Source of the DNA: Argopecten irradians
Lineage: Eukaryota; Mollusca; Bivalvia; Pectinida; Pectinidae
Direction of reading: 5' to 3'
NCBI RefSeq assembly: GCF_041381155.1
Contig: NC_091137.1
Coordinates: 16,425,765-16,489,764, forward strand
DNA: 64,000 nt
Shown here: piece after piece, positions 1 to 64,000 of the stretch
Layout: the number at the start of each line of letters is the position of its first letter
Position numbering within the stretch: the first letter of the stretch is position 1
Made by a program: the position numbers and the translations under genes
The notes under the pieces: model-generated
What the model was told of the DNA's origin: nothing
Databases searched by the model: none
The model's input: only the letters and a program-made list of their open reading frames with translations

Positions 1-169
1 ATAGTTCAAAAGTATTTCCAATCTCATCAATAAAAATCCATAATCCATACAATTTCATCAAATTTGAATATTGTTTGTGTTATTTTCAATGATGTCAAGT
101 TCATTATCAAAGTTTATTAAAACATTAAATAAATGCAAACTTTGACAATACAACAAAACAACTACATAC

Positions 170-2657
170 CACAATATCTCTCTGGAACTCAAACAAGTCC
201 ACTCTCTGCCAATTACTGCCATCCAGAGCAAGGACATTCCAAAACTGTCATAAACAACACACCTTATAATTGTTTGATCTTCATTAGATACGCAGGTTTC
301 AGGATCCCAAAACTAGATTGGTAAAGCGTAATTTACTGTCGATTAGTCCCACCTTCTGATGATTGTGACGTCACAAAGTTCACCTCAAAACATGATGTCA
401 AAATCACTGGAAGGTGCGACTAATCAATGGTAAACTGAAATTTACCCACTTCGTTTGAGATCTCGAAAGCCCTATATATTATAGCAAGGTTTTAACTTCA
501 AATGCATGTATTACAATGTATCTCATTACCATTAGACTAGCGAACAGTTAATTGATGGATACATGCAAACCATGGTTATAATACACTTAATTAAACACAA
601 TTTTATGAAAGAATACATTTTAAATGCTATGTATCATCATTGCATTATATTGGTGATAATACACATTTCTGTTCAATACAAAACAACAGCTTGAAAATGT
701 TATTACTTACAGTCAATACATCAAAGTCATTTTGACCCTTACTTTGAATATATTAATATGTATGTAATGTTGATCCCTTACCCTTGCTACCTGGGCACAG
801 CGACATAATGACACAACATCTAGAAATGAAAATATCCTGAAAGAAAAATAAACATGGGATCACGCATCAATTGCAGTTTAATTTTGATATTTCTATAGAA
901 ATACTGTGTTCAAAGTGATTCAATATTTCCAGATCAAATTTGGTTAAGCATTTAATTCTATCATTTATTTACAGTCAAAATATAACTTAATTGATATTTG
1001 TAATCTATATCAGTAATTAATGTAACAGCGGTGTTGATTTAATTTAACTGATTGACCTATTTATCTGCCACATACCTTAAAATATGCAAGTACTTAGGTG
1101 ATTAGAGAAAAAGAAATATCAAAGGTGGCAGGGTCAATTACAGCAGGCAGAAAGTACCTCTTTAGGTCTGCATTTTATTTGACGACCGTTTTTGTGCTTA
1201 CTGAAATTAGGCCAGGGCCCATGACTTCATCAGGTCAAATTACAGATCTATTAGTATGTCTACTCCTAAAGTACAAAGATTGAATTGTTATATTTGTTTA
1301 TTTTATACCAGTTACCTCAATAATAACTCCTTGGGTAGCTTTTTATTTATTGTAGCATCATCATCTGTGATAGGTGTGACTGGTATGGACTGAAAAAAAA
1401 ATCAACACATAGTTATCCACAAGCTTAAGTATCAGTGAGAGTTATCATAGTTACGGGGCTAGATATTTATGGTAAGTGAATTGCTTTCGGTAAATACGAT
1501 GGATGTACAAAAAACAATGTATACATATAAGAGTTAACAGAACACAACATCCGCATCATATTATAACCCAAAAGGCAATGTCTGCAGAACAATAGAAGCT
1601 GGAAAGGCTAATATTAACTGTAAGTTTAGCATCAAATTCTCCGCCTTATATATAGGGTACGTATTAGCATGCTGTTCGCAGACCCGTAAATATTTCCACT
1701 TTAATCACTTTTATTTTTTTTTGTTTCTGGTACATGGCAATTGATGATCATCAAAGTTTTATCATATGCATAGATCTAAAATCAAAACAATTAATTTTCA
1801 TTGTAAAAGTTAATTATGTATATATGTTGATTTGATCTGTATATTAGTTCACCATTGCTTTAGATGCTAGGCTTATAGCCCTATTACAAGAATTTTCAAC
1901 CTCTTTATGCCGAATGACATTATGGACAGCAGTCTTTAGATATTACTGTTTTATTTTCCAATGAAATATGAATTAATATTTTAAAGAAATCCATTTAATG
2001 TAATACAAAGGTTGGTGTACATATTTTATTTCATCCATAGAGAAAAACTATTTTTAATTTTATTAAACTTTCCTAGCAAAGAACATTGACATCCCTTGAC
2101 TATTTCTAGATCTCTTGGAATAATTAGCAGTAATTAATTAAAACATTAATGTAACATAATCTGTTCTTATTACCCTTAGACATAATGTGAATTTCAGAAC
2201 TACAAAGAAACGTTGATGGGTAATTTACGAAAAAAATATCAATATCTGAATTTCCGTCAATTATAATCTCTCTCTTTGTTATGGCCATGCCATGTGCCTA
2301 TGTACACAATAGGCTTATTACAGAACTTGTGCCGTTTAGTATGCGCAAGAACAAACTCATTTCGATAGATTGATTTGAAAATAATACGGAAATTAAATCA
2401 GCAGTAGTATGCCACCTTGTCTAAAAATTATTGCTCTTATATGTGAAGAGACACAAAACGATGTAGACTGCCTGCTAACTGGCATCTTCCTGTCAAAATG
2501 CCTCCAGCCGATCAGCTGAGAGAGATGACAGCCGAAAGGAAGAAAATAACAACACTGGTTCCCTGGCTTTATGCCGTTAATGCGAGTGATTTTGTGCTGA
2601 AAAACTCACCTCTGATCTGCTATGGTTGTGATGATTGAAATTGTTGTAATGATTCAT
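170..2657 (-). CDS. FBXL20: F-box/LRR protein, FBXL2/FBXL20 type, 5' part (4 coding exons, runs off the left edge)
   Basis: Substrate-recognition subunit of an SCF (SKP1-CUL1-F-box) ubiquitin ligase; the F-box binds SKP1 and the LRRs, lying outside the window, bind substrate. Coding exons in minus order are 2657-2610, 1389-1316, 836-782 and 244-170, all with AG acceptors and GT donors and agreeing phases (0, 2, 0, 0), giving 84 codons so far. Exon 2 ends in NKKLPKELLL, exon 3 reads FSFLDVVSLCRCAQVAR and exon 4 reads WNVLALDGSNWQRVDLFEFQ; these match my memory of the F-box of human FBXL2/FBXL20 nearly residue for residue. The ATG at 2657 is chosen because exon 1 (MNHYNNFNHHNHSRSE) ends phase 0 at a strong gtgagt donor and joins exon 2 in frame; this N-terminus is the least certain part. 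The C-terminal CaaX-like end that separates FBXL2 from FBXL20 is not visible, so the symbol is a family call. Confidence 0.88.
295..471. repeat. Foldback MITE, copy 1
   Basis: A roughly 177-bp inverted-repeat element in FBXL20 intron 3. Ends are GGTTTCAGGATCCCAAA and an inverted TTTGAGATCTCGAAAGCC; the inner arms are also inverted (GATTAGTCCCACCTTC against GAAGGTGCGACTAATC) around a TGACGTCA core. The same layout recurs at 7132-7306. Confidence 0.7.
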
Positions 2658-2775
2658 ACCGATAATGCATCTAGACGTCGAATGTCGTCAATTTTCACTC
2701 AGAATCAATTCATTGAACAAAAGAAAAATAATAACACGAATGGCCATCCCTGCTAGCTGAGTAAACCCGCATCTG

Positions 2776-3055
2776 ATTGGTCAATTGTTGTGACGTAATT
2801 TCTTGCCCTTGACAGGTACGCGAAATTAACGGTCTCATCTAAGATGATTCACACTAATAAATTAGTGCATTTATTACTTTCTACAATCACTTGCGTGTTT
2901 GTAAAACTTTGCAATCGATAGAGGAGAGAGCAAAACATGTCTACGAAAATAAAGATTCGCCAATCTATTTGTTGACATCATGTTCTCAGCCAATGAAAGC
3001 AATGGTTACAAACGGGATACTTGCACTGCCAATGTTTTGGTTTTGTATGACGTCA
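2776..3055. promoter_or_regulatory. CCAAT/CRE cluster, probable FBXL20 promoter, possibly bidirectional
   Basis: Upstream of the FBXL20 ATG (2657, minus strand) lie an inverted CCAAT box (ATTGG, 2776-2780) and a CRE-like TGACGTAA (2791-2798). Further out are three plus-strand CCAAT boxes (2960, 2990, 3029) and a perfect CRE TGACGTCA (3048-3055). The next gene on the plus strand is TFCP2, so the cluster could serve both directions. No TATA box was seen. Assignment as a promoter is inference from position and motifs. Confidence 0.45.
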
Positions 3056-3477
3056 TTTGACTCCTCCATTCGGGTATCATCGGCAACATCATGTTACCAA
3101 AAGTTGAAAATAAGTCCCAGTCCAAATGCATGATACGTTAAAATAAAAATAAAAATGTGTAATTTATTATCTTTTTTTTTATCTTTTTTTTTCAAAATAG
3201 AAATACCTTTTTCTTTCACCATGAATATAATATCAACATTTCTATTGATCATGAATATCATCAAATTTTTTTCCCAATCTCTCTATGTTAGCTGCCAAAT
3301 TTTAGGCCCAAAATGATATCAATAATTCGAAATATGGTTTAGTTGGAAAACTTCAATTTTGTTAAAATATTGTGTCAGTAATTGAATTAAACTAATGATG
3401 TTTGTGTAGAATTTGTTGATAGCCATAGGCAGGTGGCTGGGAAGGGACATATAATATATGTATATAAGTTACATAAC

Positions 3478-3600
3478 TTGCGTGCGAACGCAATGGGGCA
3501 CTAAATATTGCGTGCGAACGCAAAACAATGTTGGGTTTCAACGTGCGTACGAACGCATCTATTGCGTGTGAAATCAATAACTATTGCGTGTGAACGCAAT
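3478..3600. repeat. Cluster of palindromic GCGTGYGAACGC motifs
   Basis: Five closely spaced copies or near copies of the quasi-palindrome TTGCGTGCGAACGCAA in about 120 bp. They are richer in CpG than the flanks and sit directly before the 3.6-4.9 kb minisatellite. Confidence 0.75.
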
Positions 3601-3612
3601 ACTATTGTTCTA

Positions 3613-4915
3613 ACCACGAAGTTACCCGCCAGTCGGGAGTACGGGACCACTAGCTAGTACAGTACTGACGGTACCCGACAGTCGGGAGTACGGGACCACT
3701 AGCTAGTACAGTACTGACGGTACCCGACAGAAGGGAGTACGGGACCACTATAGTACTGAGCCTCTGTCGACATTACCTGACAGTCGGGAGAATGTGACCA
3801 CTAACTAGTACTGACGACATCACCCGACAATCGAATATGGGACCATTAGTTCTGCCTGTACCCGACAATCGTGAGCACGGGACCACTAGTACTGACGGTA
3901 CCCGACAGTCGGGAGCACGGGACCTCTAGTACTGACGGTACCCGACAGTCGGGAGCACGGGACCACTAGTACTGACGACATCACCCGACAGTCGAATATG
4001 GGACCACTAGTAATGACGACGTTACCCGACAGTCGAGAGCACGGGACCTCTAGTACTGACGGTACCCGACAATCGGGAGCACGGGACCACTAGTACTGAC
4101 GGTACCCGACAGTCGGGAGCACGGGACCACTAGTACTGCCGGAACCCGACAATCTGGAGCACGGGACCACTAGTAATGACGATACCCGACAGTCGGGAGC
4201 ACGGGACCACTAGTACTGTCGACATCAACCGACAGTCGAATATGGGACCACTAGTAATGACGACGTTACGCGACAGTCGGGAGCACGGGACCTCTAGATA
4301 GTACTGAAGACGTCAACCGACAGTCGGGGTTATGGCACATCTAGTACTGACGGACGTTAACCGGCAGTCGAGAGTAAGGGACCACTAGTACTGACGACGT
4401 GAACTCTCAGTCGGGAGCCGGGACCACTAGTACTGACGACGTTAACCGACAGTCGGGAGCCGGGACCACTAATACTGACGACGTTAACCGACAGTCGGGG
4501 TTACGGAACCACTAGTACTGACGACGTTAACCGACAGTCGGGGTTACGGAACCACTAGTACTGACGACGTTAAACCACAGTCGGGGTTACGGAACCACTA
4601 GTACTGACGACGTTAACCGACAGTCGGGGTAACGGAACCACTAGTACTGACGACGTTAAACCACAGTCGGGGTTACGGAACCACTAGTACTGACGGACGT
4701 TAACCGGCAGTCGGGGTTACGGAACCACTAGTACTGACGGACGTTAACCGACAGTCGGGGTTACGGAACCACTAGTACTGACGGACGTTAACCGGCAGTC
4801 GGGAGTACTGACGACGTTAACGTTGGCCTGATAGTCAGGAGTATACTGTACGGGACTACTAGTAGACGGACGTTAGTCGACAGTCGGGATTACGGTACCT
4901 CTAGTATAATGAAGA
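3613..4915. repeat. Minisatellite, about 40-46-bp unit with a hairpin core
   Basis: About 30 imperfect tandem copies. The unit holds CCCGACAGTCGGGAG, ACGGGACCACTAGTACTG and a linker ACGGTAC or ACGACGTTAA; CCGAC and GTCGG form a short stem in each unit. Unit length and linker drift from left to right (GGTAC type at left, GACGTTAAC type at right), so the array is made of subfamilies. It lies between FBXL20 and TFCP2. Confidence 0.9.
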
Positions 4916-7131
4916 CAAGTCAGCAGTAAGGGACCAATAGTACTGAAATAATGAAGTAATAATTAAAATATTTGATTTTTGATACTTTACGAAAAAATAT
5001 TCCGGATTTTAAAGGTTGGTTTTAATAGTTACCTCACACAAAGTGTTTCCGTTTCATTTTTTCGTCGTAAAATTAATACATCATTATATAAATAGTGCAA
5101 TAAAGAGCCATAATTACAGAGTATATATATACATATACGTAGTTCAACTGCTATGTTGTTTTTCTTTCGTGACATCTAAATTAATTAAAAAATGAAGGAT
5201 TCCAATGTCGTAAATTACACGAACTAGTTTCTGGTAACAAAACAGCTTCATATTTTTTGTGGTAAGATATTTTGTTTACGAATATGGATGTATTGTTTGT
5301 ATTATGATTAAGATACCTTTGTATATGTGCATGATGTTAAATGTTTTGAGGTGATCCTAGGTGAAACAGTAGTTATTATTGCCAACACGATCAATGTTTG
5401 TGTTGACCTGTTCAGGCTGGGCTTGTCAAGAAACATGGAGATCGAGCACTTGGCATGGCATGGTCTCACATGCGTAGGGTTTTTCGCTCACTCCAAGTGA
5501 TTCCCTATGATGATTAATTATCAAAATTTTAATTATATTCATTCCTATTCATATTGATGTCACACATCCAGTTCTTTCGTGAAGTGTGGGTGTACTCTTT
5601 GTTGTTCCATAATTGCTGCAAAGGGGAGATAATTCATGAGCTGTGCTTTTTACACCTTTCAATCTTTAGTGCATAATTAAACCAAGCTATCCATATATGG
5701 TAGCATGCGATATACTTTGGGTATATCGTGATTCATCAATATCTTAACAGGAATAGATAATAAAAATCTGATCTTTCAAGTTTTGTATTATTATACTCAT
5801 TATTAATCATGCAGATTTCTAAATACAGATTTTTATTTTTGCTATTGTATTTTAAACATTGCTCTTGAAAGCTAGATAAGTCTCAGGAAGTTCTACTCAA
5901 TATTTTGCAGAGATTTTGGGTCAATTTAATTTAAAAAATTGATATTAATTGATCTATCATCATGAAAAAATTAAATATTTAATTTGCAATTTAGTTTGGA
6001 AATATCGTAGATGTGTGTTAGGATTAATTCAAAATTATGTGATTTGTTTTTGGAAGAAAACTAATAATAAAATTGTTGTTTTGGATTCACAATCATCTTT
6101 ATCAATCTTACTTAAAACAGTTGTGATAACCAGCGAATATCACCTGCTTGATGTTTCATTATAGAGGTTTGAGATCATGAAAGTGCAATTATTACCAGAT
6201 TATAAGTGCAAAAGGAAACAAATTTTCTATTTTGTTGTTCAGAGAATGAGTTCACATTTGTGTTACAAGCGTTTTAATGATGGCAAAAATATTTTCAGGT
6301 TATTCAAAAGAAGAAAAAATACTGAAATGGAAGATAAATTAGATGAGGTGAGTGACATATTGAATTATCATTACTATATAAATAACATAGAGATCTGTAA
6401 TAAATTAAAGCAGGAAATCTTTGAATGAAACGATAGTTAATGTTTGAAAATATATCTCAGTCTACATTATATATTATAATGACTTTTTCTATTCACGTTT
6501 TGTTATGCAGATTCTGAATGATTATGCTGTGAAATGTATTCCCTACCTAAGTTTTATAGTATGCTTATAAATTGTAATGCAGAAATGACACAATGATAGA
6601 TTTGTTATTGATGATCCATTGGTGACACTTCTGATATGAGGCATTCAATTAGGAATTAAATGATAAATTACAATATGTAAGGCCAAGCAAAATATATGTC
6701 TGTTAAGGGTTACCTTACCAACCCTAATTTTTTACCCCTGACCCTAATTTTTTTCCACTTTTCTGTGAAAAAGAAAAAAAATAAAAGTTGGGATTTCGAT
6801 CTCAAACTCCTGAGTTCCGGCCATTATTTAGAGTTAAAGACACTAAAAAAAAGAAATTCCCGACCAACCAACGTTCTTTTTTTTGCCAATGTAACTCTAT
6901 ACAGACATATAATTTTTTTGGCCTAATACAGTGTAATTGATAAATCTGCTCAGCAGTAAATTCAAGAAAAATATTTATATAGCCTTATTTTTCATTGTTT
7001 TACAAGAACTGATTCAATATTGTCACCATAATATCCTATGCTATCCACAAAATGCAAATCATTCTCAAATTTCTTGCTTTGATAACAATGATCCTTACAA
7101 GTTTATAGACACTAAGACATCCTTATATGGG
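4916..7131. other. AT-rich stretch upstream of TFCP2, with a possible non-coding exon
   Basis: No convincing gene. Short open frames here are AT-rich and resemble nothing I know. The segment 6299-6347 is flanked by a fair acceptor (attttcag) and a good donor (gtgagt), so it could be a 5' UTR exon of TFCP2. In the phase needed to join the exon at 7987 it contains a stop, so it would be non-coding. Confidence 0.3.
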
Positions 7132-7306
7132 GGTTTCAAGATACCAAAACAACATGGGTGAAGTATGATTTACCTTTGATTAATCACACCGTCTGGTGCT
7201 TGTGATGCAACTGGGACAAAAAACACACCAAACTATGATTTCACATTAACTGGATGGTAGGATAATAACTTCATCCATGTTCACTTCATTTTGGTATCTT
7301 AAAACC
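7132..7306. repeat. Foldback MITE, copy 2
   Basis: Same family as 295-471. Ends are GGTTTCAAGATACCAAAA and an inverted TTTTGGTATCTTAAAACC; the length is about 175 bp. The two copies have diverged considerably, so the family is not young. Confidence 0.7.
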
Positions 7307-7373
7307 TGTATTGCAAAGTAAGCATGTGTGTACTGATTTGGTCCACTTTATTGTGTTTTATTTGTGGATTCAG

Positions 7374-7418
7374 GTACAAAGGATAGCCAGGAGAAAGAGA
7401 GCTGATTAATAACTTGAG
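7374..7418 (+). other. Possible non-coding 5' exon of TFCP2
   Basis: Acceptor tgtggattcag and donor GAG|gtaaggtg enclose 45 bp, 569 bp before the first coding exon. It contains stops in the frame that would join 7987, so it would be UTR. Support is splice-site shape only. Confidence 0.25.
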
Positions 7419-8014
7419 GTAAGGTGAGAAATTCTTGACAACATTGAAGTCAAAATACTCTCTTGTATTTTCTGAAATAGCTTGACTTTAATAAATTACT
7501 TGACAGTGGATCTAGTTGGTCTGCATTTTATTCAGAATACTAAAAACATTTAGTAAATATTTTAGTAATGTTATATTGCATGTTTGAATTCTTCAAATTT
7601 AATTCACGAAATGAAAACAATCATCAATGGATTGTATAAGCCTTATATTTTAAAAAAATGAAATTTTAGATATTCACATATATCCATTTAAATTTCTAAA
7701 AGTCATACAAAGATAAAAGAGCACCTGTGTATGTAAACATGCACATTTGTATTCCATTTACGACTTTGTATTTTCTCAGATACCAGTTAAAATAATGGCA
7801 TGAATGACATTTGTAGTCATATCTGTACACACTTAACAATTTAGTGGTTATTTTCTTTTATTGTACTTGTGAGATACTTGCCATGCTTACTAGTAGGAGT
7901 TGAAAATAAAACTAAAATCTTAGGTTTTACTACTTGTGTCAGTTACACTAGTAGATTGTCTTAACATATTTGTCTTTACCTTTCAGCAGCTGTCGCTTTG
8001 GTGATACAGACCAA

Positions 8015-11000
8015 ATGTCTTTCACCTGGACAACAGTAGAACGAGATAGCCCTGGTACACAGGGCGGTAAACGAACAAAAATGTCACATCCAATCACGAG
8101 CTGGGACATCAATGATACACTGGCCGCAGATTTTGATGGCTCCCTCTCAGGGCTTGGTACAGAACTGGGGACAGGGACATATAATATGAGGTAAATATCA
8201 TACCTAGTTTCTCTCGAGTTTCCCCACCTCACATCATTCATCATCTTTATATGTATTGTGTAAAGATAATTTGACTTGGGGCTTGTTCTACAGTCGTCAA
8301 TAAACACAGTTGCTTCTGTTACTTGCCTTAAAATAAGGGTATGAAATGTAGCCAGACAATAAGGCCATACAAATATATCAGCCAGCCCTCTCTGTAGGTA
8401 TTTTGAATTACTTTGGGAAAAGTAGGAATTAATAGCATGAGTCTCCCACTGAAAAATTGACATGAAAATTTTGTTTTATAAAAAATGTTTCATCAAAGAA
8501 TTGACTATTGAGAACCATGATACAATTATTTTATTTGTCTTCAGTGAAGCCCTGCTGGCACTTCCTGTCTTCAAACAAGAAAATCTGGACAATGGGTATG
8601 AAAATTTAAAACATTCATCAAATACTCTGTAAATTAGTAAAATGGCAGTAAACTCTCTTTGCTTGTCAAGATTAAACAAAATGGAAGAATCATATTTCTG
8701 GTTGTGAAATTGTTAAATGTTAAGTTAAATTGAAGAACAAAGCAGCACAGCTAGTAAAACCTGTGTCAGTGACCACCTGCTATGAAGAGCATTTTCCTCT
8801 CTCCCTTGGGTTGTCTTTATAGAAAGGTTTGACTGTATTTTCAGTCTTTTTGTACTTAGTAAAAAGTAAAATGAACATACCATATTGATTGATGTGTTAG
8901 ATATATATGATGAAGATGATAATTTTGTATAATTCTAGATTCCAGTACATCCTTGGGGCGGCCACCTCTCCAGCAGTTAAGATTAACGAGGAAACACTCA
9001 CTTACCTTAATCAAGGTGAGGTTATTTAGTATTTTATTCATTACACGTTACATGATTAAACAAATCACAAAAATATTGATTGATGTATGGTTACCATTTT
9101 TATAATATGAATAGATATTGAATCTACATTCTTATCAAAGACATTGTGTAATGTTGTATGAAATGTGATTCTGATTTATATCAGGGCATCCAATAGACCC
9201 TTAAGAGTATGTTTTTGACTCTCAGAAATCAGATTTGTCTCTTTGAGTATGAAGCATGTGTCTATTTGTCATATGTTTTGACTCTTCAGATTTCTGAGAA
9301 ATGGTGATTTGACTCCTGACTCTGCTAAGGGTCAACTTTATGTACTGTACATCATTGTATATATATCAATCTGATTAAAACACCATTACTATTTAGCAAA
9401 CTCTGTTCTAAACGAGTTTGGTATGGCTTACAATCAATTTAGAATATCAAAATATGCTAGAAAAGGGGATTTAGGGGTAATTTGATGCATTTCCATGTAG
9501 AAGTCGTAACGATAACCACGTTTAATCTGCGAGCGAATGATGTTTGTCCTTGAATGTTTGAAAAAACGGCAAATTCTGTAAGAAATTTATTAACAGCCGA
9601 TGAATCTTGAATACATTTAACGTACTTTAGACGGTATTAATAATTAATAAGTTATTCTCCAGGTGACCTTTGGATATGGCCATTCAAATTGCTGCCTGCA
9701 AATTTTGACAGTGAATTTCAGGGGACGGAATAGTTTAAAAACTGTCTAAATTATTTTCTTGTACGTAATCATCTCGCCCAAAGGCACAACAAAGCTAACT
9801 GTATATGTATACTGGGACGAAATGCCGTTATCAATTGACGTATCAAGGGGTAGAAATGTATTTTATCTGAAGTACACGTGGTATAAAATTGTGTCCCTTG
9901 TGTACTGATTGTTTCCTCTTATGTACGAATTAGTTGTCTCAGTTGTCTTCCCTTGCGTGTTTATTGGTTGTTTGTCTCCTTTTGTGTACATATGGATTAT
10001 TTCCCCTGTAGGTCAATCCTATGAGATCAAGTTGAAGAAGCTAGGCGACTTGTCTGACATGCAAGGAAAATGTCTCCGGGTAAGTACTTATACATGTGTA
10101 TTTGATGTAAAATGTAGCAAAATATTGTCAGGTTGTTTTTTTCTGGATTCAATGCTGTCGTTAAACTGTGATCAGTATAATAACTTTCAACCTGAGTAAT
10201 GTGTAAACAAAAAGTGCAATCACAAAGAAATTAGCAACATAGATTATGCTTAAAAAGAAATAGGATGATGACAGTATATCATATGCTTTTGGAGGAAAGG
10301 TAAATCTAATTATACTTGACAAAAATTAGTCATTTCCCTCGCCTGATACTACTGGTGTATTTTGATTAAATGTTGTTGTTTAATTATCTTGTGAAATATT
10401 TTGCATTTGTAGAGTGTTGTAAAAGTTTGTTTTCATGAACGTCGTCTTCAATACATGGAGAAGGAACAGTTGGAATCCTGGAAACAGATACGGCCTGGAG
10501 AACGAATCATGGATATAGGTAGTTAAGTTAATCTAAGCTACAGTATTTGAGTTTTGAGTAACGAAATTGGCTATAGCCAAGTGTAATAGGAGTTTCTGTA
10601 GAGTAAGCATCTCTTATTAGTGTTAAAACTGTTAGAAATATTTTTATATCAGTGCTGTTGATAGACAGTTAATTTGATTTTATCATTATTCTAAACACTT
10701 TATGTTGCAAATCAGCAAGTTTTTTTTTGTAGCAGTCTTTCACACTATGATTTCTGTTCAGTGTTAGCCTCTATATCAATCACAAGGAAACAGAAAAATA
10801 CTGAAGAAGACACTCTCACATTGACACAGGCATACTAACAGAAGACATTCTCACATTTACACAGGCATACTTACAGAAGACATTCTCACATTTACACAGG
10901 CATACTAACAGGAGACATTCTCACATTTACACAGACATGCTAACAGAAGACATTCTCACATTTACACAGGCATACTAACAGAAGACATTCTCACATTTAC

Positions 11001-14000
11001 ACAGGCATACTAACAGAAGACATTCTCACATTTACACAGGCATACTAACAGAAGACATTCTCACATTTACACAGGTATACTAACAGAAGACATTCTCACA
11101 TTTACACAGGCATACTAACAGAAGACATTCTCACATTTACACAGGCATACTAACAGAAGCCATTCTCACATTTACACAGGCATGCTAACAAAAGACACTC
11201 TCACATTTTTACAGGCATGCTAACATAAGACATTCTCACATTTACACAGGCATGCTAACAAAAGACACTCTCACATTTTCACGGGCATGCTAACAGAAGA
11301 CATTCTCACATTTACACAGGCATACTAACAGAAGACATTCCACATTTACACAGGCATGCTAACAGAAGACATTCTCACATTTACACAGGTATACTAACAG
11401 AAGACACTCTCACATTTACACAGGTATACTAACAGAAGACATTCTCACATTTACACAAGCATACTAACAGAAAACATTCTCACATTTACACAAGCATACT
11501 AACAGAAAACATTCTCACATTTACACAGGCATGCTAACAGAAAACATTCTCACATTTACACAGGTATACTAACAGAAAACATTCTCACATTTACACAGGC
11601 ATACTAACAGAAGACACTCTCACATTTACACAGGTATACTAACAGAAAACATTCTCACATTTACACAAGCATACTAACAGAAAACATTCTCACATTTACA
11701 CAGGCATGCTAACAGAAAACATTCTCACATTTACACAGGTATACTAACAGAAAACATTCTCACATTTACACAGGTATACTAACAGAAAACATTCTCATAT
11801 TTACACAGGCATACTAACAGAAGACTTACCCACATTTACACAGACATACTAACAGAAGACATATTCACATTTACAAACATGCTAACAGAAGAAACTCTCA
11901 CATTTACACAGGCATACTAACAGAAGACATGCTCACATTTACACAGACATGCTAACAGAAGACATACACTGCCCTCCAAAAGTTCTGTTACAACTCTCTT
12001 AATTCTGTATAAAATCATTTTTGACAAAATTATTGGGGATAGAATTTTTTTTGTCATTTGTTTTAAATGACGTAAAGGGGGATAATGTTACTTTGGTGTT
12101 TTAACACAAATTTTTTTCCTAATAAAGTCCTAAAACAGGTTTTTATTAATAATTCAATTATTTCATATTTCATATAGACCTATCAAATGCCTAAGAATAG
12201 TAAAACAAACTCACATATGGACAGTATTTCCATGGAAATTTAATTTTAAATGACAAAATTAATCACTGCTCACCATGTGTCATCTTTTTTGTTATTCTTA
12301 AAGTATGATTTAATTATGAAAAATTTCATGTAACAAAATGCAGCGATTATCTAGAGAAGACCGTTTCCAGTGTGTTTTTTACCATCGCAACGGTGTACCG
12401 GCGGCACAAACTGTAAGGATACTTGGAACTAGCAGGTAAGTGATCATAGTTTACCTTGAAACCTTTGATGATTTTGCAATTCATTATTTGGTATGCAGTT
12501 TAAAGTTTGACCATTTCTCTTTTGTTACAGACAGAACGTGCACAGGGCTATTAAAAGATTCCAAGATACGGGTAACTATGAGGATCGGGAACGTTCTGGT
12601 CGGCCACGTATTTCTACGGATCGGTATTACAGATTGCTAGTCCGGGCCAGTCTAAGAAATCGTAGGGAGACCGTTCCTGAACTTCGAACTGAATGGATCC
12701 AAACTGGTGTTGTGGCATCCAATACAACAGTGAGGAGAAGATTACACAATTCAGGGTTAAAGGGTTGTGTTGCTGCCAAAAAACCACTCTTAACAGTTAC
12801 TCATCGTCAGAAGAGGTTGGCATTTGCACAGAATAACGCAAATTGGACCCGGGTGGACTGGTCAACAGTTCTATGGACTGATGAGTCGAGATTCACTCTC
12901 TTCCAAACAGATGGCAGAACGTATGTGAGAAGATGAGTGAATGAACATTACATCACGAGTGTGTAGTGCCTACAGTTAAGTTTGGTGGGGGTGGTGTGAC
13001 GGTTTGGGACGCTATGTCTTTCCGAGGGACTGGATATATTCCTCCTTTGAAAGGAAATCTCAACGGAATAAAGTACATTGACATTTTAGAGAACAGTGCA
13101 ATACCATCAGCACATCTGCTAGGCTACGGCAATAACTTTTTCTTCCAGAATGATGGTGCCCCATGCCACAGAGCCCGTATAGTAACTGAATGGAAGGATG
13201 AAAACAGTATTCAGTCTTTGGAATGGCCCCCACAATCCCCTGACCTGAACCCAATTGAAAACCTGTGGAAAGATCTTGGTATGGAAGTCCACAAGCACAA
13301 GTGCGGAAACCTTGGGGAACTGGAAGCTGCATTGAAGCTAGCATGCGATGAGATACCTGCTAGAAGATGTAGAACATTGATCAGAAGTATGCCTGACCGC
13401 ATACAGGCAGTACTTAGAGCACGTGGAGGATATACCAAATATTAACAGAATAACAAGATTTTTGATTTTTAACAAATATTCCAATTTCATTGCAATACAT
13501 GAACTCAGGGCTATTGCATTATCATGAAAAATTGTATTTGGACAATAAAATATTCATGTGATAACTAAATGAATATTGAAACTTTTTTTTTTAAAATTTA
13601 TCTATAAAAAATGCATGTGTAACAGAACTTTTGGAGGGCAGTGTATTCGCATTTACAAACATGCTAACAGAAGAAATTCTCACATTTACACAGGCATACT
13701 AACAGAAGACATTCTCACATTTACACAGACATGCTAACGGAAGACACTCTCATATTCACACAGACATGCTAATAGAACAAATTCTCACATTTACACAGGC
13801 ATACTAACAGAAGACATTTCACATTTACACAGGCATACTAACAGAAGACTTTCTCACATTTACACAGGCATACTAACAGATGACACTCTCACATTTACAC
13901 AGGTATACTAACAGAAGACATTCTCACATTTACACAGGCATACTAACAGAAGACTATCTCACATTTACACAGGTATACTAACAGAAGACTTTCTCACATT

Positions 14001-17000
14001 TACACAGCCATGCTAACAGAAGACATTCTCACATTTACATAGGCATACTAACAGAAGACATCTCATACGTTTACGCCGGCATGCTAACAGAAGCCATTCT
14101 CACATTTACACAGGCGTACTAACAGAAGACATTCTTTCATTTACACAGGCATGCTAACAGAAGACATCTCATACATTTACACAGACGTACTGAAGACATT
14201 CTCACATTTACACAGCCATGCTAACAGAAAGACATTCTCACATTTACACAGGCATACTAACAGAAGACATCTCATACATTTACACAGGCATGCTAACAGA
14301 AGACATTCTCACATTTACACAGGTATACTAACAGAAGACACTCTCACATTTACACAGGCATGCTAACAGAAGACATCTCATACATTTACACAGACATACT
14401 AACAGATGACATTCTCACATTTACACAGACATGCTAACAGAAGACATTCTCACATTTACACAGGCATGCTAACAGAAAACATTTTCATATTAAACACAGA
14501 CATTCTAACAGAAGACACTCTCACAGTTACACAGGTATACTCACTGAAGCCATTCTCACATTTACACAGACATGCTAACAGAAGACATTCTCACATTTAC
14601 ACAGGTATACTAACAGAAGACATTCTCACATTTACACAGGTATACTAACAGAAGACATTCTCACATTTACACAGGCATACTAACAGAAGACATTCTCACA
14701 TTTACACAAGCATACTAACAGAAGACATTCTCACATTTACACAGGTATACTAACAGAAGTCATTCTCACATTTACACAGGTATACTAACAGAAGACATTC
14801 TCACATTTACACAGACATGCTAACAGAAGACATTCTCACATTTACACAGGTATACTAACAGAAGACATTCTCACATTTACACAGGTATACTAACAGAAGA
14901 CATTCTCACATTTACACAGGCATGCTAACAGAAGACATTCTCACATTTACACAGGTATACTTACAGAAGACATTCTCACATTTACACAGGTATACTAACA
15001 GAAGACATTCTCACATTTACACAGGCATGCTAACAGAAGACATTCTCACATTTACACAGGTATACTAACAGAAGACATTCCCACATTTACACAGACATGC
15101 TAACAGAAGACATTCTCACATTTACACAGGTATACTAACAGAAGACATTCTCACATTTACACAGGCATGCTAACAGAAGACATTCTCACATTTACACAGG
15201 TATACTAACAGAAGACATTCTCACATTTACACAGGTATACTAACAGAAGACATTCTCACATTTACACAGGCATGCTAACAGAAGACATTCTCACATTTAC
15301 ACAGGCATACTAACAGAAGACATTCTCACATTTACACAGGTATACTAACAGAAGACATTCTCACATTTACACAGACATACTAACAGAAGACATTCTCACA
15401 TTTACACATGCATACTAACAGAAGACATTCTCACATTTACACAGGTATACTAACAGAAGACATTCTCACATTTACACAGGTATACTAACAGAAGACATTC
15501 TCACATTTACACAGACATGCTAACAGAAGACATTCTCACATTTACACAGGTATACTAACAGAAGACATTCTCACATTTACACAGACATGCTAACAGAAGA
15601 CATTCTCACATTTACACATGCATGCTAACAGAAGACATTCTCACATTTACACAGGTATACTAACAGAAGACATTCTCACATTTACACAGGCATACTAACA
15701 GAAGACATTCCACATTTACACAGGCATACTAACAGAAGACATTCTCATATTTACACAGGCATGCTAACAGAAGCCATTCTCACATTTACACAGGCATACT
15801 AACAGAAGACATTCTCACATTTACACAGGCATACTAACAGAAGACACTCTCACATTTACACAAGCATACTAACAGAAGACACTCTCACATTTACACAGGT
15901 ATACTAACAGAAGACATTCTCACATTTACACAGGCATACTAACAGAAGACATTCTCACATTTACACAGGCATACTAACAGAAGACATTCTCACATTTACA
16001 CAGACATACTACATACATAGTTGGGAATCTTTATCTGTATATTTGGTTTCATTGGTTTGATGTCCTATTAACAGTCAGGGTCATTTAAGTTGAGGGCTTG
16101 TGACACTATTTCAGGACATCCTAACCACTTGGCTACTGTGAACTTAATATACAATGTAGCTGTGTAACTAAAGGATATTAAATGTATAGACATTTCACCA
16201 CATTTCATTTGTGTGGTATTATATTTTACATTTTTTGTTATAAGATATCCCCCTGTCCTATGGCCTGATGGAAGTGAACTTGGACTGTATGGAGCCTGGC
16301 CTTATGGACAGTGCCCAGAGCACTGCCCGTCTCAACGGAGCAGAGGTGGTATGGGATCCTACAAAGGAAGCGGGGGTGTACATCCGTGTGAATTGTATTA
16401 GTACAGAGTTCACAGCCAAGAAACACGGAGGGGAGAAGGGAGTACCGTTCAGAGTCCAAGTGGAGACCTATGCCAAGGACGATGACAATAAACTGTTACA
16501 CTGCGCATCGTGTCAAGTCAAGGTCTTTAAGGTATAAACAGTTACATTTCTCCCCAGCTGTCAATCACACTGCCCACCTACCGTACATTTCTTTGCATTT
16601 TGTATTGTTTGTCCCACAACCTCTGCTCTGACATTGAATGGGTACATTTGTGTGTGCGAGCATAAAAAGTGGTTACGTACTTTTCGGTCGATCGGTTAGT
16701 TACATGATCCGTGTAAAGTTTATTCTATTTCTTCTGGAATAAAGCTCATTGTGTATATAAAACAGTTCACCATGTAATAAAGACTTTAGATTGAAAAGAT
16801 ACAATCCAATAATGTTAATTCAATATTGTACCTGATCTACATCATTACAATTTACAGCCAAAAGGTGCTGACAGAAAACACAAACGAGACAGAGAGAAGA
16901 TGGAAAAAATGTCCGAAATAGAAAAGGTGAGTAATGCTGTTTGTTACATATTCTTTTCTTTGCCATTTAACAATTGATTGAAATATATTTTTTATATAAT

Positions 17001-20000
17001 TATTTCATTACTAGTCTGTTAGTGTGGGCTAATGACGTTAATATGGTAAAGAAATTCAGTTGTTTTATTATCCCCCGCTTTCTCCGAAACGGGGGATATT
17101 AATTTGGGTCTGTCCGTCTGTCTATCACACTTTGTTTCCGTGCAATAACTGTAACAAATGTAACCGATTTTCTTCAAACTAGGTTACAAGGTTAAATGCC
17201 TTAAGGGCTTGGCCAAGTTCGATGGCGACTGTCGATAGACCCTATTTAGCGGAGTTATGGCCCTTTGAATTACTAAAAACATCATTTTCTGCCATTTCCG
17301 TGCAATAAGTGTAACAAACATAAACCGATTTTCTTCAAACTTAGTAACAAGGTTAAATGCCTTAAGAACTCGGCCAAGTTCAAATGCGACTTTCAACGTG
17401 CCTTATTTAGCGGAGTTATGGCCCTTTGCTTAAATAAAAAAAGTCAGTTTATGCCACTTCCGTACAATAACTGTAATAAATATCAACTGATTTTCTTCAA
17501 ACTTGGTAACAAGTTAAATGCCTTAAGTGCCTTGCCAGGTTCGATCAACTCTTTCAACGGATGTTTTTTATCAGAGTTATGGCCCTTTAATTTACTACAA
17601 ATGTTATTTTTCTGCAGTTTCTGTGTAATAACTAACAAATGTTAAATCTAATATCGTTAAAACTTGGTAACAAAGTTAAATGCCTTAAGGGCTTAGCCAA
17701 GTTCGGTCCCCACTTTTGGTAGATCTTAATTAGCAGAGTTATGGCCCTTTGATTTAATAAAAAAAGTCATTTTCTCCCATTTCCCTGCAATAACTCATAT
17801 AAATATTAACAAAATTTGGCTGACATTATGTAGTGGAGTTATGGCCCTTTGATGTACTAAAAACGTCATTTTCTGCAATTCCCTGTGCAATAATTGTAAC
17901 AAATGTAAACCGATTTTCTTAAAAAAAGTTAATATCAAAGTTAAATGCCTTAAGAGCTCAGCCAAGTTTAATAGTCACTTTTAGCGGACATTATTTTACA
18001 CATCTTACTTCCGAATAAGACTTCAGTTTATTTTTTCATGTTTCAACCAAAGTTAAACCTAAACTCAATAATGTTTACCTACAATATATCCTGAAAGCGG
18101 GGGATGGAAACTCCACGAATTTGCTTGTCTGCAACAAAAGAAAGTTTATACTAAAGAAAAGGAAAAAACAATGCTCAGTTTAATTAAGTTTAGACAATTT
18201 GTGTTTTTAAAGAAAAAAAAGTTACCATTTTTTTTTCTCAGTACAACTATTGTACTTAAGTTTATTTAGGTAAAATGGTAAATAAATCCTAAAGATTGTC
18301 ATTTCAATGTGTGACTTGTTTTGGGTCAAAGTTTTAAGATTCTTGAGGAAAGAAAAATGTGAAAAAAACTTGAAGGGTTGTTAACTGAAGGGGAAGTACT
18401 ATTTTCAGTTTAGTTTATGGTAAAAACATTTAGAAAATGTTTAACTAAGTAACACTTCGGATGACTAATCATTAATATATTTAGAAAATATTTAACTAAG
18501 TAACACTTTGGGTGACTTTGCAATTCATTGATTAGGATACAGGAAATGAGTGTTAAGAGATTCCCAGCTGTAATTTACCTGTCTAGGATGTGATGTGATT
18601 ATACAAACTAATGGTACATGTAAAATGTTGTTTCATGTTTCTGATTTCCAGGAGAAGTTCCAGCCTTCCTATGAGTGTACAGTGCTGACAGAGGTTAGTT
18701 ATATGTTACATTACCAGAATATATACACTGTCAAATAGAGGTTACATCCTCCTCACCTTCCCTTTATATAAATTATATAAACATGCACTCAAACCTCATG
18801 TTTTGATTCCCTAAACAGCTGACCAAAGGAAAGACATTAATTTTAAATGCATTTTTTTTCAACTTAAAATGTTATGCCTAAATCAAAGGATTCTCTGACT
18901 AAAGAGTTTGAGATTGTGACACTAGAGTATATTTTTCTGATTTTGTGTAACATTTCTAGGTTCCACTGGAGCAGGTGTTAGCAAGCACAGCAACAATAGG
19001 GGTGAAGTCTCCATCCACATTCTCAAGTCTGGCTCAGAGTTTCTCTGAACTCAGTGCAACACGGTAAGTCAAATTCACTTTCTCTAGCTCAGACTTTTCT
19101 TAACACGGGACCATGTGGTACGTCAAATGCAATATCTGTTCTATTTCTCTGGCTCAGTGTTTCTCTGATCTTGATGTTACTCAATAGTTTTAGATAGCTA
19201 TCTACATTTTCAAGTTTGGATCATATTTATTCTGAGCTACTAATCACATACTCAAAGCTGATTTCTTTAAACTGTTACACAGTTAAAAAGTGTGATCTAT
19301 GTTGTCTTTCTCTAGTTCAATGTGCTACACAGTACATTAGACGTGATCTGTACTTATGGTGGAGATACATGTAACTGAGATATAGACTTTCTTATGAAGA
19401 GGAAACACAACCTGGGATCAACATGATTTGTGTGTATTAATTTCATGAGGAGTGCTGTCTTTAGAGAAAGCACAAGGATACAGTGTTTGAAATAGTCTTT
19501 AATGAACAATTAAATGCTTAATTTACATTATTATACATATCTTCCGTCGATGTTACAGGTCTCCGGCGGTCACAGTCATTGGTCATTCCCCATTACGGAC
19601 GGTTGGTCCCGCCTCCACCAACTCTACCCCTAACCATACCGGAGATAACCCTGGGGACGGCCTAGTTCAGATATCTCATAATCGTAACTCTTCAGACAGT
19701 CCAATAGACACATTATCATCACCGGTCAGTACTCTTCTGTAAAAACTTTAATGACTGATTTTAGTTGAAAAAAGAAGTTTGTAATGCATTTGAATGAATG
19801 TGATTAAAAAATTGACATAAGAACCTCAAAAATGAAAGTTCTTTGAGAATTTTTAATTTATTACGTAATACAGTCAATCCTCAAAAAAAGAAGTTATTGA
19901 GAATAATAAATCTTCATGTAATCTGAATCTGAGTTATAAGTGTATTGGTATAATACATGTACATGTGATATGAAGGCTGGCCAGAACTGACAACAGACTG

Positions 20001-23000
20001 TATTAGTGATAAACAGGGACTTCATATCATATATACCAGGTATTATAACATATAATTAATTTGCAGTCAAATAAGAGTATTCCATTGAATTACTGTCGTG
20101 CTACTTTTAATTATTTTCTCTCCTCCAGGGGGCGCTCTCTGCCGAGGCAACAGCCAATCAAGTGACTGCTTGGCTACAAGCTAACAGATTTTTCAACTAC
20201 AGCCGTGTATTCCAAAACTTTTCAGGTAATACTCTGAGACTACTTTGTATTACATTACTGACACTTTACTCTAAAGTTCTTCATGCTGAACAAGAGTGTC
20301 TGATGTATATCAGTTTTTGTTCATGTAAACATTCTTCTGTTGTTGCCACCTGGTTTACATTTGAGATTTTGATATGGCACAATTTTTTGGGAAGGGGAGT
20401 ATACTGAAATTACCTTGTCTGGATGTGTGCAGCTGTCCTGTCTGTCATCTACCAATTTTAACCGAACAACTCTTAAACCTGTGAACCGTAGACAGAAATG
20501 TTATAAACCATGTGTAAATGTTTAAGGTTTTGTTGCCATGGTAACCAGCAGGTCACTAGACACAGACTTTGTGAAGTGGTCAATAACTCATTCGTCCAGT
20601 GTGTCATTGATGAAACACAGAGTGTGTCCGTTTACTTTTTCAGGATTCACTGTACTAATCTACAATTTGTTTGTAGTCTGTATTTTTTATTTTTGTTTGT
20701 CTGTTCCTTCAAAAATCTATGTTTATATATATATATATATATTCATTATTGATTTTAATCTCAAAAATGAATTGTGTTTGTTAAAGGGGCTGACATTTTA
20801 CGGCTATCTCGGGATGATCTAATTCAAATTTGCGGGATTGTTGATGGAATCCGGCTAAATAACGCATTACAAGACAAGTAAGTAGCACAATTTACATGAA
20901 TGTGATGAAATAATAAAAACTGTTAAAATCTTAATTGAAAAATAATAACAAGTATATGAATATTTATACCATATATAAAGCTAATCCTATATTTATGAGT
21001 GTTGTTTTTAAATTCCAGAGCTGTCCGACCAAGATTGACTATATTTGTATGCCAAGAAAGTGATTCAGGTAAATACAGAATATTGCTATAATTGAAGTAG
21101 AAAAGATATCTATATGATCATTTAATCATGACATAATTATTTGATGTCTTTATTGCACTTTTATATACAAATACTTATAGGTAGGACTCCCAAGATAAAA
21201 TCTCTGTTTTGCCTTCAGTTGTATCATGTATTGTAAATCGTGTTTTAAACAATGTTCAATTTGAACTTCTTAATCATTATTATTACCTGGTAATAGGCAT
21301 AGAGCATGTTAAGGTGAAGGCTTGTAACTTTATGCTGAGATTTAGGACTATTTGCTTTGTTTATTAAATATGTAATCCTGACCTTCATCTAAGGTCATGA
21401 AAAACAAGGTTATTAATATGTTTTAAACAACTTTTTCTATATAAAGATATTCAGTGACTATTTGTTAAAGGGACAATTCAGTGAGGCTAATTTCTGTTAC
21501 ATAACCACGAAGCAAAATATGACATAAATAGATTGTTCTACATTTCTTATGAAACATACATTGCAACAAGAAATATTGACAAATTTCATGACATTATTAA
21601 GTATTTTGATTGATACCGTTGTAATTCCAAATCGTTGATCAATACGATTAAGCATGTACAATGTGTACTCTTTACCCATACCCAAGCCAAAGTCATGCAC
21701 GTTAAACAAATTCAATACATAACCGCTGAGGAGTTGAAATTATTTTTTAGACAAGAACAAGCATTTAATAAGGTAAACACACTACTGTAAGAGCGATATG
21801 AGTTGCTCTAGACAAAAATTCTTTACCACACTGACAAGGGCCAGTGTTCGGCATACTAGACATCCGACCACTATGTGTAATGGCGGACAGTAAGTGGTTT
21901 GAACTATAGTGGGCTTTTCTGGCATATCACAGTAAAATCAACTAATCTAACTTCCATAAGAACCGGTTTGTTTCTGATGTATGTGCAAATTTTTATGTAC
22001 TGGTGTACTCTTAGACTGAATTGTCCCTTTAACATTGTATCATGTGTGGATGATAAGATATCCTATTTGTTCAAATCTATGACCTTAAACTACAAGCCAG
22101 TCATATGCTAAACTTAAATGACTTTTTTTTCAATTGATGGTTCACCAGTTGTCAATAATCACCCGGGTACTGCATGTGACTTTGCATTTTGTATAATGTA
22201 TGCTCATACATTTGCTCTGACATTGAATGGGTACATATGAAGCCTGGTGTGAGCATGAGGCCTGGCTATCTATTGGTCAATTACAATGAAGCCCAAAGAC
22301 CTGATAGGGATGAAGAGGTTCTATATATATGTTTCTTGGAATGAATGTTCTTGACCTTTATTGAAGTTCACAGGGTTCAAATATGTCAAAACTTCAAACA
22401 AGTTCTTCTCAACAACCAAGAGATATCATATCATATTAGCATGATTTTATATACAACAAAAACGCAATCAACAGTTTACCTGTTTATTACTAAAGTGAAC
22501 ATAAATTTTGGCGATCAGGGGCTACTCACTCAATACATAGCTATATACATAACATACTCTTACATAACTAAAATAATAAATAGAGAAGAGGCTTGACCCT
22601 GTCGAAACTTTAGAGAAGCGACTTGACTCTAAATATAGAACTACATAAAGAAGAAGCTTGACCCTGCCGAACTTCAGGGAAGCAACTTGACTTTACGTAT
22701 AAAAGAGATGGCTAAGCATATATAGAGAAGAAGCTTGACTCCCCAGAAGTGTGAAGAAGCAACTTGACTCTAGTGTTAGCGTAAAAGAAGACATGAGAAA
22801 AAGTTTGACTCTGTACTAGGAGCCAGAGAAACTTCTTGACTCAAAGTATTCTTGAAAATATAATGTATGTGTAACTGATTTATTGGGGGTAAAAATTCCC
22901 CTGGAATTAAAAGCCAGGGAATTAAAATTAAAAAACTAATGTATAAGTTACCAAATATTAAAAGCTGGAACTAAACCATAAACGCCTAAAGAGTGAGTAG

Positions 23001-26000
23001 CCCATAACAAAAAGAAAATACAGACAGTAATGAACATGAGATAAACATAAGACAGAAAATGGAATCCATAAAAAGTACAATGGTGACGCAGGGGATGGTG
23101 GGTGGGTGCTTAGAAAAAATGACAGCCACCTCCTACGTGGAACACTGCCTCAAGCTATGGTCAATAACGGTGACCCCCTCTAGGGGATAATCCTGATTGG
23201 TCAGTCGCAACCCCTAAACTACTCATTAGCATAATCTATACATAGTACTGTAACATTTGCATACATGATAAGAATAATACAGTCACTTACATAAATCAGT
23301 CTAAAAATTTCAAAAACCTTTAATAAAACAAACAAACAACAAAAATATAAACTTAATTAATCCATATAATATATAAAGTTAATTCCAGAGCAAAGGGAAA
23401 TAACTGTTGTATACAAACTGTAATTTAACATTTAACATGTCAAATTATCATTTTATATACAACTAAAACGCAAAAATTGAACTCTGGTGACTGTTAAGAT
23501 CCATGTGTCTTTTGTTTTGTGCTTGGTGTACCATGAAGTAGTGATAATCTTATTTTCTTGTTCAGTGTACCATGAAGTAGTGATAATCTTATTTTCTTGT
23601 TCAATGTACCATGAAGTAGTGATGATCTTATTTTCTTGTTTAGTGTACCATGAAGTAGTGATAATCTTATGTTCTTGTTTAGTGTACCATGAAGTAGTGA
23701 TAATCTTATTTTCTTGTTCAGTGTACCATGAAGTAGTGATAATCTTATTTTCTTGTTCACTGTGCCATGAAGTAGTGATAATCTTATTTTCTTGTTCAGT
23801 GTACCATGAAGTAGTGATAATCTTATTTTCTTTTACAGTGTGGCATGAAGTAGTGATAATCTTATGTTTTTGTTCAGTGTACCATGAAGTAGTGATAATC
23901 TTATGTTTTTGTTTAGTGTACCATGAAGTAGTGATAATCTTATTTTCTTGTTCAGTGTGCCATGAAGTAGTGATAATCTTATTTTCTTGTTCAGTGTGCC
24001 ATGAAGTAGTGATAATCTTATTTTCTTGTTCAGTGTACCATGAAGTAGTGATAATCTTATGTTCTTGTTCAGTGTACCATGAAGTAGTGATGATCTTATG
24101 TTTTTGTTTAGTGTACCATGAAGTAGTGATAATCTTATGTTCTTGTTCAGTGTACCATGAAGTAGTGATAATCTTATTTTCTTGTTCAATGTACCATGAA
24201 GTAGTGATGATCTTATTTTCTTGTTTAGTGTACCATGAAGTAGTGATAATCTTATTTTCTTGTTCAGTGTACCATGAAGAGGTGATAATCTTATTTTCTT
24301 GTTCAGTGTACCATGAAGTAGTGATAATCTTATGTTCTTGTTCACTGTACCATGAAGTAGTGATAATCTTATGTTCTTGTTATTGTACCATGAAGTAGTG
24401 ATGATCTTATGTTTTTGTTCAGTGTACCATGAAGTAGTGATAATCTTATGTTCTTGTTCACTGTACCATGAAGAAGTGATGATCTTATGTTTTTGTTTAG
24501 TGTACCATGAAGTAGTGATGATCTTATGTTCTTGTTCATTGTGCCATGAAGTAGTGATAATCTTATGTTCTTGTTCAGTGTACCATGAAGTAGTGATAAT
24601 CTTATTTTCTTGTTCAGTGTACCATGAAGTAGTGATAATCTTATGTTCTTGTTCACTGTACCATGAAGTAGTGATAATCTTATGTTCTTGTTATTGTACC
24701 ATGAAGTAGTGATGATCTTATGTTTTTGTTCAGTGTACCATGAAGTAGTGATAATCTTATGTTCTTGTTCACTGTACCATGAAGTAGTGATAATCTTATG
24801 TTCTTGTTTAGTGTACCATGAAGTAGTGATGATCTTATGTTCTTGTTTAGTGTACCATGAAGTAGTGATAATCTTATTTTCTTGTTCAGTGTGCCATGAA
24901 GTAGTGATAATCTTATGTTCTTGTTCAGTGTACCATGAAGTAGTGATGATCTTATGTCCTTTTTCAGTGTACCATGAAGTAGTGATGATCTTATGTTCTT
25001 GTTCAGTGTACCATGAAGTAGTGATAATCTTATTTTCTTGTTCAGTGTGCCATGAAGTAGTGATAATCTTATGTTTTTGTTCAGTGTACCATGAAGTAGT
25101 GATAATCTTATGTTTTTGTTTAGTGTACCATGAAGTAGTGATAATCTTATTTTCTTGTTCAGTGTGCCATGAAGTAGTGATAATCTAATGTTCTTGTTCA
25201 GTGTACCATGAAGTAGTGATGATCTTATGTTCTTGTTCAGTGTACCATGAAGTAGTGATGATCTTATGTTCTTGTTCAGTGTACCATGAAGTAGTGATAA
25301 TCTTATTTTCTTGTTCAGTGTACCATGAAGTAGTGATGATCTTATGTTCTTGTTCAGTGTACCATGAAGTAGTGATGATCTTATGTTTTTGTTTAGTGTA
25401 CCATGAAGTAGTGATAATCTTATTTTCTTGTTCAGTGTACCATGAAGTAGTGATGATCTTATTTTCTTGTTCAGTGTGCCATGATGTAGTGATAATCTTA
25501 TTTTCTTGTTAAGTGTACCATGAAGTAGTGATGATCTTATGTTTTTGTTTAGTGTACCATGAAGTAGTGATGATCTTATGTTCTTGTTCAGTGTACCATG
25601 AAGTAGTGATGATCTTATGTTCTTGTTCAGTGTGCCATGAAGTAGTGATAATCTTATTTTCTTGTTAAGTGTACCATGAAGTAGTGATGATCTTATGTTT
25701 TTGTTTAGTGTACCATGAAGTAGTGATGATCTTATGTTTTTGTTCAGTGTACCATGAAGTAGTGATAATCTTATTTTCTTGTTTAGTGTACCATGAAGTA
25801 GTGATGATCTTATTTTCTTGTTCAGTGTACCATGAAGTAGTGATAATCTTATGTTCTTGTTCAGTGTACCATGAAGTAGTGATGATCTTATTTTCTTGTT
25901 AAGTGTACCATGAAGTAGTGATAATCTTATGTTCTTGTTCAATGTACCATGAAGTAGTGATGATCTTATTTTCTTGTTCAGTGTACCACGCCCTCTACAT

Positions 26001-27423
26001 GGAGAGTCTCTGTAGCCATGAATTGACTTGTAAATTGGCAGCACTATACAGTGTGGGGCCAGAGCAAATAGCTGAACTTTACTGCCAGGGTCCATCCGAG
26101 ATTTACATCCTGGTAACGGACGAGGTAGGTTCTTCTCTATACTCTGTAGTCTGATATGACATTATACCACTGTGAAAACCAGATTGCAACTAGCTTGGCC
26201 TTGCTGTACTTAATGCTACAATAATACTGAAAAACAGATATACAACTCTATCGGTCTTGCTGTTTATACATTTCAATATAAATTTGGCCAATGTGTCATA
26301 GAAATTATAAAATCAGAAACACTAAATCTAGTCTAAGGATATACAGATATTTTGTATTTAAATTCACATACCGTACTCTTATGTATGTGATATTTTGTGC
26401 CTTAAATTAGTATAATGCAACTCTGTTCAAGTTGATATTTATGCCAATTTTGTCCTGTACTATGTTTGATTTATTGTATTTTCAGGTTGTGGGGAATTTG
26501 GTAGATCAGTCAAGATTTTGTGTTGAAGCTATCAAATGTAAGTGTTATACTATGAAACATGGTGTTAGGAGCATTGTTTACTGGAAACACTCGGTTTGTC
26601 TGGTGTCCACTAATCTTGTCTCGACAATTTCTCCTTAACTACTGAATCAATTTAATGAAACTTTACACTTATGTTTGGAGCCATGTGTAGATAATTTTTA
26701 TTCTATAGAAAATTTTTGAAGCCATGTGATGGAAACCAGGTCAGTATACATATATAGGCTTTAGATATGGCCAATGTAACTTGTTAGTCTTTGTTGATTT
26801 TGTTCAAATTGGTAATCACATGGTTTAAACACCAGGTATTTGTTACCATGGAAACAAAACAGAGACTTCTGATTGGTTACGATTTATATATTGTCTGATT
26901 AAACTTAAAATTACTATTATTAGGGATTTTGAAGGATGACAAAAATGTCATTTTGGTTGCCATGGTTACCAGAAAAAATGTCAAAAGTAATACTGTATAA
27001 ATAAAATTTGAGTATTGGTCATTGCCATGGTCTTCATGGAGGATTACCCAGGATTAATATTAGTTAACCATAAGCTTACAGTTCTATTGTTGAAAATAAA
27101 ATTCAGTAATGTAAGGCATTTCTTTATAGAAAAATCATCAAACATGAGTCTGCCAAGCTGCAAGAGATATCTGAACCGTAGTCAAAGATAAGTGTGATCA
27201 GTACTTGTCAAGCATTGTGCTGACCTGCCAGAAATTTGTGCTCTGATTGAGATATATGTATCTACTTTAGAGACCCTTCACAGAATCAGCCTGTGATTGT
27301 AGATATATGTCACATTGGATGTGATAGCTTTTATCTCACTGCCTTTGTTCCTAATTCTTCTCATTCTTCGTTTCAGCCGACACCTCAAACCAATACAAAG
27401 TTTTACTGAAGACAATAATGTGA
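8015..27423 (+). CDS. TFCP2: CP2/LSF-family transcription factor (TFCP2/UBP1 type), 16 coding exons, complete
   Basis: Sequence-specific nuclear transcription factor of the LSF branch of the grainyhead/CP2 family, DNA-binding as an oligomer. Coding exons: 8015-8190, 8545-8595, 8939-9015, 10012-10079, 10413-10518, 16245-16531, 16858-16926, 18652-18693, 18960-19063, 19559-19724, 20129-20225, 20787-20877, 21019-21068, 25982-26124, 26486-26537 and 27377-27423. They total 1626 nt (541 aa plus TGA), with every phase agreeing. Residues 30-75 hold the LSF N-terminal motif ([21 protein letters not shown]). Residues about 76-292 are the CP2 DNA-binding domain ([54 protein letters not shown]). Residues about 390-445 are the SAM-like domain ([20 protein letters not shown]). 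Residues about 447-541 are the ubiquitin-like oligomerisation domain ([19 protein letters not shown]). The ATG at 8015 is the first in its exon; a second in-frame ATG lies at 8081. Invertebrates usually have one LSF-type gene, so the symbol stands for the whole subfamily. Introns 5 and 13 carry large minisatellites. Confidence 0.93.
8753..8837. repeat. Short mariner-type MITE (AGTAAAACCTG ends)
   Basis: In TFCP2 intron 2. Begins AGTAAAACCTGTGTCAGTGACC and ends AAAGGTTTGACTGTA, matching the ends of the longer copy at 40794-40967. This is a widespread animal repeat type. Confidence 0.5.
9196..9345. repeat. Small imperfect foldback in TFCP2 intron 3
   Basis: GACCCTTAAGAG at the left pairs with CTGCTAAGGGTC at the right, and the inner segments around CAGAAATCAGATTT and AGATTTCTGAGAAA are also inverted. 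About 150 bp; MITE remnant by inference. Confidence 0.4.
11967..13643 (+). mobile_element. Tc1/mariner-family DNA transposon, 1677 bp
   Basis: Perfect 26-bp terminal inverted repeats (left end CACTGCCCTCC, right end GGAGGGCAGTG) flanked by the TA target duplication (11965-11966 and 13644-13645). It is inserted in one unit of the 35-bp minisatellite: the flanks join to GAAGACATATTC, a variant unit also seen intact near 11855. It holds one transposase gene on the plus strand. Identical TIRs with a broken transposase suggest a fairly recent insertion, possibly moved in trans; the timing is inference. Confidence 0.97.
12338..13445 (+). pseudogene. Tc1-type transposase, spliced, broken by a stop and a frameshift
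   Basis: Cut-and-paste transposase. Exon 1 (12338-12435) starts [19 protein letters not shown], a homeodomain-like HTH start. A 95-bp GT-AG intron (12436-12530) is required because the frame hits TAA directly after the donor. Exon 2 continues with [18 protein letters not shown], the usual Tc1 linker. The catalytic triad is visible: D in WTDESRF, D in FQNDGAPCH and E in NPIENLW, the last two spaced as DD34E. The copy is broken: an in-frame TGA at 12934-12936 and, about 15 bases on, loss of one base before the segment leading to [11 protein letters not shown]. After this the frame runs to a normal Tc1 C-terminus (RGGYTKY) and TAA. The full reading would be near 340 aa, the usual family size. 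Confidence 0.93.
16553..16670. repeat. Dispersed repeat, copy 1 (TFCP2 intron 6)
   Basis: Shares with 22146-22262 the blocks TTTGCATTTTGTAT and GCTCTGACATTGAATGGGTA in the same order and orientation. No termini recognised; family unknown. Confidence 0.55.
17069..18130 (+). mobile_element. Non-autonomous element with 161-bp tandem units (bivalve pearl/HINE-like)
   Basis: Opens with a hairpin (TATCCCCCG and CGGGGGATA) and closes with GCGGGGGAT near 18098. In between, GTTATGGCCCTTT recurs near 17251, 17412, 17573, 17734 and 17834, i.e. at 161-bp steps with one short unit. Each unit also has GCAATAACTGTAAC, TTTTCTTCAAACT and AAATGCCTTAAG. A core of about 160-bp tandem units is known from oyster pearl elements, which are non-autonomous Helentron relatives; placing this copy there is inference. 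It lies in TFCP2 intron 7. Confidence 0.6.
21465..22032. mobile_element. TTAA-flanked MITE, 568 bp
   Basis: Bounded by TTAA at both ends, with inverted termini TTAAAGGGACAATTCAGT and ACTGAATTGTCCCTTTAA. No coding capacity. The TTAA target is typical of piggyBac-type elements, but the termini lack a clear CCC start, so the superfamily is uncertain. It lies in TFCP2 intron 13. Confidence 0.75.
22146..22262. repeat. Dispersed repeat, copy 2 (TFCP2 intron 13)
   Basis: Matches 16553-16670 (shared GCTCTGACATTGAATGGGTA). Lies just beyond the TTAA MITE. Confidence 0.55.
22444..23474. mobile_element. Unclassified element with internal inverted repeat and a 70-bp-spaced motif
   Basis: Near-identical direct repeats of about 24 bp (ATTTTATATACAAC, then AAAACGCAA) lie at 22444 and 23450. 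Inside, GGGGCTACTCACTC (22518-22531) is inverted at 22991-23003. Between those are four copies of an AGAAGCTTGACYCTG motif, each followed by GAAGCAACTTGACT, spaced roughly 70 bp (near 22584, 22651, 22724, 22795). No open frame of note. It abuts the 39-bp array. Confidence 0.4.
23526..25981 (+). repeat. 39-bp minisatellite made from the exon-14 splice acceptor of TFCP2
   Basis: About 63 units ending directly at the first base of TFCP2 exon 14. The unit is TGTACCATGAAGTAGTGA, then TAATCTTA, then TTTTCTTGTTCAG. The last part is the polypyrimidine tract and AG used by exon 14 itself (real junction ttgttcag|TGTACCACG at 25981/25982), and the first 7 bases equal the start of exon 14. Unit variants end TTCAG, TTTAG, TTAAG, TTCAC or TTATT. 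Because 39 is a multiple of 3, most of the array is open in the exon-14 phase ([13 protein letters not shown] repeated) and also on the opposite strand. A block around 24378 recurs at 24690, a copy step of 8 units. Confidence 0.95.
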
Positions 27424-28288
27424 CGCTGAGGATTACTAAAGACCATTGCTGGCTTAAACAAATGTTGATTTTATTGAATTCATGATCTAATGGAATTTAC
27501 AAGACAATTTTCTGTTATGGAATGTCCTAGTTGAACATTCTCCAGTGGTGTTAGTGGTATTATGGACAATGGTGTTTGTAGAGGGTCCTAGTTGTGCTAG
27601 GACGTCGGTTGGTGTTAAATGGAGATGAATCCTGTCATTGAATGTCCCATATATAAAGACATTCTCTGATGGCGTTCATGATGTTATTGTACAGTGATAC
27701 TGTACTGGGCTGACAGTTGTTAAGTGTTGTGTGACAGAGATGTGAGTGGTGTGATTTATTATGTATATACTGACTTGTTTTAAGTGCGAGAGTAGTGGCA
27801 GCTACTTTGCGGAGTTTATCATCATTAAGTTTCCCGAACGTATCACTTGGCTTCTCAATCCTGCGATTGTGTTACCTGGACCTATTGTTATGTTACCTTG
27901 ACCTATCGTTAGGTTTCCATGTCATTATGTAAATCATTGTGGACCTTCTAGTTACCTTGGAATCCTGTGCCACCAAGCTGTTGTCCTTTTATACCCGGGG
28001 TTGGTATTAATTGTCCTGGAATCATGTTGTACCAGTCGTTTTATTGTTTGTTTACCATGGTATTTTATGTTTATAAGAACTAGTGATAACTTCTTTACTA
28101 TGTACAAAATTATCATAACAGCGTTATATTTTCTGAACATAACTTCTATAGTTCTCTCAAATTTCAGCTTTAGTTCTATCAAATTTCCGCACATATATGA
28201 AATCTTAATACTAGATATAAAAATGCAATTTTCAAGTGAAAATCTTTGAGAAGAAAACGACTGAACTGCTTTACAACTTAATATTTAT
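27424..28288 (+). other. Probable TFCP2 3' UTR and downstream flank
   Basis: Follows the TGA at 27421-27423. No AATAAA or ATTAAA is seen before the 50-bp array; only TATAAA variants near 27652 and 28214. The first canonical AATAAA (33426-33431) is beyond the array, so the true mRNA end is unclear. Confidence 0.4.
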
Positions 28289-31200
28289 GTTAACAGTATG
28301 GTACCTATATGGTAACATTGTCAGGGTTACCACTATATGTTTACAGTATGGTACCTTTATAGAAACATTGTCAGGGTTACTTCTATGTGTTAACAGTATG
28401 GTACCTTTATAGTAACATTGTCAGGGTTACCACTATATGTTAACAGTATGGTACCTTTATAGTAACATTGTCAGGGCTACCACTATATGTTAACAGTACG
28501 GTATCTTTATAGTAACATTGTCAGGGTATAGTAGAATTGTCAGGGTTACCACTATATGTTAACAGTACGGTACCTTTATAGTAACATTGTCAGGGTTACC
28601 AATATGTGTTAACAGTATGGTACCTTTATAGTAGCATTGTCAGGGTTACCACTATATGTTAACAGTATGGTACCTTTATAGTAACATTGTCAGGGTTACC
28701 ACTATGTGTTGACAGTACAGTACCTTTATAGTAACATTGTCAGGGTTACCACTATGTGTTAACAGTCAGGGTTACCACTATATGTTTACAGTATGGTACC
28801 TTTATAGAAACATTGTCAGGGTTACTTCTATGTGTTAACAGTATGGTACCTTTATAGTAACATTGTCAGGGTTACCACTATATGTTAACAGTACGGTACC
28901 TTTATAGTAACATTGTCAGGGTTACCACTATATGTTAACAGTACGGTACCTTTATAGTAACATTGTCAGGGTTACCACTATATGTTAACAGTATGGTACC
29001 TTTATAGTAACATTGTCAGGGCTACCACTATATGTTAACAGTACGGTATCTTTATAGTAACATTGTCAGGGTATAGTAGAATTGTCAGGGTTACCACTAT
29101 ATGTTAACAGTACGGTACCTTTATAGTAACATTGTCAGGGTTACCAATATGTGTTAACAGTATGGTACCTTTATAGTAGCATTGTCAGGGTTACCACTAT
29201 ATGTTAACAGTATGGTACCTTTATAGTAACATTGTCAGGGTTACCACTATGTGTTGACAGTACAGTACCTTTATAGTAACATTGTCAGGGTTACCACTAT
29301 GTGTTAACAGTACAGTACCTTTATAGTAACATTGTCAGGGTTACCACTATATGTTAACAGTACAGTACCTTTATAGTAACATTGTCAGGGTTACTTCTAT
29401 GTGTTAACAGTATGGTACCTTTATAGTAACATTGTCAGGGCTACCACTATATGTTAACAGTATGGTACCTTTATAGTAACATTGTCAGGGTTACCACTAT
29501 GTGTTAACAGTATGGTACCTTTATAGTAACATTGTCAGGGTTACTTCTATGTGTTAACAGTATGGTACCTTTATAGTAACATTGTCAGGGTTACCACTAT
29601 ATGTTAACAGTATGGTACCTCTATAGTAACATTGACAGGGTTACCACTATATGTTAACAGTACAGTACCTTTATAGTAACATTGTCAGGGTTACCACTAT
29701 ATGTTAACAGTATGGTACCTTTATAGTAACATTGTCAGGGTTACCGATATGTGTTAACATTATGGTACCTTTATAGTAACATTGTCAGGGTTACCACTAT
29801 ATGTTAAGAGTATGGTACCTTTATAGTAACATTGTCAGGGTTACTTCTATGTGTTAACAGTATGGTACCTTTATAGTAACATTGTCAGGGTTACCACTAT
29901 ATGTTAACAGTATGGTACCTCTATAGTAACATTGTCAGGGTTACCACTATGTGTTAACAGTAGGTACCTTTATAGTAACATTGTCAGGGTACCACTATAT
30001 GTTAACAGTAGGTACCTTTATAGTAACATTGTCAGGGATTATCAGGGTTCCTATATGTTAACAGTACGGTACCTTTATAGTAACATTGTCAGGGTTACCA
30101 CTATATGTTAACATATGGTACCTTTATAGTAACATTGTCAGGGTTACCAATATGTGTTAACATATGGTACCTTTATAGTAACATTGTCAGGGTTACCATA
30201 TGTGTTAACAGTATGGTACCTTTATAGTAACATTGTCAGGGTTACCAATATGTGTTAACAGTACGGTACCTTTATAGTAACATTGTCAGGGTTACCACTA
30301 TATGTTAAGAGTACGGTACCTTTATAGTAACATTGTCAGGGTTACCACTATATGTTAACAGTATGGTACCTTTATAGTAACATTGTCAGGGTTACCACTA
30401 TATGTTAACAGTATGGTACCTTTATAGTAACATTGTCAGGGTTACCACTATGTGTTAACAGTATGGTACCTTTATAGTAACATTGTCAGGGTTACCACTA
30501 TGTGTTAACAGTATGGTACCTTTATAGTAACATTGTCAGGGTTACCAATATGTGTTAACAGTACGGTACCTTTATAGTAACATTGTCAGGGTTACCACTA
30601 TATGTTAAGAGTACGGTACCTTTATAGTAACATTGTCAGGGTTACTTCTATATGTTAACAGTATGGTACCTTTATAGTAACATTGTCAGGGTTACCACTA
30701 TATGTTAACAGTATGGTACCTTTATAGTAACATTGTCAGGGCTACCACTATATGTTAAGAGTACGGTACCTTTATAGTAACATTGTCAGGGTTACTTCTA
30801 TGTGTTAACAGTATGGTACCTTTATAGTAACATTGTCAGGGTTACCACTATGTGTTAACATTATGGTACCTTTATAGTAACATTGTCAGGGTTACCACTA
30901 TATGTTAAGAGTACGGTACCTTTATAGTAACATTGTCAGGGTTACCACTATATGTTAACAGTATGGTACCTTTATAGTAACATTGTCAGGGTTACCACTA
31001 TATGTTAAGAGTATGGTACCTTTATAGTAACATTGTCAGGGCTACCACTATATGTTAAGAGTATGGTACCTTTATAGTAACATTGTCAGGGTTACCACTA
31101 TGTGTTAACAGTATGGTACCTTTATAGTAACATTGTCAGGGTTACCACTATGTGTTAACAGTATGGTACCTTTATAGTAACATTGTCAGGGTTACCACTA

Positions 31201-33255
31201 TATGTTAAGAGTACGGTACCTTTATAGTAACATTGTCAGGGTTACCACTATATGTTAACAGTATGGTACCTTTATAGTAACATTGTCAGGGTTACCACTA
31301 TGTGTTAACAGTATGGTACCTTTATAGTAACATTGTCAGGGTTACCACTATGTGTTAACAGTATGGTACCTTTATAGTAACATTGTCAGGGTTACTTCTA
31401 TGTGTTAACAGTATGGTACCTTTATAGTAACATTGTCAGGGTTACCACTATTGTTAACAGTATGGTACCTCTATAGTAACATTGTCAGGGTTACCACTAT
31501 ATGTTAACAGTATGGTACCTTTATAGTAACATTGTCAGGGTTACCACTATATGTTAACAGTATGGTACCTTTATAGTAACATTGTCAGGGTTACCACTAT
31601 ATGTTAACAGTATGGTACCTTTATAGTAACATTGTCAGGGTTACCACTATATGTTAACAATATGGTACCTTTATAGTAACATTGTCAGGGTTACCAATAT
31701 GTGTTAACATTATGGTACCTTTATAGTAACATTGTCAGGGTTACCAATATGTGTTAACATTATGGTACCTTTATAGTAACATTGTCAGGGTTACCAATAT
31801 GTGTTAACAGTATGGTACCTTTATAGTAACATTGTCAGGGTTACCATATATGTTAACAGTAGGTACCTTTATAGTAACATTGTCAGGGTTACCACTATGT
31901 GTTAACAGTACGGTACCTTTATAGTAACATTGTCAGGGTTACCACTATATGTTAACAGTACGGTACCTTTATAGTAACATTGTCAGGGTTACCACTATAT
32001 GTTAACATTATGGTACCTTTATAGTAACATTGTCAGGGTTACCAATATGTGTTAACATTATGGTACCTTTATAGTAACATTGTCAGGGTTACCAATATGT
32101 GTTAACAGTATGGTACCTTTATAGTAACATTGTCAGGGTTACCAATATGTGTTAACAGTAGGTACCTTTAGTAACATTGTCAGGGTACCTATTGTACAGT
32201 ATGGTACCTTTATAGTAACATTGTCAGGGTTACCACTATGTGTTAACATTATGGTACCTTTATAGTAACATTGTCAGGGTTACCACTATATGTTAACATT
32301 ATGGTACCTTTATAGTAACATTGTCAGGGTTACCAATATGTGTTAACATTATGGTACCTTTATAGTAACATTGTCAGGGTTACCAATATGTGTTAACAGT
32401 ATGGTACCTTTATAGTAACATTGTCAGGGTTACCAATATGTGTTAACAGTACGGTACCTTTATAGTAACATTGTCAGGGTTACCACTATATGTTAAGAGT
32501 ACGGTACCTTTATAGTAACATTGTCAGGGTTACTTCTATATGTTAACAGTATGGTACCTTTATAGTAACATTGTCAGGGTTACCACTATATGTTAACAGT
32601 ATGGTACCTTTATAGTAACATTGTCAGGGTTACCACTATATGTTAACAGTATGGTACCTTTATAGTAACATTGTCAGGGTTACCACTATATGTTAACAGT
32701 ATGGTACCTTTATAGTAACATTGTCAGGGTTACCACTATATGTTAAGAGTACGGTACCTTTATAGTAACATTGTCAGGGTTACTTCTATGTGTTAACAGT
32801 ATGGTACCTTTATAGTAACATTGTCAGGGTTACTTCTATGTGTTAACAGTATGGTACCTTTATAGTAACATTGTCAGGGTTACCACTATGTGTTAACATT
32901 ATGGTACCTTTATAGTAACATTGTCAGGGTTACCACTATATGTTAAGAGTACGGTACCTTTATAGTAACATTGTCAGGGTTACCACTATATGTTAACAGT
33001 ATGGTACCTTTATAGTAACATTGTGAGGGTTACCACTATATGTTAAGAGTACGGTACCTTTATAGTAACATTGTCAGGGCTACCACTATATGTTAAGAGT
33101 ATGGTACCTTTATAGTAACATTGTCAGGGCTACCACTATGTGTTAACAGTATGGTACCTTTATAGTAACATTGTCAGGGCTACCACTATGTGTTAATAGA
33201 ATGGTACCTTTATAGTAACATTGTCAGGGTTACCACTATGTGTTATGTTAACACT
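28289..33255. repeat. 50-bp minisatellite downstream of TFCP2
   Basis: About 99 copies of a 50-bp unit consisting of GTTAACAGTATGGTACC, then TTTATAGTAACATTGTC, then AGGGTTACCACTATAT. Common variants are ACTTCTATGTG, CCAATATGTG, AAGAGTACGG and ACATTATGG. GTAAC and GTTAC can pair in each unit. Long blocks recur with unit-number differences, showing higher-order duplication. Fifty is not a multiple of 3, so no long frames survive. Confidence 0.95.
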
Positions 33256-33590
33256 ACAGTAACTTAATAGTTTCAGGGTGGACAGTTATTTTCGCCCCTC
33301 AGGTCCAGATATCTGTCTTGATGTTTGTAAATTCTATGTTTCATCCATTGGTTAACTGTTATAATTGGTATAAAGGCACCCTTCATTGTACCAAGGCAAG
33401 CAAATGTAGATTGGAGAATGATGACAATAAAATGTCAAGATATAAATCAAATCTATCTGTTTTAATTTACAGCTGAGATATGTGATGCCAGTCTAAATGG
33501 AGAAGTACTTTTAAGGTTTAAGTCCCAGTTTAAACTAGTAATTTATGTATGCCTATATATCACATTTTAGGTGTACTTGAACATAACTTA

Positions 33591-34161
33591 AAAAAAAATC
33601 CTCTTATTATATGAATCTTTTTTGTTAAATCACGATCATGATGATACTAAGGCAAGCTTTACTCTCTTTTTCCAGTTTTATTGGGTGCGAATCTAGGATT
33701 CGCCTGTGTTAGGGGCTTTTGCCCATAATTGGCTATGGACTTTTGTAGTCCCAGACACAGGCAGAATCACTGGATTATGTACCCATTAAAACTGAGAAAA
33801 CTTCAAAAAAGTTTTAGTGGCTTACTAGTCTGTTATATTGCATAACTAATTACTATCTTACTACCATAATGTTATTCAGTCTATTAATGAATTATCTCCC
33901 TTGTGCAATTATATTTTATATAAAAATACCAATATAAAATTTATTCCAAAACTTATATATCCATAAGAGTATAATACTTGGCATATTAATAGTAATAATA
34001 TTCTTTTGTTACATACCAAATTTGTTTAATTTAGATGTTGTTTAATCAACTTAATACATGTATATACTTTAATTTAATTATAGTTTCTGGCTAGGAGAGG
34101 GCTTATATAGGCATAGCCTGTTGCCCAATCCTTTTGATTTATTCAATAAAATTGGTTGAAA
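33591..34161 (+). mobile_element. 571-bp insertion with a 13-bp target duplication, likely a 5'-truncated LINE or SINE tail
   Basis: Flanked by TGAACATAACTTA (33578-33590) and TGAACGTAACTTA (34162-34174), a 13-bp duplication with one difference, inside the foldback's left arm. The right end is TTTATTCAATAAAATTGGTTGAAA-like, resembling 3' tails of CR1/L2-type retroposons. It contains a 122-bp hairpin at 33673-33794. No reverse transcriptase frame is present. Confidence 0.5.
33673..33794. repeat. 122-bp hairpin inside the insertion
   Basis: CAGTTTTATTGGGTGCGAAT and GATTCGCCTGTGT at the left pair with ACACAGGCAGAATC and ACCCATTAAAACTG at the right. Confidence 0.7.
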
Positions 34162-34620
34162 TGAACGTAACTTAGTTGATATAGAGTGTCTCTGCATCGG
34201 TTCTAACCTTGGAGATTACTGTTGACTCGCCATTTTCCTGACAAGGTCAAAAAGGACTTGATGACCATGCTTTTGTGAAGAAAATTCTGGTCAAACATAA
34301 ACACTAGTAGACACAATGGTATAGTTATTTGGTGACAAAATTATATCACTTGCACTTGCAGAACTGAAATGTACATTTTTTAGCACATTTTGCCAAAATG
34401 TACAAACAACACAAAAATCTACGAGTCAACAGTAATATCTAAGGTTTGAATTGATGCATAGACACTTTATATTAACTAAGTTATATTCAAGTACATTTAA
34501 GAAGTAGGCATACAAAAAATCACTAGCTTAAACTAGGTCTTAAACCTTAATAGTTCATCCAGCAGTCATTTGATACTGATGTATCTAAAATAAGGACTTA
34601 TCTAATGACCAGCTGCTACA

Positions 34621-34987
34621 TTAAAGATGCTCCACCGCCGACATAGCATAAATGATATTCATCATTTGAACAATAATTAGTGTTTAATCGTGTATACATA
34701 AGTCTAATTAACACAAAAAATAATGTAAAATAATTCATTTTGCCTTTGGGTCATGAGCAATCAGTCCTTCATTCAATATAGGATATAGTGCGACAGAATT
34801 TTTTTTTCGGGATGCAATTAATTATTTTTTATATTTTTAACTTGAAATAAAATTAGAAACTCAAACTTTTCAATGGCGGTAATGGTGTAAAGTAAGTTAC
34901 TTTTGTGACTGAATAAAAATACTAAATCGTCTGCTGCAGTTTTTGATAATGAAAAAATACCATTTGTCAGTGGTGGAGCATCTTTAA
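34621..34987. mobile_element. TTAA-flanked MITE, 367 bp (AGATGCTCCACC ends)
   Basis: Inverted ends TTAAAGATGCTCCACC and GGTGGAGCATCTTTAA. A degenerate relative lies at 55810-56100, sharing CATCATTTGAACAAT and GTCTAATTAACACAAAAAAT. I recognise these ends as common in bivalve genomes. No coding capacity. Confidence 0.75.
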
Positions 34988-35061
34988 AAGAAGCTTATAA
35001 ATGATATTAATCATATTACGAAATGAAGGTCTATCCCTTTGAAATGGATTTTCCTTGTTAG

Positions 35062-35274
35062 GATCGTTTTCGTATATTGTATGGCTGGTTGGACCTAGTT
35101 GTTTATTTTATAGTTAATGAAAGTCCTTGTGATTTCATATTGTTTTCAGAATCTGATGAGCCTTGATAAAAACCTCATCAGTCTGTATCAATATCAACAG
35201 GACTATCAGGATTTATACTTCAAATTACTACTTTTACAAATGGTCCAACCAGTCCAACCGTATAAACGATAACA
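35062..35274. repeat. 213-bp element with about 34-bp inverted ends
   Basis: GATCGTTTTCGTATA and GGCTGGTTGGACC at the left are inverted at the right as GGTCCAACCAGTCC and AACCGTATAAACGAT. Probable MITE. Confidence 0.6.
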
Positions 35275-38200
35275 GTCTTGGTGATCCATAGTGGCGATAT
35301 TGATGTGTTGTAGATTTGCTGATTCTTTAATTTTCATTCTAAATGAGCCTTTTCTAATTATTACATTTTAACAAAAATATAGCAACATATTGTCTTACTA
35401 GGTTATACTGTAGAGATAAAGAAGCAAGTAATGCATTATGGCTAAAAGTATAAAAGCAAGAGAGAAAAACAAGTAGCCAAATTTCTTGAGCAAAGTTTAT
35501 TGCATAAAAGAATGTGCAATTCAATCACAAGTAATAAGATATAATATACTGTATCACAACCAACACATATACAACCTATATTTAGATTATTGTAACAGAG
35601 TCACGTAGACAAAACCAAAACTGGTGTTCTTGTCTCCCTTGAATTAAGCTCTGTATACATACATTCTCCTCCTTAAAGGAGAACTCAGAATATACTGGAC
35701 TTGTTGCTAAATTAGAAATGAATGCCTTATTATTTATTTTGGTTTTGGTTTTGCAAAATAGACATTAAATAAAGTCTGAATCAGTTTTAAAAACACAATG
35801 CATGTTATTAAAGAACTTTTAAAGGGAGATAATTCATTTATCACTATGAAAATTGTTTAGGTCACAATCATCAGTATACAGCTTGTGAAAGCTAAATTTA
35901 TCATACAGGTCTTAAAAACTATTTAATGTGAGGTTGTAACTGATGTGAAGTATGTTTTTGAAGTTTTAACCAGTCAACATAATTGAATTCAGTGTAACAT
36001 GGCTGTTATGTTTCTTCCATCTAGTTTAGTACAAACAGGGCCAAATACAGAGTAAATTACGCCAACGCAACATTTATGTGATTATAAGGATATTTACTTG
36101 GTGTCAAATTCTCTCAAAAACGTGTTATTTTAACTTATACTTATATACAGTGTATAAACAACGATAGGCAACTATAAAAATAGACATTATTAATATTGAA
36201 CGCATAGACCTATATTGTATATGATAAAACCTTCAGAAATTCCTGCCTCCAAACCACTCTGCGAAATATATAACACAGTAATATCACAGATATGTATCTT
36301 ATCACAGATATAAACAACTTTATCCAAATAAACCTTTCTGAATACTGTGTTGGTACAGCCCATAGATCTTTTTAACTCAGACTTACAACACAGGATATTG
36401 GAATAATTTAACAAGTCATCATACAGGCTGACAAGTGCCTGTGTTTCTACTGAAATAAATAACTTTTATTGAAATACAGTTGTAAAACAATCAGAGAGTC
36501 TCCACAGCATAACATCCAGGCTAAATTAGTTTGCTTTTGCATAATTAATTATAATTTACTTTTGCATAACTAATTATTATTTTTAAATATATTTGCTTTT
36601 ATTTTGAAATGACCTTAGATCCCAAATAAAATAAAATCAGGTATTGGGAGGTCTATAATGTCTTGGGTTACTGCCATATGACATCTACCTCTGGGCATTC
36701 TGCCATTCAGAGTAGTAGGAATATTGAAATTCTTACAGTTGGTAAACAAAATATTTACAACACTATGTAATGATAAATAAGAGTGATTTCACAGTATAAT
36801 ACTGATATTGGTATATAATGAGCACAGTTCGGTGTGGACACACAAACATCACCAGGATCCTTTAAAACAAACATTTATATGACCACGATCCTTCAACAAA
36901 TATGATTCCACAATTTAAGCATCAACATGGTCAAGATTCATCAATTAATTTAAACATGAATATAACTAAGATTTAAATGTAACAGGATGATCGATTTATC
37001 ACAACATTTCGGAGAAAATTCTGACATTCTTCAGAAATATTTCTAAAGAAATTTCCAAAGTTGCGATTGGTTGATCTAATCTAGACGCATTTCCATCATC
37101 AAAGCATATATAAAAACTTGACTATGATTAATCAAACATTTTCTGTGAACAAGATCAAACATTAAATAAATCTGTATGATATATAACAAAGTTTAATTAT
37201 ACTATATATAGTACAAAATATAATTATGTGTTCTATAAATATAACAAACTCAAAACAAGAAATGACGGAATCAAATAAAAATAGACAACAAAAGATAAAA
37301 ATCTATTCAGTGTTGCCACTGTGACCAGAAATAACGACATCAAGACTAAGACAAGATCAATATAAAGATAATTTATCACAGATTTCAAAGCATGCCATAA
37401 AAAAGTGTGTATTAGAAAAACAATAATTTTTTGAAAGGTTTTTCTCTTATATATGTGATATATTACTCCCCTTCCAAGACAATTACAGAAGATGTAATCA
37501 TTTTGATTTCATGTCCAGCAAACATTTTTGATTTTCTTTGTGTTCTTTTATAATACTTCGAAAAAATAAATATTTAAAGATTGAACGAAATGAATAAATT
37601 TGCGGTTCAACGATCTGTTAGGCAATTAGTGCTCCTATGCATACCTGTATGAAGAAGTATAATGATGACTAGGCTACAATGATTCTGTTCAATACCGTTA
37701 ACTGGTACTAAATTCTAAATAACCAAATTTATTACCCATGGAAAATTACATTAGTGAAAACCTTTTGAATTATATCTAAAAACAGTTTGAAGTTTTTTGT
37801 TAATGATTTCACAACAGATAGAAATCTGTGTTCACCCTAAGTGGTATACCGACGTTATATGTACATAATGGGATTCCATGTACTTTACTTATTTCATATT
37901 ACATGTATACCTCATATGTACATTAATTTAATTGGTTAACATTGAATTGGACTAATTAGAACTTGGCTGATACAAATTGTATAAAATTATCTAAGCTACC
38001 AGTGTCCTAATTACATTATTCTACTAATTAGCACCTTTCATAACTTCAGGATACATGACTGTGTTTTAAATGCAAGTCTTTTTACCAAGGAGGTTAGTAG
38101 AATTGTCTCGTATTAAATGAATAAGCTCAGACACTTCAGTCGTTATAAAGTAACATGTAGAAGGGTGAAATTATTGATTATTAACTCGTAATACTACCCA

Positions 38201-38789
38201 TGTCAAATACATAATGGACTTATCTTTGTATTGACATCTAGGGTGATCTATAAAAATGATGCTCAATGATAAATCTTGTTGAAAATATGGTCAAATAAAA
38301 TGCATTCTTTAAGCAGGATTTAGGCCACAACATTTTCACAACATTTAAATACTGAAATACTAGGGCAAGAAAAATTCTTAAAATTGAATAAATAAAAAAA
38401 AAATCATAATTTTACCGTTCTTCTATTTTGTATGACAGGAAAAAAATATTCCATACATTTTTTTTTAAAGAGAGAAAAAACTCATAGGTAACAATACTTT
38501 TGTGAAGATTGACATCAAAATATATGTTGTTATTATATTTGAAACAGAACAGTATATTAATCAACAATCACAGCTATACTGGAATAAGGTAGTCTTATTT
38601 TAACACCATAAGAAAACACAGCTGGTCAGTTTGTCCATCAATAATGGTCATTTCATCCTCATCTGGTACTGGTCAAGTGTCCTTTTCTCCTTAAGATGAT
38701 GTATTTGACATTTTCTAGAGGCAGGTGTTCTTCATTCAGTTGTTCCCTTGTCGTTAAGTATTGTATGTATTACAGTACTATAAGTTTTC
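35275..38789. other. AT-rich intergenic stretch with no feature seen
   Basis: No splice-consistent coding segment, RNA gene or tandem repeat was recognised on either strand. Its right end should include the 3' UTR of the minus-strand SPMIP4-like gene. Confidence 0.5.
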
Positions 38790-38795
38790 TTTATT
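38790..38795 (-). promoter_or_regulatory. Candidate polyadenylation signal of the SPMIP4-like gene
   Basis: TTTATT on the plus strand is AATAAA on the minus strand, 223 nt beyond the TGA stop (39020-39018). Confidence 0.5.
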
Positions 38796-39017
38796 TTAAA
38801 AGCATTAAACTTTGGTCTGTGTGAAATTAATGTCTTCTTAATCTAGTGGAATGTCAGGAGAAAAAACACTTAATAAGACACCTCCAAAATTTGTATGATA
38901 ACAGTACTGTCATCAAAGTTTGTACCAAGGCTTAATGCACTATAAATTAATGATAGAAGCAGATGATATGTAAGGTGAACAAATACCTTTGATGCAAATT
39001 AAAATCCAATCATGTTA

Positions 39018-42000
39018 TCAGCCATGCAGATTCTGTGCATTCATACCAAAAAACGTATGCTTTTTCCCTTTGACTATATTTTCCCGCAGATCTGGATTAC
39101 TCTCGGAGAATTTACCATGGAACTTCTTTCTAATTGTGGACTTGCTGAAGCGATCCTGTAATTTGAGAAGGTTGGTCTGCGGCCTAGGTGATCCGAAACC
39201 TGGTTCCCACATGAAGCGTGGGTCTTGTTTGTATGTGAGGTCGTGGTAGTGTGGGAACTGGTTCTGGTAGGCTGTGCTGAACTGCATGGAATGTCGCAAA
39301 TTAGTTGGGGCGATGTTAGATGACAAACTTCTGTATTCATCATGGTATTCTGTATCTAACGATGTTGCCGCTCGTCGTCTAGGTTGTCTCACAGTCATGG
39401 TTGGTGTTTCTTTCTTTTCCATCTGTCTCTCCATCTCTCTTTCCTCTGTCAATGCTTTCATCTGAAGTTCAAAGATGGACGGCTCCTGTCTTGTTTCCTC
39501 CTCCTGTTCGTTTGTTGGACTGTACAGTGCCTGGGTACTGGTGTATTGGGTGGTACACACGTTACCTGGAGGAATATTCTCCTTCCCCTCGCCTCTCTGC
39601 ATCCGTGAAGGAGCACTGATAATACGCACGTTTCCATTTTCGTCACCGCTCGCGACAGTAACGCTGTCTGAGAATGACACACTTTTCTGTGGCCGGAGCC
39701 CGGAAATCAGACGGACGTTGCCTAAGTTTTGATTTTCTGTTGACATAACATTCAGAGGTTCCTGACGGGAAAATCTTGGGAGTTGGTTCTCCTGCAGAAA
39801 CTTGGGAGTGTTGTAGCTGTTCCCTGTTGTACTTTCCTTAAGAATGATCTCTCTCTCAAGGACCGGAACTCGTGCTGTGTCTTCGGTCGGCTGAAGCATC
39901 ATCTTCTGCGACTCCTTTACATGATGCATTGGAGTCAGGACCTCGTGGGTCTCCCGCATATCACCAGCAAGGTTAGAAGTTTTAGTGTTCAAGGTTCGAC
40001 TGTACCTCAAGGCATCTTTCATATCCCTGTTTAACTTTGTTGGTAAATTCAAAGCATCTACATGTGAATGCATGGTGTTCATGATTTCTGGCGGACTGCG
40101 TTCTTGTCCACTCATACTGTTACTGAGGCGCTCCGGGAGGTAGCTGGTACGGTACATCCCAGCCCGCTCCTCATTGTACTTTCCTTCATGGTTGTAGAAA
40201 GTGCTCGGCATTTCTTTGTCTGTAAGGTGCTGGTATTTACAGTTGAGAGCTGTCAGTTCATGTCCTGGTGTCTGGGCCTCCAACACCTACAACAGATAAT
40301 GATTCATAAGGCACTCTGTCAACTGTAACTAATAGTTTTCTGACATATGATATATGTAGTTTTGTTTGAAATTCTTAAGAAATCACTTTTTAAAAATTAA
40401 CAGCTTTAAACATTTATATGATTTTATTATTGGACACTTACTTTGAAGCACTTTAATTACATTTATGGTCATCATTAACCTTGGAAATGCTTTAATTTTA
40501 ATATTTGTGACTATAACAATGATCGATGCAGTTCATATTTCATCAACAGTGACCATTAAGCAGTTTGATTTTGTTGTGGGTAACTATCCTTGAAGAAATC
40601 TTAATTTTATCGTTGGTGTCTAACTAAGTTGAAGAAGTTTAATTTTATCATTGGTGTCTAACTAAGTTAAAGAAGTTTAATTTTATCATTGGTGTCTAAC
40701 TAAGTTAAAGAAGTTTAATTTTATCGTTTGTGCAGTAATTTTGATGTTGATGGCCAACCTTGAGGTAATATATTTCTAAATAGTTTGTAACTGCAGTAAA
40801 ACCTGCCTTAGCGACTACCTCTCTATAAAGATCGCCTGTTTAACAAGATCACTCTCTAAGGGACCCAAACTGTCAATTTTAACACGATTTGTCCTGTGTA
40901 TTAAGACCACTTGGCTATAAAGACCCCTGGCCCTGTGGGTGGTCTTTATTGACAGGTTTAATTGTAAACATGAAGAAGACTTAATATGTTATTGTAATTG
41001 ACTATACCTTGAAGCTGTTAAATATTGTTTTCCACTTACCTTGAAGCGGTTTTGTGCCTCCATCTCCTGGACGTCCATGTCCCGTTTGACTTTGGTTGTT
41101 GCGAGGTAATCCTCCTCAGTCCTCTCGGGCATACCAACAGTTGGAACGTACGGAATGTCGTCTGGGAATTCTCCATTGGTGGCTTCATACAGTTTATTGA
41201 TGTTCACCTGTGGGTGAGCTTCGTCATTGATCTCCTTCCAGCGCAGGGTCTTGTGTTGTTTAGTACCAGAATTACTGGTGTCCGGAAGATTCACATATTT
41301 CTTTCCATTCCAAAGTCGATCTTCCTCTTTCTCATGGAGTGTCATCATCCTGTTATATACACAAATAGATCAGAATTATGAACTTAACATACTAGTACAC
41401 TGATGATTCCTTTTACAAATAGTTTGGAAATGCTAAACTTTACAAAATAATTATAATATACAGTCTAGTTTAATGGTTCAGTAAAATTGAAAAACTAAAA
41501 AAAGAACTGATTGAGTTTAATATGTTGTTGCACTAAATAATTATAGTACATACTGTTTTATGATCAGTTGAATTCACAATAATATAATTTTGTAAAATGC
41601 AGGTGAGCCTGTTTATTTTGCATGAAGAGAATTAAGATAAATTCAATCAATTTAGACTAATTCGTAGAACTTTACAAAATGTTTGAAATTTCAATCTAAC
41701 TGGATAATCTAAACATCAGAATTTCAAGACATGCATACTTACGGTACGTAACCAGTATTCTGGTCGGCCATTTTGTCAGGTTTCTGGTTAGGAGGTTTGG
41801 GGATCAACATCTTGGAAATTCGACCTTCAGCAGGTCGTGGTGGGTCAATTGTGTTGATAGATCTTGGATACTGTAAAATATAAAGAATCACATCATTATT
41901 TTAATCATTATTACCATTGATTAAATGTTTTAAAGCTACAGTGTACCTATATATGGTAGCTGTGATTGTACAGTCTTGGTTTTACTGTCACTGCAGTATT

Positions 42001-45000
42001 TACTGTTGATTCTACTATCTGGAGAACTATAAAGATTATTGAAAATATCCTGATCCCTAATTACCTCCCCTTAAAGAAATCTTTAGATCGTAACACTTAC
42101 CAGAGTATCATCCTCTAAACCTGTAGCTTCATATTTGTAAATTTTATCGTCGATGTTGTCAAGCTTGAGTGGGTTTGCGGGGCCAAGACCTGTATGATTA
42201 AGGTCGTATGTTGTATGCCACTGGTTACGCTCGACATTGCGTAACGCATTAGCTGTACGGTTGGAGACTTTCATTTCTGGTCGGCGGTCCTGGAGGTTTG
42301 GAGCTACCGTCTTTGGAGGAATCGGGAAAAATTGTTGCCTTCCACCATGTGCCTTTACAAGCTAAAAACACCAAACAGTTTTGCTCTAAATTGGCTTCAA
42401 ACACTGTGCTCAGAGGATTAGTTTCAAATTAAATAATTTTGGTTATAATGCACTGTTGTTGTTGAAACAGAAAAAAAATCAAATATTTCATTTTATTTCA
42501 ATACTTGAAAGGCTCAATTATAAGAACAGTGAAAACCAAATGTTCATACAGAACAGTTAAGGTCATTCATAAAAGTGGAGATTCATCCTAAAGGCCAATA
42601 TATACCTGATTAAAGCCATCTTCTCCTGACCACTCCAGTGCCCTTTTCTCTGACGCCTTCGGAATAGTTTCAACCTCATGTCTGTGGCCATGTCCTGTTA
42701 TATAATGGTGAATGTCAGGCCATGGCATTTAGTATCATTCAATGTTTATTAGGGTAATCAAAGTACTGAAGTGCTATAACATACTATTCTTTATTCTTTA
42801 TCCTGTTCAACCAAAGTCTTTATATCATTGGCTAATAGCGCTTACTAATTAACTATATAGTGTACAATAAATCAAAATATTGTGCATAACCATCTTCAGT
42901 TTTAAGGATTCACCACAAATGCAATTTTTCTACACCAATAATCAGTTGAAACAAGAGATCCCAGAGGTATCTTTGCGCCCACCAAAGAATGATCTATGTC
43001 TGAAAATGGGAAGAGGGATCTTTTTTCTGCTTTTCAAACTTTTTTTTCATACTACATATTAAATTTGAGAAAGATCTTTTTAGTAGTTTCTAAGATATAT
43101 ATATAGTATTAACAAACTTTAATTATCAAATTCCAAGATGGCCACCTGTTGGCCATTTAGTTCACCGATCAGTCCAAAAATGTAATATGCACAACCAAGG
43201 CTCTAGGGGAGCCTACATACTACAACCAAGGCTCTAGGGGAGCCTACATATACAATTTGAGGCAGATTGCTTCAGTACTTTCTCAGAAATAGCAGTAGCA
43301 AAGTTCAAATATCAAAATTCAAGATGGTACTAAATTATCACAATGACCATTAGTAAAAATCAGAACTACTTACTAAAGTACTAAAAACACATCAGTCACT
43401 ACTGATTAAAATTTGAAGTGTACCTTTTGTTTTATGGAGGACTGTGACATCATGAGCTGTCGCTGGCATCTCAGCATTAATTGGTTGCACTTTCCTAGCA
43501 GCCACTCCCTTTTTTGGGTCCTCTGGCGAATCAAATTTCGGAAAGAGTGCATACCTAGGCATATGTGAACTGTATGGATGCTCTGCTGGAAAATCCTTGT
43601 TGATGAGGATTTCTCTGTTGTAAGAAAATATTTTATTTATATGACCCGACAAAAGAAAAGTCCAGTACTGAGGAAGAAATATTTTATTTCTATGGTTAAT
43701 TACAACAAATAACAGTCTGGCTAATTCTGTTGTAATTCAAGACATTGACACTATATGATAAAACAAGAGGCCCAGAAGGCCTGTATCGCTCACCTGGTTT
43801 GCAATGCCAAGTATTACTGGTGAATTTTAGCTCACCTTCGGGCCAGGTGAGCTAAATTTAAACAAACATGGATAAAAATAGTGTATTTTTCTGTGAACTA
43901 AAAATTATGACTTATATATAATACTTGAGGTACACAACATTTGTTGACTTTTGAAATAGGAATTTTAACACTGTGATATGATTTTAGTGTACTTAATCAT
44001 TGGAAATGTAAACATACCCCATGGGAGCTTCTTGTGGTTTTGAAAGTCTGAAAAAAGTGCAAAAATTTTAAATAAGCATAAAGCAATAAACATTACATTC
44101 TCGCTATATATTACGGTTTCCACAATACCTTTAATAACATATCATTATCTTTGGTTTCTTCAAGTTATAGTTATTGAAATAGCGGGACTAACCTCATACA
44201 TTTTCCGCAATGCCCCTTTACCATGAAACACAAGTAGTATTTCATTGATAAAAAATTCATAAAAGATAATGTCAGTTGTTGTTAGAATTATTTAACTATA
44301 TTTCTGTCATGTGATACAAATCAATGTCTGATATGTTATAACATCCACTGTGTCTAAGTCTATCTTTATTTTTATTGTTTGTTTGGTTTTGTTGAATATC
44401 TACTGTTTCGGTTAACAATGATACTGGGCTGTAGCTTTTATTCATTTAAAACAATCTTATCTTACTAATAGCAACTGAATGATGAAGTAAAATACTTACA
44501 AGGCATCATTGGTCCTCACATTGCTGAGTTTGAGTTTGGTGAGGGTGTAAAACTGGTCAATCGGTTCTCCCCTGTAAAAGTTAATCAGTACATCATACAG
44601 GTAAAGTGGAAAAGTTTTAATCACAGGTATACACTGAAATATGTGGGCCAGTATTTCATTTTGAAGACACTTTTGTATACTTTTTACACTTTAAGGTACT
44701 AATGCTACCTGGTTATTTGTCTGATGAAGGTGACATATCGCATTAACCATCAAAAGAAAATTACTAGTTGAGTATACAGTGTAACCCGGGTATATTGAAG
44801 TACTGAAGTATTGAAGGGAAAAAAAATCTTTTCAAATTATCCACAACTAAACGATGGACACAGATTACATTTGAATAAGCGGAGATTGAAATTCAATTGA
44901 AATTAAGCAGTATTTCATTAATTATGATTAACCAATTCTATATAAGGTGGGTTTCTCTGTATTATTATTCTATTATGACGTGTTCGACTCGGGGACTATA

Positions 45001-48000
45001 ACTCCCCAGACAACACTATAGGAGAACTGTTCCCGGGGGAAAGGGCCATAATAGATTTAGTACGTCATATGACATTTATTTTGACGTCATATATTTGGTC
45101 GCATGCTCATTCCCGGGGGAATATACTTTGGTATAGTTCCCTTAGTCGGGTATAGTCTCCCGTAGTCAGGAAGGACAGGAAACTCGCAAAATATACCATG
45201 GCTGTTATCGAATCAAATTCCTAGTAATTATCATGTGATGTACAAAACTTTGGTATAGTTCCCGTAGTCAGGTATAGTCTCCCATAGTCAAGAAGGACAG
45301 GGAACTGTAGCAAAATGGACCATAGCTGTTATCCAATCGCAATCCCAGTAATCATCATGTGATGTACTAAACAGGAATAGTATACAGGAATCACAGATAT
45401 GGTATACAGGTACCACAGGTATGGTATACAGGTACCACAGGTATGGTATACAGGTACCACAGGTATAGTATACAGGTACCACAGGTATGGTATACAGGTA
45501 CCACAGGTATGGTATACAGGTACCACAGGTATGGTATACAGGTACCACAGGTATGGTATACAGGTAACACAGGTATAGTATACAGGTAACACAGGTATAG
45601 TATACAGGTACCACAGGTATGGTATACAGGTACCACAGGTATAGTATACAGGTACACAGGTATATATACAGGTACCACAGGTATAGTATACAGGTACACA
45701 GGGTACAGGTACACAGGTATAGTATACAGGTACCACAGGTATAGTATACAGGTACCACAGGTATAGTATACAGGTACCACAGGTATAGTATACAGGTACA
45801 CAGGTATAGTATACAGGTACCACAGGTATAGTATACAGGTACCACAGGTATAGTATACAGGTACCACAGGTATGTATACAGGTACCACAGGTATAGTATA
45901 CAGGTACCACAGGTATAGTATACAGGTACCACAGGTATAGTATACAGTACAGGTATACAGACCACAGGTATAGTATACAGTACCACAGTAGTATACAGGT
46001 ACCACAGGTATAGTATACAGGTACCACAGGTATAGTAGTATACAGGTAACCACAGGTATAGTATACAGGTACCACAGGTATAGTATACAGGTACCACAGG
46101 TATAGTATACAGGTACCACAGGTATAGTATACAGGTACCACAGGTATAGTATACAGGTACACAAGGTACCACAGGTATAGTATACAGGTACCACAGTATA
46201 GTATAGTACCAGGTACCACAGGTAAGGATATACAGGTACCACAGGTATAGTACATACACAGGTATAGTATACAGGTACCACAGGTATAGTATACAGGTAA
46301 CACAGGTATAGTATACAGGTACCACAGGTATAGTATACAGGTACCACAGGTATAGTATACAGGTACCACAGGTATAGTATACAGGTACCACAGGTATAGT
46401 ATACAGGTACCACAGGTATAGTATACAGGTACCACAGGTATGGTATACAGGTACAGGTAACACAGGTATAGTATACAGGTACCACAGGTATAGTATACAG
46501 GTACCACAGGTATAGTATACAGGTACCACAGGTATAGTATACAGGTAACACAGGTATAGTATACAGGTACCACAGGTATAGTATACAGGTACCACAGGTA
46601 TAGTATACAGGTACCACAGGTATGGTATACAGGTACCACAGGTATGGTATACAGGTACCACAGGTATAGTATACAGGTACCACAGGTATAGTATACAGGT
46701 ACCACAGGTATAGTATACAGGTACCACAGGTATAGTATACAGGTACCACAGGTATAGTATACAGGTACCACAGGTATAGTATACAGGTACCACAGGTATA
46801 GTATACAGGTACCACAGGTATAGTATACAGGTACCACAGGTATAGTATACAGGTACCACAGGTATAGTATACAGGTACCACAGGTATAGTATACAGGTAA
46901 CACAGGTATAGTATACAGGTACCACAGGTATAGTATACAGGTACCACAGGTATAGTATACAGGTACCACAGGTATTACGGTACACGGTAAGTATAAGGTA
47001 CCACAGGTATAGTATACAGGTACCACAGGTATAGTATACAGGTACCACAGGTATAGTATACAGGCACAGGTATAGTATACAGGTACACAGGTATAGTATA
47101 CAGGTACCACAGGTATAGTATACAGGTACCACAGGTATAGTATACAGGTACCACAGGTATAGTATACAGGTACCACAGGTATAGTATACAGGTACCACAG
47201 GTATAGTATACAGGTACCACAGGTATAGTATACAGGTACCACAGGTATAGTATACAGGTACCACAGGTATAGTATACAGGTACCACAGGTATAGTATACA
47301 GGTACCACAGGTATAGTATACAGGTACACAGGTATAGTATACAGGTACCACAGGTATAGTATACAGGTACCACAGGTATAGTATACAGGTACCACAGGTA
47401 TAGTATACAGGTACCACAGGTATAGTATACAGGTACCACAGGTATAGTATACAGGTACCACAGGTATAGTATACAGGTACCACAGGTATAGTATACAGGT
47501 ACCACAGGTATAGTATACAGGTACCACAGGTATAGTATACAGGTACCACAGGTATAGTATACAGGTACCACAGGTATAGTATACAGGTACCACAGGTATA
47601 GTATACAGGTACCACAGGTATATATACAGGTACCACAGGTATAGTATACAGGTACCACAGGTATAGTATACAGGTACCACAGGTATAGTATACAGGTACA
47701 CAGGTATGGTATACAGGTACCACAGGTATAGTATACAGGTACCACAGGTATAGTATACAGGTACCACAGGTATAGTATACAGGTACCACAGGTATAGTAT
47801 ACAGGTACCACAGGTATAGTATACAGGTACCACAGGTATAGTATACAGGTACCACAGGTATGGTATACAGGTACCACAGGTATAGTATACAGGTACCACA
47901 GGTATAGTATACAGGTACCACAGGTATAGTATACAGGTACCACAGGTATAGTATACAGGTACCACAGGTATAGTATACAGGTACCACAGGTATAGTATAC

Positions 48001-51000
48001 AGGTACCACAGGTATAGTATACAGGTACCACAGGTATAGTATACAGGTACCACAGGTATAGTATACAGGTACCACAGGTATAGTATACAGGTACCACAGG
48101 TATAGTATACAGGTACCACAGGTATAGTATACAGGTACCACAGGTATAGTATACAGGTACCACAGGTATAGTATACAGGTACCACAGGTATAGTATACAG
48201 GTACCACAGGTATAGTATACAGGTACACAGGTATAGTATACAGGTACCACAGGTATAGTATACAGGTACCACAGGTATAGGTATACAGGTAACACAGGTA
48301 TAGTATACAGGTACCACAGGTATAGTATACAGGTACCACAGGTATAGTATACAGGTACCACAGGTATAGTATACAGGTACCACAGGTATAGTATACAGGT
48401 ACCACAGGTATAGTATACAGGTACCACAGGTATAGTATACAGGTAACACAGGTATAGTATACAGGTACCACAGGTATAGTATACAGGTACCACAGGTATA
48501 GTATACAGGTACCACAGGTATAGTATACAGGTACCACAGGTATAGTATACAGGTACCACAGGTATAGTATACAGGTAGCAAAGGTATGGTATACAGGTAC
48601 CACAGGTATAGTATACAGGTACCACAGGTATAGTATACAGGTACCACAGGTATAGTATACAGGTACCACAGGTATAGTATACAGGTACCACCAGGTATAG
48701 TATACAGGTACCACAGGTATAGTACACAGGTATATATACAGGTACCACAGGTATAGTATACAGGTACCACAGGTATAGTATACAGGTACCACAGGTATAG
48801 TATACAGGTACCACAGGTATAGTATACAGGTACCACAGGTATAGTATACAGGTACCACAGGTATAGTATACAGGTACCACAGGTATAGTATACAGGTACC
48901 ACAGGTATAGTATACAGGTACCACAGGTATAGTATACAGGTACCACAGGTATAGTATACAGGTACCACAGGTATAGTATACAGGTACCACAGGTATAGTA
49001 TACAGGTACCACAGGTATGGTATACAGGTACCACAGGTATAGTATACAGGTACCACAGGTATAGTATACAGGTACCACAGGTATAGTATACAGGTACCAC
49101 AGGTATAGTATACAGGTACCACAGGTATAGTATACAGGTACCACAGGTATAGTATACAGGTACCACAGGTATAGTATACAGGTACCACAGGTATAGTATA
49201 CAGGTACCACAGGTATAGTATACAGGTACCACAGGTATAGTATACAGGTACCACAGGTATAGTATACAGGTACCACAGGTATAGTATACAGGTACCACAG
49301 GTATAGTATACAGGTACCACAGGTATAGTATATACAGGTACCACAGGTATAGTATACAGGTACCACAGGTATAGTATACAGGTACCACAGGTATAGTATA
49401 CAGGTACCACAGGTAAGTATACAGGTACCACAGGTATGGTATACAGGTACACAGGTATAGTATACAGGTACCACAGGTATGGTATACAGGTACCACAGGT
49501 ATAGTATACAGGTAACACAGGTATAGTATACAGGTACCACAGGTATAGTATACAGGTACCACAGGTATAGTATACAGGTACCACAGGTATAGTATACAGG
49601 TACCACAGGTATAGTATATACAGGTACCACAGGTATGGTATACAGGTACCACAGGTATAGTATACAGGTACCACAGGTATGGTATACAGGTACCACAGGT
49701 ATAGTATACAGGTACCACAGGTATAGTATACAGGTACCACAGGTATAGTATACAGGTACCACAGGTATAGTATACAGGTACCACAGGTATAGTATACAGG
49801 TACAAGTATAGTATACAGGTACCACAGGTATAGTATACAGTACACAGTAGGTACCACAGGTATAGTATACAGGTACCACAGGTATAGTATACAGGTACCA
49901 CAGGTATAGTATACAGGTACCACAGGTATAGTATACAGGTACCACAGGTATAGTATACAGGTACCACAGGTATAGTATACAGGTACCACAGGTATGTTAG
50001 GTATACAGGGTACCACAGGTATAGTATACAGGTACCACAGGTATAGTATACAGGTACCACAGGTATAGTATACAGGTACCACAGGTATAGTATACAGGTA
50101 CCACAGGTATGGTATACAGGTACCACAGGTATAGTATACAGGTACCACAGGTATAGTATACAGGTACCACAGGTATAGTATACAGGTACCACAGGTATAG
50201 TATACAGGTACCACAGGTATGGTATACAGGTACCACAGGTATAGTATACAGGTACCACAGGTATAGTATACAGGTACCACAGGTATAGTATACAGGTACC
50301 ACAGGTATAGTATACAGGTACCACAGGTATAGTATACAGGTACCACAGGTATAGTATACAGGTACCACAGGTATAGTATACAGGTACCACAGGTATAGTA
50401 TACAGGTACCACAGGTATAGTATACAGGTACCACAGTATAGTATACAGGTACACAGGTATAGTATACAGGTACCACAGGTATAGTATACAGGTACACAGG
50501 TATAGTATACAGGTACCACAGGTATACAGGTACCACAGGTATAGTATACAGGTACCACAGGTATAGTATACAGGTACCACAGGTATAGTATACAGGTACC
50601 ACAGGTATAGTATACAGGTACCACAGGTATAGTATACAGGTACCACAGGTATAGTATACAGGTACCACAGGTATAGTATACAGGTACCACAGGTATAGTA
50701 TACAGGTACCACAGGTATAGTATACAGGTACCACAGGTATAGTATACAGGTACCACAGGTATAGTATACAGGTACCACAGGTATAGTATACAGGTACCAC
50801 AGGTATAGTATACAGGTACCACAGGTATAGTATACAGTACACAGGTATAGTATACAGGTAACTACAAGGTATAGTATACAGGTACCACAGGTATAGTATA
50901 CAGGTACCACAGGTATAGTATACAGGTACCACAGGTATAGTATACAGGTACCACAGGTATAGTATACAGGTACCACAGTATAGTATACAGGTACCACAGG

Positions 51001-53756
51001 TATAGTATACAGGTACCACAGGTATAGTATACAGGTACCACAGGTATAGTATACAGGTACCACAGGTATAGTATACAGGTACCACAGGTATAGTATACAG
51101 GTACCACAGGTATAGTATACAGGTACCACAGGTATAGTATACAGGTACCACAGGTATAGTATACGGTACACAGGTATAGATATACAGGTACCACAGGTAT
51201 AGTATACAGGTACCACAGGTATAGTATACAGGTACCACAGGTATAGTATACAGGTACCACAGGTATAGTATACAGGTACCACAGGTATAGTATACAGGTA
51301 ACACAGGTATAGTATACAGGTACCACAGGTATAGTATACAGGTACCACAGGTATAGTATACAGGTACCACAGGTATAGTATACAGGTACCACAGGTATAG
51401 TATACAGGTACCACAGGTATAGTATACAGGTACCACAGGTATAGTATACAGGTACCACAGGTATGGTATACAGGTACCACAGGTATAGTATACAGGTACC
51501 ACAGGTATGGTATACAGGTACCACAGGTATAGTATACAGGTACCACAGGTATAGTATACAGGTACCACAGGTATAGTATACAGGTATCACAGGTATAGTA
51601 TACAGGTACCACAGGTATAGTATACAGGTACCACAGGTATAGTATACAGGTACCACAGGTAAGGTAACCACAGGTATGGTATACAGGTACCCACAGGTAT
51701 AGTATACAGGTACCACAGGTATAGTATACAGGTACCACAGGTATGGTATACAGGTACCACAGGTATAGTATACAGGTACCACAGTTATAGTATACAGGTA
51801 CCACAGGTATAGTATACAGGTAGCAAAGGTATGGTATACCGGTACCACAGGTATAGTATACAGGTAACAAAGGTATGGTATATAGGCACCACAGGTATAG
51901 TATACAGGTACCACAGGTATAGTATACAGGTACCACAGGTATAGTATACAGGTACCACAGGTATAGTATACAGGTACCACAGGTATAGTATACAGGTAAC
52001 ACAGGTATAGTATACAGGTACCACAGGTATAGTATACAGGTACCACAGGTATAGTATACAGGTACCACAGGTATGGTATACAGGTACCACAGGTATAGTA
52101 TACAGGTACCACAGGTATAGTATACAGGTAACACAGGTATGTATACAGGTACCACAGGTATAGTATACAGGTACCACAGGTATGGTATACAGGTACCACA
52201 GGTATGGTATACAGGTACCACAGGTATAGTATACAGGTACCACAGGTATAGTATACAGGTACCACAGGTATGGTATACAGGTACCACAGGTATAGTATAC
52301 AGGTAACAAAGGTATGGTATACAGGTACCACAGGTATGGTATACAGGTACCACAGGTATGGTAGGTACCAGGTAACCACAGGTATGGTATACAGGTACCA
52401 CAGGTATGGTATACAGGTACCACAGTTGTATACAGGTACACAGGTATAGTATACAGGTACCACAGTATAGTATACAGGTACCACAGGTATATTATACAGG
52501 TACCACAGGTATAGTATACAGGTACCACAGGTATAGTATACAGGTACCACAGGTATAGTATACAGGTAACACAGGTATAGTATACAGGTACCACAGGTAT
52601 AGTATACAGGTACCACAGGTATAGTATACAGGTACCACAGGTATAGTATACAGGTACCACAGGTATAGTATACAGGTAACACAGGTATAGTATACAGGAA
52701 CCACAGGTATAGTATACAGGAACAATAGTATACAGGTAACACAGGTATAGTATACAGGTAACACAGGTATTGTATACAGGTAACACAGGTATAGTATACA
52801 GGTACCACAGGTATAGTATACGGGTACCATAGGTATGGTATACAGGTAACACAGTTATGGTATACAGGTAACAAAGGTTAGGTATACAGGTACGACAGGT
52901 ATGGTATACAGGTACCACAGGTATGGTATACAGGTACCACAGGTATGGTATACAGGTACCACAGGTATAGTATACAGGTACCACAGGTATAGTATACAGG
53001 TAACAAAGGTATGGTATACAGGGACGACAGGTATAGTATACAGGTACCACAGGTATAGTATACAGGTAACACAGGTATATTATACAGGTACCACAGGTAT
53101 AGTATACAGGTATCACAGGTATAGTAAACAGGTAAAACAGGTATAATATACAGGTACCACAGGTATAGTATACAGGTACCACAGGTATAGTATACAGGTA
53201 CCACAGGTATAGTATACAGGTACCACAGGTATAGTATACAGGTACCACAGGTATAGTATACAGGTACCACAGGTATAGTATACAGGTAACACAGGTATAG
53301 TATACAGGTACCACAGGTAAAGTATACAGGTACCACAGGTATGGTATACAGGTATCACAGGTATGGTTTACAGGTACCAAAGGTGTAGTATACGGGTACA
53401 TGTGAATCATATACATGCACCTGTATCACGTGTGTATTCTCAAATCGTTTGTTGACATGATGGAATTTGGTGTAAATTGAGGTGATATGATGTGAAGTTA
53501 GATGTTGACAATGATAATAGACATAGATACTCGTGTAGAGGGCTTGATTATTATACACCCCTACTTCGGCCCATATCTATTGTTTAAAACAAGGAATTAA
53601 ATCCCCAAACAATGGGAGTCGATAAACTTACTTGTATTGCCAGGTAGGGGGTCCCGGAATATAGACATTGACATCCTTCTTAAATTTCCCCGACCCCCAT
53701 TCCTTTGGCACCACGGGGTCGTGTTCCACATTCGGGAATAACTGGATGGAAGTCAT
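39018..53756 (-). CDS. SPMIP4: C7orf31/SPMIP4-like sperm microtubule inner protein, 9 coding exons, complete
   Basis: Mammalian SPMIP4 (C7orf31) is a centrosome and sperm-axoneme protein inside doublet microtubules; the same role here is inferred. Coding exons in minus order: 53756-53632, 44571-44500, 44047-44018, 43614-43424, 42694-42606, 42361-42101, 41870-41743, 41349-41040 and 40286-39018. They sum to 2475 nt (824 aa plus TGA), every phase agrees and donors are mostly gtaagt. Residues 42-260 fit the family as I remember it: GEPIDQFYTLTKLKLSN, AEHPYSSHMPRYALFPKF, FFPIPPKTVAPN, LRNVERNQWHTTYDLNHTGL and GPANPLKLDN. The last exon (residues 403-824) makes it much longer than the roughly 590-aa human protein. 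It is charged, with a short helix-forming run near residue 680 (LTEEREMERQMEKKE) and a KEN-box-like KENIPP near 645. Residue 1 is the first ATG in a strong MTSIQLFP start; intron 1 is 9.06 kb and holds the 22-bp array. Confidence 0.82.
40592..40735. repeat. Short tandem repeat, about 38 bp, 3-4 copies
   Basis: AAGAAGTTTAATTTTATCAT followed by TGGTGTCTAACTAAGTTA, repeated in SPMIP4 intron 8. Confidence 0.8.
40794..40967. repeat. Mariner-type MITE (CAGTAAAACCTGCCTTAGC end)
   Basis: Left end CAGTAAAACCTGCCTTAGC; the right end GACAGGTTTAATTGTA is its imperfect inverse. A short relative lies at 8753-8837. A very widespread animal repeat type. Confidence 0.65.
42951..43345. repeat. Bivalve-type dispersed repeat (ACAAGAGATCCCAGAGG)
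   Basis: In SPMIP4 intron 4. Starts ACAAGAGATCCCAGAGG, followed by GCGCCCACCAAAGAATGATC. It contains a fresh 31-bp tandem duplication near 43191-43252 (CAAGGCTCTAGGGGAGCCTA twice). I recognise the opening as common in bivalve genomes. Confidence 0.5.
43761..43862. repeat. Bivalve-type dispersed repeat (AACAAGAGGCCCAGAAGGCC) with terminal hairpin
   Basis: In SPMIP4 intron 3. Starts AACAAGAGGCCCAGAAGGCC; ends in the hairpin TTTAGCTCACC and GGTGAGCTAAA at 43826-43856. One of the commonest short repeats I associate with bivalves. Confidence 0.6.
45131..45374. repeat. Two-copy direct repeat of about 120 bp beside the 22-bp array
   Basis: The segment starting TTTGGTATAGTTCCC and ending TCATGTGATGTAC occurs twice (45131-45245 and 45250-45372). 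Each copy itself holds GGTATAGT twice at about a 20-bp step. The block touches the start of the 22-bp array, which shares CAGGTATAGT. Confidence 0.75.
45375..53395. repeat. 22-bp minisatellite filling SPMIP4 intron 1, about 8.0 kb
   Basis: About 360 copies of a 22-bp unit that on the plus strand is GGTATAGTATACA followed by GGTACCACA. Variants are GGTATGG, GGTAACACA, single-base deletions and short truncations. The interior (about 46.3-51.6 kb) is very uniform; both ends are more divergent. On the minus strand the unit has no AG, GA or AA, hence no stop codon in any frame, which explains the very long minus-strand open frames (up to 1844 codons). They are not genes. Confidence 0.97.
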
Positions 53757-55007
53757 TATTCCAACATCCGAGAACCTTACCCTCAATAAGTTCAGGGTAC
53801 CGCTATACACAGTATCTCAGCCCTAGTCTAGTCGTTGCTAGGGTCCTATTTGTATGCTAATGTTACGTTTGTCATTTGGAACCCTTCAGGTATTATGCTA
53901 CTACTTAAGGTAATTATCGATCGGGGTAGCTTCCGAATGCCAGTCCGTACCTGAACGTTCGACTGACTGGGTGCGAAGTCGCGCGCCACTGAACGTAAAG
54001 GAGAACAAAACAAGCTTTGTTGTTCGCACGATCTCAGAATGAATGCATCATAAACCTCTTTATGCAAATCACGCTGAGGTAAAGTCTCGTTGAAAAATAA
54101 CAAACTGTTAAATTTCAATAATGATGCTACATGAAACGATGATATTTGAAAACAAATACGCATAGATTAATATTGATTGTATATATGCAAGCTAACCATA
54201 CACGAATTACAAGTACCCGTGGGATTTAGCGGCTTTTAAATTATAAATGGTAAAACTTGACAAGGCTGCACGGCGGTCTGTGTAACACATACACTATTTT
54301 ACTTAGACTAAAAAGCCAATATGTTTTTGATTCGTCAGAAGAGATTGCTCTAGGTACATATCATAAATGGGATGTTTTATCCATGCGTCGGATTTTAAAA
54401 GTAATGTGAATTATGCGATTGTGTATTTTAATAACCTTCGTTCTGAATTTTAATTAGTACCTTAAGAGGATATACCTGTGATTGATCAGCTGTATAAACG
54501 TTACATTTTGTTGTTGATCTTCTTAATAGGTTGATTTTGACGTAGGCGGGTGTTATTCACTCGCTCTCTCGACTTCATATCACCTTCCCTTATAAAACAT
54601 GAACAATTCGTCGTATTTTGGGTACAAATAGTGAAACATGCGAGTGGTGAAAATAACATGTTACGGTAAAAGGTAAACCTGTACCACCGTTGAGAAATGC
54701 CAGAATTAAATCTCCCTGAATCCTTAAAAAAATCTCTGTTTCACGTCGTGTATACAACACATAGAAAAGGCCATATCAACGGGAGTACTGTTACAACAAA
54801 AAACAAGGGATTACGGAATAAAGGAATACCATAATGGAAACATATGGGACAATGTGTTACTTAGTTATCTTACATAACCGATCACTTATTACTGTTAGGA
54901 AAATAGAACCTGACTGAAGTCCATTTAATAATCTCACAGGGTTCACAATTTTCTGTTAAAAAGCTATTATAATGGGGTTTTTTTTATATATGAATAGATG
55001 GTAACTA
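53757..55007. other. Upstream flank of the SPMIP4-like gene
   Basis: Contains the presumed promoter on the minus strand. An RFX half-site-like CTAGCAAC is present about 80 bp before the ATG (plus 53832-53841, GTTGCTAGG). A 105-codon minus-strand frame at 53846-54163 has no recognisable features. Nothing else is supported. Confidence 0.35.
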
Positions 55008-55712
55008 AGCGAACACGAGATATCCACACCCCTTACCCTTATCCCCACCCCTACCACAGCCATTCTCTCCATATCTAGGATGACTGAGCGAACACGAGAT
55101 ATCCACACCCCTTACCCTTATCCCCACCCCTACCACAGCCATTCTCTCCATATCTAGGATGACTGAGCGAACACGAGATATCCATACCCCTAACCCCCAC
55201 CCCAACCCCTACCCCAGCCATTCTCTCCATATCTAGGATGACTGAGCGAACACGAGATATCCACACCCCTTACCCTTATCCCCACCCCTACCACAGCCAT
55301 TCTCTCCATATCTAGGATGACTGAGCGAACACGAGATATCCATACCCCTAACCCCCACCCCAACCCCTACCCCAGTCATTCTCTCCATATCTAGGATGAC
55401 TGAGCGAACACGAGATATCCATACCCCTAACCCCCACCCCAACCCCTACCCCAGCCATTCTCTCCATATCTAGGATGACTGAGCGAACACGAGATATCCA
55501 TACCCCTAACCCCCACCCCCAACCCCTACCCCAGTCATTCTCTCCATATCTAGGATGACTGAGCGAACACGAGATATCCATACCCCTAACCCCCCCCCAA
55601 CCCCTACCCCAGCCATTCTCTCCATATCTAGGATGACTGAGCGAACACGAGATATCCATACCCCTAACCCCCACCCCAACCCCTACCCCAGCCATTCTCT
55701 CCATATCTAGGA
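55008..55712. repeat. 79-bp minisatellite with C-rich/G-quadruplex core
   Basis: About nine copies of a 77-79-bp unit: GAGCGAACACGAGATATCCA, a C-rich block with CCCCTAACCCCCACCCC and CAACCCCTACCCC, then CCATTCTCTCCATATCTAGG. Two sub-types of the C-rich block alternate (CTTACCCTTATCCCC and CTAACCCCCACCCC). The minus strand has runs of G4 or G5 suited to quadruplex folding. Confidence 0.95.
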
Positions 55713-55809
55713 TGAATCAAAGCATACTTTCGCGTTTTATTTTTGTACGGCAGTCAAACAACAATAAGGACAAAATGAGATCACTGCATAAGCAAACACC
55801 AACAAAATA

Positions 55810-56155
55810 TTTAAAATTGTTCCACTGCAGACAGAGCATAAACTATACTCATCATTTGAACAATATTTGGTGTTTATGCATGTAAATGTACGTCTAATTA
55901 ACACAAAAAATAATATTTTAAATTTTGTCGTGCTTTTGCTGGATGTGCAATCAGTACTTCATTCCATGGTGTCATGGACTTTTTTTTCGGCAATTAACTA
56001 TTTTAAATATAATCTCCTAATGGTTCACGTCTTAAACTGACAATGGAAGTTAAAAAGCATACATTTGAAATTAAAACAAAATAATGATTTTGTTTTTCAA
56101 AAATTGTTTCTGAAACGTCCCAAGTTAAAATTGTTTCTGAAACGTCCCCAGTTAT
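55810..56155. repeat. Degenerate relative of the 34621 MITE plus a 27-bp duplication
   Basis: TTCCACTGCAGACAGAGCATAAAC, then CATCATTTGAACAAT and GTCTAATTAACACAAAAAAT, match 34621-34987 in order. The right end is lost. Near 56103-56155, TTGTTTCTGAAACGTCCC occurs twice in tandem. Confidence 0.6.
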
Positions 56156-56180
56156 AACAGTGTCGTTACCAAGGAAGTGG

Positions 56181-56262
56181 CAGCCATTTTTCTTTTTGAT
56201 CTGCTTAGTTACCTACACTGGCCAACTCCCTATATAAAGCACGGGACTTGACACACGTGCGT
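56181..56262 (-). promoter_or_regulatory. TATA-box module, minus strand (paired with 59416-59500)
   Basis: Reading the minus strand: CACACGTG-type box near 56258-56250, TTTATATA at 56238-56231 and an ATG (ATGGCTGCC) at 56187, after an A-rich leader. The following frame is only 11 codons. The module is homologous to the plus-strand one at 59.4 kb. Confidence 0.5.
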
Positions 56263-56944
56263 TACACATGCCCCGATATTGCAAATAACAATATAAAACT
56301 GAAAATAAACACTGTAATCGCGTGACCAGGTTTCTCAGCTAAATCCAAAAATATGTCCAAAACGAGCTAATAAAACACTTCAATATACACTAGGTTTTAC
56401 GCGTACATGAACATCGACACGTGCGTGTCCTTGGTAGTTGTCGCTTATTCGGGACAAGGAGTCACGAGCACATAGCCAGTCGAGTACATCGGTTACGATA
56501 CGTGGAGATATGTAGACGGTTTATTATTTGTATTTTGATGCTGTAAAACAGCACTCATAGGTACGCTCGTCAAGCCTGAGCACATCAAAACAATAATAAC
56601 AATCCGCGATGAATATTAAATGCTTATTTGTTAATTTCATACCCTAATTGAGATGGTATAAAATAATAAATCACTTATGTACAATAATTGTCACAACGAA
56701 AATCGATGTTTACAATTACGCAATAAGTTATGTTTTCCTATGTTTACTTTGAACTATTTTGTTTTAATCTTCGCTTAGTTATTGTGTATTCCCAAAAATC
56801 ACACACAATGCCTCCGCAGTAGATTTTCTTAGTTTATCTATCCATTTGACTGGTACAAAATGGATGCTAAAAATGATGATAAATTACATTTTTTTCAATG
56901 ATTTATACGAAAAAGAAGATTTAAATGTGTTTGCTAAAGGCTTT

Positions 56945-57265
56945 TATTTGGTTGACGTTGCGAACTATATCTGATCGAATCACTACGCTCTCATCCATCT
57001 AGAGATGTGGAAGCTCGAGTTGTCTCCCTTTAAACGTCATTGCAATAGGCCTAACAGTTACCTTTTAATCATGCATGTAGAAATTATACATGAGGTATCA
57101 ATCTCTAGTCAACATTAATACCATTTTTTTTCTTAAAACATGTACGACCATAATACTGCTATATTACTGTAGTAAACCAAACTATATTTGATGAAATTAC
57201 CATACTTCCACTTAGAGATGTGAAAGCTCGAGTTGCCTCCCTTGAAACGTCATTGCTATTATCAC
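56945..57265. repeat. Local direct duplication, about 215 bp apart
   Basis: GATGTGGAAGCTCGAGTTG with CTCCCTTTAAACGTCATTGC (near 57003) recurs as GATGTGAAAGCTCGAGTTG with CTCCCTTGAAACGTCATTGC (near 57220), preceded in both by an ACTATAT(C/T)TGAT segment. Confidence 0.65.
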
Positions 57266-57783
57266 TTGCTGAAGCTGTGTTTCATTACATCAAAGGATTG
57301 TTGTAATAGGTAACCAAATTATGACTTTTTATCTGTATCTGGCCATGATTAATAAGTCAAATGTCGGCAAAGCAAAGTGATACACATGCAAGCAGCCATG
57401 CTGGTCTTTCTAACAAGGAAATCAATACATAATCCGAAAATCGTAATATTTCTCTTGTTATTAAATGGATATTAATTAAATTATTCTCTTTACTTTTAAA
57501 GAGACATTGATGAAATTGATAATTTCAGTAATTAATATGTGTATATAGAATTGATTAATTACTTATAAAACAAAATGGCACTCAGATTTTTATCAGATTT
57601 ATTGGTTTAAAAACAAATCTACTTATTTCAGAAATAAGAAATTTGAATATATAAAATATATTCTAGTCATTTCAGGAAAAAAATCTATTTAACTTGTGTT
57701 TGTTGAATCAATAAATAATAAATATTTTTTGTTTAACTCAAAATTTCAATATTGTATATATATATAATGTATTACAACCAGAG

Positions 57784-58030
57784 GGATCTGAGAATTAGTT
57801 ACAGATAATATGGACCCACCAGAGTGCGTTAAGACCATGTTTAGACGTTTTAGAGGTCTAGATCAAACACGATAAAAATCATATTCTACATGGTACTATA
57901 TACGTATAAAGTACCATGTAGAATATGATTTTTATCGCTTTTTCATCTAGACTTCTAAAACGTCTAAACATGGTCTTACGGCACTCACGTGAGTCCATGA
58001 TTATATTATCTGTAACTAATTCTCAGATCC
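57784..58030. repeat. 247-bp foldback
   Basis: The arms run from GGATCTGAGAATTAGTTACA inward to TACATGGTAC, and from GTACCATGTA outward to TAACTAATTCTCAGATCC, around a short AT-rich centre (near 57895-57910). Pairing includes GACCATGTTTAGACGTTTTA and its inverse. Confidence 0.9.
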
Positions 58031-58113
58031 ATGTGACTACATCATGTTAACTAAATTTAATATAAATGTCAAACCAATTTCTATATTCCTTTGTTTGAGT
58101 CCTTCATTCACAG

Positions 58114-58239
58114 CATCTATGAATGGCCTTGGCACTTTGATTATTCACTTGAGTGAATTTTATTTTCACAAACATGTAAATGACAGCTTAGAGGAGATGA
58201 CGTGTTTGTTGCTAAAACAAGCTCCATACAGCTTTACAG
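58114..58239 (+). other. Possible orphan coding exon (126 bp) between two palindromes
   Basis: Acceptor ccttcattcacag and donor ACAG|gtaaggg enclose 42 codons open in one frame, phase 1 in and phase 1 out. The translation includes LGTLIIHLSEFYFHKHVNDS and EEMTCLLLKQAPYSFT; I do not recognise it. It may be a captured or relic exon; no partner exons were found. Confidence 0.25.
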
Positions 58240-58273
58240 GTAAGGGTTTTGTTAACGAATTAGTAGGTGATAC

Positions 58274-59304
58274 CACAGGTGTTCGTTTCTAATATAAGTA
58301 TAAGTATAATACTGGGTCAAGGTCTATAACTCGGCCGGCCATATAACACTACCCAATTTCAGAAAAAGTATGATTATTAACCAACCGTATAGAATATAAT
58401 AATAGGAATACTCTCAATCGACAGCCAGATAATTTATCTTTATTTTGGTATATGATACAATATATATCATGCCGTGTAATGTCACTAGGTATCCAAAAAC
58501 ATCGGAAAACAGCCAGATTTCAACTGGTCGGACACTGGTGTCCTCCGATGAACACGCCAGGGCTCTAATGGGTAGCTCAAAAACCACTGCATGTCAACAC
58601 TTCAGCGTCATAAGAATGAAAGTTTGGTAGAAAACAAACTTACCGGTTAGTAAATCCCTGGATAAATACCATCCATTTGCCTAACGTAGCCCTTTGAAAT
58701 TTCCGATTGAAAAAAATTATGTCTCTAGCCGCCATGTAAGTATGTGTGCAGTAGATTTGTTTTGTCGGCGTTGATTGGCTCTCGAAAATTAATTGACCAA
58801 TCAACGCCGAGAAAACAAATGTACTACACACATATCAACATGACGGCTAGAGACACACATTTTTTCAATCGGAAATTTCAAAAGGCTGTATTGCGCAAAT
58901 GGATGGTACATAGATAAACACTAACATACCGGTAAGTTTGTTTTTTACCAAACTTTAATTCCTATGAAGCTGAAGTGTTGACATGCAGTGGTTTTTGAAC
59001 TACCCATTAGAGCCCTAGCGTGTTTATCGGAGGACACCAGTGTCCGACCAGTTGAAATCTGGCTGTTTTCCGATGTTTCTGGATACCTAGTGACATTTAT
59101 ACGGCATGATATATATTGTATCATATACCAAATTAAAGATAAATTATCTGGCTGTCGATTGAGAGTATTTCTATTATTATATCCTATACGGTTGGATAAT
59201 AATCATACTTTTTCTGAAATTGGGTAGTGTTATATGGCCGGCCGAGTTATAGACCTTGACCCAGTATTATACTTATACTTATATATTAGAAACGAACACC
59301 TGTG
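58274..59304. mobile_element. 1031-bp near-perfect palindrome element with an 8-bp target duplication
   Basis: Starts CACAGGTGTTCGTTTC and ends GAAACGAACACCTGTG, flanked by GGTGATAC on both sides (58266-58273 and 59305-59312). The two roughly 500-bp arms are inverse copies nearly throughout, for example GGTCAAGGTCTATAACTCGG near 58317 against CCGAGTTATAGACCTTGACC near 59243. The centre is a tight stem, GTCGGCGTTGATTGG and CCAATCAACGCCGA, near 58789. No transposase. The 8-bp duplication fits hAT or P-type movers, which is inference. Confidence 0.93.
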
Positions 59305-59415
59305 GGTGATACATAGTGGACAACTGCTAGGTGTTTATGTACTTGTATAGACTGGGCCCACGTGTGTATCAATTGAAGAGTTTAACGCACCGTCACGTAA
59401 TCGTTTCAGGGTACG

Positions 59416-59500
59416 CGCACACGTGTGTCGTTTCACGCGCTTTATATAGGGGTCGGTGAGCATACCGGAATAAAGTAGCAAAAAAACAAAAATGGCTGAC
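59416..59500 (+). promoter_or_regulatory. TATA-box module, plus strand, with a short ATG frame
   Basis: CACACGTGTG palindrome (59418-59427), TATATA (59443-59448), A-rich leader, then ATG at 59492 opening a 25-codon frame (MADFDSGMSHKRFLKYK and on). The inverse module lies at 56181-56262. It could be the start of an unknown gene or part of a repeat family; both copies keep the same spacing (44-49 bp from TATA to ATG). Confidence 0.5.
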
Positions 59501-59567
59501 TTCGACAGTGGGATGTCTCATAAACGGTTCTTGAAATACAAGTGTACTTATTTTTTTAATCTCAATT

Positions 59568-61990
59568 AAATTTTAACTTGCATTGTCAGCTTTAAGCCTT
59601 TTAATCATTAATTATATAAAATGTGAAATCCACCTTCGTACTAGGGGAGATTTAAGGTTCCCAATTAATGAAGTATCATTTCTGTATCCTGACAACTTAT
59701 ATAATGATCAATATATAATGTATATTATGTATATATTGCAACGCGAAGTCAGTTGTCGAGACATGTCGAGTTATTTCCCCTATATCATTATAACAAATGA
59801 TTAACGCACTATCATATCATTCCCATAGCAGGCCAGACAGACATTATTAATCATTATCTTATTAAATCGTGTACCTTATAAAACATGTAATTTATGAATG
59901 TAGTGAAAATATAGTAATAAACGAGATAAATGACGAATTAAGAAATTACTAAGAGGAACATTCATTGGTGAATATAAATCAGAATGTATTTTAATAATTT
60001 ATTTAATTCCGTTAATTACTGGAATAGACATTTTTATCAATAAACTTTGCTCATAATAATAATACATCAATGTAAAAGTTCACTTCACAAATATTGTTTG
60101 TATATCAGTTGTCATTATTAATTGACAACACACCGCATACATGGGAGGCCGTCCTTACATGACCATTGCCGTTTATAGGACGTTAATTAATCAAACAAAC
60201 AAACAATTATTAATTGACAGTAATATTTTTGCGCCTGTTATGTTACAATATGATTTGAAAGACAAACATAATTTACTAGGCCGACAAAACAAAGGGAGAC
60301 TACCATTAAAGTTCATGATTATCTTCAAGCGTTGTCTCCTAGAACGATCATAAAATGCTTATTGACAATAGTCAACAATTTGCATTCCGACTACCTCGGT
60401 TCTTTTATGGTGAGCATGGTATTAATTTGGTTTTCGTTGCGATGGTTGTCATTATTACCGCCATTGAAATATTTTTAAAAGTAAAGTTGGAATTTTACAA
60501 TCAGATTCCCGTGAGATGGCCCTGAGCAAGAACATATCATTTTTGGATGTGGTACTGAAATATGCACGGCAACCTGCAAACTGACATGGGCTTGTCACAA
60601 GTGCTCAGCCCACAACTTTGCTAGATGAAGCTGCGACTTGCCAGTAGCAAGGTCACATAGTGTCTAGTGACGATTCACCTGCCTGGCCGTTAATGAGATG
60701 GGGACAGTAAAACAGGCCTGTCAGCGAGCACCAGTAATACCTACATTAATTATTGAGTATGTCTGTCCATCCCCAAGGATCTCATCACAGATAGAGATGT
60801 CGAGATAGTTGTACGATCAGGTATAAATCTGGTATACACATATATATATTTGACAGTCTCGTTTAAATTATTCAGACGTAACTTCCGTAATTCTTCCGTA
60901 TTACAACTACATATACATGATATCATATCATATATATGATATAGGAGTGCATCTTCTTAGTTTGTTACAGACCAACACACAATAACAATATACAAAAATA
61001 CCATGTTCTCATGGAAATTTAAACTTGACATTGAATTTTTTCCTGACAAATAGTTTTTTTCGTAATTTTCAAAAATGTGTGATCAAAAGATACATTGATT
61101 TTTGTTTTCAAATTAGTGGTATGTTAAATTTTGCTTTAGTGCTTAGTTACGACACTACGAGTAATGTTAGAATTACTACCTCGTATCATGTTTGGTGGGG
61201 CGGTCAATTTATCGGGTGATTTACTGTGGCAGGGAGGTCCTCCGGGAATGGTCATTCATCAGTACCTATTATAGTACAAAGCGGGGGTGGACAAACTCCA
61301 ACACCACAATGTGATAATCCTTTATCCACTAACATGGTCGTGAGTATTTAAATATTAATTATTGTTTTACAACCAGGCAAATGTTGATAGATATGACAAA
61401 CTGATAAGACAAACGTGTAGAAATGATCGTAAACTGTATAAAATATGTGCTTTATTCCTGAGACTTCCAAATAAGATGTGTTGATTAAATGTGAACTTCT
61501 TTTTCAGTTTCTCGTTATTATTTTTTTTTTCATTTTTGAAATTAATAAAAAAAAAAAAAAAAAAAAAAAAAAAACAGGCCGCTTCTTACTAGAATATTGC
61601 TATGGATATTGCGATTAGATTTTGTGACTATCAGTCTTAAATAGTCCCGTTGTTCAATAGTGATGGTTCGCCAACTTTCGATCATATGTATTGTATTGTT
61701 TTCTTAATTTTTTTTTTGTGTGTGTGGAAATCGTATGTCATTTTATAGAAATTCATGTTGGAGCTAATACAGATGATAAAGAGGGTCATGGAGTGTTCAT
61801 GTTGTTGTTTTTAATCTTAACATCAAACGTGGTAATGACTTTTGTAAAGAAAACACCACCAACAACTTATTTAAATCAATTATAGGTCAAAATAAGAAAT
61901 ACAATGAAATTGGTGTGAAAAATCCGGTATAGCAGGGTAAAAAGGCAAGATGTCCCAGTAAGCATTTCCTGTTTCCTTGACGAATTGTAG
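59568..61990. other. AT-rich stretch with no gene seen
   Basis: No splice-consistent coding. A 28-base A run lies at 61547-61574. The segment about 60490-60830 is less AT-rich than its flanks (it includes CACCTGCCTGGCCGTTAATG), but I cannot assign it. Confidence 0.4.
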
Positions 61991-62055
61991 AGCGTCAGTA
62001 TCGGCTGTGCTGTGCATCTGAACACAAATTCCCCAGTCCTACCACCAGCCAGAAG
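61991..62055 (+). other. Possible 65-bp exon
   Basis: Acceptor gacgaattgtag and a strong donor CAGAAG|gtaagtat. Two of three frames are open (one reads RQYRLCCASEHKFPSPTTSQ). Nothing recognisable; splice-site shape is the only evidence. Confidence 0.2.
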
Positions 62056-62149
62056 GTAAGTATAGTCTCCGTCTTCTTACTTTAGTAACCTAAACTTCCA
62101 CGCTACCCCCATCCTCGATGTTCACAAAGTTAACACCACTATACAATAG

Positions 62150-62300
62150 TAATACTGAAGGCTCTGTGTGCGATACCAGATACAGTAGTTAGTTGACTGT
62201 GTGGTTTTCATATTGGGCGTCTTTGTATCTATAATCTTCAAAGAAAGTCTATGCAGGTCTGTGAATGTTCAACTCCCAAACTGCCGCTAGTTTTATTTAA
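62150..62300. repeat. Duplicated segment, copy 1
   Basis: Shares with 63478-63675 the ordered blocks ACTGAAGGCTCTG, GTTGACTG, ATCATCAAAGA- or ATCTTCAAAGA-like, TCTGTGAATG or GCTGTGAATG, and AACTG followed by AGTTTT. Confidence 0.5.
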
Positions 62301-63477
62301 TAAGCAGAGAATACCCCTCAGGTGCCTCTTAATCGAGCGCGTGTACTCGCTTCGATACTGTTTGTTTGCGTAAAGTTATATATGCCGTATTTTTCATACT
62401 CACGAATCAAGATAAACTTTTAATATGTTATTTATTACCAAAAGCTACCAACATTTTGAAAATTAAAGTACTTTCAATTCTTTGGTTTTAATTTTACATG
62501 TATAAATAACAACTGAAAATGATTTTGACAGTACATGTACTGCCAAAAATCATTATATTTACATTTATAGTGAAGTGAAATAAGTACATACGGCCAGACC
62601 ATGAAGCCAAATTGTGGTCTACAATTCCATTATACATTAGTGATATCTGCAGAGATATTTCCATCTGAACACACATATCAAGGCATAAAAACAACCATTT
62701 TGCAGTTCATAATTTATATGTTTTAAGTAACGTTTATATGGCATCTGAAGCCATTTGATTGATTTTCACATCTGAATTCATCAAATCTTGTGGTTTTGAA
62801 CAGATTAATGAAGAAAAAATAACATGTCGCCCAGTTACGGCACATATGACTTTAATACTGTGTTGTCGGTATAGAACGCCTTATCTGAAGATGGATTCAG
62901 TATCCAAATTTCACGATAAGGGATTACATAATATTATCCAGTTTATTGCAGGAAAGAAACACTTCATAATTTCATACCTGGACTTGGTTATAAACAATAT
63001 GTTTCAAACATAAGTAAGTGACGTTTTTTATCGATGTATCTGTATTAAATGAACAATACTGATCAATTACACCTACAAACACAGAACATCCCCTGACTTT
63101 AACTTACAATACGCTGTAGAAGGCCAGTTAAATGATCTAAATCTGTTATTCATTTTCTTTTGAATTCATATAATATCATATATCAGTTAATCCTCAACAT
63201 TCTAATACTATTACTGTCGTTATATCCATCCATGTAATATGCCATGTAACAAAACTGAAGGCAGCCCAGGAGAAAAGAACTGACCAAGCATAGGCCTACA
63301 GTCTTCCGTTGAAGATTAGAGAGGGCGACGTATCGTTATTTCGATGTACATCAAAGAACCAAACTACCTGTCTAATCTGTTGTCGCGCACAGAACCTCTA
63401 GTTTTGCTATGGTATCCTCAATCGTCCAGCGGTTCCTATCAATTTGGTTATATCCATTTCTGGAATGTCTCATAGCA

Positions 63478-63675
63478 ACACTGAAGGCTCTGCGATAACA
63501 GATAAGACTTGTAGTTTGGTCTTTTGATGAACAAAGAATCGAATAACGGTATACTGTGGTTGACTGCATGACTTTGAAGTTGGATGCCACTCTCTCTAAT
63601 CATCAAAGACAGTCTCTGTACATGGCTGTGAATGGCCTTTTGTTTTCTCTCCCGAACTGTCTTCAGTTTTGCTCT
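63478..63675. repeat. Duplicated segment, copy 2
   Basis: Same order of blocks as 62150-62300, in the same orientation, 1.3 kb away; diverged. Family unknown. Confidence 0.5.
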
Positions 63676-64000
63676 GGTATATTCCAGGGGTAGATATATT
63701 GAGTGATAGTAACCCCTGAAGTAGCGAGAATGAGTGGAGGGGTGGTGATAACAATAGTGATAATAACCCCTAGAACATCGAGAATACTGTAAGCCCTAAT
63801 CTGTTAGATATGTTGTTGATTAGATCAGTGTGTCCTATTGTTCCCATTGTGGGTATTTATTGTCCATTAATGACACGATGACGTAGAGTGACGATGCAAT
63901 GGTCGCTTGTTTTTTACTAATCGAATACTAGTTATAGAATTATACAGAATCAATCGTAGAAGTTCTAACCAGACGCCATACGGCGCGTGGGCTGTTTTAT

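Follow-up and report, generated by a model that had tools for sequence, protein, structure and literature searches.

A mirage-type minisatellite, probably born across a 3' splice junction of a TFCP2-like gene

The analysed stretch of 64,000 nucleotides (the window) carries on its plus strand a CP2-family (TFCP2/UBP1-like) gene, and a 39-bp tandem array in this gene was confirmed to be real and to end 7 bases inside a coding exon. Most likely this array is a minisatellite that was born across the 3' splice junction of the TFCP2-like gene, is of the mirage type and mostly neutral, and has the same build as other arrays of this genome.

Three matches to PF04516 stood among the best candidates scored genome-wide, two of them in the window and one on contig C6; the match on the other contig is CP2 only, and the profile search found no second TFCP2-like match in the genome among its best candidates. 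The joined exons match Pfam PF25416 (GRHL1_C) with 1.5e-20 and exon 25982-26124 does so by itself with 2.6e-9, and among solved structures the C-terminal domain had no sequence relatives, only two antibody chains (E 0.3 and 0.63) being returned. Exons 21019-21068 and 25982-26124 are separated by a 4.9-kb intron, the final 2.46 kb of which is the array.

Table 1. Coordinates of the TFCP2-like array and its surroundings, and of junction arrays judged by eye in the grid sample and at myosin loci
Feature	Locus	Position	Strand	Description	Basis
Upstream coding exon	window	21019..21068	+	50 bp, ends GAT TCA G, donor GTAAAT	exon scan
Tandem array	window	23526..25988	+	39 bp, 63 units and an 8-bp partial copy; two units of 38 bp	TRF, unit list
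Left direct repeat	window	23526..23533	+	left copy of 8-bp GTGTACCA, putative slippage seed	sequence
In-frame TAA	window	25900..25902	+	met by any transcript using acceptor 25865 or further upstream	junction table
Two exon-adjoining units	window	25903..25981	+	AAG junction at 25902/25904 border, CAA junction 25943 without AG	junction table, scores
Right direct repeat	window	25981..25988	+	GTGTACCA on the right; covers the final intron base and the first 7 exon bases	sequence
Downstream coding exon	window	25982..26124	+	143 bp, VYHALYMES...ILVTDE, true acceptor CAG, score 8.7	exon scan, Pfam, acceptor matrix
Next exon	window	26486..26537	+	follows exon 25982-26124	exon scan; inside joined protein matching PF25416
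Grid array	L016	1412-9790		97 bp x 86, exon end and donor	by eye; plain in lag comparison
Grid array	L021	1986-2368		donor, less clear	by eye; weak in lag comparison
Grid array	L023	4152-7683		donor, less clear	by eye; weak in lag comparison
Grid array	L023	8301-8885		110 bp x 5.3, donor	by eye; lag comparison with small indels allowed
Grid array	L027	408-1021		29 bp x 21, donor	by eye; plain in lag comparison
Grid array	L027	6980-8457		54 bp x 27, acceptor and 11 exon bases	by eye; plain in lag comparison
Myosin array	L032	3025-3283		43 bp x 6, acceptor and first 7 exon bases; same build as window array	by eye
Myosin array	L032	4811-4961		42 bp x 3.6, donor, 67% matches; weaker	by eye
Myosin array	L033	703-1099		37 bp x 10.7, donor	by eye
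Myosin array	L035	3260-3512		63 bp x 4, donor, ...FFVRHIFKLEQ followed by GTAATG	by eye

Tandem Repeats Finder placed the array at 23526-25988 with a period of 39, 63.2 copies, 93% matches and 0% indels, and a unit-by-unit count gives 61 full copies of 39 bp, with a mean pairwise identity of 0.93, and two copies one base shorter (38 bp), which begin at 24345 and 24656. The final copy spans the acceptor TTTTCTTGTTCAG and TGTACCA, the first 7 bases of exon 25982-26124, in agreement with the preliminary description of a unit made of the true acceptor plus seven exon bases and present in about 63 copies. Counted from the acceptor G, the unit reads GTGTACCATGAAGTAGTGATAATCTTAT(G/T)TTCTTGTTCA; each unit holds a pyrimidine-rich tract (pyrimidine fraction of 0.73-0.87 at the unit junctions) and a TRAY motif, TAAT or TGAT, which precedes the AG by about 18 nt and is branch-point-like by its consensus, and has the look of a whole 3' splice module. 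An exact 20-mer word of acceptor and exon occurs 11 times genome-wide, always inside the array of this gene. The array shows three traits of a mirage minisatellite: tandem repeats of minisatellite size, a boundary-spanning unit with exon bases, and splice signals in many units.

An AG is kept at 52 of the 64 junctions including the true one (36 CAG, 13 TAG and 3 AAG). Among the 62 internal junctions 11 are without it, and the G of the AG varies in 9 of the 61 units of 39 bp. The left array edge reads TGG, and the first unit is therefore without an acceptor of its own. The array had been described as a train of about 60 in-phase acceptor copies, and this holds for the AG at 52 junctions, but not for the 12 without AG, for the first unit or for the phase, which is shifted by the two 38-bp units. 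By an acceptor weight matrix, 18 of the 63 decoys equalled or exceeded the score of the true acceptor (8.7) and 34 came within 2 bits of it; the range for seven further acceptors of this gene is 2.9-13.9.

Minisatellites can start by slippage between short direct repeats, and the 8-bp direct repeat GTGTACCA is found at both ends of the array, as would be left by slippage between repeats flanking one seed. From the present array edges we infer a birth from these copies: slippage or unequal exchange between the two copies flanking one seed would have duplicated that seed, after which the array would have grown into the intron, with a single copy remaining in the exon. The true acceptor would normally be chosen because it is the nearest to the exon and its donor (exon definition), and decoys would be ignored or would yield transcripts with a premature TAA that decay. 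No further resemblance to the unit is seen in the 60 bp left of the array (P 0.87). In the 60 bp to the right, TGTAGCCATGAA inside the exon resembles the unit's TGTACCATGAA (P 0.023), a weak likeness which is unexplained and counts against the model, and which we take for chance.

NAGNAG-type tandem acceptors lie a few bases apart and are both used; they have in common with the TFCP2-like array that several acceptors stand before one exon, whereas the predicted acceptors of the array are 39 bp apart. Mirage-type repeats were first described in lancelets. In amphioxus, mirage minisatellites are described for Adh3 and for the globin genes BflGb6 and BflGb9; that of BflGb6 comprises the 3' end of an intron and the 5' part of an exon, its units carry splice signals, the authors' RT-PCR suggests normal splicing, and length instability is reported (PMC3087553). 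Boundary-spanning tandem units with splice signals are common to the amphioxus mirages and the array studied here, but the latter has 63 units of 39 bp, whereas the two haplotypes of BflGb6 have 3 and 6 units, each of 150-160 bp, and the unit length in Adh3 is 10-72 bp; animal and gene also differ (PMC3087553). Human segmental duplications likewise contain internal tandem repeats at exon-intron boundaries, which can alter splicing and create introns and resemble the array in being minisatellites at such boundaries; they belong to recent paralogs, have units of about 30 bp in about 4 copies, and their new introns are supported by transcripts (PMC2812944). In contrast, the TFCP2-like array has its 63 units in a gene without a second TFCP2-like match and is known here from DNA sequence alone. 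A search of the open-access literature (titles and abstract starts) found no report of junction arrays in molluscs or of a genome-wide excess at splice junctions.

Twenty stretches of 10 kb (200 kb) at round coordinates on contigs C1-C6, chosen before inspection, served as a grid sample for the base rate of arrays. They contain 16 arrays with at least five copies (period 15-120), one of them cut by a stretch end, which occupy 26 kb or 13% of the sample and correspond to a density of about 80 per Mb (bootstrap 30-140). By eye, 6 of 15 arrays were judged as seeded on a splice junction, a count which leaves out one array resembling coding zinc fingers. Pfam backs the exon in three of the six cases (DEAD 0.00098, Transket_pyr 0.0004 and PDZ_6 0.00016, all below curated cut-offs) and gave nothing at the exon in the other three. 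If 0.6 splice sites per kb are assumed, 0.5 cases are expected, with P of 1.5e-5 for at least six and 0.0018 for at least four; with 2 splice sites per kb these values become 0.0075 and 0.089. The array of 8.4 kb in L016 repeats a DEAD-helicase-like exon end with its 5' splice site and is of the donor type and longer than the window array.

The same question was put automatically by means of an exon finder whose training set comprised 1,851 myosin codons. Of the 41 known matches, which belong to this training set, it finds 33, and for the grid sample its prediction is 49 exons. An array was counted when an exon edge lay in it or within 8 bp of it, with at least 30 bp of exon outside. This applied to 4 of the 16 grid arrays (L016, L021, L023 8301 and L027 6980), L021 being counted only via the 8-bp margin and L027 408 being missed. 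For random seeds of one unit in length, 0.52 are expected anywhere in the grid sample, where none of 400 draws reached 4, and 1.02 within the same 10-kb stretch (P 0.015); for arrays with at least three copies, 5 of 23 were observed against 1.23 expected (P 0.0075), the fifth being L022 2747-2872, an automatic call only. In these comparisons the full length of an observed array was used, but only one unit's length for the null, which fits the seed model but favours long arrays. The test was not significant for the window arrays, of which 1 of 7 is at an exon edge against 0.34 (P 0.29) and 0.36 (P 0.31) expected, nor for the myosin set described below (2 of 10 against 1.01, P 0.27, and 1.25, P 0.34). 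When the donor strength of the consensus units was compared to that of segments of the same locus, Fisher P amounted to 0.017 for the 16 grid arrays, 0.017 for nine myosin arrays and 0.062 for the seven window arrays; for acceptor strength the values were 0.64, 0.79 and 0.024, respectively. Acceptor strength is not elevated in the grid and myosin samples and the excess is therefore one of donors, the window array being of the acceptor type.

The myosin set consists of eight stretches (62.4 kb) from the PF00063 list, picked for exons and not for arrays, in which three junction arrays are clear by eye. The exon finder misses two of these clear cases and catches the weak one. L034 and L039 have no array with a period of at least 15, and L036, L037 and L038 no clear junction array. 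A near-perfect (99%) 118-bp duplication covers the start of a myosin exon at L033 3303-3545; both copies are preceded by a same-phase AG, so that the second could start the exon and the first fall into the intron, and the event is either very young or an assembly artefact. At L037 4642-4818, degenerate 34-bp repeats directly follow a myosin donor (...GGTCACATCAGTAATTACTTATTAGAAAAA followed by GTGAGTAGAT) and resemble exon end plus donor, possibly as an old, decayed junction array.

Motif counts were extended to the whole genome. The donor motif CAGGTAAGT as a triple with gaps of 11-41 bp gave 2,659 hits and its reversed motif 73, with 19,404 and 5,409 single motifs, corresponding to 13.7% and 1.35% triples per single; a second control, CAGCTAAGT, gave 527 triple hits and its reversed form 90. 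Hits pile up in long arrays, the CAGCTAAGT places among the matches listed all lying in one C4 array and none on C1-C3 (about 220 Mb), and therefore places and not raw hits must be compared. The reversed-motif triple occupies 14 separate places in the genome. For the CAGGTAAGT triple, 4 separate places were counted in the first 6.47 Mb of C1 among the matches listed there, which if uniform would extrapolate to about 520 genome-wide (143-1,340). Relative to single motifs, the excess over one reversed control is then about 10-fold (Fisher P 0.001; the number of singles in this stretch was estimated from the mean). Since donors lie in genes and the control motifs mostly do not, a higher density of genic arrays could explain part of the motif excess, and the same-stretch null of the automatic test guards better against genic density than the motif counts do.

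The strongest rival to a junction preference is chance placement, according to which minisatellites are so dense that some must touch exon borders. The array density of the grid sample speaks for it, as do the non-significant automatic tests in the window and the myosin set; placement alone predicts some 30-350 arrays genome-wide that end 1-10 nt inside an exon, if 100,000-250,000 acceptors are assumed. The same-stretch excess in the grid sample, the unit donor strength in both grid and myosin sets and the places of tandem donor motifs argue against it, and we give it somewhat less than an even chance. The opposite claim, that splice junctions, and especially 5' splice sites, are preferred places for minisatellites to arise or grow, that hundreds of exons or more carry decoy trains, and that transcription or splicing may promote the duplications, seems to us evenly balanced between true and false; it is based on the 16 arrays of the grid sample, the eight stretches with myosin genes and the motif counts, with two of four sub-tests (myosin and window) not significant. 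Were it true, tandem duplication would be concentrated at splice junctions, with direct consequences for the tandem-duplication model of intron gain and for the treatment of repeats at exon edges in annotation; the genome would also offer a natural system in which to study intron gain and spliceosome choice among near-identical sites. Dozens of near-identical acceptors in one intron test the latter (nearness, first AG or exon definition) free of constructs.

As regards the reading frame, the unit is 13 codons long and open in the phase of exon 25982-26124, and the junction GAT TCA G reads through the joined exons, as had been claimed. The consensus unit is open in the exon phase only, and its residue 10 is F instead of C in 27 of 61 units. 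Openness of a 39-bp unit in the exon frame is not rare, being found in a given frame in 0.37 of unit shuffles and 0.41 of intron 39-mers; 6 of the 16 array periods in the grid sample are divisible by 3. Counted back from the exon, the junctions are 25943 CAA (-3.6), 25904 AAG (4.1), 25865 CAG (7.3) and 25826 CAG (8.7). Because the first of them is CAA, an isoform longer by one unit (+13 aa) has no usable AG, and the single stop-free extension with an AG is that of +78 nt (+26 aa) from AAG 25904, without any stop-free YAG upstream. TTAAG forms the end of the unit that begins at 25864 and brings TAA 25900-25902 into frame, so that a stop is added by every acceptor at 25865 or further upstream; the earlier statement that stops limit read-through to about two units was correct. 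A premature stop leads, by the usual rule, to nonsense-mediated decay. The absence of stop-free YAG decoys is not significant (0.15 of shuffled unit orders, 12 of 63 rotations), and neither upkeep nor purging of decoys is therefore shown. The weak state of the two exon-adjoining junctions (P = 0.048, post hoc) could reflect selection against decoys, i.e. decoys that are used, and would then count against the neutral reading; selection removing near decoys was set aside, with nothing beyond this post hoc P in its favour. Distinct unit variants comprise 1 synonymous, 13 missense and 3 stop changes out of a possible 26, 82 and 9, respectively, and give no sign of coding constraint among units. 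An array serving as coding sequence was likewise rejected, as no open frame with coding constraint runs through it: four in-frame stops follow the second 38-bp unit and the frame shifts at both 38-bp units.

Decoys might be used at some rate, the TAA-containing mRNA decaying, so that array length would tune the TFCP2 level by unproductive splicing. The CAG decoys 25865 and 25826 lie 117 and 156 nt before the true site, which their scores approach or equal, and both lead to the TAA. However, decoy AGs show no sign of upkeep, and published mirages are reported not to disturb regular splicing (PMC3087553), which makes such tuning improbable. The preliminary description had named as one option a length-polymorphic splicing rheostat in which upstream copies act as alternative acceptors and add in-frame 13-residue modules. 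Many decoys are as strong as the true acceptor, the unit is open in phase and the junction sits before a conserved domain segment, where, according to that description, vertebrate LSF proteins have a variable loop, yet we consider such a rheostat very unlikely and rejected it as the main reading, since one unit further upstream has no AG, two units offer one AAG decoy as the only source of a stop-free transcript, every YAG decoy runs through the in-frame TAA, and unit variants are almost all non-synonymous; 13-residue modules are thus not what upstream copies could add, +26 aa via AAG being the one possibility. The alternative named in that description, in which the gene tolerates the array as decoys, agrees better with the findings than the rheostat and matches the published mirage minisatellites.

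Among the other arrays of the window, the one at 45371-53399 is 8 kb long and has a period of 22/44 bp (ACAGGTATAGTATACAGGTACC); CAGGTA is frequent in it, and neither of its edges showed a coding exon. At 10798-16011, a 35-bp array (10798-11965 and 13660-16011), whose unit holds TACTAAC, ACACAGG and TTTACACAGG, ends about 230 bp before the next exon. It is split at about 11986-13645 by an element with ORFs at 12511-12933 and 12945-13442 that ends in CACTGCCCTCCAAAAGTTCTGTTAC and its reverse complement and is presumably of the Tc1/mariner type.
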